Of a stretch of 51,861 nucleotides of DNA, positions 1 to 51,861 are shown piece by piece. The stretch lies in the IMG/VR virus record IMGVR_UViG_3300038560_000034, positions 1 to 51,861 of that record. One strand, given 5' to 3'. The translations under genes were made by a program, and so were the position numbers. The notes below the pieces were generated by a model that did not search any database, had not been told where the DNA came from, and was given only the letters and a program-made list of their open reading frames with translations. How positions within the stretch are numbered: position 1 is the first letter of the stretch; every line of letters starts with the position of its first letter. Origin of the DNA: a virus.

Positions 1-127
1 GGGCGCGCTCCCGCAAGCCACGATCCGTAACTTCGGCTAACCCAAGTGCCAGGCCACCACCCGAAAACGGCTCAGAAGGCAAGTATTGAGCACGATTTCC
101 GCAAGGCAAGCGAGCGAATCAGTCGAT
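1..127. repeat. Terminal direct repeat, left copy
   Basis: Bases 1-127 are identical to bases 51735-51861. An exact 127-base overlap at the two ends of a contig is what a de Bruijn assembler with a 127-mer leaves when it walks round a circle. The simplest reading is therefore a circular or circularly permuted genome of about 51,734 bp. A true short terminal repeat used in packaging is possible but would rarely be exactly 127 bp. The winged-helix gene crosses this repeat, so no gene is broken by the join. Confidence 0.93.
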
Positions 128-469
128 GGTCTCTAAAATCTCCACCGTCGCAACCTGCGCCCTCAGTCTCCATTTCGAATCTCGCCACCGTCGCTTAGCC
201 GTGATCGGCTCGACACCGAGCAGCTCGAACCCAGCCTGCGTGAGCGCCCATTGTCGCGCTCCAATCTTCGCGACCATCCCAAGCTCACTTAGTCGCGCTA
301 AGCGATAGCGCAACGTCCGAGCGCAACGCAACGATCGTCCGGGCTTGTGCAGATCCTCAGCGCTCGGCCACCAGCCGTGATGATGACAATGCCTATACAG
401 CCGGCAAAGCATTGTCGCCCAACTTTTGCGCTGGAGTGTGAGTAATGCGCGTGCGCGCGAGACTACCAT
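119..469 (-). CDS. Winged-helix DNA-binding protein, putative phage regulator
   Basis: This 116-residue basic protein has a helix-turn-helix and wing pattern over roughly residues 28-85. A leucine-rich recognition stretch (ARTLRYRLARLSELGMV) is followed by a beta wing and the phrase ALTQAGFELL, which is typical of wHTH transcription factors. It stands alone on the minus strand, divergent from the small gene at 676, as a phage repressor or early regulator often does. No convincing Shine-Dalgarno site precedes the ATG at 469, and a second ATG lies 19 codons inside. The frame stays open for about 90 codons after the TGA stop (see findings). The specific target is unknown. Confidence 0.7.
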   Translation of the reverse strand: MVVSRARALLTLQRKSWATMLCRLYRHCHHHGWWPSAEDLHKPGRSLRCARTLRYRLARLSELGMVAKIGARQWALTQAGFELLGVEPITAKRRWRDSKWRLRAQVATVEILETID

Positions 470-675
470 TGCCGTGAGGATTCGGTTAGTGCGCAGAGTA
501 AAGTCCTGCTCTCCCCTCTGTACGCGTGTTCAAGCGCGTGAAATCAGGCAGAATCAGCCAGGGTATGGCAACCCTCCGACCCCTCACCGGGACTGAGGCC
601 AGCGAGCGAGTGACGTACTAAAACCAACGAAGCCCAGAAAAATTACAACATAAATATAAGCGAGGTAAGCAAGCC
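470..675. promoter_or_regulatory. Divergent intergenic region between the wHTH gene and gene 676
   Basis: These 206 bp separate two divergent genes and show no ORF of note. They contain an ACGCG/CGCGT inverted repeat with an 8-base centre (about 522-539), a CCTCA/TGAGG inverted repeat near 582-598 and an AT-rich block (about 638-660) just before the ribosome site GAGGT of the gene at 676. No promoter with both boxes close to consensus was found. Promoters and operators for the wHTH protein are expected here but are not resolved. Confidence 0.4.
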
Positions 676-888
676 ATGAGAGTTGTCGAGCCGTTACGCT
701 CGGAGTTGGTGCAGATGATTATCGACTCACACAGTGATCCGAAGGTCTGTGAGAAGTTCGGCATGGAGCAGCGTGGATACGTGGCGTACTGGGTCGATCA
801 CGTCTGCACGGCAATTAACCAGCGCCTTGAGGAGCACGCGCCTGGGATCAGTAAGAGGAGCGCAACGCCGATGGAGGAAACGGAGTAG
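676..888 (+). CDS. Small conserved-looking phage protein, unknown function
   Basis: This is a 70-residue soluble, mildly acidic protein. The start is supported by GAGGT with about 9 bases of spacing before ATG 676 and an AT-rich region upstream. The middle (EKFGMEQRGYVAYWVDHV) looks like an amphipathic helical core. It is divergent from the winged-helix gene and may be its regulatory partner or an early gene. No family recognised. Confidence 0.65.
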   Translation: MRVVEPLRSELVQMIIDSHSDPKVCEKFGMEQRGYVAYWVDHVCTAINQRLEEHAPGISKRSATPMEETE

Positions 889-1006
889 CGACAAAGGGGG
901 GCGAGAGCTTACCTGACGACTCGGTTAGCCAGTGGGAACAGAGAAGCCGTCCTCAGTGATTCGGGGCGGTTTCTTGCTTGGTAGCAGTAAATATTCCACG
1001 GGGAAC

Positions 1007-1219
1007 CTATTGCGCTGGGGTGGGGTTTTCGGCTTCATCCATCTCAGCAAGAAGATTCTGATAGGCGAGGATCGCGCCGTTGAATTGCTGCGCGATATTG
1101 AGATGTCCGTCGCGCTGTTGCGTGGCTTCCGCGATTTTCTTTTCAAGGTTAGCGCGCGACGTTGGCTCGGTCTTCTCGGGTGGTTTTCCGTTCGTCGAAA
1201 CGGTTTTGAGTTTTCCCAT
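1007..1219 (-). CDS. Small coiled-coil-like protein
   Basis: A 70-residue protein with a charged, proline-containing N-terminus and a long helical C-terminal half (about residues 22-62, with KKIAEATQQRDGHLNIAQQF at its core) that suits a short coiled coil. It lies on the minus strand before the plus-strand structural cluster. A competing plus-strand frame (932-1255) has poorer composition, so I prefer this one. No clear ribosome site is seen. Function unknown. Confidence 0.5.
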   Translation of the reverse strand: MGKLKTVSTNGKPPEKTEPTSRANLEKKIAEATQQRDGHLNIAQQFNGAILAYQNLLAEMDEAENPTPAQ

Positions 1220-1256
1220 GCGGGGACTTTCGGCACCGAGCGGAACCTAGCCTAGT

Positions 1257-1583
1257 ATGTCGGGAACACAAGGCAGTGGAGATCGCAATGTTGCGTGGCA
1301 GGCGCTCCGCGAGGCGCTTGCAGCGCTCCAAGTCGTTGAGCCGCTGCAAAATAAAACGGCGCTTGGAGGCGGGAATTACTGGGTCGTAACGGGCCAGTAC
1401 ATTTCGACGGGGCAGACACTCGTGCCGATTCAGTTGCCACGTACGCCCAGTGGGATCATCGTGGTCGATAATTCAACGGGCGGCGTCGTCTTCCGCAATT
1501 CAACGGACGTAGCGGCGTCGGGGCCGAGTACGTATGCGTGCCGCGCGACGACGGCAACGTCGGTCACGGCCATTGTTATCTAG
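1257..1583 (+). CDS. Small beta-rich virion-type protein
   Basis: This 108-residue protein has a short helical N-terminus and a beta-rich remainder (GNYWVVTGQYISTG, LPRTPSGIIVVDNSTGG) of the kind found in phage decoration and fibre-associated proteins. It is the first gene of the large plus-strand structural run and abuts the next gene, whose GTG directly follows the TAG. The ribosome site is weak. A virion role is inferred from position and composition only. Confidence 0.6.
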   Translation: MSGTQGSGDRNVAWQALREALAALQVVEPLQNKTALGGGNYWVVTGQYISTGQTLVPIQLPRTPSGIIVVDNSTGGVVFRNSTDVAASGPSTYACRATTATSVTAIVI

Positions 1584-2000
1584 GTGATCGTTCGTGCTCC
1601 GGTTCCATCCGACGCGCGTGAGATTCGGCGCATCGCCTGGGAAAACAACCTCCCGGTTCACTGGCACTGGCCGCCCGGAAAACATGGGCTTGTGGTCGAG
1701 CACGACGGCCGGCTCCTTGCCTTCACGATTATCTACGAATCGGTGTACGGCCTCGTCATTGACGAACTCTGGGAGGAGCAGTCCAAGGACGGCTTCCGCG
1801 GGCTTTCGGTGCTCAGCAAGCACCTCGAAGGCGTGGCGCAGCGACTTGCGGATGAACGCGATGAGCCTCTGATGATCGGTGGGGTCGTGCGCATGGATAA
1901 AGAGCGCCATCGTGCGGCGCTGCGGAACCGCGACTACACCGTGGAGGCCGAAGTGCTCGGCAAGCTGTTCTTGCCAAAACGGCTGCACCGTGCGACATGA
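1584..2000 (+). CDS. GNAT-fold-like acetyltransferase-type protein
   Basis: This 138-residue protein begins with a GTG immediately after the preceding TAG. The order of elements recalls the GNAT fold: an N-terminal VRAPVPSDAREIRRIA strand-helix, a GLVVEHDGRLLAFTIIYES beta hairpin and a C-terminal RDYTVEAEVLGKLF strand. GNAT-like proteins are common next to phage structural genes. The acetyl-CoA loop (Q/RxxGxG/A) is not clear, so the enzyme may be inactive or divergent. Assignment is by pattern, moderate confidence. Confidence 0.5.
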   Translation: MIVRAPVPSDAREIRRIAWENNLPVHWHWPPGKHGLVVEHDGRLLAFTIIYESVYGLVIDELWEEQSKDGFRGLSVLSKHLEGVAQRLADERDEPLMIGGVVRMDKERHRAALRNRDYTVEAEVLGKLFLPKRLHRAT

Positions 2001-2009
2001 GGCCGTAGC

Positions 2010-2582
2010 ATGTCCTCGCTTTTTTCCTCGCCCTCGAAGCAGGCGCAACAAGCCGCCCAAACCGCTGAATCCGCGGCAGCAACCGAAATTGGCTCCCCCG
2101 GGCCCGTCAATGTCCCGAGCGCCGATGGAAGCTCGACGACCATTTCGCCGACCGGGTCTGGCCTTGAAGGCTACGTGCAGCAGGGAGAAGAGGCCGAGCA
2201 AGCCGCGATCGCGGGCCTCGGGGAGAGCCCGTATCTTGCGGCGGCCGGAGCGATGAATCCAAGCGGGTATGCGGTCAATCCGAGCAGCACGGTAACGTAC
2301 GGGGCTCCGACGCCACCCGGAGGCGTCACCCCGAGCCAAGCGGCGCCGACTGTTTCACCATCGGCTGCCAATGCATTTGCGCCCACGTCCTCGTCGTCAT
2401 CAACGCGCTACGCGCAGCCGGTCGCACGACAAACACCCGCCCCGGGAAGCGCCGCAACGACGAGCGTGGCTCAAGCAGTCCCCGCGACTGCACCTGCGAA
2501 TGCGGGCGGATATTCGAATACCTACGGGACGATGACGGCAGACGGTCAGTGGATCGGCAACGGCACCGGAGGCGGGGCGTAA
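2010..2582 (+). CDS. Low-complexity Ala/Ser/Pro/Gly-rich virion protein
   Basis: A 190-residue protein that opens with an N-terminal helix rich in Gln and Ala (SKQAQQAAQTAESAAATE) and then becomes almost entirely Ser, Thr, Pro, Gly and Ala. It precedes three larger proteins of similar composition and is directly followed by the GTG of the next gene. In podoviruses such clusters encode internal proteins ejected with the DNA. That role is inferred from composition and neighbourhood. Confidence 0.6.
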   Translation: MSSLFSSPSKQAQQAAQTAESAAATEIGSPGPVNVPSADGSSTTISPTGSGLEGYVQQGEEAEQAAIAGLGESPYLAAAGAMNPSGYAVNPSSTVTYGAPTPPGGVTPSQAAPTVSPSAANAFAPTSSSSSTRYAQPVARQTPAPGSAATTSVAQAVPATAPANAGGYSNTYGTMTADGQWIGNGTGGGA

Positions 2583-3515
2583 GTGGCCGATACCGACCTC
2601 AACTTTCTCGAAGGCGATGAAGGCGGCCAATCACAAGGCGGCGGTGGCTTCAGTGGTCCTGGGGGCGGCACGATCTACAATGGGCAAGTTCAGGACCCAA
2701 GCGGTGCCGTTTTTGGCGATGAGATGGCGGGCGGAGGCGGCTACGGTGCTGCCGGAAACGCGCTCGCTTTTCCGCAGATTCAATCACAAGCCCAATCCGG
2801 GACTGCGCCGGCGAACGCAGCGACAACGCCGAGCGGCGGCACAGCGTCGGGCCTACCAACGGCATCCGCCGTTCTTGGTACGGCTCCGCAGCCATTGCAG
2901 GCCTTCGGCGGCATTCCGCAGGTCAATCCGACGTACGCCGACCCGAATCAAAATCTCGGGTATGCGCAAGCCTATCAGCAACTCATGGACCAAAGTTTGC
3001 AGCCGACGTTTCAGGCGCAAGATCAATCCGAGCAAGATCAACTCGCCGCGCGTGGCATTTCATCCTCGGGTGCAGCCCAAGATTTAACGAACCAGTTGTA
3101 TCAAGGCCAAGGCGCAACGGTAGCCGGCGCAAATGCGCCCATCGTGCAGCAAGCCTATGGGAATACGCAGCAAGACATTACCGGCAACGTCGCAAGCGCA
3201 AACAACGCTGCAGCGACGAACGCGGGTTACTACAACGAGGCCCTGACCGGCAACGCAAATCTCTACAACACCTACGAGCAGACTCTTGAGCAACAGGGCT
3301 ACAATACGGGCAACGAGGAGTTGGTCGCCTACCTCAACAGCTTCAATCCAAGCAGCGGTGTGACGAGCGCGTATAATACCGCAACGGGTGGCGCGCAGGG
3401 CGCGGCGAGTAACGCGTTTAGCTCCGCGAATGCAGCGGGAGGCAGCGCGCTCGGCGGCGTTGCGGGTGGCCTCGGAACGTACTTTGGAGATGCAGCAGAA
3501 GCGGCGGCCGCATGA
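2583..3515 (+). CDS. Putative internal virion (ejection) protein
   Basis: This 310-residue protein starts with a GTG abutting the previous stop. The N-terminal third is Gly/Gln-rich and disordered-looking. Residues about 120-250 are helical and Gln/Asn-rich (YAQAYQQLMDQSLQPTFQAQ, then a LAARGISSSGAAQD motif common in podoviral internal proteins). The C-terminus is Gly/Ala-rich and could insert in membranes. The final ATGA overlaps the next gene. Ejection function is an inference. Confidence 0.6.
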   Translation: MADTDLNFLEGDEGGQSQGGGGFSGPGGGTIYNGQVQDPSGAVFGDEMAGGGGYGAAGNALAFPQIQSQAQSGTAPANAATTPSGGTASGLPTASAVLGTAPQPLQAFGGIPQVNPTYADPNQNLGYAQAYQQLMDQSLQPTFQAQDQSEQDQLAARGISSSGAAQDLTNQLYQGQGATVAGANAPIVQQAYGNTQQDITGNVASANNAAATNAGYYNEALTGNANLYNTYEQTLEQQGYNTGNEELVAYLNSFNPSSGVTSAYNTATGGAQGAASNAFSSANAAGGSALGGVAGGLGTYFGDAAEAAAA

Positions 3516-5110
3516 GCGCCGTCGATCAATCTGCCTATATCCCCGCTCCGCAAGCGCTTCCCGCTCCCGCGCCGACACAACAGGTTGCAATGGCCCCCCC
3601 GGTCGGCTTTCCTCCGCCCGTACCACCCGCAGTTGCTGCGCGCAAGCGCAAAGACGAGAAGAAAGACGTCGCAACCAAAGTCGGACGTAAGGTCCTCAAC
3701 GCGACGCAGAATCAAGGCCCAACGCCGCCTGCGAATCCGCTCGCAACGCCGTTACCCGCAGCGCCCGTGCAAAAGGCTGCTGTTGAGAGCGCGCCGCTCG
3801 GCCCAGACGGGAAACCGCTTCCCGCGCCACAAGAGCGCAACGTCGATTTTAAGCCCGCGCAATATAAGCCGCCGAACAAGGGCTTAGAGTACGCAGCACT
3901 CGCGCTCACGCTGCTTGCGCCGGGAACGAAGATCGCACAAGCCGCTGCGCAATTCGTTGGCGGACTCAACAAGGGCTCAGAAGAGGCCTATCAGCGCAAC
4001 GAGCAGCAGGCCGAACAGAAATACAAAGTCGATCAGGCGAACGCTGAGAATGAATACAAGAACGCGGTCGCGCGTTACGGCGCGGCTTCCGATGAAGCGC
4101 ATCGCGCCTTCGTCAATCAGCAGTCGGTCAACGGCGCTGACTTCGCAACGGCGGAAGCCGCCTGGCAAGCCAAAGTCGCCGGCATTCGACAGAAGCAAGA
4201 ACTCTGGACACAGGGGCTAATGATCGGCCCGAAGGGCAACGCCATCCCCGTTCCATTGCCGCCTGCGCTCGCAAAGCCACTTGGTCCGAACGCAACACCG
4301 CAGGCAAGTTTTCAGCGCCAGAACGCAATCGCCGACTTCTATGCAAAGAACGGTATCACGGGTGCTCCTGCGCAACGCGCGGACCGCCTTGCGCAAACGT
4401 ATCAATCCTTTATGATTGACCAGTATAATCAAGGCCGCGAAGATGCACGGCATGCCGATACCGAGAATCGTGAGGATACGCGGCAAGCGCGGACGTTTGC
4501 GCACGAAGAATATCTGCGACGACTCGAAGACCCAACGAAGAAAAACCAGGCAATGTCGGCAGCATTTGCTGCGCGCAACGATTACTATAACTTCATGGCT
4601 GATTCAACTAAGCCGAAGTTCGATAAAGACGGCAACAAGATCGCGGGCCCCGATATGTCGGCGGACGACAAGGCGGCGGTGCAGCCATACATTAACAAGA
4701 TTCTGCGCGACCCTGACCCGATGGGGATGAGCAAACACTATGCGGAAACGTCGTCGCTCACGGAGGCCCAGAAGCAAGCGATTAACCTTGCGGGCCAGTA
4801 CGGTTACGCACAGCGGTATGCAACGGACCCGCGTTCAATCAAGCCGCGTAGCGAGGCGTATTACGATGCGGTCGATCGCTCCAATGCAGCCGCCGCTGCG
4901 AAGCGCGCCGATGCAACGCTTGCGAAGTCCGGATTGAATCTTCGCGATCCGCAAGTCGCAGCCGAGATAAAGAAATTCAAGGACGCGGGCGTGCCTATCG
5001 ACGCCGACGCTATTGCGGCAATTAAGAAAGACCTCAAAGACCTCGCTGGGCAACGCGGAACGGCGGCATTCAACGCATCGGGAGTTGGGGAAAGCCAAGT
5101 AGGATTCTAG
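3512..5110 (+). CDS. Putative internal virion (ejection) protein
   Basis: A 532-residue protein overlapping the previous gene by ATGA. It has a Pro/Ala-rich N-terminus (about 1-125), a Gly/Leu-rich hydrophobic stretch near 128-155 (ALALTLLAPGTKIAQAAAQF) that could interact with membranes, and then a long, highly charged alpha-helical region with many Gln, Ala, Glu and Arg. Length, composition and position match the second of three ejection-type proteins of podoviruses. No enzyme motif was seen. Confidence 0.6.
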   Translation: MSAVDQSAYIPAPQALPAPAPTQQVAMAPPVGFPPPVPPAVAARKRKDEKKDVATKVGRKVLNATQNQGPTPPANPLATPLPAAPVQKAAVESAPLGPDGKPLPAPQERNVDFKPAQYKPPNKGLEYAALALTLLAPGTKIAQAAAQFVGGLNKGSEEAYQRNEQQAEQKYKVDQANAENEYKNAVARYGAASDEAHRAFVNQQSVNGADFATAEAAWQAKVAGIRQKQELWTQGLMIGPKGNAIPVPLPPALAKPLGPNATPQASFQRQNAIADFYAKNGITGAPAQRADRLAQTYQSFMIDQYNQGREDARHADTENREDTRQARTFAHEEYLRRLEDPTKKNQAMSAAFAARNDYYNFMADSTKPKFDKDGNKIAGPDMSADDKAAVQPYINKILRDPDPMGMSKHYAETSSLTEAQKQAINLAGQYGYAQRYATDPRSIKPRSEAYYDAVDRSNAAAAAKRADATLAKSGLNLRDPQVAAEIKKFKDAGVPIDADAIAAIKKDLKDLAGQRGTAAFNASGVGESQVGF

Positions 5111-5111
5111 C

Positions 5112-7469
5112 GTGTCGGCTGTCGATGACCTCATCGCATCGCGCAAGGGCTCATCACCGGAAGCGGCGGGCGGGAGCGCAGTCGATGCGCTCATTGCTTC
5201 TCGCAAGAGCGGCGGTGGCTCGACGTCAGAGAACGTCTTTCTCGCAAAAGGAAAGCAAGTCGGCACGAGCGTCGGCAAAGCGCTCGATGCGCAACGCTGG
5301 GCTGCGGCCAAACTCGCAACGGGCGAATCCGACACCGATAAGCAGATGACCAAAGAGCGCGAGATGGTCGGAACGCAAGGCGCGTATGAAGCGCTCGGCA
5401 AGGTGCCCGGCGTCGGCCATTTCTTACAAGGAACGAGCGACGTCATCCAACAGACCGTGACCGACCCGCTCACCTACGAAACACTCGGCGCTGGACCCGC
5501 ACTGCGCGCAATCAAGATCGGCGCAGACGGCTTGCCGCTTGCCGAACACATCGCGCAGGGCGCAATGAAAGCGATCAACGCAACGCCGTACGGCCGCAAG
5601 CTCTACGACTTCACGCACTGGGGCGGCGAGGTCGCGCGCGAGCAAGGGCCGGAAACCGTCCAATTCATTCGCGGTGCGGCGAACAAAGCGTCGAGTGCGG
5701 GAATGCGCGTACAGCAGCACTTGGAGCGCCGTTTCGATGCGGTTACGAAGCCGCTCAGCGACGAAGAAAAAGTCCAAGTCGGCCAAGCTCTCAACGGTGA
5801 ATCGAAAGCCGAGGACCTCGCGCCCAAACTCCAATCGGCGTATCGGCAACTACGGACGCTCACCGAACTCGATTACAAAATGCGCACGAATGTCACACGT
5901 TCGATCCTGTTCAATAGCCTCACGAAAGGCTTGCCGCAGGAACAGAAGTCCGCGCTCATGGCGGCGCTGCGATCGGGCAAAGCTCCGGCCGGTGATCTTG
6001 AACCCTACTACTCGCGCATTCAACGCGAACTTGAGGAGCAAATGCCGCGCCGGGAAAACTACCTTCCAACCAAGCACGAAAAAGCGCCTGAGGCTCCAGA
6101 AGGTACAGAAGCAAAAACGATCAACGCAGCGGAGCACTTCGACCCGCGTACGCTCGAACGCGAGCAAGTGAAAGTGGAGCGGCCCGAACAACTCTCCGAA
6201 GGCTTCGGGGCAATGGCGAGCAACGCGGGTCGTCAAGCACAGGTCGGCGTCATTCACGACTCGCTCGGCGAACTGCTCGATGATCCCAAAGTCTCAAAGC
6301 TCTTTGAGAAGACGCTGAAGGCAACGGGCGGTAAAGCCACGGACCTCGATAAGATCAAGGACCACTGGAAGGCACTCGTCGGGTATCCGCGCGCGGCGAC
6401 CGTTTCGTTGACGCCGCGCCATGCTGCGAACATTTTGGATCTGTTGGCGAACACTGTCGGTCCGGATAAGGCTCCTCAAGTTCTCAAAGAAACGATGAGC
6501 CTCGCCACCGAACTGATGAAGGCCAAAGGCGTCATCCCCGGAGTCAAGGCGGACCCGAAGAAGTACGTCGCGCTGACGAAAGAGGGTCGTGACCTCGGGG
6601 CCATCTCGGGCGAGTTCGTGGAGCGCACGCCGTTCTTCCAGAAGTTTCCCACCTGGGTTCCAGGCGTTGGCGGGAAGAGTACGGGACCGCTCGGGGCCTG
6701 GACGCGGACGAACAACGCGATTGTCTGGGCGATAGACGAAGCTGCAAAAATATCCTATGCCCGAGCAATCGCCGCAAGCGGTGAGGCCACTGGCCTACGT
6801 GCCGGCGGCCTGGCTTCATCTCGGCTCGTCGATTACTCCCACGTATCTCCGATGATCGAGAAACTTCGCTACGTTGCTCCTTTCGGTACCTTCCGTGGCT
6901 CGATTCCCGGCGCCGTTGCCGGTGGCGTTGCACGTAACCCAGCGCGCGCGGCATTTCTTAATCGCGCGAGCGGCGGCACGATGTACGGCGGCAAGCCCGA
7001 CCGTAAGCAGCATGGCATCGAATTGTTGAATCCAACGGCCGACGTTTCGCGTGGCCTCGATGCGCCTCAGGACTATCTGCGTTCGACCATCGGCGCTCCG
7101 GTTCAGGCGGTGGCAACCCTCGGCGCGGAAGCGATGACCGGAAACCCACTCGCGTCGATCAAGGAAACGGGCCAAGAGATTGCCGCAATTCCCGGCCAAG
7201 TCGCAAAGGGCCAATTCAGCAAGATCGGCACCGAGCCGAAGCAGTCCCCGTACGCAAAGGCCGTGGCCGAGCGGGCCGCGAGGTATCTGAACTACCAGAA
7301 CCCCATCGACCTTCGCTGGCTTATCGGCGCCGCCTCGGCGGGCGTCCTCGAAGCGCGAGCGGCCTTGCAGCAACTCGGCATGAGCCAATTCCAGGCACCG
7401 AAGGGAACGCCGCAAGAACGCCTCGGCAAAGAGGCGGCGCAGCAAGTCCTCGGAATTAGCGCGCGCTAG
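5112..7469 (+). CDS. Large internal virion (ejection) protein
   Basis: This 785-residue protein is the largest in the genome and uses a GTG start one base after the previous stop. The N-terminus carries two copies of an 11-residue motif (SAVDDLIASRK and SAVDALIASRK) about 24 residues apart. The rest is mostly helical and charged, with Gly/Ala-rich segments near residues 590-630 that may contact membranes. It resembles the large internal proteins that podoviruses inject. No lysozyme or protease motif is evident. The operon appears to break after it: a promoter follows directly at 7473. Confidence 0.6.
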   Translation: MSAVDDLIASRKGSSPEAAGGSAVDALIASRKSGGGSTSENVFLAKGKQVGTSVGKALDAQRWAAAKLATGESDTDKQMTKEREMVGTQGAYEALGKVPGVGHFLQGTSDVIQQTVTDPLTYETLGAGPALRAIKIGADGLPLAEHIAQGAMKAINATPYGRKLYDFTHWGGEVAREQGPETVQFIRGAANKASSAGMRVQQHLERRFDAVTKPLSDEEKVQVGQALNGESKAEDLAPKLQSAYRQLRTLTELDYKMRTNVTRSILFNSLTKGLPQEQKSALMAALRSGKAPAGDLEPYYSRIQRELEEQMPRRENYLPTKHEKAPEAPEGTEAKTINAAEHFDPRTLEREQVKVERPEQLSEGFGAMASNAGRQAQVGVIHDSLGELLDDPKVSKLFEKTLKATGGKATDLDKIKDHWKALVGYPRAATVSLTPRHAANILDLLANTVGPDKAPQVLKETMSLATELMKAKGVIPGVKADPKKYVALTKEGRDLGAISGEFVERTPFFQKFPTWVPGVGGKSTGPLGAWTRTNNAIVWAIDEAAKISYARAIAASGEATGLRAGGLASSRLVDYSHVSPMIEKLRYVAPFGTFRGSIPGAVAGGVARNPARAAFLNRASGGTMYGGKPDRKQHGIELLNPTADVSRGLDAPQDYLRSTIGAPVQAVATLGAEAMTGNPLASIKETGQEIAAIPGQVAKGQFSKIGTEPKQSPYAKAVAERAARYLNYQNPIDLRWLIGAASAGVLEARAALQQLGMSQFQAPKGTPQERLGKEAAQQVLGISAR

Positions 7470-7472
7470 GGA

Positions 7473-7501
7473 TTGACAATCTACTAGGCAGGACCTACTC
7501 T
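7473..7501 (+). promoter_or_regulatory. Sigma70-type promoter, leaderless configuration
   Basis: TTGACA (7473-7478), a 17-bp spacer and TACTCT (7496-7501). The predicted start point, seven bases after the -10 box, is 7508, which is also the first base of the GTG start codon of the next gene. The transcript would have no 5' leader, and no Shine-Dalgarno site is present. Confidence 0.7.
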
Positions 7502-7507
7502 GGATTA

Positions 7508-7768
7508 GTGAGTTGGTTCCAGCGCCTCTTCCGAAAGCCGCTTCGCATCGTGAAGATCGGCCTGCGCTCGAACCAAGGGAACCTCCGCATTGCGACGTTC
7601 CGCATCTATAGCGCGTCTGAGTTTCAGATGTCGGTTGACCGGCTTGATCCCAAAGAGGGCATCCAGTTTTCGATCCCGGTCGCGCGACTCAATACGGACG
7701 AATGTATTTGGATGCGCCCGAGCGTCGAGGACTTCGCGCGTCAAATAGTCGCTTGCGACCAATCGTAA
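7508..7768 (+). CDS. Small basic protein of unknown function
   Basis: An 86-residue protein with a basic amphipathic N-terminus (WFQRLFRKPLRIVKIGLR) followed by a beta-rich region ending in a short helix. The GTG start coincides with the predicted transcription start of the promoter just upstream, so translation would be leaderless. The neighbours are small virion and membrane proteins. No family recognised. Confidence 0.65.
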   Translation: MSWFQRLFRKPLRIVKIGLRSNQGNLRIATFRIYSASEFQMSVDRLDPKEGIQFSIPVARLNTDECIWMRPSVEDFARQIVACDQS

Positions 7769-7777
7769 AGGAATCAC

Positions 7778-8440
7778 ATGTTTGCTGAGATAGCCGAAAC
7801 CGCCGTAGGCCTAGGACTCCTCGCCGCATCATCCCCGGTTTGGGTACCGTACGTCGCGAAATTGCGTGTCGCTTACGGTGAGCGCGTGAAGCAAATTCAA
7901 GCCTCACAGGACGCGCGCGACGCGTATATCCCGGTGCAGCAGAAGCGGCAAGAGGAACTCGCAGGGCTTGTTCATCGCCAAGAAGTTGCGAAGCACACAG
8001 CGTACGCAATTCAATCCGAGGCCGCGCTTGCCGTCACGGAAGCGACGATCGAGCACGCGCTATCGAGCGGCGACCTTGCGCTCGCGCGTGATGGCGTCCA
8101 ACTTGCGCTTCCATCTCCGAATGGCGCAGCCAATCCTATTCCTCCCGAATACACGCAGCCTCGACTGCACCAGCCGACTACATACAAGCTAAACGAGCAG
8201 TTCAATCAACGCGCTAAGCATTCAGGAGGTCTGAGCGGGAGCGACCCGTTTCGCGACAATGGCTCGACCTTCTACCTCGACTTACTACGCAACGGGTATC
8301 AGCGTTCCGGCAAGCGCGACGATGAAGTCACAGATGTTCACACAGGAGAACGTATCGCCGTGGAGGGAGAACTTCTCCCACCAGAGTCTGCTGGAGTATC
8401 CGCACCAGTGGGAAGCGTGGAAGACGTTTCTGCCCGATGA
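7778..8440 (+). CDS. Protein with N-terminal hydrophobic segment and coiled-coil-like body
   Basis: This 220-residue protein has a mildly hydrophobic N-terminal segment (ETAVGLGLLAASSPVWVPYV, about residues 7-26), a long charged helix (about 30-110) and a Pro/Gly-rich C-terminal half. The topology suggests a membrane-associated or virion-internal protein. It sits between a small basic protein and a ribbon-helix-helix-like gene. No enzymatic motifs are visible. Confidence 0.6.
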   Translation: MFAEIAETAVGLGLLAASSPVWVPYVAKLRVAYGERVKQIQASQDARDAYIPVQQKRQEELAGLVHRQEVAKHTAYAIQSEAALAVTEATIEHALSSGDLALARDGVQLALPSPNGAANPIPPEYTQPRLHQPTTYKLNEQFNQRAKHSGGLSGSDPFRDNGSTFYLDLLRNGYQRSGKRDDEVTDVHTGERIAVEGELLPPESAGVSAPVGSVEDVSAR

Positions 8441-8458
8441 ATATCCAGGTGGCTATTA

Positions 8459-8650
8459 GTGAACGATAACTGCCGCGTTCAGCTCGACATTCGCGATCTG
8501 CCGCTCGGCATAAAGCCGAAGCTCAAACAGATGGCCCTCGATGCCGACTTGACGCTGACCGAGTACATCAAAGCGGCGCTGATCGACCTCGCCAAGAGCG
8601 ATGAAGAATTCGCCGCTTCGCAGCGCCCAGGATATACGCCGGTTCGATGA
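8459..8650 (+). CDS. Ribbon-helix-helix-like DNA-binding protein
   Basis: A 63-residue protein from a GTG start. The layout of a beta strand (VQLDIRDLP) and two helices (KPKLKQMALDADLTLTEYIK, then AALIDLAKS) matches Arc/FitA-type ribbon-helix-helix repressors, which bind operators as dimers. It ends by overlapping the next gene by ATGA. No toxin partner is adjacent, so it is more likely a regulator or a remnant than an antitoxin. Confidence 0.55.
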   Translation: MNDNCRVQLDIRDLPLGIKPKLKQMALDADLTLTEYIKAALIDLAKSDEEFAASQRPGYTPVR

Positions 8651-8832
8651 AGCGGTATATCGTTGCAATGTCCCAGTTAGTCGCTGCGTATCTCGGGCTT
8701 TGCGTTATGATGCGAGCACGAGCAGACCAAGACGAATGGATCGGTCTCGGTATGATTCTCGTATCGGCTCCGCTCGCAATTATTAACGCGACGTATTTCG
8801 TTCAGGATTTCGGGAAGCGCAAGTATGACTGA
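8647..8832 (+). CDS. Small two-helix membrane protein
   Basis: This 61-residue protein has two hydrophobic segments (about residues 6-21 and 32-50) separated by a short charged loop (RARADQDEW) and a basic C-terminus. It overlaps the genes on both sides. Size and topology would fit a holin or a small inner-membrane phage protein, but no catalytic lysis gene is adjacent here. Confidence 0.6.
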   Translation: MKRYIVAMSQLVAAYLGLCVMMRARADQDEWIGLGMILVSAPLAIINATYFVQDFGKRKYD

Positions 8833-9145
8833 GGCTCAAGGTTGGGCTATCGTCGCCTTTCTGTGCCTTGCGCTCGCCGCGGCGGTCATTGTCTTCGTCG
8901 CTATGCAGATTCTCCCGATCACGAACGCATTCGGCGTCATGCACAAACTCGATGATCTGTTCGATAAGCGAATCAATGCCGTGCTCGACCGTTACCGTGA
9001 GCAAAAGAAAAAAGAGCAACCGCAGATTCCTGACGGAAAGCCGCAGGCACAGGCGGGGACGCCGTTTACGACCGCTCCGTTGATTCACGCTGGCATGAGC
9101 GCGATGGAAGACCAACCAGACGCAACCGACGTGGCTGACGCATGA
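8825..9145 (+). CDS. Single-pass membrane protein with charged cytoplasmic tail
   Basis: A 106-residue protein with one clear transmembrane helix (about residues 6-29, VAFLCLALAAAVIVFVAMQI region), a coiled-coil-like charged segment (DKRINAVLDRYREQKKKEQ) and a disordered acidic end. The plan resembles an i-spanin or a membrane-anchored phage accessory protein. It overlaps the preceding gene by 8 bp and the next by ATGA. Confidence 0.6.
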   Translation: MTEAQGWAIVAFLCLALAAAVIVFVAMQILPITNAFGVMHKLDDLFDKRINAVLDRYREQKKKEQPQIPDGKPQAQAGTPFTTAPLIHAGMSAMEDQPDATDVADA

Positions 9146-9291
9146 GAGATAAAGTCATTGCTGCGGCTGCGGTTGTCATCGTCGTGCAATTCGCGAAGTC
9201 GGCAAAAACGGGCGGCTACTCGCCATTCACGGAAGCCGAATACAAAGACGCGCTTGAGATCGTCCGTGCCGCGCTCGGAGGCATTCACTAA
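9142..9291 (+). CDS. Small protein with N-terminal hydrophobic segment
   Basis: This is a 49-residue gene below usual ORF cut-offs. ATG 9142 overlaps the previous TGA (ATGA), and the TAA directly precedes the GTG of the next gene. The N-terminus VIAAAAVVIVVQFAKSAK is hydrophobic and then basic, followed by a short acidic helix. It may be a small membrane peptide. Tight packing on both sides supports it being translated. Confidence 0.6.
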   Translation: MRDKVIAAAAVVIVVQFAKSAKTGGYSPFTEAEYKDALEIVRAALGGIH

Positions 9292-9864
9292 GTGCCGCGT
9301 CGTAGTGCGAAAAACGATCAGCAGGACGGCCAAGAAATCGGCATCCTCATGCTGCCGCCGCCCAAGACAAGTCACAAGCACGAGCACCGCGAGGACCCGT
9401 ATGAATCCCCGCCTGGGGCCGTGCCACACGTCGTTTCGAGTGCGCCACTCAAGCGCAAGCTCACGGCGGCTGAGAAGAAGCAGCAGAGCGAACTGCGAGC
9501 CGAACACAAGATGCTCGCAACGCGCCATGCCGCGTATCTCGATGCGCTCGGCGAAAACGGCGGCGACCGCGTGAAGGCGCTTTCGCATGTGCTCGGCATT
9601 TCCGAGGACGACGTGCGCCCACAACTCCTTGACCTCTTGGCAGAAGTGCGCAGAGGACTTGCCGTGAGTCCGCTCGGAGAACTCCTTGAACGCAACGGTT
9701 TAGACTTGGCCGCACGCGTTAATATCTTGCGCGGCCATGCGTATTCCGATAACCCCGCTGCGTCACTCAAAGCGGTCGATTTAGTTCAGGAGATGCAGGG
9801 GCAAACGTCGGACACGGGTTCATTTGAGAACTACCTTCGCCTCGCCAAAATTTCGAAAGGATAA
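9292..9864 (+). CDS. Putative terminase small subunit-like DNA-binding protein
   Basis: This 190-residue protein has a disordered N-terminus (about 1-55) and then a helical region with HTH-like character (AAYLDALGENGGDRVKALSH, VLGISEDDVRPQLLDLL). The C-terminus contains ILRGHAYSDNPAASLKAVDL. Small terminase subunits recognise pac or cos sites with an N-terminal HTH and oligomerise through helices. No better small-subunit candidate exists in the genome. The large subunit lies 7 kb away on the other strand, so this is tentative. Confidence 0.4.
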   Translation: MPRRSAKNDQQDGQEIGILMLPPPKTSHKHEHREDPYESPPGAVPHVVSSAPLKRKLTAAEKKQQSELRAEHKMLATRHAAYLDALGENGGDRVKALSHVLGISEDDVRPQLLDLLAEVRRGLAVSPLGELLERNGLDLAARVNILRGHAYSDNPAASLKAVDLVQEMQGQTSDTGSFENYLRLAKISKG

Positions 9865-9866
9865 TC

Positions 9867-10364
9867 ATGGCTCTTGACCCGCGTGCGCTTACGAGTCGTG
9901 GACTCTACAAACTTAAGATTCACGACGTGAAGCCAGAAGACATCGAACCCAATGGTGATCGTTACGTCGTGGAAGAGATTGACGTTGACGAGTACATCGA
10001 GCGTGGGCAGTTGCTCGTTATCACACAGAATGCGCCTAAGCACCAAGGCGACCCGATGGCGGACCCGACAATCGAGAACCGAGGCGTCATTGTCGCGGTC
10101 GTGATTCGTGCCGGCAATGGGCATCTTCTTGGCCTTCCCGACCCGTACTTCATTGAAGACGGTAAGGGCGTGCAGGGCAATGCCGACGTGCCGATGTTCT
10201 TCTCGGAAGGCGACGTTGTGTTTGTCGATCACAACGCGAAAGGTCGAGCGCTCCGCATTCTCGGGCGCGAGGTTCGCATCATCAATCAGATCGACGTACT
10301 CGCGAAAATGGATGGCGTAAAGCTCAAGCGGGGCGAGCATGGATGGGAGCAAGTCGAGGAGTGA
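9867..10364 (+). CDS. GroES-like co-chaperonin
   Basis: This 165-residue protein has the order of elements of the GroES beta-barrel: GDRYVVEEID, RGVIVAVVIRAGNGHLL, then FFSEGDVVFVDHN and a C-terminal REVRIINQIDVLAK that parallels the bacterial ending ESDILAIVE. Phage co-chaperonins such as T4 gp31 replace host GroES when folding capsid proteins. An insertion between the two halves makes it longer than the usual 95-110 residues. It heads the glycosyltransferase cluster. The next GTG overlaps its stop. Assignment is by motif reading only. Confidence 0.6.
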   Translation: MALDPRALTSRGLYKLKIHDVKPEDIEPNGDRYVVEEIDVDEYIERGQLLVITQNAPKHQGDPMADPTIENRGVIVAVVIRAGNGHLLGLPDPYFIEDGKGVQGNADVPMFFSEGDVVFVDHNAKGRALRILGREVRIINQIDVLAKMDGVKLKRGEHGWEQVEE

Positions 10365-11320
10365 ACGAGACTATCCAGCGCGAGAACTGGGAACTTGCCG
10401 ACCGCTTTCCGCGCACCGTAGACCGCGCCGGGAATATCTACATGCCGGAAGGCGACATCATTCTTTCAGCCGGTAAACTTGTCGGAGCCGGGGACCATTT
10501 TATCTACAGCACCCTGGCCAAGCGATTCACAGAGATTGGTCGCAAGGTCTATCTCTATCGCGTGACCTGCGCGCGCAACAACGATACCCTTGATATGGTC
10601 TGGGGACGCAATCCCTACATCGTCGGCACGACCGATCGCGCTCCGAACGCAGGCTATGTTCGTCAAGGCCTGTTTTACGAAGTCGCAAACCGTTTGCCCA
10701 TCGGGTCTATTGCAGCGATGGAAATGGCGCACGGTCTTCCGCCGCCGTACTCAATCGCGCCGTATATCAACTACAAGCCGAAGAAATTCCCGTTCGAACT
10801 GCAGGATACGGTACTCGTTGACTTCTCGGCGGTGTCATCCAAGATTGGCGAGCAGGGCATTGGCGAATTCTTACGGGCAATGAAGGGACGCTTCCGAAAC
10901 GCGCCGTTCTTGCAGCTTATCCCGCCCAAGAACATCTCGCTGCATCCACCGCAAATCGCGTGTCCCTCCGTGCAGATCAATGGCATTGCTGAATACATGG
11001 ACGCGCTTTCGGGATGCCGGGCGTGGATTGGCTCCGAGGCAGGCGGTCAGTCATTCGCTGCGACCGTGCGCGGTGAGCACACCGTCTATGACCTCGAAGC
11101 GCGACCTGAGATTGTCGTGCTGAGCACGATGAAGACGTACAACTCGCGTGGCTATTGCTACGCTGGCGCAGACTATCGTTCGACGATTTTCGGCGAAGAT
11201 AAAACTGGGGATTATTTCTTTCCAGGGGAGATGGAGCGGCACATTTACGATATTCGTTGCGAGTGGAGCCTTGAGCAGATGCGCAGCGATAACCCGCAGT
11301 CTTGGAAGGCTGTCGTTTGA
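10361..11320 (+). CDS. GT-B-fold (GT9-like) glycosyltransferase
   Basis: A 319-residue protein. The GTG at 10361 overlaps the previous TGA, and an ATG at 10343 is an alternative start. The N-terminal GAGDHFIYSTLAKRFTEIG followed by NPYIVGTTDR matches the heptosyltransferase-like (GT9) pattern of a Gly-Asp loop and a helix. Near residue 220 LSGCRAWIGSEAGGQSFAA parallels the GT9 C-terminal donor-site motif (SxDTGxxHLAAA). It would transfer a sugar from a nucleotide donor to a cell-envelope or protein acceptor. It is the only GT-B-like enzyme in a cluster of GT-A paralogues. Confidence 0.6.
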   Translation: MNETIQRENWELADRFPRTVDRAGNIYMPEGDIILSAGKLVGAGDHFIYSTLAKRFTEIGRKVYLYRVTCARNNDTLDMVWGRNPYIVGTTDRAPNAGYVRQGLFYEVANRLPIGSIAAMEMAHGLPPPYSIAPYINYKPKKFPFELQDTVLVDFSAVSSKIGEQGIGEFLRAMKGRFRNAPFLQLIPPKNISLHPPQIACPSVQINGIAEYMDALSGCRAWIGSEAGGQSFAATVRGEHTVYDLEARPEIVVLSTMKTYNSRGYCYAGADYRSTIFGEDKTGDYFFPGEMERHIYDIRCEWSLEQMRSDNPQSWKAVV

Positions 11321-12030
11321 GGGTTCAGATCGTGACGAGCTTTCCTCCGGACTGGCGGCCACTCGCTGATATCACCTGTGCGACAATGCGCAAGTATTGC
11401 GAGAAGTGGAATTACGCACCACTTTTTGAGGACTGCTCGACGCGGCAAGAAAAGAAGCATACGCCGTGGGTGGACGATAAGGACCCGGAGATTGGGCACT
11501 ACGTCCCAATGCGCACAATGATTAAGTTTCCGCTCCTTGAGCACTTTATGCGCGAGGAAGACTGCGGGCAGAATAACGACTACGTTGCGTGGATCGACAA
11601 CGACTGCGTGGTAACAAACTATTCTGTGCCGATTACGAAATGGTTCGATGGACACGACAAGGACCTCGTACTCGCTTTCGATGTAAACGGCGTACACCCA
11701 ACGATTATCCTTATGCGCAATACGGTCCTTATGCGCGGGCTTGTGTGGGCGTGTAAAGAGGCGGGCTGGCGCATGTACGGGATGCACGGGTGGTCTGACA
11801 TCATGGCGTTTCGTTTCATGCTCGACTATCCGCCGTATGCAGATCGCGTCAAGTTTTTCTCGGCTCAAGAAATGTGTGCAATGCCGCCGATGGTCCATCC
11901 GATGCCGGCCGATGTGCGTTCGCAGTTTGAATGGACGCCTGATTCGTGGACTGTGCATTTGAGCGCACTTGACCTTCAGTATCGTGTTTCTATTGCTCAG
12001 CAGTTCGTTGAGAAGTTGGGGCTGATCTGA
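11317..12030 (+). CDS. GT-A-fold glycosyltransferase (paralogue 1)
   Basis: About 237 residues from a TTG at 11317 that overlaps the previous stop (TTGA). The protein opens with the first GT-A strand (RVQIVTSFPPDW) and continues PLADITCATMRKYCEKWNY. A DxD-type metal site appears as YVAWIDNDCVVTN near residue 94. The pattern resembles GT34/GMA12-MNN10-type galactosyl- and mannosyltransferases. It is clearly paralogous to the genes at 12027, 13500 and 16022. The non-ATG start is chosen because it restores the strand shared by the paralogues. Confidence 0.7.
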   Translation: MRVQIVTSFPPDWRPLADITCATMRKYCEKWNYAPLFEDCSTRQEKKHTPWVDDKDPEIGHYVPMRTMIKFPLLEHFMREEDCGQNNDYVAWIDNDCVVTNYSVPITKWFDGHDKDLVLAFDVNGVHPTIILMRNTVLMRGLVWACKEAGWRMYGMHGWSDIMAFRFMLDYPPYADRVKFFSAQEMCAMPPMVHPMPADVRSQFEWTPDSWTVHLSALDLQYRVSIAQQFVEKLGLI

Positions 12031-12701
12031 AGATCGCAATCGTTTCGGCTGGGAGTCCAGACTATAAAGATTTGGCCGATGTTACACAGCCGACTCGTGT
12101 GCGGTATGCCGAGCGTCATGGATACGCGCCGTACTTTTTCGAAACAACGCGCGAGCGTGGAGATAGCTGCAAGAGCGATGCATACTTCTATCTCTACGAC
12201 AAAGGCTTTGACCTCATGTGCTGGATGGATCTGGATAGTCAGATTATGAACAGCGATGTTCTCGTTGAAGATATCTGTATGCAGTGGATGGGGTTTAGGC
12301 CACGGGGATTAGCGTGGAGTTTTGGGGACGACGCTCCCCATTTTCTTTGGGGTTGGGATCATGCTGGGCCGAACAGCGGCGTCTACATTGTGCGCTTTAC
12401 GCCCGAGGGTGCGCATTGGATGGACCGAGCGTATGCGACGATGCGCGAGAACGGACTTGCCGATGAGACGGCGATGGAAATTCTTGCAACGACGTATCCG
12501 TTCAAGAACTATGTTCGTGCGTGCCCCGGCGTCGTACTGAACTCTTACGACTACAAGTATTATGGTTGGGATAAATACCCGCTCGACTATCAGCGCAAGC
12601 TCAATCTCTATGAGCCTGGTCGCTTCATCCTTCATATGCCGGGCTATCCTAACGACGTGAGAATTCCTGAACTCAAGCGCCGTCTTGCGGAGGCGACGTG
12701 A
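12027..12701 (+). CDS. GT-A-fold glycosyltransferase (paralogue 2), apparent CTG start
   Basis: About 224 residues. A conventional start would be TTG at 12072, but that removes the first beta strand. Reading from CTG 12027, which overlaps the previous TGA (CTGA), gives KIAIVSAGSPDYKDLADVTQ, the element shared with the other three paralogues. The DxD site is CWMDLDSQIMN. Later WDHAGPNSGVYIVRFTPEG matches the acceptor/donor region of the family. Overlaps of the form NTGA are the rule in this operon, which supports the CTG start. Confidence 0.7.
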   Translation: MKIAIVSAGSPDYKDLADVTQPTRVRYAERHGYAPYFFETTRERGDSCKSDAYFYLYDKGFDLMCWMDLDSQIMNSDVLVEDICMQWMGFRPRGLAWSFGDDAPHFLWGWDHAGPNSGVYIVRFTPEGAHWMDRAYATMRENGLADETAMEILATTYPFKNYVRACPGVVLNSYDYKYYGWDKYPLDYQRKLNLYEPGRFILHMPGYPNDVRIPELKRRLAEAT

Positions 12702-13009
12702 TTCCACCAAAACTCGATGAGCGATATGGCCTCACACAGTCCGAATACGGCGGCCTTTTGTCGTCGGTAAAGCAATGCCACTACAATCCTGAACTCGGCA
12801 TGAAAATGTTCCTCAAGCACCATCCGCACTTGAAGGCAACACCCGCACTCTATGGCTTGGCAATCAGCGTCGGTCGCACGCCGTTCCCGAGTATCGTTGG
12901 CTTGAAAGAGGGCCCGTTTCCCGAGGATAAGTCGCGTCCGTGGCTCGATAGCCGTACTTGGAATAGTGAATCTCAAAAAGCGTGGGACGAAGAAGTGTCG
13001 AATTTATGA
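12698..13009 (+). CDS. Unknown protein within the glycosyltransferase cluster
   Basis: A 103-residue soluble protein starting at a GTG that overlaps the previous stop. It has a helical N-terminal half ([20 protein letters not shown]) and a Pro/Trp-rich C-terminus ([19 protein letters not shown]). No family recognised. It lies between two glycosyltransferases and is followed by an inserted HNH gene. It could be an accessory of the cluster. Confidence 0.55.
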
Positions 13010-13503
13010 TGATGGATGCTTCTGTGGAAAATCGGTTCTGGAAATACGTCGCACCGATGACTGAAGGGCGCGGTTGCTGGGAGTGGACTGGCTTCATACC
13101 CCCACGTCCCGGACCCGGGTATGGCTACTTATGGGACAAGGCCGTTGGCGATAAAGTTGGCGCGCACCGCATTTCATGGGTGCTGCATCGGGGAGAGATT
13201 CCCGACGGCCTGTTCGTTCTTCATCGCTGTGATAATAGGTCTTGCGTAAACCCGACACACCTGTTCCTTGGGACGCAAAAAGACAACAGCCGCGATATGG
13301 TGGAGAAAGGGCGAGCGGATTTCCTAAGCGGCAATAGGGTTTCCAGTCAAGCGAAATGGGAGGCTAAGTATTGTAGGGCTGGGCATCTTCGTACTCCCGA
13401 TACGACATGGGAGTATGTTCGGAACGGGAAGCGCAGCAAGGTTTGTAAACAATGCCAACGCGCGCGATCGCAGCGGTGGCGATCTAGGGGTGGCAGAACG
13501 TGA
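13006..13503 (+). CDS. HNH endonuclease (HNH_3-type), inserted in the glycosyltransferase cluster
   Basis: A 165-residue protein from ATG 13006 (ATGA overlap). It has the full HNH_3-type pattern: CWEWTG near 23-28, [22 protein letters not shown], then [20 protein letters not shown] with the catalytic His and the Asn and His ligands. A C-terminal zinc knuckle follows (CRAGH then CKQC). Such proteins are free-standing homing-type nucleases that spread between phages. It interrupts the glycosyltransferase run without harming the flanking genes. Confidence 0.85.
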
Positions 13504-14264
13504 GCCAAGAGTTTCAAATTATTTCGCCACAGACGCGGGCTGATTGGTTCATTAGCGGCGCTGGGCTCATTCGAAAAAATATAATTGGGTGGGACGCAAA
13601 GGGTGATCTTCCTTTGCCTGGTATCAAAACGTGCCTCGTTGGCATGTATGATAGGAAGTACGACCCGATCGCAGAGATAGCGGAAGATAATTGGGCCCGG
13701 TACGCGCTACGTCACGGAATATCTCTTCGAACCTATCCCGGCGCATTTCACACGGATCCATCCAAGCGTGAGACGTACGGCGATAAGGTCCGCTTCTCGC
13801 TCTACTATGACGTGCGCGGCATTTTCGACGTGGTGATGTTCCTCGACATCGACTCCGTGTTCGTCAACATTAACCAGCGCATTGAAGAGACGCTTCAGGG
13901 ACGCCGGTTCTTGTGGACGTACGGCGATGGTGGGCCCATGTCCGGACTGTGGATCGCACGAACAGATGATATGACAGAGAAGCACTTACGCTTCGCGTAT
14001 GAGCGCGCCGCTGCCGAGAACAATACGCGCTACGACAAGATCGAGCCGAACGGAATCTCTGACCAGGACGCGATGGCGTGGTGCATGAACGTGCCCCCAT
14101 TCAACAGCACATTTGGGAATTGCGTCGAGGCAGAGTCGGTCGGATTCTGCTTTCCAGATACGACAATGCCGCGCCCGTGGATCGTGACGGCGCGCGGTGG
14201 AAACATCGAGGAGAAGATTGCCGCACTCACGCCTTGGCTCGCCCGTACCACTCAACCCGCCTAA
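13500..14264 (+). CDS. GT-A-fold glycosyltransferase (paralogue 3)
   Basis: A 254-residue protein from a GTG overlapping the HNH stop. The N-terminal extension is about 38 residues longer than in its paralogues. Then [20 protein letters not shown] gives the first strand, [13 protein letters not shown] supplies the DxD metal site, and [19 protein letters not shown] matches the paralogues. It would transfer a sugar from a nucleotide-sugar donor with a divalent metal. The acceptor is unknown. Confidence 0.7.
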
Positions 14265-14274
14265 GAGGCTCTTT

Positions 14275-15363
14275 ATGACGCAGACTATTTCTCCCCAAGA
14301 CTTCCTTGCGCTCTCCAACCTCATTGTCGAGAAGGGCATCCGCTATTTCATTGAGACGAACGCGGATGGAAAGACAGAAGGCTTAGAGATGGCATCTCGC
14401 CTCGGACTACGAGCGCATGTATGCGATACGTTTTCTGCCGTGCAACTTTCGGAGCGCTATCCGGATGCGGACGTGTACGACGGCGATTCCGCGAACTTTT
14501 TAGAAAACGTGCTACCGAAACTCGATGCGCCTGCGTTCTTTTGGCTGAGTAGTGAACTCGAACGTGCCGTGGTTGAAATCGAAAGCGAAGGCAAAGACTG
14601 GCATTTCACGATGAAGGACGATTCGGTTCAAAGCGCGCCACAAGAGGCGCCTGTTCCAGCCGATCACTGTAGCCAGCGCAAAAAGGTGGATGGCGTCTTT
14701 CCGGACCCCGTTGAGGACTTCGACCGTAATTGGGCAGGCCCCCAAGAATTGAAGCCTGCCGTCTATCGCAGTCAGAGCGAGAAAGACACGTACTACGCAA
14801 TCGCCGTCGAGAACGGGTACAACGCGTCCGTATTCGAGGCGACTGATATCGTGATCGACATCGGCGCCAATATCGGAGCGTTTTGTAAGCGCGCACATCT
14901 CAATGGCTCGCGAGAAATCTACGGCTTTGAGCCTTCGGCGTTCTACATGGAGGCGGCGAAAGCAAACGTCGGCGACCTTGAAGGGGTGTCGCTGCACCAA
15001 CTCGCGGTCGTGCGGAGCGATGATAAACGCAAGGCGCAATACTTTCACGACAACGGTATGAGCACGATGGTCGATGAAGGCAACCCGGTTGAAAATGTTT
15101 CGCTGGATGAAATTCTCGCGGACATTGGCCCCGTGCGCTTTCTGAAGATCGACGTTGAGGGTTCCGAGTGGTCGATATTACGGACTTGTACGAAACTCAA
15201 TCGCGTGTCCGAGATCGCGGGGGAATATCACCTGGCCGACCACTACGATGACAAAGAGGTGAGCGTCGGCGCGCTCATGGGGTTCCTCTACGACCAGGGT
15301 TTCACGCAGGCTGGATTCGTGCGGCAGGCCGATGCCACGGGCGGATTTTGGGCGAAGCGATGA
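14275..15363 (+). CDS. FkbM-family methyltransferase with degenerate N-terminal methyltransferase-like domain
   Basis: 362 residues from ATG 14275. The C-terminal half (about 195-340) is a FkbM-type SAM-dependent O-methyltransferase: VIDIGANIGAF (SAM loop), IYGFEPSAF, VSLDEIL and FLKIDVEGSEWSIL. The N-terminal 100 residues (YFIETNADGKTEG, YDGDSANFLE, AFFWLSSE) echo another sugar O-methyltransferase family whose motifs are TETGxYxGxT, GDS and FWLDxH, but the His/Asp end is missing here, so this part is probably non-catalytic. FkbM enzymes methylate sugar hydroxyls, which suits the glycosyltransferase neighbours. Confidence 0.8.
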   Translation: MTQTISPQDFLALSNLIVEKGIRYFIETNADGKTEGLEMASRLGLRAHVCDTFSAVQLSERYPDADVYDGDSANFLENVLPKLDAPAFFWLSSELERAVVEIESEGKDWHFTMKDDSVQSAPQEAPVPADHCSQRKKVDGVFPDPVEDFDRNWAGPQELKPAVYRSQSEKDTYYAIAVENGYNASVFEATDIVIDIGANIGAFCKRAHLNGSREIYGFEPSAFYMEAAKANVGDLEGVSLHQLAVVRSDDKRKAQYFHDNGMSTMVDEGNPVENVSLDEILADIGPVRFLKIDVEGSEWSILRTCTKLNRVSEIAGEYHLADHYDDKEVSVGALMGFLYDQGFTQAGFVRQADATGGFWAKR

Positions 15364-16025
15364 GCGACTGGCGCGACAGGTTCCCAGCCGACATTCAGCC
15401 ATACTGCAACCAGTTCGCGGACCTGTTCAAGACGGCGTACATGCAACTGCTTTGGCGGAATGGCCCGAGCGGCGACCCGAACGAGCAAATCTCCCATGCG
15501 GAGACAACGGCGCGCGAACTCATCGCGAAGTATCGCCACCTCGGCGAAGGGAACCCGCACAACGACCATTTCTACCGCTGCACTGACAGAGTATCATCCA
15601 GCGGCTTCTACGACGGCATGGACGACGAGGCACACATTCCCTGGGCTACGCATACCATCAACTTGGATGAAACGCGCACCGGGCCGTATTCCAGGACGAA
15701 GCATCTCTGGAACGGTCACATCGACGACGGTGGCCCGCGCCCTTACGGCTGGTTCGAGAAAGCGGCCTACCACTTCATGGGCGACTTCGCGACGAACCCA
15801 GAGGCGCGTATTCATGTAAACTGCGCGGCGGGCGCAAGCCGAGCCCCGTCGATGGCCTACTTCTTCGTGCGCGCTACGACGAAACTCCCTGTGCTCGACG
15901 CCAAGGCAACGGTCTACGCCGCGAACTCCGTGCTAAACCGAAACATCAGCATCACCTATTGGCAGGACGCAGAGCGCGCCCTACGTCGTCTTGGCCTCGT
16001 TGACGACGCGTGGTTCCTTGGGTGA
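15360..16025 (+). CDS. Dual-specificity-type (CX5R) phosphatase
   Basis: A 221-residue protein from ATG 15360 (ATGA overlap with the FkbM gene). The phosphate-binding loop HVNCAAGASRAPSMAYFF at about residues 152-169 has the CX5R signature of Cys-based protein tyrosine/dual-specificity phosphatases, with catalytic Cys155 and Arg161. An upstream PWATHTINLDE is where the first core strand would be. It could remove phosphate from protein, sugar or lipid intermediates. A second CX5R protein lies at 19874. The substrate is unknown. Confidence 0.7.
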   Translation: MSDWRDRFPADIQPYCNQFADLFKTAYMQLLWRNGPSGDPNEQISHAETTARELIAKYRHLGEGNPHNDHFYRCTDRVSSSGFYDGMDDEAHIPWATHTINLDETRTGPYSRTKHLWNGHIDDGGPRPYGWFEKAAYHFMGDFATNPEARIHVNCAAGASRAPSMAYFFVRATTKLPVLDAKATVYAANSVLNRNISITYWQDAERALRRLGLVDDAWFLG

Positions 16026-16762
16026 GAGTCGCGGTCACGTCGGCATGGAATGAAGCGTACCAACCCATCGCTGACATAACCGTGCCCGTGATGGTTGAGT
16101 ACGCGAAGAAGCACGGCTATTCGTTCTGCGGCTGGCCTGACCGCTATCACACAGACGAGCAGCGTGATCCGTCATTTCTCACCTACGGCGACCGAGCGAA
16201 GCTCCAAATCTACAAAGACCTCTACGCCGACTTCGATGTGATTGTGTGGCTTGACGTCGATACGCTCATCACGAATCAGGACAAGCGCATCGAAGATATT
16301 CTTGGCGACCGGCCCTTCCTGTGGACAGTTGATTGGCATGGGCCACTCTCGGGCTTTACGATTGCGCGCTGCATCCCATCCGTTCACTTGGCGCTCAATA
16401 CGGTGCTACATCGGGCGGCGGAAGATGCGTGGTCACTCGGTACGACGGGGAAGCCACTCGCGCACGGTGGTCGTTCAGATCAGGACACGATGCGCTTCTT
16501 TGCGCCCTGGCGTCCGTTCAATGAAATCTTTGGACCGCAGAATCAGGTAACATGCAAAGAGGCTGGGCACTGTATGCCGATGGCGTACATGAAGGCAGAC
16601 CCGCTCTATTTCTATATTGCGAATTGGGAGCCGGGGGATTTTCTTTGGACGCTTCCCGGCGCTCCGGTTGCCGAGCGGGTTGCTCTGCTCTTTGAGAAGG
16701 CCGTCGAAGTGTACGGAGATACTCGGCACGAAGCAAATGCGCGCTACTCACTTGGAAACTAA
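16022..16762 (+). CDS. GT-A-fold glycosyltransferase (paralogue 4)
   Basis: 246 residues from GTG 16022, which overlaps the phosphatase stop. It opens RVAVTSAWNEAYQPIADITV, has the DxD site as VIVWLDVDTLITN (about residue 80) and DWHGPLSGFTIARC as in its paralogues, and ends with a SDQDTMRFF motif shared in kind with paralogue 3 (SDQDAMAW). It is the last gene of the cassette and converges on the terminase gene 29 bp away. Confidence 0.72.
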   Translation: MRVAVTSAWNEAYQPIADITVPVMVEYAKKHGYSFCGWPDRYHTDEQRDPSFLTYGDRAKLQIYKDLYADFDVIVWLDVDTLITNQDKRIEDILGDRPFLWTVDWHGPLSGFTIARCIPSVHLALNTVLHRAAEDAWSLGTTGKPLAHGGRSDQDTMRFFAPWRPFNEIFGPQNQVTCKEAGHCMPMAYMKADPLYFYIANWEPGDFLWTLPGAPVAERVALLFEKAVEVYGDTRHEANARYSLGN

Positions 16763-16791
16763 TGCGGCAGGTTGAAACGTGTTACGACGCC

Positions 16792-18837
16792 TCACAGGTT
16801 CATTAGGCTTGGGCGATTGCGGTTCGGTGACGCTCGGTTAATCATCGCAAACGCCGACTCGAACTCTTTACGCTTCTCTTCCTCTTCGGCGACTTTCTGA
16901 CGATGCAGTCCCGAGTACGGGTCCGCTGCGATACAGAGCGCGATGCAGAGCGCGTCGTAGTGGTCGTCGTGTCCACGCGAGGACTTAAAACTCCCGGTCG
17001 GCGTTCGTGTTAATCCACGAATCTCGCGCTGGGTCTTTGCGTCCGGAATAATGAGCAGCGGTTCGGACTTGCCTGACTCGCGGTTGCGATTGCAAAAGAG
17101 CGAGGTGAACGTCTGATCCATGAGCGGACGGGTGTTCGTCTTCGTTTCCCAACCGGGGTAGCGCGTCGGCTCAGGAACGTCGGCGTCATAGCGCTTGTAG
17201 TAGTGGCAATTTCCCATCCCTTTATCGACCGCCCAGCGGACGAGTTGATAGCCCATGCCCGCCGTCTCAATTGCGTAGTAGCAGTTGAAGTACCACCGAT
17301 AGAGATAGTACAACTGCTCAAGAAGGATGTTCGCCGGAACACGCGCTTCATAGGTCGCGACGATCTTGTTGTCGCGGTAGCGCACGATCTGCGCGACGGA
17401 AGCGTCTGAGTCCGGGGACTCGTAGGCGATATTGGTATCCACGCCCATCGTATACTTCTCGCCGTTTTGTGGAGGAGCGTAGATACGAACTTCGTGCCAC
17501 GGGTTTCTATCGCGATGCGTGGACCGTGGGACCTCTCCATTGAGCTCCCAAGCGGCGAAGGTGCCTTCGCTCTCAAAGAGGCCCACGGCAGCCGGGATGC
17601 GCTCCATGCGAGACATCGCATCCATCGCTGAGCGATCGAACGGCGCGGAGCCCGACGAGATGAATGCTTCCTCAAGTGTTGACCCGAAGAACTCTTGGCG
17701 GAAGGTGAGCAGCGCCATTTCTTCGGATGGCATCTTGTAGCCGTCGATCTTGCGCCGCCGCCAGAAGATACGGCTGAGCGAGACGCCGTACTTGTCAACG
17801 AGGTACTGTTCTTCTTCGCCACCGTACTTGGAGATTTTCCCGAGCGTTGATTCCGTCTCGCCGCGCTGCTCTTTTGAGAACGGGCGTCGAATCTCGCCCC
17901 GGGGATTGTGCTTAGAGCGAACGTCGTACTCTTCGTGCCGGTGCCAGGCCCAGATGGCGGGGACGTAGACGCCTGGGTAGCCCTTCGCGACGGCATCCGG
18001 GAGTCCGAGAATGCCGCTGTAGATCATGTCGGCCGTAAGATCGCCCTTCCAATTCTCGATGCGCTTCGTCCATTTCGGATTCTCTTCACAAGCCTCGCGA
18101 GCGAGCGGTGCGTAGAATTCTTCGGAGTCGCCGTTTGGGGTCGAGTCGATAATGATGATCGAGAAAGGGGAGAGGGGAGCGGCTGAGATGACGCCGGCCT
18201 GCACGTCGGCCTGGCGCTCCGTCTCCATGTGCGCGTATTCGGCAATGATGACGAGGCCCTGCGGGATGCCGCGCATGGACGAGGGGACGGTGATTTGATA
18301 TATCGAGTCGAGACCTGGGTTGTTGAGCCGGTCCTTTTGGTTTGGGTTATCGAAGATGAACGTCTTGATCGACTGAATGCGGCGCATCGGCTGCATCCAG
18401 CGCGGGAGGCCGTTAAGCATCGTACCGAGACGGCGGCCTTGCTCGGCGGCAACGTCTTCGTCGTCTACGAGGAGCAGCGCGCGTTTATTCTCATCGAGGC
18501 AGTAATGCAGCCCGCGTCCGATGTTGCGCAGCGTCCAGCCGAGTTGGCGGACCTTGCCTTCGATGACACGGCCGGGAAGGTCGTTTCGGATCTGGCAATC
18601 GAGCGTGTAGTCGAGGAGCGCCTGGCCCGAGAAGGGTCGCATTCGAACCATACTGCCGCTCTTGTCCGCAACGTAGAGCATGTTCGAGGCGAAGAAGGGA
18701 TAGGACGACATTGTGCGCTTCGTGAGCGCAAGACGCCAGATATTTTCCATCTGTGGCGGCATGTCGGAGGTCCCGTAGGTGAACTTGAACCAATCCGGGA
18801 CGTCGAGGAATTCATCGGGCGAGTAAACAGGCTTCAC
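16792..18837 (-). CDS. terL: Terminase large subunit (DNA packaging ATPase/nuclease)
   Basis: 681 residues from a GTG at 18837. The N-terminal ATPase has a terminase-type Walker A KVRQLGWT (95-102), a Walker B-like GLVIIAEYAHM (about 194-204, with Glu200 in the acidic position) and the coupling motif DSTPNG (231-236). The C-terminal RNase H-like nuclease has MGVDTN (Asp467), YAIETAG (about 521-527) and GHDDHYDAL (about 630-640). It drives packaging through the portal. It is the only virion-assembly gene on the minus strand: the glycosyltransferase operon converges on it and the portal operon diverges from it. No good ribosome site or promoter is seen. Confidence 0.92.
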   Translation of the reverse strand: MKPVYSPDEFLDVPDWFKFTYGTSDMPPQMENIWRLALTKRTMSSYPFFASNMLYVADKSGSMVRMRPFSGQALLDYTLDCQIRNDLPGRVIEGKVRQLGWTLRNIGRGLHYCLDENKRALLLVDDEDVAAEQGRRLGTMLNGLPRWMQPMRRIQSIKTFIFDNPNQKDRLNNPGLDSIYQITVPSSMRGIPQGLVIIAEYAHMETERQADVQAGVISAAPLSPFSIIIIDSTPNGDSEEFYAPLAREACEENPKWTKRIENWKGDLTADMIYSGILGLPDAVAKGYPGVYVPAIWAWHRHEEYDVRSKHNPRGEIRRPFSKEQRGETESTLGKISKYGGEEEQYLVDKYGVSLSRIFWRRRKIDGYKMPSEEMALLTFRQEFFGSTLEEAFISSGSAPFDRSAMDAMSRMERIPAAVGLFESEGTFAAWELNGEVPRSTHRDRNPWHEVRIYAPPQNGEKYTMGVDTNIAYESPDSDASVAQIVRYRDNKIVATYEARVPANILLEQLYYLYRWYFNCYYAIETAGMGYQLVRWAVDKGMGNCHYYKRYDADVPEPTRYPGWETKTNTRPLMDQTFTSLFCNRNRESGKSEPLLIIPDAKTQREIRGLTRTPTGSFKSSRGHDDHYDALCIALCIAADPYSGLHRQKVAEEEEKRKEFESAFAMINRASPNRNRPSLMNL

Positions 18838-18858
18838 GTCTAAGAGAAGGGCGTTCGG

Positions 18859-19662
18859 GTGATTGGCCCTAAATCATGCGCCGTGCGTCTTCTTGAGGCG
18901 TTAAAGCGGCTCGTAGACCCCGTTGGCCCGCTCGGGTCTGTTCTTTCGCCCGCTGACGTCTACAAAGAACGCGCCGGGCTCTCCGTTGCATCGCCGCATA
19001 TGCAGCGCGTCGAGCTTAATGCTCCGGGCGATATTCAACAGGCGCTCGCCGCTCCACGATTCGTCAGTATGGAAGAGGCGGTTGATGTGCCGCGTGATAG
19101 GGTTCGCCAAGTGAGCGCCTACGTCGAGGAACACTGGACGCCGAAAATGGCGGCCACGGAGTCAACGGACCTCGCCGTGATTCTCGTCACCTCGCAGCAG
19201 CAGGTAGGCTGGACGGTTACGCAGCGGCCTGCTGCGAGTACGCGCGCGCGCAAGTATCAGAGCCAGGAAGAATTCGAGCAAGTCATTCAGTCGGCGCAGA
19301 TTCAGGCCTCAGACGATATCTACAACGGCTATTTTGAGACGATCCCCGGCAACGACCCGTGCGTGATTAACGGCGAGGTTCTACGCGGCCAGCCCGTCTA
19401 CAAAGACGGCAAGATGGTCCACGACGGGATAGTGCGTGGCGGGACAATGATTCGCGGCGGCCGGCGTGAGTATCGTGAGAAGACGAAAGACATGGTTCAC
19501 TGGGGGCCTGGCTTCTTAGAGGAGCGCGCGAAGGTCCAAGCCGAGATGGAGAGTCGCCCGGTTCGTAACGTCAAGGCCAATATGGAAGCGATGGCCGGAC
19601 GTGTGCTGCCGATGAAGCGCATTCTTGCCAATCCGCGTGTTGATCGAAAGTCAGCGTGCTAG
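18859..19662 (+). CDS. Unknown protein upstream of portal
   Basis: A 267-residue protein starting at a GTG 21 bp from the divergent terminase start. It is mostly helical and charged, with a Gly-rich turn region (GEVLRGQPVYKDGKMVHDG) and IVRGGTMIRGGRREY. It may be a head or packaging accessory because it opens the portal operon. No family recognised. An internal ATG (codon 48) would remove the N-terminal quarter. Confidence 0.6.
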   Translation: MIGPKSCAVRLLEALKRLVDPVGPLGSVLSPADVYKERAGLSVASPHMQRVELNAPGDIQQALAAPRFVSMEEAVDVPRDRVRQVSAYVEEHWTPKMAATESTDLAVILVTSQQQVGWTVTQRPAASTRARKYQSQEEFEQVIQSAQIQASDDIYNGYFETIPGNDPCVINGEVLRGQPVYKDGKMVHDGIVRGGTMIRGGRREYREKTKDMVHWGPGFLEERAKVQAEMESRPVRNVKANMEAMAGRVLPMKRILANPRVDRKSAC

Positions 19663-19877
19663 TGGCGGACGAGGTTATTGAGGCGACGTGTTTCGGAGGC
19701 CCAGAGGACGGTATTACGATTCGCTGTCCACGCCGACCGTACACCGTCTTTCAGCGCATGATTCCAGGCACGTTTGCGTTCGAGGAAAGCCTGTACGCAC
19801 TTGAAGTCCTGGAAGATGGCCGCTTTCGGTGGAAGCACCTCTCGACGCATCCCGTAACACACGCGAGTAAAGCGTGA
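19662..19877 (+). CDS. Small phage protein with FGGPxDG motif
   Basis: 71 residues. The GTG at 19662 overlaps the preceding TAG by one base. A GTG at 19656 would add two residues. The opening EATCFGGPEDGITI is a motif seen in many small phage proteins of unknown function, followed by a beta-rich region (YALEVLEDGRFRWKHL). The last GTGA overlaps the next gene. Confidence 0.6.
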   Translation: MADEVIEATCFGGPEDGITIRCPRRPYTVFQRMIPGTFAFEESLYALEVLEDGRFRWKHLSTHPVTHASKA

Positions 19878-20320
19878 GGCCTATCGTCGTTTGGAATCGG
19901 TCCGAGGCAGAGAGTGTGTCACTTGGCTACCCCTACGCGCACATCTCAATTTGCGACTCGCTCGTTGGGGATATGCCAGCAAATATACCGGACAATCCAA
20001 ATCGAGTTGCGCTTTTACGGGTGGAATTCACCGACTGCCCCACGGCTGGCCCCGATGAAGCGCCGACGTATATCTTGCCTGATTATCCCATTGACCCGCC
20101 AACGCTTGAGCAATGCAAAGAGATTGTCGCATTCGTTCGCGAGTGGGGCGATAAGGTAGAAGGCTTCGCGATTAACTGCGCTGGCGGTCAATCACGAAGT
20201 ACGGCAACCGCCGAGATGGTGAACACACTTTTTAATTGCGGTATCGCACTCTTGCCACCGGGTCGGAATTGGGGCCCAAACCGAATGCTTCGCGTTCTTT
20301 ATCGTGAGGCGATTTCGTGA
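19874..20320 (+). CDS. Second CX5R dual-specificity-type phosphatase
   Basis: A 148-residue protein from a GTG overlapping the previous stop. The loop FAINCAGGQSRSTATAEM (about 98-115) has the CX5R signature with Cys102 and Arg108, followed by the usual helix. An N-terminal VVWNRSEAESVS and HISICDSL resemble the compact phage DSP-like family. Substrate unknown. With the gene at 15360 it makes two Cys-phosphatases on either side of the terminase gene. It overlaps the portal start, so expression is coupled to head genes. Confidence 0.68.
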   Translation: MRPIVVWNRSEAESVSLGYPYAHISICDSLVGDMPANIPDNPNRVALLRVEFTDCPTAGPDEAPTYILPDYPIDPPTLEQCKEIVAFVREWGDKVEGFAINCAGGQSRSTATAEMVNTLFNCGIALLPPGRNWGPNRMLRVLYREAIS

Positions 20321-22383
20321 GCGCTTGGGGTCCTGATTTTAGTGAATTGGGACCGGGAGGCTCTGCTGGAAATTGGCTCGGGGGGGCGCCGCCACCTGAT
20401 CAGCGGCCTCCGCAAAAAGCGAGTCGCCCTGAATCGAAGATGACGAAGTGGGCGCGTAACGTCAACGGCACGCTGAAACGCGAACGCCAGGCGGTCTCCG
20501 ATGAGATGCGGCGCAACACAAACATGGCAAACGGCGGCGCGCCGTTCTGGGGTAAGCGCGATGATTGGAAGATCGGAACGAAGCTCCGGTTCGCCGCCAC
20601 TATCCCGCTTGCATGGACCGCAATTCTGTGCGATGCGAAGCCGAGCGTGTCGTACTCGGCGCTCGACCGCTCGAAACAAAAGCGCGCCGATATTGCAACG
20701 GCGGCGTGGAATCAGGCCTACGAATCGGGCAATTGGGAGAAGCGCATCCACGACGCCGTGCTCGTCAGCCGCGTTCAGAAGAAAGCCTACCTTCGCCTCA
20801 CCTACGACTCCTTAGCGCACGGAGGTCGCGGGCGGCCCAAGCTCACCGTTGTGCTGGGCGAGCAGGTCTGGATGGACCGCAACGCTACGTGCGCCGACGA
20901 TGCCGAAGTGCTGCTCTACGAATATCGTGAGAGCTACGGTTCGCTCTGCGGACGCTTTGAGGACCTGCGCGATCGCCTTTCACAAAAGTACGATCAGCCA
21001 CGACAGGACCGCACAGGAGAAGATCAAGATGTGCTTGCACCGCCTGGCGCTTATTCTCTTGCTGACGTGGTTTCCGGTGGCGGAACGGTCTACACTCCAG
21101 CCTACGCCGCAAGTTCAAATCCACCCGATAGCGCAGGTGGTTCTTCGGGCATCCTGGTTCGCGAATATTGGACCCGACCGCATCGCACGATTGAAGTCGA
21201 AGAGGTTCAGTTTCTCGCAAACGGTGAGCCTGCAACTGAACCGAAGATGTACGACACGATTGACCCACTCGATGAAGAACCACTGCGGCGCGTAACGACC
21301 GAAGGTGGAGTCATCTACGAATTGCCTGAGTCGCTCGTCGCCGCGATGTACGACGCTCAGGACAACGGCGGTCTTCAGATACTGGAAGATCAGCCGGCGC
21401 TTCGGTGTGTGATGCACAAGGTCAAATACCCACTCTATCCCGATGGACGCCTTGTCGTTATTGTGGATGAAGATATCGAAGCGGATGACCGGATGAATCC
21501 GCTGGGCTACTTTCCATTCGCTGAGATCATGGCGAATGCGGCGCTGGATGGAGGCCAGTACGGGCCGAGCGACGTTGACCTCATCTATGACCCGCTCGAA
21601 CAGTTGCTGCGCACTGTCTCGCTTATCTTCGACACGATGAACCTTACCGGAAACCCGGTTGAACGTTATCCCATCGGCGCCGAAATATCAAACGACGATA
21701 TCACGAATGCGCCAGGCGCGATCCGCCGCGAGGACGTGATGAGCTTGCGCTACGCAAAACGCGAGGCGGGCGTTGAGTTGCCGCAGTACATTTTGCCCTA
21801 TGTGAAGTGGCTCGTCGAGCAGATTAAAGAACTCTCGGGGCTTTCCGACGTCATGCTCGGGAAGATGCCGCCCAAGCAGCAAGTCTCAACTGAAACAATG
21901 ACGATGGGGCAAGAGGCGAGCGGCGTGCGTTTCCGGGATGCGCTTGCGAATCTCTCGCAATGTATGCGAACGCTCGGTGCGCAGTACCTCGAACTCATGG
22001 CCCGCTTCTATACGGCTCCGGTCATGGTGCAGATCAAGAACAATGCAGGCGTTCCCGAGCAGACCCCAATGCTCGGTGCGTATCTCACCGACCCCTTCAT
22101 CGTGGAAGCGAAGGCCGGAAGTCGGCAGCCCTCAGGTCCGACTGCGCGGCTCAATACGATCATGCAACTCAAGAGCGCGAACATTCCCTTTGCTCTCCAG
22201 CAAGTCTACGAATTACTCGAAGAAATCGGCGCTATTCCGAGCGCAAGCTCAGCGATGCGGGAAGTCGAGACACTCAAAGCGCAAGGCCCCGCCTCAGCGT
22301 GGAAGCTCATCGGCATTGGAAGTCCAGGTCAGCAAACAAAGAAACCAAACAGCCGTCGCAGTAAAAAGGCAGCTCAGGGTTAA
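20317..22383 (+). CDS. Portal protein
   Basis: 688 residues from a GTG overlapping the phosphatase stop. Its length, its position before the scaffold and capsid genes, and its content match P22-type portals: an N-terminal helical region (SKMTKWARNVNGTLKRERQA), LRFAATIPLAWTAILCDAKP, a central acidic region and a long helical C-terminal part (QIKELSGLSDVMLGKMPPKQ, then ETMTMGQEASGVRFRDALAN). It would form the dodecameric ring through which DNA is packaged. The TAA overlaps the next ATG (TAATG). Confidence 0.82.
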   Translation: MSAWGPDFSELGPGGSAGNWLGGAPPPDQRPPQKASRPESKMTKWARNVNGTLKRERQAVSDEMRRNTNMANGGAPFWGKRDDWKIGTKLRFAATIPLAWTAILCDAKPSVSYSALDRSKQKRADIATAAWNQAYESGNWEKRIHDAVLVSRVQKKAYLRLTYDSLAHGGRGRPKLTVVLGEQVWMDRNATCADDAEVLLYEYRESYGSLCGRFEDLRDRLSQKYDQPRQDRTGEDQDVLAPPGAYSLADVVSGGGTVYTPAYAASSNPPDSAGGSSGILVREYWTRPHRTIEVEEVQFLANGEPATEPKMYDTIDPLDEEPLRRVTTEGGVIYELPESLVAAMYDAQDNGGLQILEDQPALRCVMHKVKYPLYPDGRLVVIVDEDIEADDRMNPLGYFPFAEIMANAALDGGQYGPSDVDLIYDPLEQLLRTVSLIFDTMNLTGNPVERYPIGAEISNDDITNAPGAIRREDVMSLRYAKREAGVELPQYILPYVKWLVEQIKELSGLSDVMLGKMPPKQQVSTETMTMGQEASGVRFRDALANLSQCMRTLGAQYLELMARFYTAPVMVQIKNNAGVPEQTPMLGAYLTDPFIVEAKAGSRQPSGPTARLNTIMQLKSANIPFALQQVYELLEEIGAIPSASSAMREVETLKAQGPASAWKLIGIGSPGQQTKKPNSRRSKKAAQG

Positions 22384-22985
22384 TGGCACGTAAACAATGC
22401 GAGCACATTAACCCACCGCTGTCTAAACGTGGTCAATGCGCTATTTGTAAGCGGGCCAGAGAGCGAGTCTACTACAAAGAAACGTATCGTTCAAAGAAGA
22501 TAGATATGGTGATGGATTATGCGTTGAGGCATCCAGATCGTCATAAAACACCAGAAGCCCTTGCCTATTTTAGAAAATGGTCCAAGATGGACCGTAAACG
22601 AAATCCAGAAAAGCACCACAAATATGAAGTCGTGAGGTGGCAGCGTCACAGAGATAAATTAAGAGCTGCTCGTAAAATATGGGTAGAAAAAAACCGCGCA
22701 TACGTTAATGCAAAAGAGCAAGGGCGGCGGCATAATTTACGAGATCAAATTGGAATAACTCAAGCCGAGTGGGAAGCCATTATCGCAAAGCAACGCGGCC
22801 GATGTGCGGAGTGTGGCAATAAAGAAAAGCTAACCCAGGACCACCTAGACCCTAAAAGCAAAGGCGGCGCACACGCGCCCTATAACATTCGCGGCTTATG
22901 TGGTCCGTGTAATTATCGTAAGGGGAGCCACATTCGGCCGGGCACCCAGATGGGGTTGCTTCTGTGTAAGGCTGGCGCGGCGTGA
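22383..22985 (+). CDS. HNH endonuclease, AT-rich insert after portal
   Basis: A 200-residue protein. It has an N-terminal zinc knuckle (CEH then CAIC), a long basic helical linker and a classical HNH domain at about 140-185: GRCAECGNKEKLTQDHLDP, then NIRGLCGPCNYRKG. Codon and base use is more AT-rich than in the portal gene, suggesting recent transfer. It is probably a free-standing homing-type nuclease. It overlaps its neighbours at both ends without disrupting them. Confidence 0.87.
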   Translation: MARKQCEHINPPLSKRGQCAICKRARERVYYKETYRSKKIDMVMDYALRHPDRHKTPEALAYFRKWSKMDRKRNPEKHHKYEVVRWQRHRDKLRAARKIWVEKNRAYVNAKEQGRRHNLRDQIGITQAEWEAIIAKQRGRCAECGNKEKLTQDHLDPKSKGGAHAPYNIRGLCGPCNYRKGSHIRPGTQMGLLLCKAGAA

Positions 22986-23311
22986 TCGAAGACGCTCTCC
23001 GTAATTTCCCCGAAGGGCGTCAATATGTCTACGCCTACGGTTCCTGGGGGCCGGGCGAGAAAAACCGGACAGGCGGCTCGGGGATCAATATGATGGTGAT
23101 TACGTGGCTGCGGCGCTGGGCAGAGCGAGCGATGGGGCCTTCGCACATGAAGATCGTGCGCTCGGACGAGGGCACGAAAGTCACCTTGCGCTTTTTGACC
23201 GAATCTGGGATATACGAAGTTGACGTGAAGGAATTAAATGCGCTGCGTAAACGCAAGGTAAAGCCTCCGCAATTGCGCGAGGCCATTCTTTTGCTGTGCG
23301 AGACGCTGTGA
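22982..23311 (+). CDS. Unknown small protein in the lysis region
   Basis: 109 residues from a GTG overlapping the HNH stop. The C-terminal half is a compact beta/alpha unit (VTLRFLTESGIYEVDVKELN, LREAILLLCETL). No family recognised. It lies directly before the holin-like gene, whose GTG overlaps its stop. Confidence 0.6.
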   Translation: MIEDALRNFPEGRQYVYAYGSWGPGEKNRTGGSGINMMVITWLRRWAERAMGPSHMKIVRSDEGTKVTLRFLTESGIYEVDVKELNALRKRKVKPPQLREAILLLCETL

Positions 23312-23502
23312 AGGATTATGTCCCCGACGCTCTGCTTATCCAAGATCGCATTCAACTCGGCGACCATGAACGACGCTTGCGCGTCTTAGAAGGGGTCAAC
23401 ACATGGAGCCTTCTGACAATCGCCTTTCTGATTGTGCTGCAATGGTTTGGCATCGGGAGTTTAGCCAACTTGTTGAAGCTGCTCGGGGGACACAACCCGT
23501 GA
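23308..23502 (+). CDS. XhlA-like holin-associated membrane protein
   Basis: 64 residues from GTG 23308 (an in-frame ATG-type start at 23296 is less well placed). It has an amphipathic charged N-terminal part (IQDRIQLGDHERRLRVLEG) followed by one C-terminal transmembrane segment (about 38-58). This matches the haemolysin XhlA family, which works with holins and endolysins in phage lysis. A lytic transglycosylase lies 200 bp downstream in the same operon. Confidence 0.6.
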   Translation: MKDYVPDALLIQDRIQLGDHERRLRVLEGVNTWSLLTIAFLIVLQWFGIGSLANLLKLLGGHNP

Positions 23503-23630
23503 ACGATGCTGGGCTCTCGTACGGTGAGGTGTACGCGATTCGCGACCGCCTCAAAGACAACGCAAACGTCGAGGTGCTGTCCGAATCAGGCGCTCGAACG
23601 AGATTCATGTGCTCGTCAACTCTAAAATGA
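23499..23630 (+). CDS. Small unknown protein
   Basis: 43 residues from GTG 23499, which overlaps the previous TGA. A longer version from ATG 23403 would overlap the holin-like gene almost fully and is less likely. It contains YGEVYAIRDRLKDNANVEVL, a small helix-strand unit. The stop overlaps the next ATG. Confidence 0.5.
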   Translation: MNDAGLSYGEVYAIRDRLKDNANVEVLSESGARTRFMCSSTLK

Positions 23631-23719
23631 CAACCGCTTTGGAGAAAATCGGGAACCTTGAAGAGGCGCTCGCGCAAGCTGAGTCCCAGGGTGGAGCGCA
23701 CGATGCTGTGGGGGATTAG
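23627..23719 (+). CDS. Tiny 30-residue acidic peptide
   Basis: ATG 23627 overlaps the previous TGA (ATGA), and the TAG lies inside the next gene. The peptide (MTTALEKIGNLEEALAQAES at its start) is a single amphipathic acidic helix. It is supported by tight coupling only. It may serve mainly to carry ribosomes to the lytic transglycosylase start at 23703. Confidence 0.4.
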   Translation: MTTALEKIGNLEEALAQAESQGGAHDAVGD

Positions 23720-24215
23720 TGGAGCGCCGATCAATGTCTCTCTCAAATACGCTGCGCCGATTCAAGACGTTGCCGACGCGACGAGTTTCTGGCCGCTCTT
23801 TCTCTACGCAATAGCGTACCGCGAAAGCATTAGTGGCGAGATTGCGGGATTGTGGCCGAGCGCCCTTACCATCGTTGCACCGGATAATGGGCGCGGACTC
23901 TGTCAAGTAACTCCCGCGCCGTGGTGGTCCGACGATATGAACGAGGCGTGGGAGAAGATCGACTGGACGAACCCAAACCAAAACGCGGCCTATGCCGTCA
24001 TGTGGTTTCTTCAACCCGCCGTCGAGTATTGGCAGCCCCTTGGAAACGAAGGCACGGTCCTCATCAAGCTCGTCGCGGCTGAGTACAACGCCGGGCGCGA
24101 GAAGGTCATCGCGGCCCATGCTAAAGGTGATGTTGATCTTGCCACAACGAACGGTTACGCAGCCGCCGTCCTGGGCATCTATGCTAATTTACTCGAACGC
24201 GGAGTTCCATCGTGA
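23703..24215 (+). CDS. Lytic transglycosylase (SLT/goose-lysozyme-like) endolysin
   Basis: 170 residues from ATG 23703 (a start 15 codons earlier is possible). It has the SLT layout: LYAIAYRES with catalytic Glu41, NGRGLCQVTP (about 62-71) and LVAAEYNAG (123-131), the conserved Gly-Leu-Q-V and Y-N-A-G boxes. It would cleave peptidoglycan glycan strands with 1,6-anhydro product. No signal peptide is seen, so export would depend on the holin-like proteins around it. Confidence 0.8.
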   Translation: MLWGISGAPINVSLKYAAPIQDVADATSFWPLFLYAIAYRESISGEIAGLWPSALTIVAPDNGRGLCQVTPAPWWSDDMNEAWEKIDWTNPNQNAAYAVMWFLQPAVEYWQPLGNEGTVLIKLVAAEYNAGREKVIAAHAKGDVDLATTNGYAAAVLGIYANLLERGVPS

Positions 24216-24508
24216 AGCTCTCGCGTCTTGATTGGGTAGCCGCGGCGTCGTATATTGCAGGTGGCGGTCTCGCGGCAACGGCCGTCGCCATCGCGACGTT
24301 CGCGCCGCATTATCAAGTGCAAGTGCTCGCAGGTTCTGCAATCCTTGTCGGGGTCGCTGGACTCATCGTGAGGCTCGTAGGCAACCCGACACCAACAAAC
24401 TCTGCCCAGGTATTCGACCGGACAACAGGCTCAATGGTCGAAGTAAAGACCGTAGCCACGCCAAGCGCCACTCCGGCGCTTCCTCCAACATACACCGAGC
24501 CAAAATGA
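24212..24508 (+). CDS. Holin-like two-helix membrane protein
   Basis: 98 residues from a GTG overlapping the transglycosylase stop. Two hydrophobic segments lie at about residues 8-30 and 37-57, followed by a Pro/Thr-rich tail. Size, topology and the position right after the endolysin suggest a holin. Family not determined. Confidence 0.6.
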   Translation: MKLSRLDWVAAASYIAGGGLAATAVAIATFAPHYQVQVLAGSAILVGVAGLIVRLVGNPTPTNSAQVFDRTTGSMVEVKTVATPSATPALPPTYTEPK

Positions 24509-24657
24509 TTCTCGGCACAAAACTTGGCTCGGTGCTTCTCTATATCTTGACATCGCTTCCGTCGTTGCTCGGGTGGCACATCGGACCCAAGCCGCATCCG
24601 ACTCCAACCACGACAGCGACTCCACATATTGCGGCCTTGCCGCAGAAAGCAGACTGA
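24505..24657 (+). CDS. Small membrane-anchored Pro/Thr-rich peptide
   Basis: 50 residues. ATG 24505 overlaps the previous stop (ATGA). One N-terminal hydrophobic segment (SVLLYILTSLPSLLGWHIG) is followed by a Pro/Thr-rich tail. It could be a small spanin-like or holin-accessory protein. There is no Cys, so it is not a lipoprotein. Confidence 0.5.
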   Translation: MILGTKLGSVLLYILTSLPSLLGWHIGPKPHPTPTTTATPHIAALPQKAD

Positions 24658-24658
24658 T

Positions 24659-24958
24659 ATGGCCAGCGCCATTGTAAAAGACCTCCTCGACGCGGGAATC
24701 GCCGCCGTGCAAAGCCCCGAGGGTCAAGCCGACCTTACCGCTCTCGTGACCGCAGGCGAAGGTGCAATCGTCCCAGCCCTTACGAAGGCGCTCTCAGGTC
24801 TTCCGAAGCCGGGCGGCATTGCCGGCATCGTGCTTCCGGCGATCGAAAGCGCTGTATCGAGCGAAGTGACGGCCGTCGTTGCGAAGTATTCGGCATCCGA
24901 CATCGTCGCGTTCCTGACGACCGAAACCGTGAATGAACTGAAGGCGCTCGGCGGCTAG
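24659..24958 (+). CDS. Unknown Ala/Val-rich small protein
   Basis: 99 residues from ATG 24659. It is helical, with Ala-, Val- and Gly-rich segments (ALSGLPKPGGIAGIVLPAIE). It could be membrane-associated or part of the virion. It closes the lysis run before a possible promoter at 24994. Confidence 0.6.
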   Translation: MASAIVKDLLDAGIAAVQSPEGQADLTALVTAGEGAIVPALTKALSGLPKPGGIAGIVLPAIESAVSSEVTAVVAKYSASDIVAFLTTETVNELKALGG

Positions 24959-24993
24959 GTCTCTTCCGAACACTAGAGGCGCGTGAAGCGGGG

Positions 24994-24999
24994 TACAAT
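24994..24999 (+). promoter_or_regulatory. Candidate -10 box for a leaderless transcript
   Basis: TACAAT lies exactly six bases before ATG 25006, so transcription would start at or next to the A of the start codon. There is no good -35 box. Confidence rests on the match to the spacing at 7473-7508. Confidence 0.35.
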
Positions 25000-25005
25000 G
25001 GGGAC

Positions 25006-25275
25006 ATGAGCGATCTTGATCCCCTTGACCAACTTCGCCACGCATACCATCGCCTTCAGGAGGCCCGCCACGCTATGAGCGTTTCCCAATCGCAATTCGA
25101 TACCGACCTTGCTACCCTCGTCGCAGCCGTAACCGCCTATGAAACCGCTGTCGCGACCTACGTTGCCGCAGTCGGCACGGCAGCCCCGAATCTTGCTACC
25201 GAGGATGCATCCGTGCAGAACGCAACGACTACCCTCGCCACAGCACAAACGGCGCTCACGGCCGCGAAGCCGTAA
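25006..25275 (+). CDS. Small helical (coiled-coil-like) protein
   Basis: 89 residues, almost wholly helical and Ala/Thr-rich (DLATLVAAVTAYETAVATYV). There is no proper Shine-Dalgarno site before ATG 25006, and a -10-like TACAAT suggests leaderless translation. The TAA overlaps the ATG of the next small membrane gene. It may be a minor virion protein. Confidence 0.55.
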   Translation: MSDLDPLDQLRHAYHRLQEARHAMSVSQSQFDTDLATLVAAVTAYETAVATYVAAVGTAAPNLATEDASVQNATTTLATAQTALTAAKP

Positions 25276-25424
25276 TGGTATTCCTATTTTGGGTCATCAT
25301 TGTCGTCTGGGTGATCTTCGGATTCGTGGGAACCCGCGTTCCAACACTTGCTCCGTATGGGTGGTGGCCTGGACTTATTCTGTTCATCATCCTCGGCTTC
25401 AAGCTGTTTGGTTTCCCGCACTAA
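25275..25424 (+). CDS. Small two-helix membrane protein
   Basis: 49 residues. ATG 25275 overlaps the previous TAA by one base. It has two strongly hydrophobic segments (FWVIIVVWVIFGFVG near the start and GLILFIILGFKLFGF near the end) with a Pro-containing turn. Likely an inner-membrane peptide of holin size. Confidence 0.6.
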   Translation: MVFLFWVIIVVWVIFGFVGTRVPTLAPYGWWPGLILFIILGFKLFGFPH

Positions 25425-25433
25425 CATACCGAC

Positions 25434-25462
25434 TTGACCCTCGTCCCAAAAAGACGTACATG
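25434..25462 (+). promoter_or_regulatory. Sigma70-type promoter upstream of the Pro-rich gene
   Basis: TTGACC (25434-25439), a 17-bp spacer and TACATG (25457-25462). The predicted start is about 25469, four bases before a mini-ORF at 25473. The -10 sequence is the same as in the capsid promoter at 28448-28476. Confidence 0.55.
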
Positions 25463-25472
25463 CCATTTCAGG

Positions 25473-25499
25473 ATGCGCGTCGAGTTTAGAATGCAGTGA
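25473..25499 (+). CDS. 8-residue coupler mini-ORF
   Basis: MRVEFRMQ. Its TGA overlaps the GTG start of the next gene, and its ATG lies about four bases after the predicted transcription start. It may deliver ribosomes to the GTG. One of several such mini-ORFs in this genome. Confidence 0.3.
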   Translation: MRVEFRMQ

Positions 25500-25987
25500 G
25501 CGTCGGTTTACCGCCTAGGCCGCCCGGGCCGGGAGGCGCTGTAGCGGCACCTCCACGGCCGATACCGGGACAGGCTCCTGGGGCGCCACCCCCGCCACCG
25601 CCTGCGGCTCCGCCGCCTCCACCGATGACTCCGGGTCCGCCCGTGGGTGGGCTCGGCGCGCAATCCCCACTCGGTGCGGACCTCGTTGACCTCTCGCATC
25701 ACATGTCGTCGTCGTGGCAGCAAATTGATCTTGCGACCCGTTGCATCAAGAAAGCTATTATCGGGTCTGACTTCCAAAAGAAGCCAAAAATCGTTGCGGT
25801 TCTTAATGCCACACTGGGAACCCTTAATCAACTTTTGACCGCCTATAATACTGGAAAGGCGAGTGGCGGGACAACCGATCTTGCGTCAACGTCAGAGTCC
25901 CTAGCTAGCGCTGGTGCTACTTCCTCGGACGCAGACTCTCAGCCAGCATCGGAAACAACCGACGAAGGTGATGGCGATGCGGAATAA
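25496..25987 (+). CDS. Proline-rich protein between portal and scaffold
   Basis: 163 residues from GTG 25496. The N-terminal 55 residues are largely Pro and Gly with a poly-Pro run, the middle (about 60-115) is a compact helical domain (LVDLSHHMSSSWQQIDLATR), and the C-terminus is Ser/Thr-rich and acidic. It is probably a head or scaffold-associated protein. The HNH gene overlaps its last 11 bases. Confidence 0.6.
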   Translation: MSVGLPPRPPGPGGAVAAPPRPIPGQAPGAPPPPPPAAPPPPPMTPGPPVGGLGAQSPLGADLVDLSHHMSSSWQQIDLATRCIKKAIIGSDFQKKPKIVAVLNATLGTLNQLLTAYNTGKASGGTTDLASTSESLASAGATSSDADSQPASETTDEGDGDAE

Positions 25988-26726
25988 GGCCGAGACGTAC
26001 AACGGAGAGCCTTGCGCGAAATGTGGAAGCACGGAACGCGCTATACTGACGAACAAGTGTCGCCCATGCCGATTGGCAACGTGTGCTAAGTACGCTCGAA
26101 AACTTCGATCAATCGACAAAGAAAAGGTTAATGCGTCTGCTCGGGCTTGGCGGAAGAAAGACAGGGACGCAAACCCCGACAAATACTATTCTCGATACAA
26201 GACCTGGGCGGACGCGAACCGAGATAAAAAGCGCGCCAATCAGAAGAATTGGGAAATTCGTCACCCAGAAAAGAAGCGCGCCCTAGACGTAAGGCGGCTA
26301 AAATCTCATCCAGAGTACGTTTTTCTAATGAGGCGCAGAAGGCGCGCCTATGTCAGGCAGTCGTATAAAGACGGCTCCGCTTCGCAAGCGTTCTTTCAAG
26401 TGCTCTATGCGGCAAAAAACTGTTTCTATTGTTCGGTATCGCTAGATGGACAATACGTCCACGCCGACCACCGGATACCCCTGCGCGCCATTGGTGCGCC
26501 GCACACCGCATGGAATATGGTGCCAGCCTGCTCGCAGTGCAATTACGACAAAAATGACTTGGTATATTTAGAGCAAGTTCAAGCCGTGTTATCAACGACA
26601 GAGGGTGGCGCATGGGCACTCGGCGCTGGGCGTGCATGGGTAGCTTACGTAATGCCACGAATACAGGACGGTCCGCGATCAGCGCGAGTTTTATTTGCGC
26701 GTGAGAAACATAAGATTGCGGCATAA
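25977..26726 (+). CDS. HNH endonuclease with zinc knuckle and basic repeat linker
   Basis: 249 residues from ATG 25977 (AAGGTG before it; ATG 25971 is an alternative). It has an N-terminal zinc knuckle (CAKCG then CRPC), a basic linker with repeated ANxDK / HPEKK units and an HNH core at about 155-200: NCFYCSVSLDG, VHADHRIPL, NMVPACSQCNYDKND. Base use is AT-richer than in its neighbours. It is a homing-type mobile gene placed just after the Pro-rich gene. Confidence 0.85.
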   Translation: MRNKAETYNGEPCAKCGSTERAILTNKCRPCRLATCAKYARKLRSIDKEKVNASARAWRKKDRDANPDKYYSRYKTWADANRDKKRANQKNWEIRHPEKKRALDVRRLKSHPEYVFLMRRRRRAYVRQSYKDGSASQAFFQVLYAAKNCFYCSVSLDGQYVHADHRIPLRAIGAPHTAWNMVPACSQCNYDKNDLVYLEQVQAVLSTTEGGAWALGAGRAWVAYVMPRIQDGPRSARVLFAREKHKIAA

Positions 26727-26825
26727 GATTTCGCGCTCAACAGCGCGGGGGCGTTCGTATTGTGCGGACGCGATTCGTCTATTACGGGCGAAGAAATATT
26801 GCTGGGGAAGTGAGGTGAATCCATA

Positions 26826-26942
26826 ATGGCAAAGAAGCGGCACAAGAAAGGCCACAAAGGTGGCATGAAAGAGCACATCAAGGCGTTTCGTAAAACGAAG
26901 CACAAAGGTGTCCGTAAAGGCGGGCGCAAGCACAAGAAATAG
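26826..26942 (+). CDS. Lysine/histidine-rich basic mini-protein
   Basis: 38 residues from ATG 26826, with a GAGGTG ribosome site about 12 bases upstream. Nearly half the residues are Lys, Arg or His (MAKKRHKKGHKGGMKEH at the start), with Gly spacers. It is likely to bind DNA or RNA, perhaps as a condensing or capsid-internal peptide. Similar basic proteins recur at 32092 and 32856. Confidence 0.6.
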   Translation: MAKKRHKKGHKGGMKEHIKAFRKTKHKGVRKGGRKHKK

Positions 26943-26959
26943 CGCCTCCTAACCTGGTT

Positions 26960-26991
26960 GCCGCGCCGCTGACGTCCATTGGCGGCGCGGC
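26960..26991 (+). terminator. GC-rich hairpin upstream of the scaffold gene
   Basis: A perfect 9-bp stem, GCCGCGCCG/CGGCGCGGC, with a 14-base loop. No T-run follows, so it may be a weak or Rho-assisted terminator or an mRNA-stabilising element between the basic peptide gene and the scaffold gene. Confidence 0.45.
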
Positions 26992-27017
26992 TCCACTTTA
27001 CACACAAGCGAGGAACG

Positions 27018-28385
27018 ATGGCCGAAACACAAGAGAAGTTGCCCTCCGTTCAGGAGCACGCCCAGTCCATTATGGACAAGGTGATTGCCGAACGTGGCAC
27101 TGTCGAGAACGCCGAGGAGGCGCGCGTCGCCGCTGCTGTTCCTGCGTTTAGTACAGGCACGGCTGCGATCGGTAAAGACGGCAAGACCATCGTCCCACGC
27201 AAACAAGCGACGGAACCGGAGTTCGCGGAGAGCCAAGTCGCGCTTCCGGGTGTCGATGGTTCGGAGAAGGTCGAGCCTGAAGCGGCCCCCGTCTCCAAAG
27301 AAGCCCTGCTCGCTGCGCACCAAGAGCGCCTAAAGACGGACGCTGCAACGAAAGCGGGGGCCGTTGCGCCCACCGAGCCCGCAGCGGCGGAGGTCGCAAC
27401 CGGAACCGAAGCTGCGGAAGCTGCGGCGGGCGACATTTGGGCCGAGATCGACGAGTTCACGTTCTCCGACCCGGACCTGGAAGTCGATATTCCGATTCGT
27501 GTGCCAAAGAAGTTCTCCGAAACGGCTAAGCGCGGGTATGGCCGGCGCTCGAAACTCGACAAAGAAATCCGCTTTGCGACGGAGGCGGCGCCCGTGCTTC
27601 GGCAGTTGATCGAAGACGGCACCCTGCACAACGTCATCCCGCTCATCCAATTCGCGCGGGATAATCCCGAATACGGGCAGCTTGTCACGCAGGCATTCGA
27701 GCGCGCGAAGAAAGGCTTGCCGCTCATCGAGCAGGCCAAGATTGAGGCGGCTGCGGCGACGATCACACCGCCTGCACCTGACCCTACCACGCTCGGGCTT
27801 GACGATGACCCCTTCTTCGCCGAGCGTGTTGCGCCGCTGCGCACGCAGATCGAGACACTTCAGCAGCGCCTGGACCGCGAGGATAACGACCGCAAGCAGC
27901 AGACTGCGCGTCAGCAAGAACAGCAGCGTATCAATGAGCAGCGCTCCGCGGAAACGAAGGCTGCGCACGAAGACCTTGCGCGCGCCTATCCGGATCACGT
28001 TCGCCTGGACATGGGCCCGAACGACCCGTTCTTCCGCAAAGCCGTCGAACAGGCGCGTCTTGCGGGCTACGGCATCTACGGCATCCGGGCTGGAATTGTG
28101 TTCGGCGCGCAGGCGGCGATGCAGATTGAAGCCGAGCGCATGGCTGCAACGGGGAGCCCAACGGCCGATGCGCTGCGGCAAGCGGAGAGCCAGCATGGCG
28201 AACTTGCGCGGCGTGAGGCCGCGAGCGCAAGCCGGAAAGTTGCGGCAGGAGCGCCACTCAGGGCAACACCACCGCCACCTCCGCAAGCCCCGTCTACGAT
28301 GAATCCGGATGGCACAATGAAGTCGCCGGGGCAGTATCGGGACGAGATGCTGCGCTACATCGAGGCAACGCAGCAGCCCGCTTAG
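27018..28385 (+). CDS. Scaffolding-type protein
   Basis: 455 residues from ATG 27018, which has GAGGA four to five bases upstream. It is highly charged and Ala/Glu/Gln-rich with no hydrophobic core at the ends. A central compact segment (about 155-185, FTFSDPDLEVDIPIRVPKKF) is followed by long helices (about 290-340, QQRLDREDNDRKQQTARQQE) and a Pro-rich C-terminus. Its position directly before the major capsid gene and its composition match podoviral scaffolds, which guide procapsid assembly and leave before packaging. No protease motif is seen. Confidence 0.7.
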   Translation: MAETQEKLPSVQEHAQSIMDKVIAERGTVENAEEARVAAAVPAFSTGTAAIGKDGKTIVPRKQATEPEFAESQVALPGVDGSEKVEPEAAPVSKEALLAAHQERLKTDAATKAGAVAPTEPAAAEVATGTEAAEAAAGDIWAEIDEFTFSDPDLEVDIPIRVPKKFSETAKRGYGRRSKLDKEIRFATEAAPVLRQLIEDGTLHNVIPLIQFARDNPEYGQLVTQAFERAKKGLPLIEQAKIEAAAATITPPAPDPTTLGLDDDPFFAERVAPLRTQIETLQQRLDREDNDRKQQTARQQEQQRINEQRSAETKAAHEDLARAYPDHVRLDMGPNDPFFRKAVEQARLAGYGIYGIRAGIVFGAQAAMQIEAERMAATGSPTADALRQAESQHGELARREAASASRKVAAGAPLRATPPPPPQAPSTMNPDGTMKSPGQYRDEMLRYIEATQQPA

Positions 28386-28393
28386 CCTACAGT

Positions 28394-28428
28394 AGTGGGT
28401 CAATTTGTAAATCCCTAAGTGACCCACT
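28394..28428 (+). terminator. Hairpin flanked by 10-bp direct repeats, between scaffold and capsid
   Basis: AGTGGGTCA/TGACCCACT form a perfect 9-bp stem with a 17-base loop. The hairpin is bracketed by direct copies of CTTAGCCTAC at 28381-28390 (containing the scaffold stop) and 28431-28440. There is no T-run. It could reduce readthrough, protect the mRNA end or be an RNase site that separates scaffold from capsid expression. Confidence 0.5.
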
Positions 28429-28447
28429 GCCTTAGCCTACTGAATCC

Positions 28448-28476
28448 TTGACAAGTTCGCGGCGACCACTTACATG
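28448..28476 (+). promoter_or_regulatory. Sigma70-type promoter for the capsid operon
   Basis: TTGACA (28448-28453), a 17-bp spacer and TACATG (28471-28476). Transcription from about 28483 would give the capsid gene its own mRNA with a leader of about 120 bases before the leader peptide at 28604. Confidence 0.55.
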
Positions 28477-28603
28477 ACGACCTAGAAGGCCCAGGCATTA
28501 GGACCCGCCCCTCGCCGCGACCGTAAGCTCCCGGCACTTGAAGAGGGACCGACTCCGAAACCGTAGAGGCGCACCGATTTTGCGTTTCCGTTTTGGAGTA
28601 AGA

Positions 28604-28636
28604 ATGCGACACACAGCGCCCGTGAGGGCCGCGTAG
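28604..28636 (+). CDS. 10-residue leader peptide abutting and in frame with the capsid gene
   Basis: MRHTAPVRAA followed by TAG. Its ATG has the real ribosome site (TTTTGGAG, five bases away), whereas the capsid ATG at 28637 directly follows the TAG and has none of its own. Leader and capsid are in the same frame. The capsid is therefore made by termination-reinitiation, or the amber codon is read through to give an N-terminally extended capsid protein. Confidence 0.5.
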   Translation: MRHTAPVRAA

Positions 28637-29671
28637 ATGCCAGTTTCGGGTCTCGGTGGGTACGACCAAAATTCCGCGATATTAGCTGAATCCTTCGCGC
28701 CGTACGTTTCGGACGCCGTATTCATTGCGAACCGCGTCGTCAAGGTTATGTGGGATAACGCCCAGCGCCATGATGAAGGCCGGTTCCTCGCGCTGCCGAT
28801 TCTAACCTCACTCAACGACACCGCCGAAGTCTTCGGTCAATACGATACCCTCGCCAGTGGTCCGCAGTCGCTCTACAGCGTTGCGCAGATGCCCTGGTCC
28901 TGGTATCAGACCGCCGTCTCGCTCGACTACATCACCGTCAAACTCGTTCGCGGCCCGAATATGCGCGTGGACAACCTGACGACCCAGATCGAGACGGCCA
29001 TCGGCTCGGCCACGAACATTTTGGGGCAGGACACCTGCTCCGTGAACAAGGGCCGTAACGCCGGTCACGGTACAAACATCGTCGGCATCTACGAGGCTTG
29101 CGATGCAGGCGCCACCTTCGACGTCTACGCGAATATCGCGCGCCTGGGTTCCAATAGTTTTGCCGGCTGGCAAGGACAGGTCATTTCACTTGCCACCTCC
29201 GGGCTCGGCACGGCCACCAACGATGTCGCTCGTTCGCAGATCCTGCGCAACATGGGCGCCTGCGTCGTGGGTGATGCGGCTCCCACGCACATTATGGGCC
29301 ACCAGCAAGTCATCTCAGCCTTCATGTTCTCGATGGACTCGCAGGTCCGTCTGAGCCCTGGTGACGCGGCTAACCCGTACCTGGGCAATCCCCACGTTTT
29401 GGGCGCTCAGTGCATCGGCGACAACCACTTCGATACGATTGCCGGAACCGGAACGAACACCTCGGCCATCGGTTACAACTTCTTCTACGTCAACGCCAAC
29501 CACACGAAGTACCGCTACTTCGGCGAGAAGGGCTTTGACTTCGTACCGTGGATCGACACGCCGAACGTACTGGAGAAGACCTGTCGGTACGTCATCGGCC
29601 TTGCCTGCGCGAGCGACAATCCGCGGCTCAACGGATTTTACGGCGCAGTAAATGACCTGTTGTGTTTGTGA
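28637..29671 (+). CDS. Major capsid protein
   Basis: 344 residues following the scaffold gene. It has the mixed alpha/beta composition, even hydrophobicity and length of an HK97-fold capsid protein, with an N-terminal region (ESFAPYVSDAVFIANRVVKV) and a C-terminal core (FVPWIDTPNVLEKTCRYVIG). There is no obvious extra N-terminal delta domain. It would form the icosahedral shell. Translation seems to be coupled to the 10-residue leader directly upstream. Confidence 0.8.
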   Translation: MPVSGLGGYDQNSAILAESFAPYVSDAVFIANRVVKVMWDNAQRHDEGRFLALPILTSLNDTAEVFGQYDTLASGPQSLYSVAQMPWSWYQTAVSLDYITVKLVRGPNMRVDNLTTQIETAIGSATNILGQDTCSVNKGRNAGHGTNIVGIYEACDAGATFDVYANIARLGSNSFAGWQGQVISLATSGLGTATNDVARSQILRNMGACVVGDAAPTHIMGHQQVISAFMFSMDSQVRLSPGDAANPYLGNPHVLGAQCIGDNHFDTIAGTGTNTSAIGYNFFYVNANHTKYRYFGEKGFDFVPWIDTPNVLEKTCRYVIGLACASDNPRLNGFYGAVNDLLCL

Positions 29672-29700
29672 CCTTGCTCACTAAAGGAAGCGTATAGACG

Positions 29701-30036
29701 ATGGCTCAGAAAGCCGAAAAGAAGCCGACCCCGATCAATACGACCCTCGACGGCAAGGTCGCGGCAACCGGCAATCACTATCCCGACGAGTTCTTCATCA
29801 ACCCGTGGAACGCAAAACTCGACGGGCAGTATCCAAACGAAAACGGCCATGCGCCCGAGGACCGCACCCTCTACAGTCCCTCCAAGACGATTGAGGGCAT
29901 GGGGGTTCTGTCGCTCAATAACAAGTCGGACTACGACTCGAATTGGGAGCACGGCGTGCGCGGCGGGATCGAAGAAAAGCCGCGTGGTCCGCGTGAGTCC
30001 ACGCGCTGGACGCCCAAGGGCGGGAAGGGCCGCTAA
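29701..30036 (+). CDS. Small head-associated protein, unknown
   Basis: 111 residues, hydrophilic, rich in Asn, Pro and Gly, with a basic C-terminus (TRWTPKGGKGR). AAGGAAG lies about 12 bases before the ATG. Placed between the capsid and a decoration-like protein, it is probably a minor head protein. Confidence 0.6.
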   Translation: MAQKAEKKPTPINTTLDGKVAATGNHYPDEFFINPWNAKLDGQYPNENGHAPEDRTLYSPSKTIEGMGVLSLNNKSDYDSNWEHGVRGGIEEKPRGPRESTRWTPKGGKGR

Positions 30037-30719
30037 TGCCACTTCATCGGCTGTATAATCTCAGCTCGACCGGCTCAATGAACCCGTCCTACCTGACGGG
30101 TATCTTGCCGGGCGGTGCGGGCACCGTTGTTGCAGGCGTGACGACCAACCCTGGTATTTCGGCTCCTCGTCTTGAGGAATCGACCATCGAAGTTCTGGAC
30201 GTTACGGCCCCAACGACGCTCTCGGCAGTCACAAACGCCGTCACCTACCCGACGCCTGCACCTGCGGGCAAACTGCTCGTTATGGATTGGACCTCGGCAA
30301 TCGGAGGCTCGCGTTGGAAGCTCTCCAACGTCAACATGCAGCCGATCGCACGCGGTCAGTACGGTATCGTTGTTGCGGCGGGTGCTGTGCAGAACGTCTC
30401 GCAGAACGATGCGGGTCCTGCGATCACGACCAACCCGAGCGGCACAACGAACATCAACGAGGCGCAGTTCGGAACGAAGGCCGTCGTCATGTACGATGGT
30501 CCGGTGCTTGCCTTCTGTACGACCCTTTCGGGCCAAGCCATCTCAGCGGGTTCGCCGCTGGGCGCAGACGGCGGCGGAAATCTCATGCTCGTCTCGACGC
30601 CATCGTTTGCGACCCCGGGCGTTGCGGCACCAGGCCAGGTTCTCGCAAGGGCGCTCGGTCCGCTTGCAGCAAGTATTAGCACGCCGACCTTGATCCCGAT
30701 ATATGTCGGCGGATATTAA
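30036..30719 (+). CDS. Decoration-type capsid protein
   Basis: 227 residues, overlapping the previous stop by one base. It is beta-rich with Gly, Thr, Ala and Pro (ILPGGAGTVVAGVTTNPG, QYGIVVAAGAVQNVSQND, AVVMYDGPVLAFC) in the style of outer-capsid stabilising proteins. No enzymatic motif. A head-decoration role is inferred from position and composition. Confidence 0.55.
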   Translation: MPLHRLYNLSSTGSMNPSYLTGILPGGAGTVVAGVTTNPGISAPRLEESTIEVLDVTAPTTLSAVTNAVTYPTPAPAGKLLVMDWTSAIGGSRWKLSNVNMQPIARGQYGIVVAAGAVQNVSQNDAGPAITTNPSGTTNINEAQFGTKAVVMYDGPVLAFCTTLSGQAISAGSPLGADGGGNLMLVSTPSFATPGVAAPGQVLARALGPLAASISTPTLIPIYVGGY

Positions 30720-30753
30720 TTCTTTAGTTGATAGACTGTAAGGAGTTTGCTTA

Positions 30754-31518
30754 GTGGCAATCGACACGCCGAAGGTCATCCCAACCCAGCCGAAATCAGC
30801 CGCAGCGAAAGCCGCGGCTCTTGGCACCTGGCTCGACCTACAGAATCAGCCCCTCGGGACGGGCCGTGGCGAGAACTTCGCCGTGCCGTCGAACTACGCC
30901 ATTCCTCCGGCGCGCATCTACGTCGTCAACCACTCTCGGACGCGCGAACGCAAAGAGATCAAGGTTGCCGTCTCGGCGCGACGGGGCGCAGAAGAGGCGC
31001 TGATCTACGACAAGGAGCTTGCCAAGATTTACAATGTCGATACGCTCACGCGGCGGATCGAACAAGGCCAAGACATGAACCGCTACGAGAAGGTGATCCA
31101 TCCGGTCATCTTCACGTTCAAGGTCGGTTCGCCCACGGGTCAAGGGAAGCCGATCGTCTACGCGATTCCGCCGGCACGCGATGAGAATAGTCCGCCTCCG
31201 CGGGTTGAAGTTGTGGAAGGCGCCTGGGACCTCTTCATGGGCAATTACGCCCGGATGCGCGGCTATGATAAGTTCGCCGACATCGGCGTGAAGCAGCCCG
31301 ACTCGACCATCATGGGCGAGGAGCGCACCCGCCATGCGATTCGCTGGCAGGGGCGTCACAACCCGACGCTTCGGTTTACGGACGACGGCGAAACGACTGA
31401 GATTGCGGGTCCGGATACGGAGTATGCGTATCTCGAATTCATTCGTGAGCCGCAGAAGCCGGTCACGGAAACCATCGACAAAGAGTTCCTCTCGGCGCTC
31501 GATCTCTCGGAAGTGTAA
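30754..31518 (+). CDS. Structural protein, head or head completion
   Basis: 254 residues from a GTG with a good AAGGAG site. It is a mixed alpha/beta protein (ARIYVVNHSRTRERKEIKVA, VIHPVIFTFKVGSPTGQGKP). The final TAATG overlaps the next gene. It belongs to the head-tail operon. No specific family recognised. Confidence 0.55.
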   Translation: MAIDTPKVIPTQPKSAAAKAAALGTWLDLQNQPLGTGRGENFAVPSNYAIPPARIYVVNHSRTRERKEIKVAVSARRGAEEALIYDKELAKIYNVDTLTRRIEQGQDMNRYEKVIHPVIFTFKVGSPTGQGKPIVYAIPPARDENSPPPRVEVVEGAWDLFMGNYARMRGYDKFADIGVKQPDSTIMGEERTRHAIRWQGRHNPTLRFTDDGETTEIAGPDTEYAYLEFIREPQKPVTETIDKEFLSALDLSEV

Positions 31519-31799
31519 TGCGCTACGCAGAGATGCTATCGCTTGTCGGCGAGCCTGAAGAGAGGGTTCTTGGGTCGGTGCAGTTTGCCGATCCGAGCAC
31601 AACGGCAATGCTCAAGGTCAATGAAGGCTTCATCGGTCCGACGTCGAGCAATACGGGCCCGCGCACGGCTCCGACGAATATTCGGCCAATTACAGGCCGT
31701 GAGGTGCCGTGGGAAGACCGCACGGGCGCGTACACGCAAGATACCTGGGCTGCGATGAATACAAAGCGCGGCACCGTTGCACCGGAGGACCCTGACTAA
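31518..31799 (+). CDS. Small virion-operon protein
   Basis: 93 residues. The ATG overlaps the previous TAA. It has a short helical start and a Pro/Thr/Arg-rich tail (GPRTAPTNIRPITGREVPWE). The TAATG overlaps the next gene. Function unknown. Confidence 0.55.
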   Translation: MRYAEMLSLVGEPEERVLGSVQFADPSTTAMLKVNEGFIGPTSSNTGPRTAPTNIRPITGREVPWEDRTGAYTQDTWAAMNTKRGTVAPEDPD

Positions 31800-32095
31800 T
31801 GGCATCGAGCACCGTCAACGTACCGAATCCCGTGAGCTTACCAACGAGCAACCAGTTAGCGCAGATCGCCGACAACATTTGCAACGTGCTATCGACGGGG
31901 TCGCAAAAGGGCAATTACATCGACCTGTACGACTCCGTGCAGGACTTGGCAACGGCTATTCGGTGTCTCGCTCAAGCAGTTTTGACGATTAATAATTCCA
32001 CGGCGTCATCGGTTGGGACCGTGCAGACGCGCGGGGCGTATGCCCTTGGCCCAGCGGCAACGGTTCCATCAAACCTCAATACGGCGGCTGTGTGA
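31799..32095 (+). CDS. Small virion-operon protein
   Basis: 98 residues with an N-terminal helix region (NQLAQIADNICNVLSTGSQK) and a Thr/Ser/Ala-rich tail. It is coupled to the previous gene by TAATG and to a basic mini-peptide by GTGA. Function unknown. Confidence 0.55.
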   Translation: MASSTVNVPNPVSLPTSNQLAQIADNICNVLSTGSQKGNYIDLYDSVQDLATAIRCLAQAVLTINNSTASSVGTVQTRGAYALGPAATVPSNLNTAAV

Positions 32096-32127
32096 AGAAG
32101 GCTCTCAAGCGAACGCGTAAGGGGTAG
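32092..32127 (+). CDS. 11-residue basic mini-peptide MKKALKRTRKG
   Basis: The GTG overlaps the previous TGA, and the TAG lies three bases before the next ATG. The sequence shares KRTRKG with the end of the basic protein at 32856. It may be a remnant or a coupler. Confidence 0.35.
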   Translation: MKKALKRTRKG

Positions 32128-32130
32128 CGC

Positions 32131-32442
32131 ATGGCGAGCACCGTTGTTGACGCGGCCTATAGCATCCTCGTTGTAAACACCACGAACCCGACACCAGCAG
32201 CGAGCGCGAAGTATCTTCTTGCGGTTGTGAATCTCGATAAGGCCGCGCAGACGGCGACGATTGCGGTGGTGGATAATACGGGAGGTTCAGTTGCCGGCGT
32301 ACCGCAAATTGCGGCGCTTGGCGCCTCGCAAGTCATTTCCTATCCAGCCCCCGGCTTGCCGGTAAATGGGCTTTCCGCAACGGCTTCGGGGGCCTTGACG
32401 GGCCCTGGCGTTGCATTTCTTTATCGGACGAACACTGGATGA
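32131..32442 (+). CDS. Small beta-rich structural protein
   Basis: 103 residues, beta-rich (YSILVVNTTNPTPAASAKYL, VNLDKAAQTATIAVVDNTGG), Gly/Ala/Thr-rich, like small head or tail decoration proteins. It overlaps the next gene by ATGA. Confidence 0.55.
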   Translation: MASTVVDAAYSILVVNTTNPTPAASAKYLLAVVNLDKAAQTATIAVVDNTGGSVAGVPQIAALGASQVISYPAPGLPVNGLSATASGALTGPGVAFLYRTNTG

Positions 32443-32852
32443 GAAGGCGTCTGCAACGGCTCCTTCTTGCTCTTGTGCTCGCGTCGTGTGCGACGCCGGT
32501 CTATGCGCAGGCAGTCGGCAACGGTTCGGCCTTAGCCCCGACAACGGTCGTGAACTCTGGGGGCAGTGGAGGAACGACTCTAAGCGCCCCACATTTCGAA
32601 GTCGGGCAAGTCACGAACGCGAGTCTTTCCTGTACGTTGCTCGCATTGTGCCTGTTAAGCACGGTCACGTTTAAGTCTTCCTATACGAGTGCGCCGTATT
32701 GTGTCGTGACGCCGGTTGCGGGCGGCATTGCGGTTTCCTGGACACCGACTATTTCGAGCATCGGAACGAGTGGATTCACGATTAATGCCGTTGCGGCAGT
32801 CGCCCTCGTATCGCAGAGCGTAACGGGCCACTATGTGTGTGTGGGGCAATGA
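32439..32852 (+). CDS. Protein with N-terminal signal peptide in the head-tail operon
   Basis: 137 residues. The N-terminus is a textbook signal: MRRRLQRLLLALVLASCATP, with cleavage either after VYA or, as a lipoprotein, before Cys17 (LASC). The mature part is beta-rich with several Cys (SLSCTLLALC). Export of a protein encoded among virion genes is unusual. It may act in the envelope or as a host-surface factor rather than in the particle. Confidence 0.6.
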   Translation: MRRRLQRLLLALVLASCATPVYAQAVGNGSALAPTTVVNSGGSGGTTLSAPHFEVGQVTNASLSCTLLALCLLSTVTFKSSYTSAPYCVVTPVAGGIAVSWTPTISSIGTSGFTINAVAAVALVSQSVTGHYVCVGQ

Positions 32853-32855
32853 GCG

Positions 32856-33047
32856 ATGCCATTAACGCCAGGCGCCGATGTTGGCGACTCGATTCGCGAA
32901 TTGCACTCGGGCACGACATACCGTAAGACCAAGAAGAAGTTCGGTAAGAAGCGCGCTCAAAAGCAATCCATCGCAATCGCGCTCAAGAACCGGCGCGAGG
33001 GCAAACGCAAGATGAAGCGCACGCGCAAAGGCTCCCGTAAGCGATAA
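32856..33047 (+). CDS. Basic small protein (DUF6496-like)
   Basis: 63 residues. After an N-terminal part with RELHSGTTYRKTK the protein is strongly basic, including KQSIAIAL, a phrase seen in small basic phage proteins beside head genes, and ends KMKRTRKGSRKR. Probably a nucleic-acid-binding or capsid-internal protein. The next gene's ATG overlaps its TAA. Confidence 0.55.
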   Translation: MPLTPGADVGDSIRELHSGTTYRKTKKKFGKKRAQKQSIAIALKNRREGKRKMKRTRKGSRKR

Positions 33048-34177
33048 TGGCGATCGGAACGACGCCCCAAGGGTACACCGCAGCGGCTGCTATTTCGCAA
33101 ATACAAAATTACTGCAATGAGTACACCTATCCGGCGACCTCAGTCATCCTCGGCTTCCTGAATAAAGGCCTTGAGGAGGTCGTTCGGATGGTGGGCGGCA
33201 TCAAACTCTACGGTGCCTATCCAACCGTTCAGAACCAAACGACGGTCCAACTCAATGACGACGTGCAAGACATCGAGTCGGCCAATTTTTCATACGGCTC
33301 GAATAGCACGAACAATACGGGCTCGGCTTCGCCGTTTACGGTCGGCGCGATGGTCAATCCCATCGAGCAACTCGATCAGAAGAGCTTCATGGAAGCGGCG
33401 GCGGGCTTCCCGAACGTCGGCTTTGGTCCGCCGCGTATCTTCTTCATCTATTCCGACTACGGCACGGCACCGACGCAGACACTGCCCGCTCCACCGCAAT
33501 CGGTCATGTCGCAGATCGCCGGGACCGCAACGAGCGGCACGGTGGAAGCCTGCGTTACCTACGTCAACCCGAACGGCGAAACGACGGTTGGCCCGGTATC
33601 GGATCAGGCTATCACGGCGACCGAACAGGCGCAGATGCAAAGCCCGCCCGCGAATCAGAACGCGAACGGCTACAACATCTATGCGGGCGCAGTCGGTGGC
33701 CCGTATTACAAGCAGAATAGCGCTCCAATCGCTCTAGGGACACCATTCACCATCCCCTACCCGCTCTTGGCCGTCACGGCCGTCCCCGGCTCAAATACGG
33801 CAACGGGCGCAGGAACGGGCGGATCCCTCTACATGCAGTTGTACCCGAACGCGATGGTGGGTCAGATCAATATCTACTACCGCGCGCGGCCCTTGCTCTA
33901 CGCCGATACGAGCGCAACCTCGTGGACGAATCTCGATACGTCGGTGCAAGAGGCGGCGGTTGTGTGGGCAACGATTCGCGTGCTCGTCAATCGGCAGCGC
34001 GCGGATGAAGCACGCGCCATCTGGCTTCCCATGCTCATGGGCCCCAAACTCGACGGCGACGGCGGCATGATCGGCGACCTCAAGGAATCAGTCAATCGCC
34101 GCACCGTCGCGAAATCAGGGCAGGTGAGGGATGTGCGTTCCGGTTATGGAGCGGTACCTTTTTGGTATGGGCGCTAG
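33047..34177 (+). CDS. Neck/tail adaptor protein (gp4-like)
   Basis: 376 residues. The N-terminal region (residues 1-75) has helices and LNDDVQDIESANFSYG; the middle contains a fibronectin-like or beta-sandwich insert (GTVEACVTYVNPNGETTVGP); the C-terminus is helical with NRQRADEARAIWLPML. Size and place between the head genes and the hub gene fit a podoviral head-completion or tail-adaptor protein. Confidence 0.6.
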   Translation: MAIGTTPQGYTAAAAISQIQNYCNEYTYPATSVILGFLNKGLEEVVRMVGGIKLYGAYPTVQNQTTVQLNDDVQDIESANFSYGSNSTNNTGSASPFTVGAMVNPIEQLDQKSFMEAAAGFPNVGFGPPRIFFIYSDYGTAPTQTLPAPPQSVMSQIAGTATSGTVEACVTYVNPNGETTVGPVSDQAITATEQAQMQSPPANQNANGYNIYAGAVGGPYYKQNSAPIALGTPFTIPYPLLAVTAVPGSNTATGAGTGGSLYMQLYPNAMVGQINIYYRARPLLYADTSATSWTNLDTSVQEAAVVWATIRVLVNRQRADEARAIWLPMLMGPKLDGDGGMIGDLKESVNRRTVAKSGQVRDVRSGYGAVPFWYGR

Positions 34178-34435
34178 ATGACAGACCGCGAGATACTGCT
34201 CACCTGGAAGGGCGGCTCACCGCTTCGCATTGCGCGCGAGGAGCGCATCTACCTCATTGCCGATCGCATGACTGGCAACGGGGGCGCCGTGCGATGCGTG
34301 CGCGACGTGGCGCTCGATGCGGATAACGAAACAATCCTCCTTGCGCTGCGGGACCTCGCGGACGACCTCCTCATAGCCGAGGTGCAATTCCCACAACATC
34401 TCGTGAAGCTCGGCAATCTCTCGCATGGCGTTTAG
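34178..34435 (+). CDS. Small unknown protein of the tail module
   Basis: 85 residues, following its neighbour without a gap. It is alpha/beta with ERIYLIADRMTGNGGAVRCV and a leucine-rich helix (ILLALRDLADDLLIAEVQF). The next gene starts inside its last 11 bases. Function unknown. Confidence 0.5.
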   Translation: MTDREILLTWKGGSPLRIAREERIYLIADRMTGNGGAVRCVRDVALDADNETILLALRDLADDLLIAEVQFPQHLVKLGNLSHGV

Positions 34436-36092
34436 TAAACTTGGTAAGACGCCTCGCGGGTCGCTCGACCCCGAGGACTTTGCCTTCTACGGATTCGGCG
34501 GAGGCTTGAACGTCAAGAGCGCGCCACAGCTTTTGCGCGACGATGAACTGACCATCGGTTACAACGTCTATCTGCGGCCTGACGGAGCCGTTCAACTTCG
34601 CAATGGTATGAATGCCTACGGCAACGCTATCGCCGGGACGAATCAACTCATTCTCGCGCGCTTCTACCAGGACGTCCGGAACGGAAGCGTCGTCACTCCA
34701 GAAACCGTTGCTCTCTTGGGCCAATTCGGCAACAACCTTTACTCCATTCCATCCTCCGGCTCCCCGACGCTCATTGGCTCGATTTACAACGGCTCAACAC
34801 CGAACGCCGTGCCAATGACGTGGGTGCGCATTCAGAACCCGAACGACCCAAACTTTGCATCCGGACTTACCGACTGCATGGTCATCTGCACGGGGAGTGG
34901 CGGCCCGTACGTCTACGACGGCACGCACCTCTACACGCCCGCCGGTTGGGCGTCGGCATCCGGAGCGCAATACTGCGCGATCGTCAATGGCATCCTGTGG
35001 TTCGGGGGCATTCCGGCGTTCCCAAATCAGATCTTCGGCTCGGGCGACGGCATCATTCAAAGCATGGAGACATTGCCGGCCATCCGTAACTTCGTGCTTT
35101 CCTCGCCCGTCTTTGGGCTCTGCGCGCAAGGTTCCGGCGCAACGGCGACCCTCATCATCGGCGTCAACAACGGCATCTCCGTGCTGTACGGAACAGGCCC
35201 CTCGACGTTCTACAAACAGGACATTCCGTTCAGTGGCGGCGTCGTCTCGGGCCGCTCGATGTGCGTTGACCAGGGCGTTGTCTACTTCATGGGCCACGAT
35301 GCCATGTATAGCTTCGATGGACAAACAATCCCACAGCAGATTTCAATTAAGGTCGAGCCGTGGATTCTGAACGACCCGATCATCGGCGCGCAAGCGAACC
35401 AATATCCGCTGACCAATAACGGCCCGACGACGTGGGCGCAGATCACCAACAACAAACTCCTCGTTGGGTACTGCTCGAACTCATCGGTCCCAAATACGAT
35501 TCTGTGCTACGACCTCACCGTGCATGGCTGGACGGTCTTGCAGACGTCGCCGGGACTATCGAGCCTCACGCCGCTCGATGCACCAAGCGACGCAAACCCA
35601 AACGTCCTCATTGCTGGAAGCGCAACGACCGGACAGGCGTACACCTGGGATTACGTCGCTCCCTTTACGAGCACGGTGGAAACGGCGACGGACAACGGGA
35701 CGGCGGTCCTTGGGGCCGCTCAGAGTAAGTTCTTCAAGATCGGGGAGCCCGGCACGAACAAAATGCTGTTGCGCTTCTATCCGGAGTTCTTGGTGAGTGC
35801 GACACCCTTCGCCATTCCGTTTACGATGAGCACGGACTACGGTAACACGATGATTTCGACGATCATTGAGAATGCAAGCGTCGCCACTGGCGTTCTTATT
35901 TGGGATCAAGGATTGTGGGATGTTGGACTCTGGGGAGCTATTGCGTTTTCTTCGTTCAACTTCCCAGCTTCGCGCATTGACTACAACGCAACCGCTGAGG
36001 CAATCGCTTTTGGGTTCTCGATGAACACGGCGCTTGCGCCCTTTATCTGGACGGGCGGATCAGGCTCCTTCGCGCAGAAAGGTCGAACGTAG
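34425..36092 (+). CDS. Tail hub / tubular protein (P22 gp10- or T7 gp12-like)
   Basis: 555 residues, beta-rich throughout, with repeated blade-like segments (CMVICTGSGGPYVYDGTHLY, ATLIIGVNNGISVLYGTGPS, GVVYFMGHDAMYSFDGQTIP) suggestive of a beta-propeller. The N-terminus (YGFGGGLNVKSAPQLLRDDE) resembles podoviral tail hub or stabilisation proteins that connect the portal to the fibres. It is the longest tail gene. Assigned by order and repeats. Confidence 0.65.
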   Translation: MAFSKLGKTPRGSLDPEDFAFYGFGGGLNVKSAPQLLRDDELTIGYNVYLRPDGAVQLRNGMNAYGNAIAGTNQLILARFYQDVRNGSVVTPETVALLGQFGNNLYSIPSSGSPTLIGSIYNGSTPNAVPMTWVRIQNPNDPNFASGLTDCMVICTGSGGPYVYDGTHLYTPAGWASASGAQYCAIVNGILWFGGIPAFPNQIFGSGDGIIQSMETLPAIRNFVLSSPVFGLCAQGSGATATLIIGVNNGISVLYGTGPSTFYKQDIPFSGGVVSGRSMCVDQGVVYFMGHDAMYSFDGQTIPQQISIKVEPWILNDPIIGAQANQYPLTNNGPTTWAQITNNKLLVGYCSNSSVPNTILCYDLTVHGWTVLQTSPGLSSLTPLDAPSDANPNVLIAGSATTGQAYTWDYVAPFTSTVETATDNGTAVLGAAQSKFFKIGEPGTNKMLLRFYPEFLVSATPFAIPFTMSTDYGNTMISTIIENASVATGVLIWDQGLWDVGLWGAIAFSSFNFPASRIDYNATAEAIAFGFSMNTALAPFIWTGGSGSFAQKGRT

Positions 36093-36093
36093 C

Positions 36094-37314
36094 ATGAGTG
36101 ATCTCGTAATTCAATATTCGTTTAGTCCCAACACAACTGCGCTCAGCGGCCAAGTCGATACGAATTTCCAAGACGTGGTTACGTGGGCGAACGGCAATAT
36201 CGACGGCGCGACCAATATCTCGTTTGTCTACGCTTCGAATGTTATCCCAACGACGGGGGCGCAGGCGACCTTCGGGGGCACAACGGCTGGCGTCGGCTAC
36301 AAGTTCCTCGCCGGTTCAACAACCTCGGTGCCGCTCACGATCAGCGGCGTCTCGTCTATCTCCGTTGACCTCCTCGACGTCACGCTCACGTCGGGCGGCA
36401 CAAATGTTTTCAAGATTGCTTCGACGGGCGCAGCGACGATCACGGGCGGCGGGGCGACGGTTGTCCCACTGACGATCACGTCGGCGGCATCAGCTTCGGT
36501 TCAGGGCCTCATCGTCAACATGGGCAGCTCGCAGTCTGCGGCCGGTATCACCGTAAATGGCGCTTCTGGGATCACGGGGCATCTCATCGAAGCGTATCTG
36601 ACGAGCGGCGGAACGCTCGCGTGGTATCTCGATAGCGGCGGCGTGATGAACTTCGTGAAAGGACTCACGCCTGCATCGAGCACGCAGCCGCAAATTTACG
36701 GGGACAATGGCTCAACCGTTGGTATTATCCTAAATATCCCAGTGTCATCGAGCAACGGCGTTCGCGTCCTAACCGGCGGATCGGCTCAAGTACTTCAGGT
36801 TCAGGCAAATGGAGCAGTAACGTCGGGAACGTCCGGAACTATCTCGTCAGGGCAATTTAATTGGGGAACGAGTGCTGGCAATGGACTGACACAGATTGGA
36901 AGTAGCTCAAGCGCCGTGCAAACCATCGTCGGAAGCAGCCTCTATCTTTTCAATAATAACGGCACTGCGTTCGCCGCTGTGGACGGTTCTGGGAATCTCG
37001 GCATCGCTGGGACGCTGCATCAGGCGTCGGCGCGCTCGATGAAGAAAAATATCGAGTCGTTTTCGGGAGATGCGCTGCGCGACGTGCTCGCGGTTAAGGC
37101 TTATCGCTACCACTTCAAGCATGAGGAAGATGACGTGGAGAAACACGTTGGCTTTATTTCCGACGAAGCGCCACGTTCGTTGTACCGACAAGGAAAGGGG
37201 CCTAACGACATAGCCGTAGACCCCTACTGGTTGTCGGTTGTTAATATGGTCGCGATCCAGCAGCTTCATGCGAAACTCGATGCCATCTTAGAAGGCAAAC
37301 TGTCCGCTTCCTGA
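36094..37314 (+). CDS. Tail fibre with S74 intramolecular chaperone/autoprotease
   Basis: 406 residues from ATG 36094. The shaft (about 20-310) consists of Ser/Thr/Gly-rich beta repeats. The C-terminal about 95 residues are the S74 endosialidase-type chaperone: SARSMKKNIESFSG with the Ser cleavage site, RYHFKHEEDD, VGFISDEAP and a final helix (SVVNMVAIQQLHAKLDAI). Trimerisation is followed by autocleavage. It is the likely host-recognition fibre. Its end overlaps the convergent lipoprotein gene by 27 bp. Confidence 0.82.
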   Translation: MSDLVIQYSFSPNTTALSGQVDTNFQDVVTWANGNIDGATNISFVYASNVIPTTGAQATFGGTTAGVGYKFLAGSTTSVPLTISGVSSISVDLLDVTLTSGGTNVFKIASTGAATITGGGATVVPLTITSAASASVQGLIVNMGSSQSAAGITVNGASGITGHLIEAYLTSGGTLAWYLDSGGVMNFVKGLTPASSTQPQIYGDNGSTVGIILNIPVSSSNGVRVLTGGSAQVLQVQANGAVTSGTSGTISSGQFNWGTSAGNGLTQIGSSSSAVQTIVGSSLYLFNNNGTAFAAVDGSGNLGIAGTLHQASARSMKKNIESFSGDALRDVLAVKAYRYHFKHEEDDVEKHVGFISDEAPRSLYRQGKGPNDIAVDPYWLSVVNMVAIQQLHAKLDAILEGKLSAS

Positions 37315-38232
37315 CGGAGAATCGTGGAGCGATATACCGCTGATGTTCGGAACGAGTGAGGTTCCGTCGTTGACGAGTGGCATGACCTTCGCGTAACCGC
37401 CGTCAAAGAGCTTAATGATCCAGATCGAGCCAGGCACGAGGGCTGACGCCTGAATCTGCGTTCCTGCGGCGGCGCTCTCGGTTTGGTTCGCGACCGTTGT
37501 AAAGGCCGTCGCTACGTTCCCGTAAGTGTCCGCGACAGGGCTTGCAATCTGAACTCCACCGTCCGTGATTGTCACGGATTGCGTATTGCAGTTCAGGGTC
37601 ATATCTGTGAACGAGCCTTCTGGGACGACACTGACCGGGTTGTATCCCCATTGTGCGTTCGCGGACGGAGCGCATGAGAAGTACCACTCGTCGTAGATAT
37701 AAATTGGAATCGTCCCGCTCGTTCCATCTCCAAAGTGTACGACGAGTCCCGTTGTACCTCGCGAGTTTATATTGAGTTGAATCACCCAATCGAAGTATGT
37801 CGCGGCAAACTCGTTGCTATTGTCTTGCCCCGTGCTGGCTACGGATATGGGGCCGCTAACAGCGTTCGCCGGGACCGCGCTCATGGTTGATTCCGGCACA
37901 GGCATATTCTGCGCGTTCGCAGCCCACGCATAGACTTCGGTCAGAATGCTTCCGAAGTATGGCGACGTTGCGCCGACGACTGTAGGGATGCCGCCGTTGC
38001 CAAGATTGACGGAGCCACCGCTCTTGGGAGAGCGTCGGGACTTACCTTGCGTCCCACTAAAGACGGTCGCAGGTGCGCCCGCGAGATGATTCATTCCCTG
38101 TGGCGCTGCCGTCGTGCTCGACGGCGCTGGGGTTGGTGTCGTGCTGACGTGCAGGCTCGATGACCCGCCTCCTCCGCAAGCCGTGAGGGATAATGCCGCC
38201 ACGATGACGGCGAGAGAGAACGTGAATCGCAT
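37288..38232 (-). CDS. Secreted lipoprotein, last gene of the leftward operon
   Basis: 314 residues from ATG 38232, one base past the upstream stop. The N-terminus MRFTFSLAVIVAALSLTACG has a clear lipobox (LTAC, Cys19), so the mature protein should be lipid-anchored. A low-complexity Ser/Thr/Pro linker and a beta-rich domain with two or more Cys follow (TTGLVVHFGDGTSGTIPIYI). A phage lipoprotein often blocks superinfection or changes the host surface. The domain itself is not recognised. Confidence 0.72.
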   Translation of the reverse strand: MRFTFSLAVIVAALSLTACGGGGSSSLHVSTTPTPAPSSTTAAPQGMNHLAGAPATVFSGTQGKSRRSPKSGGSVNLGNGGIPTVVGATSPYFGSILTEVYAWAANAQNMPVPESTMSAVPANAVSGPISVASTGQDNSNEFAATYFDWVIQLNINSRGTTGLVVHFGDGTSGTIPIYIYDEWYFSCAPSANAQWGYNPVSVVPEGSFTDMTLNCNTQSVTITDGGVQIASPVADTYGNVATAFTTVANQTESAAAGTQIQASALVPGSIWIIKLFDGGYAKVMPLVNDGTSLVPNISGISLHDSPSGSGQFAF

Positions 38233-38233
38233 C

Positions 38234-38494
38234 TTATGACTCGTCTTTCTCGGCCAACTCAGGCCAAAGTTTGTGCATTTCTTCGCGAGTAACCGTGAAG
38301 GTCTGAATCGCTCCGTCGTGATCTTGAATGCCGCGACCGCACCGTTTGCACGTATTCTCCGAATCGCTGGGCTCAAATAGACGGCACATGTCTGGAAGCA
38401 TTGGCAAGAGATGCGCGTAAGGGATGACTTGTATCTCTGAGACGTGCGCCTCGTAGCTCGGGTCCCACGTCACCTTCTCTTTATCTGTGCTCAT
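38234..38494 (-). CDS. Small zinc-binding-like protein
   Basis: 86 residues from ATG 38494, which overlaps the previous stop (ATGA). It contains CRLFEPSDSENTCKRCGRGI with a CxxC pair and a further Cys upstream, as in a zinc knuckle. Its stop is one base from the lipoprotein start, indicating coupling. Confidence 0.6.
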   Translation of the reverse strand: MSTDKEKVTWDPSYEAHVSEIQVIPYAHLLPMLPDMCRLFEPSDSENTCKRCGRGIQDHDGAIQTFTVTREEMHKLWPELAEKDES

Positions 38495-38730
38495 CGGTGC
38501 CACAGCCATCGGCAGACATTGACGGCAACGAGCAACCCACCGAGCGTCACTGTGACGTAAGCCAAGAAGTAGCCGGTCCATTCGAACGCTGTGTCTTTGC
38601 GCTCAACGTCCTGGAATTGCGGCCAATGCTCGCGTGGGCCGGGATCGCGGCGAATCCATGACGGGTCTGAGAAGATGCCGTTGAGATTGTCGCGCTTAAT
38701 ACTTGCGCGCATACGATCGGTGCGTTTCAT
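38491..38730 (-). CDS. Small membrane protein of the leftward operon
   Basis: 79 residues, overlapping the recombinase stop (ATGA). A basic N-terminal part is followed by one C-terminal transmembrane helix (about 49-73, FLAYVTVTLGGLLVAVNVC region). No family recognised. Confidence 0.6.
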   Translation of the reverse strand: MKRTDRMRASIKRDNLNGIFSDPSWIRRDPGPREHWPQFQDVERKDTAFEWTGYFLAYVTVTLGGLLVAVNVCRWLWHR

Positions 38731-39842
38731 TTCTTCGCCACCTTCTTAGCGTTGTATGCGGTCTTGAGCGTTTCGAGGTAGTCAACGAAGTCGCGCAGGT
38801 ACGCGAGCGGCAGCGCCTTGCTCGATTCGTCGCCGTGCTTCACGTCGGCGTAAAACTGCCCGTAGCGTTGGCGCATGATGAACCGGCGGCGCTCGTCGGG
38901 CATCTTGATCTCGGTCGCGAGGATGCCCATACGCTGACGCAGCGCCTTCTTCTGCCGCTCCTCGGCTTCAGGGTCAGGCTCGGGCTCGGGATGAAAGACC
39001 GCGCTTGTCGCCTCAACCGGCGCGGCTTCGGTTTGGCTACTTGCCGCAGAAGGCACTGAGGCTTCATCCGCGGAGGAGGCAACGTCTTCGGGCGGCGGTC
39101 CTTGCTGCGCGAGGTTGCTGAACATCGAGTTCTCGGCGGCGTCGAGTGCGGCGATAATCTTACCTAGTGCCGTTGGCGTTAGGCGGCCTTGAACGAGCAG
39201 GCCGTGTTCGTCTGCCCACGCAGTCAGAAGATCGCGTGTAGGCCCGGGAATGGCCCCTAGCGCGTGAGCGCGGGCGATGGCGTCCGCGAGGGCGTCGGGT
39301 CCCGGAGGCGGAGGCAGCGCGGGCTGCGAGGCAACGTCCTTCTTGGCTTTGGCCGGGATCGTCTCCATCTCGGTTTCGTCCAGCATCCCAAGGCCGGCAA
39401 TCGAAAGCGTGACCCGGCGCTTGGCCTTCGTTTCGGCCTTCATCAGCGCGTTCGCCAGGGACTCTCCCTTGAGGTTCCCGATGGGCACGGCACCGATCGA
39501 CTCGTCCACGCGTCCACTCGGCATAGCCGCCTGCGCGGTTACGACGTAGCAGTCCGCAACGTGCTCGCGGGCCACGATCTCGACCGAGATGCCGTGCTTC
39601 TTGCGAAGCTGCTCCGTGCAGTCCTTACGGGCGTAGAGCGTGAGCTTGCCGGAAAGCATGATGTACTCGAAGGGCCGCGTCAGGGGATTCAGGCCGAGCG
39701 AGGAGCAGATGGCGGCGTACAGGTTCGTGCGCTCGTCCTGCGAGAGTTGTGAGAGGTCCCCGGCGAGCAAGGCTAGCTCGCGGGGGCTGACGCCGTATTC
39801 CTCGGCCAGCGAGGCTTGGGGCTTAGCGGGCAGCGCGGTCAT
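38727..39842 (-). CDS. RecT/Bet-type single-strand annealing protein
   Basis: 371 residues. Near residues 40-95 DERTNLYAAICSSLGLNPLT and IMLSGKLTLYARKDCTEQLR match the Bet/RecT pattern around the conserved NPL. Then LMKAETKAKRRVTLSIAGLG with MLDETE is the signature stretch of this group. The C-terminal 150 residues are Pro/Ala/Glu-rich and probably bind ssDNA or SSB. It is transcribed directly after a Cas4-like nuclease, the usual exonuclease-annealase pair for end-based recombination. ATGA overlap with the nuclease. Confidence 0.75.
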   Translation of the reverse strand: MTALPAKPQASLAEEYGVSPRELALLAGDLSQLSQDERTNLYAAICSSLGLNPLTRPFEYIMLSGKLTLYARKDCTEQLRKKHGISVEIVAREHVADCYVVTAQAAMPSGRVDESIGAVPIGNLKGESLANALMKAETKAKRRVTLSIAGLGMLDETEMETIPAKAKKDVASQPALPPPPGPDALADAIARAHALGAIPGPTRDLLTAWADEHGLLVQGRLTPTALGKIIAALDAAENSMFSNLAQQGPPPEDVASSADEASVPSAASSQTEAAPVEATSAVFHPEPEPDPEAEERQKKALRQRMGILATEIKMPDERRRFIMRQRYGQFYADVKHGDESSKALPLAYLRDFVDYLETLKTAYNAKKVAKK

Positions 39843-40612
39843 GGTATCTCCTGTTCATATCGTGGGTTCCGCTCGCACAGGTGGAAGCGGCAGTAGTCGC
39901 ACTCGTTGTAGGGGGCGATGGTCTGCGGCTTGGGCTCCGCGGGCGGCAGTGGCATCTCTGGGCCCGTTAACTCTACGACCTCTCGGGCAAGCGATTCGAT
40001 CAGCGCGCGGTGCGCCTGGGGGTCAACGTCGTGCGCGACCTCCTCGTGCCCACGGTCGCCAATCCCGGCGTGTTTCACTAGGACGACAGCCCGATCTACC
40101 TTGAGCGCGAGGGCATTCGTAGCCGCCTGAATCGCGTGATGCGTTGAGACTTCCTTAGGTTGCCCGGCGCGCTCGCGGTCGCTCTTGGGGTACGTTGCCC
40201 CGCCGTCCGTGGTTTTGCACTCCACAAGGAAGGCGTTGTCCACGAAAATGTCAGGGTGGATAATGTCGATACCGAAGGCTGATACGACGAAGTTCTTCGG
40301 GTCGTGGATGACCTTGTGCCCGGCATCGCGGAGCGTCTGGGCGACTTCCTTCTCGTAGCCGTGCCCGATGGCAAACTTCGCAAGCTCGCGGGGGCTGTAC
40401 GGCTCTGGCTTCACGCCCCGGCGGCGGTACGCGACGGCGCGCAGGCAGGTTGTGAGGTCGGAGCCGTGGGTGAAAAGCTCGTCGCCACGCGGGATCGACC
40501 GCTGCTCGAAAAGCGTGCGGAGGAGTGCTTGTCCAGCCGGGCCCGTACGCGCCTTGTACTCAGCGATGATTTCGGCTTCTTCCTCAGGGCTCACGCCGAC
40601 GTAGTCGCTCAT
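39839..40612 (-). CDS. Cas4/RecB-like PD-(D/E)XK nuclease with Fe-S cysteines
   Basis: 257 residues. The nuclease core has HPDIFVDNAFLVECK with Asp121, Glu131 and Lys133 (PD...ExK). Four Cys are placed as in Cas4/AddB-type 4Fe-4S nucleases: Cys56 and a C-terminal CDYCRFHLC (Cys238, Cys241, Cys246). It would resect DNA ends to feed the annealing protein next to it. Not near any CRISPR array. Confidence 0.8.
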   Translation of the reverse strand: MSDYVGVSPEEEAEIIAEYKARTGPAGQALLRTLFEQRSIPRGDELFTHGSDLTTCLRAVAYRRRGVKPEPYSPRELAKFAIGHGYEKEVAQTLRDAGHKVIHDPKNFVVSAFGIDIIHPDIFVDNAFLVECKTTDGGATYPKSDRERAGQPKEVSTHHAIQAATNALALKVDRAVVLVKHAGIGDRGHEEVAHDVDPQAHRALIESLAREVVELTGPEMPLPPAEPKPQTIAPYNECDYCRFHLCERNPRYEQEIP

Positions 40613-40797
40613 AGACGCACGTCCGGATGGTACGCAGGCGCATTAAAGCGCGCGTCCATCGTCAGATACCACTGCTTGCGCGTCGCCATCGGTGCGTTCC
40701 CGAGGTGTTGCTTGAGCAAGTTCCATTCGCCGCTCAAAAGGCAGTCCACGATCACACGGGCTTGCGCGACGGCTGGGAGAGCTTCAACGGAATCCAT
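40609..40797 (-). CDS. First gene of the leftward operon, small unknown protein
   Basis: 62 residues, with TAGGAG as a strong ribosome site just before the ATG at 40797. It has a helical core (VAQARVIVDCLLSGEWNLLK). ATGA overlap with the nuclease gene. Function unknown; by place it may assist recombination. Confidence 0.65.
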   Translation of the reverse strand: MDSVEALPAVAQARVIVDCLLSGEWNLLKQHLGNAPMATRKQWYLTMDARFNAPAYHPDVRL

Positions 40798-40815
40798 TTT
40801 ACGCTCCTAGAAGTA

Positions 40816-40916
40816 GGTGTGAGGTCGGGCGGGAGGCTCGGCGCAAGGCTGTTGGTTTCTCAACCCCCGGCGTCTGCCTTCCCGCCCATTGGTCGCTGGC
40901 GGCTCCTCGCCACACC
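40816..40916 (-). promoter_or_regulatory. Structured 5' leader of the leftward operon
   Basis: The leader of about 110 bases between the leftward promoter and the first gene can form nested stems: GGGCGGG plus AGGC (40827-40837) against GCCT plus CCCGCCC (40876-40887, one bulge), a top GGTT/AACC hairpin closed on a four-base GAGA-type loop in the transcript, and possibly GGTGTG/CACACC at the outer end. Such a stable leader right before a strong ribosome site suggests translational or attenuation control. Confidence 0.5.
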
Positions 40917-40919
40917 CTC

Positions 40920-40948
40920 ACTATACACGGTGTCGTACACAAAGTCAA
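40920..40948 (-). promoter_or_regulatory. Leftward sigma70 promoter
   Basis: Read on the minus strand: TTGACT (40948-40943), a 17-bp spacer and TATAGT (40925-40920). This is one of the two best promoters in the genome. It drives the recombination/lipoprotein operon. The spacer contains the TGTACGACACCG motif. Confidence 0.75.
40928..40939 (-). promoter_or_regulatory. Candidate operator in the leftward promoter
   Basis: TGTACGACACCG on the minus strand, within the spacer and two bases from the -10 box. It differs by one base from the element in the divergent rightward promoter and includes an 11-bp dyad, GTGTCGTACAC (40930-40940). Confidence 0.45.
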
Positions 40949-40966
40949 GTAATGTCGGACGAGGGA

Positions 40967-40995
40967 TTGACACTACCGCAGCGTTCATGTACGAT
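40967..40995 (+). promoter_or_regulatory. Rightward sigma70 promoter of the accessory/early operon
   Basis: TTGACA (40967-40972), a 17-bp spacer and TACGAT (40990-40995). The predicted start point is about 41002, two bases before ATG 41004, so the first gene would be leaderless. Confidence 0.75.
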
Positions 40996-40999
40996 ACCG
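40988..40999 (+). promoter_or_regulatory. Candidate operator over the rightward -10 box
   Basis: TGTACGATACCG covers the -10 box. It matches the leftward element in 11 of 12 positions and is in the same orientation relative to its own promoter, as expected if one repressor controls both directions. Confidence 0.45.
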
Positions 41000-41003
41000 G
41001 CAG

Positions 41004-41159
41004 ATGCTAACGAACGCTGAGAAGCTAGAGCGCGCCAGAACCAAAGCGAAAGCCGAGGGGAAATGTATGCGCTGCCGTAAGCGCAAGGCCCGTCCTAAGC
41101 GGACGACTTGCCGGGTATGCTTCACACAACGAAGAGAGCGAAATGGCAAAGCAGACTAA
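41004..41159 (+). CDS. 51-residue zinc-knuckle protein, first gene of the rightward operon
   Basis: It has a basic helix, then CMRCRKRKARPKRTTCRVC, a CxxC-x11-CxxC knuckle, and a basic tail. ATG 41004 lies at the predicted transcript start and has no ribosome site. The gene overlaps the next by 17 bp. It closely resembles the small protein encoded at 49725. A nucleic-acid-binding role is likely. Confidence 0.65.
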   Translation: MLTNAEKLERARTKAKAEGKCMRCRKRKARPKRTTCRVCFTQRRERNGKAD

Positions 41160-41457
41160 GGCCGAGAAGAAAAAGGCAAAGGAACAGAAGCGACTTGGGA
41201 AGCTCGCGTGTCCGAAGTGCTCGCACCCTGTGAGCGACCACGGATACGCTCGGAGCCTTAATTGGTTGGAGTTGGCGATGTACGAACCCACCCGTCACTT
41301 GTGTATTGGCAAGATCGAGTCGCGGGACGAGAAGGGCTTCATTCGCCTTGCGGCCTGTGACTGCGACATGAAACCAGACGAAGCCGCTGCGAACGCAGCG
41401 CGTGGTATTAAACCTGCGCCTTTGGACGCCGACGCCTTGCTTCGGGAGTTGAAGTGA
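41143..41457 (+). CDS. Small zinc-binding-like protein
   Basis: 104 residues with a lysine-rich N-terminus (KQTKAEKKKAKEQKRLGK), CPKC near 23-26, further Cys/His (HLCIG, CDCD) and an acidic end. GAGAGCGAA precedes the ATG. Its GTGA overlaps the next gene. Zinc binding is inferred from the Cys pairs. Confidence 0.6.
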   Translation: MAKQTKAEKKKAKEQKRLGKLACPKCSHPVSDHGYARSLNWLELAMYEPTRHLCIGKIESRDEKGFIRLAACDCDMKPDEAAANAARGIKPAPLDADALLRELK

Positions 41458-41705
41458 TTCAGGCGGATTTATTCCAGGGCGATGCTCGCGAGATTCCTGG
41501 GCCTCGCCTTGCGAAGCAGCTTGCGAACGTCGCCTTCGTCATGGTGGACGGGCAAGAGCGAACACTCCGCACGATCGCCGCGCTTGCAGGCTGCGAGACG
41601 CAATCCGCCTCGGCACGGCTACGCGAATTGCGCAATAAGCACGGCTGGACGATCTTGCGCGACCGGCGCGAAGGGCTCGTCTTCTACAAGGGAATCGCGC
41701 CGTGA
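41454..41705 (+). CDS. Winged-helix DNA-binding protein
   Basis: 83 residues from a GTG overlapping the previous stop. A wHTH pattern covers residues 38-80: TLRTIAALAGCETQSASARL with the recognition helix, then RELRNKHGWTILRDRREG and a wing. Similar small wHTH proteins act in phage operons on replication or regulation. Its position just before the integrase suggests a role as directionality or control factor. Confidence 0.6.
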   Translation: MIQADLFQGDAREIPGPRLAKQLANVAFVMVDGQERTLRTIAALAGCETQSASARLRELRNKHGWTILRDRREGLVFYKGIAP

Positions 41706-41854
41706 AAGACGGAGCGAGCAAGACGACGACGTGCGGGACGTGCTGGGGCACGTTCACGGGCCGAACGCCCAAAGAAGCCGCGGACTTGCTCAAGCAGCAC
41801 TACGCCGCGCTACATCCCACGAAGAAGCTTGCCGAGAAACGGAAGGCGCTGTGA
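41702..41854 (+). CDS. 50-residue CxxC protein upstream of the integrase
   Basis: GTG 41702 overlaps the previous stop, and the TGA shares its last base with the integrase ATG (TGATG). It has TTTCGTCWGTFTGRTPKEAA with one CxxC pair and a basic helical tail with His. Possibly a half zinc finger. Tight coupling to the integrase hints at a joint role. Confidence 0.55.
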   Translation: MKDGASKTTTCGTCWGTFTGRTPKEAADLLKQHYAALHPTKKLAEKRKAL

Positions 41855-42735
41855 TGAACGATTTAATCATGTCTTTTGTTGGCGATCTGCGCCGACGTAA
41901 CCGGACGCCAAAAACACAGGAAGCGTACCGCCGCGATCTCGTTCAGTTTGCCGCCTGGCTGGGAACCGATATCAAGGACGCCACCAAGAAGAACCTTCGG
42001 GATTTCACGTCTTATCTGCTTGTCGAGAAGAGCTATCGAGTCGTTACGGCGCGACGTTCTCTTACGACATTGCGGATGTTCTACAACTTCCTGCGCCGTG
42101 AGGAAATCCGCGAAGTAAACCCGGCGCTCGATGTCGAGTTTCCGAAGCCTGAGCAACGGAAGCCGAAAGTGCTACGCATTCCCGAAGTGGCGTCGATCCT
42201 GTCGGCACGTTCGGATGGGCACAACTCAATCCGAGACAACGCCATCATGGAGGTGCTCTACGGCAGCGGACTTCGGCGCGCAGAACTTTCAGGACTAACT
42301 CTCGATGACGTAGATTTCGTGCAGCGCGCGGCAGTCGTTACTGGCAAAGGGAATAAACGCAGAGTCGTTCCACTGACGGAAGCCTCAATCAACGCGATGA
42401 AGGTTTACCTGCACGCTCGCCCGATGGTTGAGTGCCGCGCGTTCTTCCTCAGTAACCGTAAAGGCGAACTCGGAGGCCGACAAGTCTGGAAGATCGCTAA
42501 GAGCGCGTCCATTCGCGGCGGCGTTCCGAAGGCCAGCACCCATGCGTTTCGACACAGTTTCGCGACACACTTACTTGAAGGCGGCGCCGATCTGAGCACC
42601 GTGCAGAGATTCCTTGGGCACGCGAACATCACGACGACGCAAGTCTACATCGACCAAACCGTCGAGCACCTAAAAGAGCAATTCACTATGGCGTCGATGC
42701 GCGACAAGGCTGGTTTTTTGGAGCGCGGCAAATGA
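41854..42735 (+). CDS. int: Tyrosine recombinase / integrase (XerC/D-like)
   Basis: 293 residues from ATG 41854. It has an N-terminal SAM-like core-binding domain (about 5-85) and a catalytic domain with all expected residues: Arg141 in YGSGLRRAEL, Lys165 in GKGNKRR, His230/Arg233 in HAFRH, His256 in LGHANI and nucleophile Tyr265 in VYIDQ. Length and sequence are closer to XerC/D than to lambda Int (no arm-binding domain). It may integrate the phage or resolve dimers. No attP could be placed. Confidence 0.88.
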   Translation: MNDLIMSFVGDLRRRNRTPKTQEAYRRDLVQFAAWLGTDIKDATKKNLRDFTSYLLVEKSYRVVTARRSLTTLRMFYNFLRREEIREVNPALDVEFPKPEQRKPKVLRIPEVASILSARSDGHNSIRDNAIMEVLYGSGLRRAELSGLTLDDVDFVQRAAVVTGKGNKRRVVPLTEASINAMKVYLHARPMVECRAFFLSNRKGELGGRQVWKIAKSASIRGGVPKASTHAFRHSFATHLLEGGADLSTVQRFLGHANITTTQVYIDQTVEHLKEQFTMASMRDKAGFLERGK

Positions 42736-42770
42736 GCAATCAAGCACTATTTCTGGAGGTAGTCGCGTGA
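42732..42770 (+). CDS. 12-residue coupler mini-ORF MSNQALFLEVVA
   Basis: The ATG overlaps the integrase TGA, and the TGA overlaps the next GTG. It spans exactly the 31-bp gap and contains the next gene's ribosome site (GGAGGT). Confidence 0.4.
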   Translation: MSNQALFLEVVA

Positions 42771-43201
42771 GCGAGAAAACTTGGGCCGAGTTGATGCAAT
42801 TATCGGATCACTATCTCGCGCTCGGCATGACCACGATCTATCTGGGCAGTAAGTGGGACGCAACGCTCGATTGGAGCAAATGCGTTGACGTTGAAGGCGG
42901 CGGAACGCATCGCCTTGAGATGTCAACGAGCGTCCGCTTTTTGTTCCGCGACAAAGGGCTCGAAGCGAGTTGGTATCTGGAACTTGAAGATCGCACGTCC
43001 AATGGGCATGGTCATTATCAGATCGACTTGCCGGCGATCCAAAAGGTTCTTCCGTTGCTGCCGCCCGGCATTCGAGCCAAGCTAAATGTCATGCTGCTCG
43101 AAGGCGCGGACAAGATCGAGAAAAGCGCGGTTGAGTACCAAGCGATTGCGGCCCGTGAATACGGAACCGTCGCGGCGCTGCGAAGCCTCGCGCGTGAATA
43201 G
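42767..43201 (+). CDS. Unknown protein between integrase and RtcB
   Basis: 144 residues from GTG 42767 with a strong GGAGGT site. It is an alpha/beta protein with an N-terminal helix (WAELMQLSDHYLALGMTTIY) and beta strands (LEMSTSVRFLFRDKGLEASW). No family recognised. Confidence 0.65.
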   Translation: MSEKTWAELMQLSDHYLALGMTTIYLGSKWDATLDWSKCVDVEGGGTHRLEMSTSVRFLFRDKGLEASWYLELEDRTSNGHGHYQIDLPAIQKVLPLLPPGIRAKLNVMLLEGADKIEKSAVEYQAIAAREYGTVAALRSLARE

Positions 43202-43243
43202 CCTCAAACCGTTGTTGCCTGCTTTAAGGAGCACCTAAAGAAA

Positions 43244-44452
43244 ATGCAAGTATTCCAGGACGGTGGACGCCCGATCAAAGCGTGGATCGACGGCGTTGAA
43301 CTAGAAGATTCGGCTCGCGCTCAACTTGTGGCCGTATCGAAATTGCCGTTCATCTTCCAGCACGTCGCGGTGATGCCCGACGTTCACTGGGGCGTGGGCG
43401 CAACGATTGGCTCCGTGATCGCAACGCAAGGCGCGGTGATCCCGGCAGCGGTGGGCGTGGACCTCGGATGCGGTATGATCGCGCAGCGAACCTCGCTGAC
43501 GGCTTCGCAACTGCCCGATGACCTCGGACCCTTGCGCTCGGCTATTGAGGCCGCTATCCCCCACGGACGCACCGACAACGGGCGCGAGAACGATCGTGGA
43601 GCGTGGGGCGATGTGCCGGCGCATATCCAGGACCGTATCTTCGGCAACCTCTCGGCGTACGCACCGGGGCAAGTCCTCGAATCGGATCGCCGGGTATCGC
43701 AGGCCACCCGTCAACTCGGAACGCTCGGAACCGGCAACCACTTCGTTGAGGTCTGCTTGGACGAGGAGCAGCGCGTTTGGGTGATGCTCCATTCCGGCTC
43801 GCGCGGCATCGGCAACGCGCTTGCGTCCGAGTTCATCGCTCGCGCCAAGGCGACGGCGGCGAAGTATTTCTACGAGTCCAGCCTGCCGGATAAAGACCTC
43901 GCGTGGTTGCCGGAAAACACGCCCGACTTCAAAGAGTACGTCGAAGCGGTTGAATGGGCGCAGGCGTACGCGATGGTCAACCGCGAGATCATGATGGACG
44001 CGGCGCTGAAGGCGCTCTCGGGCATCGGTCCGTTCGAGGTTGACGACACGGCGGTCAACTGCCACCACAACTACCTCTCGCGGGAGAAGCACTTCGGCAA
44101 GAGCGTTCTCGTCACACGCAAAGGGGCCGTAAGCGCCCGTGAAGGCCAGCTAGGGATCATCCCAGGTTCGATGGGCGCGAAGTCGTTCATCGTGCGCGGG
44201 AAGGGCAACCGTGACTCGTTCCATTCATGCTCGCACGGTGCTGGCCGCCGCATGGGCCGCAATGAAGCGAAGAAGCGGATCACGATGGAGCGGTTCGCTG
44301 AAACGATGGCGGGCGTCGAGTCGCGCCGGGATGCCGAGGTGTTGGACGAAGCGCCCGATGCCTACAAAGACATTGACGCGGTGATCGCGGCGCAAGCCGA
44401 TTTGATCGACGTGGTTCACACGTTGAAGCAAGTCGTCTGCGTGAAGGGATAG
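43244..44452 (+). CDS. rtcB: RtcB-type RNA-splicing ligase
   Basis: 402 residues, the usual short bacterial RtcB length. Metal and catalytic positions are intact: MPDVHWG (His48), VDLGCGM (Asp73, Cys76), GTGNHFVEV (Asn165, His166), LHSGSRGIG (His183), NCHHNY (His274/275) and SCSHGAGRRMGR with the guanylylated His331. RtcB joins 2',3'-cyclic phosphate and 5'-OH RNA ends with GTP and Mn2+. A phage copy could repair tRNAs cut by host anticodon nucleases. No archease gene is adjacent. Confidence 0.93.
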   Translation: MQVFQDGGRPIKAWIDGVELEDSARAQLVAVSKLPFIFQHVAVMPDVHWGVGATIGSVIATQGAVIPAAVGVDLGCGMIAQRTSLTASQLPDDLGPLRSAIEAAIPHGRTDNGRENDRGAWGDVPAHIQDRIFGNLSAYAPGQVLESDRRVSQATRQLGTLGTGNHFVEVCLDEEQRVWVMLHSGSRGIGNALASEFIARAKATAAKYFYESSLPDKDLAWLPENTPDFKEYVEAVEWAQAYAMVNREIMMDAALKALSGIGPFEVDDTAVNCHHNYLSREKHFGKSVLVTRKGAVSAREGQLGIIPGSMGAKSFIVRGKGNRDSFHSCSHGAGRRMGRNEAKKRITMERFAETMAGVESRRDAEVLDEAPDAYKDIDAVIAAQADLIDVVHTLKQVVCVKG

Positions 44453-44459
44453 CCTGAAA

Positions 44460-44861
44460 GTGGAATACGATGTTTTAAGGGACGCCTCACAGCGCATCCC
44501 GGAATCTGAATGGAAGTGGTACGGCCACGTTGCCCATTTCATCTGCGGCGCTCGTTGCCGCTTTCACCTCGCTACGGAGATCGGCAAGTATCTCGTATCG
44601 ACGGTTGGCGAAATGCCGCCGACCAGGGACGCCTACTCGGACACGTTCGAGGACATTGGGCTCGGGCGAAAATACGAGACGATGGTATTCGAAGTCGGTG
44701 GGCATTGCGTCGAAGCTGAGTGTGGCCAGTGCGGGCTACCGCACCCGGACTCGTACAGCGAGCTTGATGCGGACGGCTACAACGATGCCGGCGCAGCCAC
44801 GCGCGGCCACTATGCAATGTGCGAACGCGCGGCAACCGGCAAGGTCGGTCGCGATGAATGA
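44460..44861 (+). CDS. Phage protein of a conserved unknown family (WYGHxAHF motif)
   Basis: 133 residues from GTG 44460. The opening WKWYGHVAHFICGARCRFHL and LVSTVGE are a pattern seen in many phage proteins of unknown function. His and Cys (HVAHF, CGARC, CGQC) could bind metal. It follows RtcB closely, so it may act with it. The stop overlaps a mini-ORF. Confidence 0.65.
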   Translation: MEYDVLRDASQRIPESEWKWYGHVAHFICGARCRFHLATEIGKYLVSTVGEMPPTRDAYSDTFEDIGLGRKYETMVFEVGGHCVEAECGQCGLPHPDSYSELDADGYNDAGAATRGHYAMCERAATGKVGRDE

Positions 44862-44905
44862 GTACGGTATATTCCTTTACTGACATACTGAAAGAGAGAT
44901 TCTAA
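44858..44905 (+). CDS. 15-residue coupler mini-ORF MSTVYSFTDILKERF
   Basis: ATG 44858 overlaps the previous TGA (ATGA), and the TAA shares a base with the next ATG (TAATG). It bridges the 43-bp gap exactly. Confidence 0.45.
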   Translation: MSTVYSFTDILKERF

Positions 44906-45321
44906 TGGACTACGTTATCCACAAGATGCGCTGGGTCGTTCTTTCGACCGCCGCCATCGTTCTAATCATCGCGATCTTCTTCGGGCTTGCTTTTGCAACG
45001 CAATCGTATGGCCGCTGGAACGTCCTGCAAGACGCGCAGAATCAAGTCCAGGTCAACGACATTATGATCGCGCAAACGCGGCAGCTTGTCGAAGTGCAGA
45101 AGCAGAAAGCGCAAATCAAGGTCGCCGAAGCGCAGGGTATCGCGCAAGCGCAAGCCATCATCAACGGCACCTTGACGCCTCTCTACTTACAGCACGAAGC
45201 CATCGAAGCGCAGTTGCAGGCTGCACAGAACTCGTCGCATACCGAAACGATTTACGTGCCGTCAGGCCCGCAGGGAATCCCGATGGTGTTCGGCCAGACG
45301 CACCAAAGCGCACCGAAATAG
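44905..45321 (+). CDS. Prohibitin/SPFH-tail-like membrane protein
   Basis: 138 residues. One transmembrane helix (about 11-32, VLSTAAIVLIIAIFFGLAFA) is followed by a helical region (KQKAQIKVAEAQGIAQAQAI) and LTPLYLQHEAIEAQL, then a PSGPQGIPMVFGQ end. The order copies the C-terminal part of SPFH/prohibitin proteins, but the globular SPFH domain is absent. It could oligomerise in the inner membrane or insert into host SPFH assemblies. Mechanism unknown. Confidence 0.65.
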   Translation: MDYVIHKMRWVVLSTAAIVLIIAIFFGLAFATQSYGRWNVLQDAQNQVQVNDIMIAQTRQLVEVQKQKAQIKVAEAQGIAQAQAIINGTLTPLYLQHEAIEAQLQAAQNSSHTETIYVPSGPQGIPMVFGQTHQSAPK

Positions 45322-45352
45322 ATGGCATGAAACTGTCATATGGAGAGATCGC

Positions 45353-45739
45353 ATGAATGTTGGAGTGCCCGAGGTTCACGTTGATAGCACGCACCCATTC
45401 CATGCGCCGCTGCACAAGACACTCGTTCTGCTGCGAATCGCCAACGTATACTTCGTCATTGAGGGGATGGCTGGCAACGATAAGCCGGACCCAAACGAAC
45501 ACGGAGAATACTATTACACATTGCACACTTGTCCCGAGGACTACATCAAGGGCGTCGAAGCGATCGTTCAAGATGGGGACTTCGATCCGCACGGATGCTT
45601 CGAATACGTTCGCTCCATCTGGATGCCGCAACGCTACGCCGACGCGCAGAAGATCGTCGCGGAGCGGTCGTCAAATGCGATGGGCGAGCCGGTGCATGAC
45701 TTGCTTCGCGAACTCTTCCCAGAGTTAGATAACCAATAA
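45353..45739 (+). CDS. Unknown soluble phage protein
   Basis: 128 residues from ATG 45353, preceded by GGAGAG. It is acidic, with His-rich N-terminal part (EVHVDSTHPFHAPLHKTLVL) and a helical C-terminus (VHDLLRELFPEL). No family recognised. Confidence 0.6.
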   Translation: MNVGVPEVHVDSTHPFHAPLHKTLVLLRIANVYFVIEGMAGNDKPDPNEHGEYYYTLHTCPEDYIKGVEAIVQDGDFDPHGCFEYVRSIWMPQRYADAQKIVAERSSNAMGEPVHDLLRELFPELDNQ

Positions 45740-45749
45740 CGAGGATACG

Positions 45750-46082
45750 ATGATAACTGACGAGATGGTCGAGGCCGCCGACGCCGGAGCGAAAACGTAC
45801 CTCGCGGGTTTTGAGAATATCACGATCACATGCGGCACCGACAAGGGCGGCCTAGGAACCGGCCTGCTTCGTGCGATCCTCGAAGCCGCGTTACCCGTGG
45901 TGTTACGTGAAGGGTTTGAGCGCGGTGCTCAGTGGGCTGCGATGGACCTCGCGCATCGCGACGGAAACTTCTTCGTGATGATTTCGGAAGATGGTAGCCC
46001 GATGACAAAAGAGGAGCAGTCTCAGGCGATGACGCGGCACATAATCGAGTTATTCGTTCCGAAGCCGGAGGTCAAGAGTTGA
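45750..46082 (+). CDS. Unknown soluble phage protein
   Basis: 110 residues with GAGGA upstream. It is helical (LGTGLLRAILEAALPVVLRE, then a Trp/Ala-rich helix) with an acidic loop. The stop overlaps the next TTG start. Function unknown. Confidence 0.6.
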   Translation: MITDEMVEAADAGAKTYLAGFENITITCGTDKGGLGTGLLRAILEAALPVVLREGFERGAQWAAMDLAHRDGNFFVMISEDGSPMTKEEQSQAMTRHIIELFVPKPEVKS

Positions 46083-46357
46083 AAACAGTATTAGACGATT
46101 TTCCTAGAGGCGAACTATTCCGCTGGTGCTACGCGGCTGTGGTAGATGTGGCGAAGGGCTGTCTCGCTAAGGCCAACGCCGAACGTGAGGACCCCGCGCT
46201 ATGGCCTGCGGGGCAAGAATGGGACGGTCTCTCGGGTTCGAGCAAGTCCATCTTCATGCACCAAGCCCGTCTGAAGCTGGACATCCCCGACGAACCGTTT
46301 CTCGCGATCGTACGTAGTTGCGAGGTTGAGGGGCTAGACGAGATTTTCGGAACATGA
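46079..46357 (+). CDS. Small unknown protein, TTG start
   Basis: 92 residues. TTG 46079 overlaps the previous TGA. It is helical with Trp-rich segments (FRWCYAAVVDVAKGCLAKAN, QEWDGLSGSSKSIFMHQARL). The ATGA overlaps the next gene. Confidence 0.55.
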   Translation: MKTVLDDFPRGELFRWCYAAVVDVAKGCLAKANAEREDPALWPAGQEWDGLSGSSKSIFMHQARLKLDIPDEPFLAIVRSCEVEGLDEIFGT

Positions 46358-46539
46358 AAGAACGATTATCTGATATGAGCCCGAAAGTAACCGTGTGCGA
46401 TGCGTGCCTCTGCGCGTCGTGCTGGCAGGGCGTCTTTTACTGCGGCCAATACCGCACCGCAGGAACGAAGCAAATGACGGTGACCGCCTTGCGCCGGTTG
46501 AAGCGCGAGCACGAATCGTATTGGAGCGCGAGCGAATGA
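46354..46539 (+). CDS. 61-residue cysteine-rich protein
   Basis: ATG 46354 overlaps the previous TGA. Four Cys are clustered at VCDACLCASCWQGVFYCGQY, suggesting a small metal site, followed by a basic helix (TALRRLKREHESYW). Overlaps the next gene by ATGA. Confidence 0.55.
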   Translation: MKERLSDMSPKVTVCDACLCASCWQGVFYCGQYRTAGTKQMTVTALRRLKREHESYWSASE

Positions 46540-46718
46540 AGATGACGCTAGGCCAACTCATTGACGAAATCTGCGGCTCGAATACGGGCCTCGATTTGGG
46601 CGGTTTCGAGGATTACGAAGTCCGGGTCCCGCGCAACCCAGACGACTCTTTTGGTGAACCTGCTGAACTACTCGACGTAGACGCTGGCTCTAAAACCATC
46701 TGGATTGGTTTGTCATGA
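46536..46718 (+). CDS. 60-residue acidic protein
   Basis: ATG 46536 overlaps the previous TGA. It has an N-terminal helix (MTLGQLIDEICG) and an acidic beta-rich remainder. The TGA overlaps the next mini-ORF ATG. Unknown function. Confidence 0.55.
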   Translation: MKMTLGQLIDEICGSNTGLDLGGFEDYEVRVPRNPDDSFGEPAELLDVDAGSKTIWIGLS

Positions 46719-46744
46719 AATTGCTGTTGACGTTGCTGTGCTAA
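46715..46744 (+). CDS. 9-residue hydrophobic mini-ORF MKLLLTLLC
   Basis: ATG 46715 overlaps the previous TGA, and the TAA overlaps the GTG start chosen for the next gene. It lies on the 19-base repeat shared with 48218-48236, so coding could be secondary. Confidence 0.3.
   Translation: MKLLLTLLC
46719..46737 (+). repeat. 19-bp intercistronic repeat, copy 1
   Basis: AATTGCTGTTGACGTTGCT. It matches 48218-48236 except for one base. Both copies lie at gene boundaries in the rightward operon. Confidence 0.6.
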
Positions 46745-47196
46745 ATCTATTCCTCGTCAAAGAGGCCTTGGAATCGGTGCGTATCGAGACGGGTCACACG
46801 CTCACATTAAAGGACTACTTCATTGCCTTGGTAGTCGCTCAAGATAAGGCGCGGCGCAAGGCAAGACGAGATGCGAATACGATGAGGAGGCAAGCAATAA
46901 TGCCAGCCCATGAATGCACGGAGCTTTGCAGGCATCAAGGGGGCGGACCCCTTCGCGAAATGGACGCGATCCTAGCTATGTCGATTACTACGCAATGGCA
47001 AGCGGACGCTTATCGTAGGGCGCTCGAAATATGGGATCACAATCATCCTCCCGTTCATAAGTGGCCGTTGCCCAATGAACTATGTCGGTGTACTCACGCG
47101 CACACTTCTCACCGCGACGAGCATTTTGAATGCAGTGAGCCTGGGTGCGAATGTCCGCTAATGAACCCACCTGGCGCGTTTGGAAAGAAACGATGA
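46738..47196 (+). CDS. Zinc-binding-like protein of the rightward operon
   Basis: About 152 residues from GTG 46738 (TTG 46705 would add 11). It has an N-terminal helical part (VKEALESVRIETGHTLTLKD), a basic stretch and a Cys/His-rich C-terminus with CTELCRH and CRCTHAHTSH, then CSEPGCECP, giving two or more metal sites. An internal ATG at the start of the Cys/His part may make a shorter product. ATGA overlap with the next gene. Confidence 0.5.
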   Translation: MLNLFLVKEALESVRIETGHTLTLKDYFIALVVAQDKARRKARRDANTMRRQAIMPAHECTELCRHQGGGPLREMDAILAMSITTQWQADAYRRALEIWDHNHPPVHKWPLPNELCRCTHAHTSHRDEHFECSEPGCECPLMNPPGAFGKKR

Positions 47197-47420
47197 ACGA
47201 ACTCTTGATTCAAATAGGTATGTGGTTCTTAGGAATCGGAGGCTTTTGCCATATAGAAGTCTACAACGACGCTTCGGGCAGTGTCAGGCGCGTCGATGCT
47301 TCCCGCGAGGCGAATCGCAAATGCTCAGTGTGCGGCGCACTCGTTTGTGGGTTTCATGGCAGAGCTAAACCGAACTACAAAGACGTAAAGTGCCCAGACT
47401 GTCGTGAGAAGAAGCGATGA
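47193..47420 (+). CDS. 75-residue zinc-ribbon-like protein
   Basis: ATG 47193 overlaps the previous TGA. A hydrophobic N-terminus (IQIGMWFLGIGGFCHIEVY) is followed by CSVCGALVCGFHG and CPDCREKKR, a typical C4 zinc ribbon. ATGA overlap with the next gene. Confidence 0.55.
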   Translation: MNELLIQIGMWFLGIGGFCHIEVYNDASGSVRRVDASREANRKCSVCGALVCGFHGRAKPNYKDVKCPDCREKKR

Positions 47421-47650
47421 AAGAACGATTTAAGGTTAAAGTCACGTCTCCAGACGTTGAGCATGGGTTCCTAAACGCGCAGGTCGTTCCGGACCACGAA
47501 CATGGCGCGCAACACGGCGAAGACTGGAGCGTTAATTGCGGATGCTGCTTGACTTGTTACGGCGATTGTGAAGATGGTTGCGAGCCTGCGTTGATGCTAG
47601 CGTGTTGTAGGGAGGCTGTTAAAGTGCTCACGATAAACCATGAACCATAG
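47417..47650 (+). CDS. 77-residue cysteine-rich protein
   Basis: It overlaps its neighbours on both sides. A beta-rich N-terminal half is followed by CGCCLTCYGDCEDGCEPAL and ACCREA, an unusually high Cys content for a cytoplasmic phage protein. Zinc binding is likely. Confidence 0.55.
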   Translation: MKERFKVKVTSPDVEHGFLNAQVVPDHEHGAQHGEDWSVNCGCCLTCYGDCEDGCEPALMLACCREAVKVLTINHEP

Positions 47651-48140
47651 CGATAAACTACGCGCAAAGGGCTTCGAGCGCGATCCGTTCGCTGACCGAT
47701 GGGTAGACGCTAACGGCATCGACGTGACAGGCTTTGAGTGCATTAAGTACGATTGGCCGTATCTGGACCACCTGATTGATATTAGACGGGAAAATTTACA
47801 TCGTGGAGTTAGTGGTCCAATAGTGATAGGCGAGAATTGCTTACACGCAGGTGAGCATGTTGCCATACATTGGGTTCAAACAAACTTAGAAAAAGCGGCG
47901 CTAGCGATTCTTGAAGACTGTAAGCGCCAGGATGTGTACTGCTCGCGATGTGACGAGCACATAGAGGTCGAGAACAATGTTTCGTTTTTGGCTGCATATT
48001 TCAAAGTTCTCCTCGGGCGTGCCACTTCGGCGGAGCGAGCTATTCGCGAATTACACCAGTGGGCCGAACGACAGAACCCGCCGTTGGACAAGCAATTCGA
48101 TGATATAATCGGGGCGGCATACGAAGATGCGCCGGTGTAA
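47640..48140 (+). CDS. Unknown protein with N-terminal substrate-like motif and CxxC
   Basis: 166 residues. It opens DKLRAKGFERDPFADRWVDA, continues with an alpha/beta part (IVIGENCLHAGEHVAIHW) and has YCSRCDEHIEVEN (CxxC) near residue 100. Base use is more AT-rich than in upstream genes. Function unknown. Confidence 0.55.
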   Translation: MNHSDKLRAKGFERDPFADRWVDANGIDVTGFECIKYDWPYLDHLIDIRRENLHRGVSGPIVIGENCLHAGEHVAIHWVQTNLEKAALAILEDCKRQDVYCSRCDEHIEVENNVSFLAAYFKVLLGRATSAERAIRELHQWAERQNPPLDKQFDDIIGAAYEDAPV

Positions 48141-48219
48141 ATTGTGCGGAAACTACACGTTTACATTGACCCGAGAAGGTTACTGTATGTGGTGCGTCCA
48201 GGTTCGTAAGAGCACGTAA
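48127..48219 (+). CDS. 30-residue zinc-knuckle mini-protein
   Basis: ATG 48127 lies within the end of the previous gene. It has CKLCGNYTFTLTREGYCMWC, a CxxC-x12-CxxC knuckle, which makes chance occurrence unlikely. It belongs with the small knuckle proteins at 41004 and 49725. Confidence 0.5.
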   Translation: MRRCKLCGNYTFTLTREGYCMWCVQVRKST

Positions 48220-48236
48220 TTGCTGTTGCCGTTGCT
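48218..48236 (+). repeat. 19-bp intercistronic repeat, copy 2
   Basis: AATTGCTGTTGCCGTTGCT, one mismatch to 46719-46737, directly after the knuckle mini-gene's TAA and before the gene at 48254. Confidence 0.6.
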
Positions 48237-48253
48237 TATGAAAGGTTGCCACA

Positions 48254-48523
48254 GTGTTGACTGAAAGCGTTCGTGCGCTATGCGCGCATGGTAAATTATC
48301 GATCTATCAGTGCAGCGAACCGTGGTGCGTTGAGGCCGTCGCAAAAGGCGGTTACATCGACTACGTTTCGTTCCCCGGCAAGCCAGACGACTTCAAGGAG
48401 CGCCTTGCGGAAGCCATCGTTGCCGCCGATGTGATGAATGATTACGTCGCATCATGCGGACGCGGAATCGGCGATGATGTGGCGCGAGCAATGGCCGAAC
48501 ACATCATCAAAACAATGTCATGA
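48254..48523 (+). CDS. Unknown small protein
   Basis: 89 residues from GTG 48254. It contains CAHGKLSIYQCSEPWCVEA (three Cys and a His) followed by an acidic helical part. The TGA overlaps a mini-ORF. Possible metal binding. Function unknown. Confidence 0.55.
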   Translation: MLTESVRALCAHGKLSIYQCSEPWCVEAVAKGGYIDYVSFPGKPDDFKERLAEAIVAADVMNDYVASCGRGIGDDVARAMAEHIIKTMS

Positions 48524-48561
48524 AAGGCGCATTGCTGGCTTACTTCTTAGAAAGGAAGTGA
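48520..48561 (+). CDS. 13-residue coupler mini-ORF MKGALLAYFLERK
   Basis: ATG 48520 overlaps the previous TGA, and the TGA shares its last base with the next ATG (TGATG). The 37-bp gap is filled exactly, and the next gene's AAGGAAG site lies inside it. Confidence 0.45.
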   Translation: MKGALLAYFLERK

Positions 48562-48878
48562 TGAGAAACAGTGCTCGCATGACCGAACTAATCCAGTGTT
48601 TAGTCATTAGAGAATCGGGAAGAAAGGACGCTTGGTGGTGTCTTTCATTCGATGACAGAGACGGATTCGCTAGGGCCTGCATTGTGCGCGCGAGTGGGAT
48701 TTTTGACGCCCTAATTCAAGCCGCGAGGCGAGGGTGTAATCCTGGCGGTCTCATTAAGGCCACAAGCGACGAGATCGAGCCATCAAGCGTTCACCCGCAC
48801 CCATCTTGGACGTATTGCCTTTTGTCTCGTGAAGAAAGTTTGAGGGTTGCCCCTGAGAGCGTTCGCGAACCAAGATGA
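48561..48878 (+). CDS. Unknown soluble protein
   Basis: 105 residues from ATG 48561 (ATG 48579 is an alternative). It is an alpha/beta protein (ELIQCLVIRESGRKDAWWCL, ARACIVRASGIFDALIQAAR). No family recognised. The TGA overlaps the next mini-ORF. Confidence 0.55.
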   Translation: MRNSARMTELIQCLVIRESGRKDAWWCLSFDDRDGFARACIVRASGIFDALIQAARRGCNPGGLIKATSDEIEPSSVHPHPSWTYCLLSREESLRVAPESVREPR

Positions 48879-48928
48879 GCGACCGCATCCGCCGCCCTTT
48901 CGAGCCAGCGCTAGGGCAGATGCCGTGA
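48875..48928 (+). CDS. 17-residue coupler mini-ORF MSDRIRRPFEPALGQMP
   Basis: ATG 48875 overlaps the previous TGA, and the TGA overlaps the next GTG (GTGA). It fills the 46-bp gap exactly. Confidence 0.45.
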   Translation: MSDRIRRPFEPALGQMP

Positions 48929-49146
48929 AACGCCGTAAGCCGCGACCACACTATCGTCCACTCTGGCGCGAGGTCCCCGTCACGGCCGGACTCTTCCAGA
49001 TCGAGATCACAAACGTCAGTGCTCGATGCGTCCAGCCTGGTTGCGAGCATACAATTGGCCTGCCTGGGCCGCGCTGCGCCCTTATTTTTGCGCTAATGAA
49101 TCGGCACATGCTCAGGGCGCACGGAATCACGGTTCCCAAGCGATGA
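48925..49146 (+). CDS. C2H2-type zinc-finger-like small protein
   Basis: 73 residues from GTG 48925. It has a basic N-terminus and CVQPGCEHTIGLPG, then RHMLRAHG, giving Cx4C and Hx4H pairs like a C2H2 finger. The stop overlaps the next ATG. A DNA- or RNA-binding role is likely. Confidence 0.55.
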   Translation: MKRRKPRPHYRPLWREVPVTAGLFQIEITNVSARCVQPGCEHTIGLPGPRCALIFALMNRHMLRAHGITVPKR

Positions 49147-49379
49147 GGCGCGGCGGGTTCCTTGCGGGCGTGGCCGCTATCTTCGCGGCTCCAAAGGCGT
49201 TGGCGCTGCCGAAAAGCGCCCAGACGGTTTCGCTGTACCAAGAGGCGGCGAGCGGCAACATCTACGCCGGGATAGAGCGCATCGGAGCCGTGAGGTGGCA
49301 GGGTCAGGCGATTACCAAGGTGCGACCCTTCTCGATCAGCGACCTAGAGAATCTTTGGAACGCATGTCGCAACGGGTGA
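49143..49379 (+). CDS. Small protein with twin-arginine-like signal peptide
   Basis: 78 residues from ATG 49143 (ATGA overlap). The N-terminus MRRGGFLAGVAAIFAAPKAL resembles a Tat signal (RRxxFL, then a hydrophobic core and an Ala-rich cleavage region near ALA). The mature part is about 55 residues. The first Arg pair is very close to the start, so export is uncertain. Confidence 0.5.
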   Translation: MRRGGFLAGVAAIFAAPKALALPKSAQTVSLYQEAASGNIYAGIERIGAVRWQGQAITKVRPFSISDLENLWNACRNG

Positions 49380-49705
49380 GGCCCTACGCTCGCGGTCGGA
49401 TCCGCGTCTCAGGCCAACGCAACAAACTCGAATCCGCCTACGAACTTGTGCTCCGCGCTCGGCAGATTGCCGGCGAGGTCGCCTGGTTCAAATACGAGGG
49501 CCTGACTTTGAAGCTCGCGCCAGACACGCGTTACACGCCTGACTTCGCGGTTATGTTGGCCGATGGCAGTCTCGAAATGCACGAGACCAAGGGCTTCATG
49601 CGCGAAGACGCGCTGGTCAAGATCAAACTCGCGGCCGAGTTGTTCCCGTTCCGGTTCTTTCTAGTCAAACGCGATCGCGACGGCTGGGACGTCAAGGAGT
49701 ACTGA
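49364..49705 (+). CDS. PD-(D/E)XK nuclease-like protein (DUF1064-type)
   Basis: 113 residues from ATG 49364 (GTG 49376, overlapping the previous TGA, is also plausible). RYTPDFAVMLADGSLEMHET followed by KGF contains the D...E-x-K triad, and later VKIKLAAELFPFRFFLVKR matches this family of small phage endonucleases. It is probably a structure-specific or single-strand nuclease used in recombination or replication. Last gene of the rightward operon. Confidence 0.65.
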   Translation: MSQRVRPYARGRIRVSGQRNKLESAYELVLRARQIAGEVAWFKYEGLTLKLAPDTRYTPDFAVMLADGSLEMHETKGFMREDALVKIKLAAELFPFRFFLVKRDRDGWDVKEY

Positions 49706-49713
49706 GCCAAAGA

Positions 49714-49737
49714 GAAAGAGCGCCTTAGCGCCCTTTC
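49714..49737 (+). terminator. Terminator between convergent operons
   Basis: A GAAAG-A-GCGC stem with its complement and a four-base loop (CTTA), one mismatch, followed by TTC-rich sequence. It lies nine bases after the rightward operon's last stop, and its loop contains the stop codon of the convergent minus-strand gene, so it can serve both directions. Confidence 0.55.
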
Positions 49738-49895
49738 TTCGATCGTGCTCGCTGGACTCGTGCCGCGGCGTCATCGCAGCAGCTTTGGCACGTAGAACGT
49801 CCGTGGCGCCGCTTTTGGAGGCAACAGACGGTACAGAGACCCCGACGCCGGGCTCGGAGCCTCTGAGCCGCTTTGCGGTCCCTTGCCGACGTCAT
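49725..49895 (-). CDS. 56-residue zinc-knuckle protein, last gene of the second leftward operon
   Basis: Very basic, with GLCTVCCLQKRRHGRSTCQ and SC, a CxxC-x11-CxxC knuckle nearly identical in plan to the protein at 41004 (same length, same placing, Arg/Lys-rich ends). ATG 49895 overlaps the previous stop. The TAA lies in the loop of the terminator hairpin. Confidence 0.6.
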   Translation of the reverse strand: MTSARDRKAAQRLRARRRGLCTVCCLQKRRHGRSTCQSCCDDAAARVQRARSKKGR

Positions 49896-50119
49896 AGGCC
49901 GCAAGCTCCGATAGCCTTTTGCAGGTCAGGAAATGGGTCGCCATGCCCAAGAGCATCGAGTATGTGGCCGCGGATAGTTCGGAGGCGAACTTCGTGCATA
50001 GCCTGGTCGGTTTCGAGCGAGGTGATAATGCGCCGGAAAATCTCGCGCATCGCGCCTTCATCGGGAGCGCTCCATCGCTCCAGGGCGCTCACTTGGCGCA
50101 CCATTTCTAACGTGGTCAT
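49892..50119 (-). CDS. Small helical protein
   Basis: 75 residues from ATG 50119, which overlaps the previous TGA. It is helical throughout (MREIFRRIITSLETDQAMHE, RLRTIRGHILDALGHGD). Unknown function. Confidence 0.6.
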   Translation of the reverse strand: MTTLEMVRQVSALERWSAPDEGAMREIFRRIITSLETDQAMHEVRLRTIRGHILDALGHGDPFPDLQKAIGACGL

Positions 50120-50220
50120 TCCTGCCGCCATATCCAGACGATGAGGAGAACGTAGGCAACGATTAAGGCGAGCAGCCCGGCGAAGTCTTGCCAGGGGATA
50201 AGCCAGAAGAAGCCTTCCAT
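50116..50220 (-). CDS. 34-residue membrane peptide
   Basis: ATG 50220 overlaps the previous stop, and its TGA overlaps the next ATG. It is a single transmembrane helix (FAGLLALIVAYVLLIVWIWR) with short ends. Small enough to be missed by ORF callers. Confidence 0.55.
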   Translation of the reverse strand: MEGFFWLIPWQDFAGLLALIVAYVLLIVWIWRQE

Positions 50221-50393
50221 CACTCCGCTGCCTCAAGATTGCAAGCGTTGACGTTGTGTATCGTAGACGAACCTAGCTCGGCCACGGCATAGACAGAATC
50301 GCCAGGGTTGCGCGGCGACTCCCAAACGAGCGCCGTGATCACGCCCACGAACGGGCGGAGAAGGTTGACTTGAACCTTGTCGCCGACGTTCAT
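50220..50393 (-). CDS. 57-residue beta-barrel-like protein
   Basis: ATG 50393 lies two bases after the previous TAG. It has an SH3-like pattern (VGDKVQVNLLRPFVGVITAL, VYAVAELGSSTIHNV). Unknown role. Confidence 0.55.
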   Translation of the reverse strand: MNVGDKVQVNLLRPFVGVITALVWESPRNPGDSVYAVAELGSSTIHNVNACNLEAAE

Positions 50394-50395
50394 GG

Positions 50396-50602
50396 CTAGT
50401 ACCCCAGCCACGCGAGGATGGTCCACGCGTCGTAACGGTACGAGGCTGGAACGCTTGCGTGGTCGCCGCGGTGGATGTCAAGCTGAAACTCGCCGAGTGT
50501 GAAGCCGTGCTCGCGTAGAATGCGAGCGGCGGCCTTCTGGTCAACCTTGATCGGTTCGCCGGATTCATGGGCCTCTAGGGCCGCCTCTGCGTCGAATCTC
50601 AT
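50396..50602 (-). CDS. 68-residue unknown protein
   Basis: It overlaps the previous gene by ATGA. A helical acidic N-terminus (AEAALEAHESGEPIKVDQKA) is followed by ILREHGFTLGEF, an HTH-like stretch, and an aromatic end. Unknown role. Confidence 0.55.
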   Translation of the reverse strand: MRFDAEAALEAHESGEPIKVDQKAAARILREHGFTLGEFQLDIHRGDHASVPASYRYDAWTILAWLGY

Positions 50603-50841
50603 GCTGTAACACCGTCGATTGCGTCTTGGAACGCGAATAGTTCATCTGAGCCGTACAGCTCGGCGTCAGAGTATGCGAAGCGCGCCGCGAATAACGCATC
50701 TTCACGCGTCGGTTGCGGCTTGAGGCAGCCTTCAAACCACGTCGCGGAGCCATCGGGGCGCACGGCGTAGCACGCGCTGTACCATTGACGCGATCCCAAG
50801 GGGTCTTCGTCTTGATAGATACGAACCTGGATGCGAGCCAT
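50599..50841 (-). CDS. First gene of the second leftward operon, unknown
   Basis: 80 residues, preceded by AAGGA about nine bases before ATG 50841. Beta-rich N-terminal half (IQVRIYQDEDPLGSRQWYSA), helical C-terminal half. Driven by the promoter at 50881-50909. Confidence 0.6.
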   Translation of the reverse strand: MARIQVRIYQDEDPLGSRQWYSACYAVRPDGSATWFEGCLKPQPTREDALFAARFAYSDAELYGSDELFAFQDAIDGVTA

Positions 50842-50880
50842 TTCGGAGGTCCTTTCTTCGGAGTGGCTTTGTTACCTGTG

Positions 50881-50909
50881 ACAGTATCATGTGACAGAAG
50901 CAAAGTCAA
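50881..50909 (-). promoter_or_regulatory. Leftward sigma70 promoter of the second operon
   Basis: On the minus strand: TTGACT (50909-50904), a 17-bp spacer and TACTGT (50886-50881). Two direct copies of TGTGACA (50877-50883 and 50890-50896, plus-strand reading) overlap the -10 box and spacer and may be operator sites. Confidence 0.7.
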
Positions 50910-50925
50910 GCGCTTGGGGACCCTC

Positions 50926-50954
50926 TTGACGAAATACTTGGGCGAGAGTATCTT
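50926..50954 (+). promoter_or_regulatory. Rightward sigma70 promoter of the small-RNA-like unit
   Basis: TTGACG (50926-50931), a 17-bp spacer and TATCTT (50949-50954), start about 50961. Divergent from the leftward promoter; the two -35 boxes are 16 bp apart. No protein gene begins within 290 bp. Confidence 0.65.
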
Positions 50955-50960
50955 TGTCGG

Positions 50961-51094
50961 TACCGTGCCGGGCGCAGGAATGTAAGAAGCCCGGCGCATC
51001 TCCACACACCGAGCTTCTCGAAAGGCGTTTACAGGCCGCCCGATGTCACCTTACCCTATTTTTAGCCCGCAGGTCAACACAGACCGCGGGTTTT
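50961..51094 (+). ncRNA. Candidate small RNA of about 130 nt
   Basis: The unit runs from the predicted start at 50961 to an intrinsic terminator. Near the 5' end GCCGGGC (50967-50973) pairs with GCCCGGC (50989-50995) around a loop that carries AGGA and then ATG TAA, a start codon directly followed by a stop. A small CGAG/CTCG hairpin follows. No ORF of more than a few codons is found. A promoter, hairpin and terminator without a coding frame make a regulatory RNA the best reading. No known RNA family recognised. Confidence 0.5.
51066..51094 (+). terminator. Intrinsic terminator of the small-RNA-like unit
   Basis: CCCGC and GGTC on the left arm (one A between) pair with GACC and GCGGG on the right arm, around the loop AACACA, followed by TTTT. 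A good Rho-independent terminator for rightward transcription. Confidence 0.7.
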
Positions 51095-51109
51095 CTATTT
51101 CGCTAGCGT

Positions 51110-51239
51110 CCCCGGCTGGAGAGGCCGGGGCGCAGCGGAGCGCACGATCGCAGTCTCGGATAAGAGGCGCTCGTGCCTGAGAGGAGCGGGGTCCAGCATT
51201 TAGACCCAAGGCGAACGCCTTGCGGGCTGGCGTTGCTCC
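51110..51239 (+). other. Strongly structured non-coding segment, possible second RNA or leader
   Basis: Consecutive complementary arms: CCCCGGC/GCCGGGG (51110-51130), GAGCGC/GCGCTC (51138-51143 with 51167-51172), GGAGC/GCTCC (51183-51187 with 51235-51239) enclosing GGGTC/GACCC and AAGGCG/CGCCTT, plus a loop CCAGC that can pair with GCTGG (51226-51230) as a pseudoknot. The element ends 18 bases before a gene with no Shine-Dalgarno site. It could be a structured RNA, a cis-regulatory leader or a DNA site such as an origin. Confidence 0.45.
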
Positions 51240-51257
51240 ATAGGTGTATTTTACCAC

Positions 51258-51515
51258 ATGCCTAAACGAGGCCGGCTTCCGCGCAAGGTTCGGGTCGCCC
51301 GTGCCTTTCACGATCGCCTTGTGCGCGAAGGATCATGGGCGACGGAGCCGGATCCCGAGCGCGCCAATCTGTGCGACCTCGGCCACCGGATGCGCCTGGA
51401 GAAGATCGTCTTTACGCGAACGTGCACAACCTGGGCGCTCGTCTGTGGATTGTGCAATATCGCCCGCATCCCGATTCAACTGCGCCCAAGCCCCCCGGAT
51501 TACTCGACCACTTGA
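51258..51515 (+). CDS. Small cysteine-containing protein downstream of the structured segment
   Basis: 85 residues. Basic N-terminus (KRGRLPRKVRVARAFHDR), then CDLGH and TCTTWALVCGLC, Cys/His positions that could bind zinc as in HNH-like fingers. The start ATG 51258 lacks a ribosome site. GC-rich third codon positions support coding. Function unknown. Confidence 0.5.
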   Translation: MPKRGRLPRKVRVARAFHDRLVREGSWATEPDPERANLCDLGHRMRLEKIVFTRTCTTWALVCGLCNIARIPIQLRPSPPDYSTT

Positions 51516-51734
51516 CGACCTAAGCCAGCGTCACGAATCGGTCGAGCCGTTCCGGAGCAACCTTCGCTCTTTGAAATCGTCAGAGCCCGAGGTGTGCGAC
51601 CTCGGCGGTGTCTCGCGACGCCGGGAAGCGATTAGGTTTCGCAGCGATGAGTGTCTTTTCTGGGGGCTTGTTCTTTCTCTTCGCACGGTCGTCATCTGCG
51701 CCCGGAGCGCGGCCCCTGATAGGCCAAGCGCGAC
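51516..51734. other. Non-coding or weakly coding stretch before the genome join
   Basis: With bases 1-118 after the join this is about 337 bp without a convincing gene. Arg/Pro-rich frames exist on both strands. The most notable is the minus-strand frame 51580-51843, which continues in phase behind the stop of the winged-helix gene. No promoter or strong hairpin seen. Confidence 0.4.
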
Positions 51735-51861
51735 GGGCGCGCTCCCGCAAGCCACGATCCGTAACTTCGGCTAACCCAAGTGCCAGGCCACCACCCGAAA
51801 ACGGCTCAGAAGGCAAGTATTGAGCACGATTTCCGCAAGGCAAGCGAGCGAATCAGTCGAT
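51735..51861. repeat. Terminal direct repeat, right copy
   Basis: Identical to bases 1-127; see the left copy. It duplicates the end of the winged-helix gene and should be removed when the genome is closed. Confidence 0.93.

Follow-up and report, generated by a model that had tools for sequence, protein, structure and literature searches.

A 51,861-nucleotide stretch of viral DNA (here called the window) carries a cassette of glycosyltransferase and methyltransferase genes whose products act, on balance probably, as a virus-encoded, cytosolic glycan-assembly system that decorates a structural protein of the phage with a short methylated oligosaccharide. Positions 10343-16762 hold genes for a GT-B-like enzyme, four GT-A paralogues, an FkbM methyltransferase and a weakly matching CX5R phosphatase (table 1). 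All of these are intact open reading frames, as the original prediction had stated for the seven proteins it named, and 4-base NTGA overlaps join six of the nine junctions (TTGA, CTGA, GTGA, GTGA, ATGA and GTGA). The predicted NTGA-joined run is further borne out by five other phages that keep the same order, far beyond chance. Two members of the run had been overlooked, a homing-type endonuclease and a small conserved gene, g5.

The cassette sits in a rightward run of structural genes and does not adjoin the integrase. At its upstream border is the GroES-like gene that had been noted before, and the similarity is weak but real (phrog_3188, 0.0049; GroES chains, 7e-4 with a profile); this gene is placed outside the cassette because phages without the cassette have it too. 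The predicted location in front of the terminase is also correct, but the terminase gene is convergent on the minus strand, so that the rightward operon ends with the cassette and does not run on into terminase.

Table 1. Genes of the cassette and its two borders, in window positions.
Feature	Position	Strand	Description
GroES-like gene	9867..10364	+	Upstream border; phage core gene, outside cassette
GTB	10343..11320	+	GT-B fold, GT9/heptosyltransferase-like; core gene
GTA1	11317..12030	+	GT-A, WIDND; TTG start in TTGA overlap; core gene
GTA2	12027..12701	+	GT-A, WMDLD; CTG start in CTGA overlap; core gene, alleles exchanged
g5	12698..13009	+	Conserved protein of ~100 residues, uncharacterised; in every cassette
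HNH_3 homing-type endonuclease	12982..13503	+	Free-standing insertion between g5 and GTA3
GTA3	13500..14264	+	GT-A, FLDID; N-terminal extension of ~40 residues; core position
Two-domain FkbM protein	about 14275..15363	+	N-terminal methyltransferase-like domain and FkbM domain
CX5R (CAAGASR) dual-specificity-phosphatase-like	15360..16025	+	Accessory; among relatives, in the window only
GTA4	16022..16762	+	GT-A, WLDVD; GT34-like; accessory paralogue in the window
Terminase large subunit	16792..18837	-	Convergent; downstream border of cassette

The GT-A assignment rests on motif, fold and family. The four DxD boxes had been quoted correctly, and neither aspartate varies in any of the 19 aligned GT-A homologues. 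The fold is predicted with confidence (GTA4 model, pLDDT 86, pTM 0.86), and the best Foldseek match of this model is the PBCV-1 protein A064R (2p6w; E = 2.8e-9, TM-score 0.70 by target), with the GT34 enzyme XXT1 (6bsu) also among the best. A064R is again the best solved match of the GT-A profile (E = 2.5e-7), which also matches a 638-residue viral protein of A064R length. The GT34 family PF05637 is matched at E ≤ 0.1 by 11 of the 19 members, most strongly in a relative (1.7e-17); GTA4 itself scores 21.2 (E = 2.8e-4) against a curated cut-off of 23, while GTA1 and GTA3 of the window have no PF05637 match. GTA4 replaces GTA3 in two relatives, L006 and L014; used alone as the query in a close-relative scan of viral contigs, it found nothing. 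A confidently predicted GT-A fold, retained DxD sites and relatives that carry the cassette thus all speak for the GT-A set as first described.

GTB is more distant from known enzymes and has no Pfam match. Its AlphaFold2 model is moderate (pLDDT 68) and is closest in Foldseek to TibC (4rb4/4rap; E = 2.6e-5, at a low TM-score of 0.48), then to GT9 3tov and the lipopolysaccharide (LPS) heptosyltransferase WaaF (1psw), with a second such enzyme (2gt1) also among its fold relatives. GxGD and SEAGG motifs are conserved in GTB homologues. Alignment to E. coli GT9 with hhalign falls on the C-terminal motif of GT9 and is non-significant (P = 0.015, probability 3%; P = 0.14 for an unrelated GT-B set). 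TibC heptosylates protein directly in the cytosol, and a four-cysteine iron finger is the motif of the TibC/BAHT group (PMC4358343). GTB has in common with these autotransporter heptosyltransferases the GT-B fold and GT9-like architecture, but lacks the N-terminal beta-barrel and the iron-finger cysteines; the GTB alignment contains no conserved cysteine. Neither GTB nor the terminase has a relative in the bacterial and archaeal genomes scanned.

The FkbM protein contains a truncated, degenerate N-terminal domain resembling class-I methyltransferases (to about 14640), followed by an FkbM sugar O-methyltransferase domain at about 14698-15360 (PF05050, 3.6e-13; 50.4 bits against a cut-off of 22.7) in whose alignment the SAM motif DIGxxIGxF and LKxDxEGxE are conserved. 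A PDB search with the protein alone returned chance matches, and the FkbM profile returned generic SAM-methyltransferases only. In L014 and L018 a GT-A domain and the FkbM domain are fused in one frame; the GT-A types differ, that of L018 being the GTA3 orthologue. The unit is glycan-building, as had been proposed: GT-A- and GT-B-type transferases with a sugar-type methyltransferase, intact, conserved in relatives and linked to the structural half. It had also been called complete, a description that finds no support, as no sugar-nucleotide synthesis genes are recognised in it; the donors must be supplied by the host.

We infer, rather than compute, the order of action, the protein acceptor, the virion location and the identity of the sugars. 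GTB would most likely place the first sugar straight onto protein. Three to four GT34-type GT-A enzymes would then extend the chain from host nucleotide sugars at a metal-dependent DxD site; O-methylation of the terminal sugar would fall to the FkbM enzyme. A structural protein of the phage, produced at the same time, is the most likely acceptor, and the product would be a virion bearing a short methylated oligosaccharide, whose structure would vary among related phages because the enzyme alleles are exchanged. The best tailed-phage precedent, phage-encoded transferases acting on virion proteins, comes from mycobacteriophages, in which the C-termini of capsid and tail tube proteins are glycosylated (Freeman et al. 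2023, as cited in PMC12619734). The window phage, by comparison, showed no acceptor feature, whether C-terminal or of another kind.

Instead of the virion, the cassette could target the host envelope, adding to LPS core or capsule, in lysogeny or infection, a methylated side chain that would block superinfection or alter the receptor. We consider this unlikely, though by no means negligible. The window and its relative G008 each encode an integrase, so the host may be modified in lysogeny; LPS heptosyltransferases appear among the GT-B relatives noted above, and FkbM enzymes frequently methylate surface glycans. Distant GTB homologues (27-29%) with methyltransferase-like neighbours occur in the Prochlorococcus phage P-TIM68, L011 and L012. 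In P-TIM68 and L011 their neighbours include a sugar kinase and a nucleotidyltransferase, in clusters of sugar-nucleotide genes of the kind usual for surface polysaccharide, and in L012 the homologue adjoins a sugar kinase. Genes for sugar synthesis (kinase, nucleotidyltransferase, isomerase, epimerase or dehydrogenase) are part of these clusters, whereas none is recognised in the cassette of the window.

Against an envelope target, no GtrA (PF04138), Bac_transf or Polysacc_synt family member was found in six phage records, so that these contain no recognised GtrA, polyprenyl-phosphate transferase or Wzx-type flippase, and no cassette protein has a transmembrane stretch. Phage gtr serotype conversion, in contrast, depends on membrane transferases and a GtrA flippase encoded beside the integrase. 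The structural setting away from the integrase, with GroES-like and terminase flanks in all relatives, also argues against it. Since neither a membrane segment nor a lipid-linked initiator or flippase was found, glycosylation in the cytosol is favoured, with a protein, presumably of the virion, as acceptor. With a PBCV-1 capsid-glycan transferase as the nearest solved GT-A relative, the virion that had been favoured from the start is, on sequence grounds, the better-supported target.

In A064R, which adds the cap to the capsid glycan of PBCV-1, a GT34-like rhamnosyltransferase is combined with another transferase and with a methyltransferase; the transferases of this virus are mostly predicted to be soluble and cytoplasmic (PMC9614988). 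The likeness of the cassette to A064R (with A061L) lies in a GT34-like GT-A enzyme with a DxD site and a sugar O-methyltransferase, all soluble; GT-A and methyltransferase are joined in one protein in A064R and in the two relatives of the window with fusions. Unlike A064R, the phage cassette has a GT9-like GT-B enzyme and three to four separate GT-A genes, and nothing in it was identified as a counterpart of D2, the other transferase domain, which represents a new GT family. PBCV-1, moreover, infects eukaryotic algae, not bacteria, and its glycans are N-linked; GT-A enzymes of the GT34-like type can also use lipid or polysaccharide acceptors, so the parallel is one from which function is inferred. 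We tentatively suggest, as a possibility somewhat short of probable, that the cassette is a phage counterpart of chlorovirus self-glycosylation, soluble and protein-initiated, that covers the virion with a methylated oligosaccharide and in which close relatives switch glycan type through exchange of transferase alleles at a single fixed site. Such switching would have its parallel in O-antigen or capsule loci, though here it would concern the virion. The match also raises the question of shared ancestry or convergence between giant-virus capsid transferases and phage glycan machinery.

The sugars could also be destined for hypermodified phage DNA, evading restriction, which we judge very improbable. 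Phage glycosyltransferases of several folds do decorate DNA, including with multi-sugar chains, as PMC12619734 relates (citing Pyle et al. 2024). However, thymidylate-synthase and TET/JBP homologues, which would create a hydroxymethyl base, were not found in six cassette-bearing records (the TET part of this search being weak and its control unmatched), and the nearest fold is that of a protein-glycan transferase.

The cassette is real, and it is mobile. The core GTB-GTA1-GTA2-g5-GTA3/4-methyltransferase recurs in five related uncultured phages, with the GroES-like gene on one side and terminase on the other; L003 was dropped as independent evidence because its sequence is the same as that of a part of L002. 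A clean empty site is seen in L019, and two more distant relatives also lack the cassette. The GTA2 phylogeny conflicts with that of the core genes in AU tests: core genes reject a grouping of the window with G008 (p = 0.0009) and GTA2 rejects one with G001 (p = 0.0002). GTA2 alleles have thus been swapped between relatives; they form two classes, one in the window and G008, the other in G001, G002 and G004. The window has no DNA similarity to isolated phages, and terminase relatives among isolates reach only 22-23% identity. As a point against a virion acceptor, no virion gene is confined to cassette carriers when compared with cassette-less phages; L019, which lacks the cassette, has a major capsid protein that is just as similar (73%). 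Predicted structural proteins of the window include this capsid protein (28637-29671), a portal, an SU10-type adaptor and a tail fibre.

Alternatively, the cassette could be functionless, decaying cargo carried by homing endonucleases, an extremely improbable reading. The HNH_3 gene (PF13392, 3.5e-15; phrog_826, 3.4e-32) is accessory to the cassette, and a homologue lies at a different cassette junction in L006; the FkbM gene has a degenerate N-terminal domain, and cassette GC, which also counts for the main reading, is below that of core genes (0.544 versus 0.598, p = 1.2e-5). Yet the frames are open, DxD and SAM motifs are invariant and order is conserved in five phages, with a dN/dS of roughly 0.1-0.25 (dS near saturation) that indicates purifying selection comparable to that on terminase.

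Virion glycans are thought to alter immune recognition and survival of phages, and to our knowledge few phage glycan pathways are known gene by gene. The cassette is small, soluble and self-contained save for nucleotide sugars; with its natural allelic versions and an empty-site relative, the assignment of enzyme to sugar and protein can be tested directly in E. coli.

A soluble counter-defence or metabolic role is quite improbable; here a host protein, small molecule or defence signal would be glycosylated, with the CX5R protein taking part. Every enzyme looks soluble, the window has two CX5R proteins and fast allele exchange suits an arms race, but four to five transferases and a methyltransferase exceed the needs of one defence modification, and the GT-A/FkbM fusions and the A064R match indicate a structural glycan. 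The phosphatase, considered as a core member and originally counted in the unit, is probably accessory, since no relative has it and the window encodes another, unrelated CX5R protein at 19874-20320. Its loop is as described (CAAGASR, at residue 155 of the reading frame), but the family assignment is weak (PF00782, E = 1.3e-3; 19 bits, below the curated cut-off of 33.5). It has no solved relative, and as a query in the viral-contig scan it found none; its single match, at 30%, is in a 595-kb phage.

The glycan-gene cassette of this tailed phage, represented by an uncultured IMG/VR virus record, is a previously undescribed variant of virus-encoded glycan building; its notable features are a parallel with A064R (a capsid-glycan enzyme of chlorovirus PBCV-1), GT-A/FkbM fusions, an empty site and allele exchange. 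The phage encodes a terminase, portal, major head protein, SU10-type adaptor, endosialidase-chaperone tail protein, integrase and RtcB. The cassette genes are ordered GTB (GT-B-like glycosyltransferase), GTA1 and GTA2 (GT-A paralogues), g5 (conserved, approximately 100 aa), an HNH_3 endonuclease, GTA3, an FkbM methyltransferase with an additional N-terminal domain, a CX5R protein and GTA4. NTGA overlaps occur at six of nine junctions, including that with the GroES-like gene; provided that the overlap starts are correct, GTA1 begins with TTG and GTA2 with CTG, and choosing downstream starts would remove the first strand of both. The enzyme genes of the original prediction are all present, and its enzymatic reading (five glycosyltransferases, an FkbM methyltransferase and a CX5R phosphatase) was mostly right. 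The phosphatase should no longer count as a core member, since this CX5R gene was seen only in the window among the relatives compared, and the HNH gene and g5 should be added to the inventory. The second CX5R protein is also missing from relatives and can be aligned with the first at the loop only.

Features of the window and of related loci (L numbers)
Location	Feature	Observation
Window 10343-16762	Cassette	Nine genes bounded by GroES-like gene and convergent terminase
Window 12027	Apparent CTG start of GTA2	Within CTGA overlap; GTG or ATG there in relatives
Window 12982-13503, 22383-22985, 25914-26726	Three HNH/endonuclease VII-type genes	Dispersed in structural block
Window 14275-14640; L002:12289-12813; L004:10277-10687	Degenerate methyltransferase-like domain	Shortened, without SAM loop
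Window 16792-18837	Terminase	Inverted relative to collinear order in distant relatives L016 and L017
Window 19874-20320 (+)	Second CX5R protein (NCAGGQSRS)	phrog_5614, E 1.1e-5; between gene at 18859 and portal gene
Window 43244-44452 and 41482-42735	RtcB and tyrosine integrase, respectively	RtcB RNA ligase, PF01139 1.3e-125
L018:8114-11347	Terminase large subunit with intein (LAGLIDADG endonuclease)	Also in L020; PF14890 3.3e-12, PF14528 3.3e-17
L019:5704-9907	Other insertion, opposite side of terminase	Cassette-less relative

Relatives were gathered by a terminase scan of viral contigs (identity 41-69%). The cassette occupies the identical place in the records behind L002 (the same phage as L003), L005, L006, L014 and L018; the GroES-like gene directly adjoins the terminase in L019, an empty site, and L016 and L017 are collinear without a cassette. 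Whole-record searches with the GT-A profile and PF05050 match this picture, except for L006, where a different methyltransferase replaces recognisable FkbM. The core is GTB-GTA1-GTA2-g5-GTA3 or GTA4-methyltransferase, and the HNH gene is common only to the window and L006, at a different junction in the latter. GC content is lower in the cassette genes (0.544) than in core phage genes (0.598; p 1.2e-5), and the cassette is under purifying selection, with synonymous sites near saturation. The collinear order in L016 and L017 is 8825-type gene, 9292-type gene, TerL, GroES, 18859-type gene, portal. By eye, the other L019 insertion holds lysozyme-like and lectin/LamG-like ORFs; the L018/L020 intein site is free of inteins in other relatives.

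The four GT-A paralogues belong to ancient orthologue groups that several phages have in common. D78 and D80 are invariant across 19 aligned sequences, 11 of which match Pfam GT34 (best 1.7e-17). In the PDB the top hit of the GT-A profile is A064R (2.5e-7), followed by plant GT34 xylosyltransferases; the confident GTA4 model (pLDDT 86) likewise matches A064R best (2.8e-9), then XXT1, and its closest counterparts among viral models, from uncultured phages and giant viruses, are labelled 'glycosyltransferase 34'. The moderate GTB model (pLDDT 68) best matches TibC (a protein heptosyltransferase), another GT9 and WaaF; sequence profiles gave no proof of this likeness, so GTB is a candidate GT9 member. 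Distant GTB relatives adjoin sugar kinase and nucleotidyltransferase genes in L011 and Prochlorococcus phage P-TIM68, and a sugar kinase gene in L012.

Compared with related phage G008, the window has 75% identity in GTA2 and 57% in terminase; with G001, terminase identity is 69% and that of GTA2 just 39%. The terminase, portal and GroES-like protein tree rejects a window+G008 clade (p-AU 0.0009) and the GTA2 tree a window+G001 clade (p-AU 0.0002), both p values being indicative because groups were picked after identities were seen. Together, these sequence comparisons indicate that transferases at one site are traded among phages, which would alter the glycan yet retain the pathway. Exchange is likewise suggested for the FkbM gene of G001 and for the GTA3 and GTA4 types.

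The FkbM domain assignment is secure. GT-A and FkbM share a single frame in L014 (491 residues) and L018 (524 residues), and the fusion probably arose twice, because the two GT-A parts belong to different orthologue groups. A064R builds the methylated terminus of the PBCV-1 capsid glycan and combines, in a single polypeptide, a GT34-like transferase with another transferase and a methyltransferase (PMC9614988); the likeness lies in the transferase/methyltransferase pairing. The degenerate methyltransferase-like domain is retained in three phages, fused to FkbM in the window; L002, L006 and L018 carry intact full-length copies.

The simplest scheme would be cytosolic: GTB would prime a protein, the GT-A enzymes would extend the chain using host nucleotide sugars, and FkbM would cap it. 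Searches of the records gave no recognised gene for a lipid carrier, for a flippase, for GtrA or for anchoring to a membrane, nor any base-modifying enzyme that could partner DNA glycosylation; the records may be fragments, so absence is no proof, and the second base-modification search was weak, its control giving no signal. The original prediction placed the glycan on virion or host envelope, favouring the former. This target is plausible. In every carrier the cassette lies together with virion genes, which favours a virion protein as putative acceptor; a search for the acceptor found none, and the capsid protein of the cassette-less relative L019 showed no obvious difference. Lysogenic modification of the host envelope is the main rival to a virion acceptor, because the window carries an integrase. 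Among seven relatives searched, none has RtcB, and the tyrosine integrase is shared with G008 only (59%).
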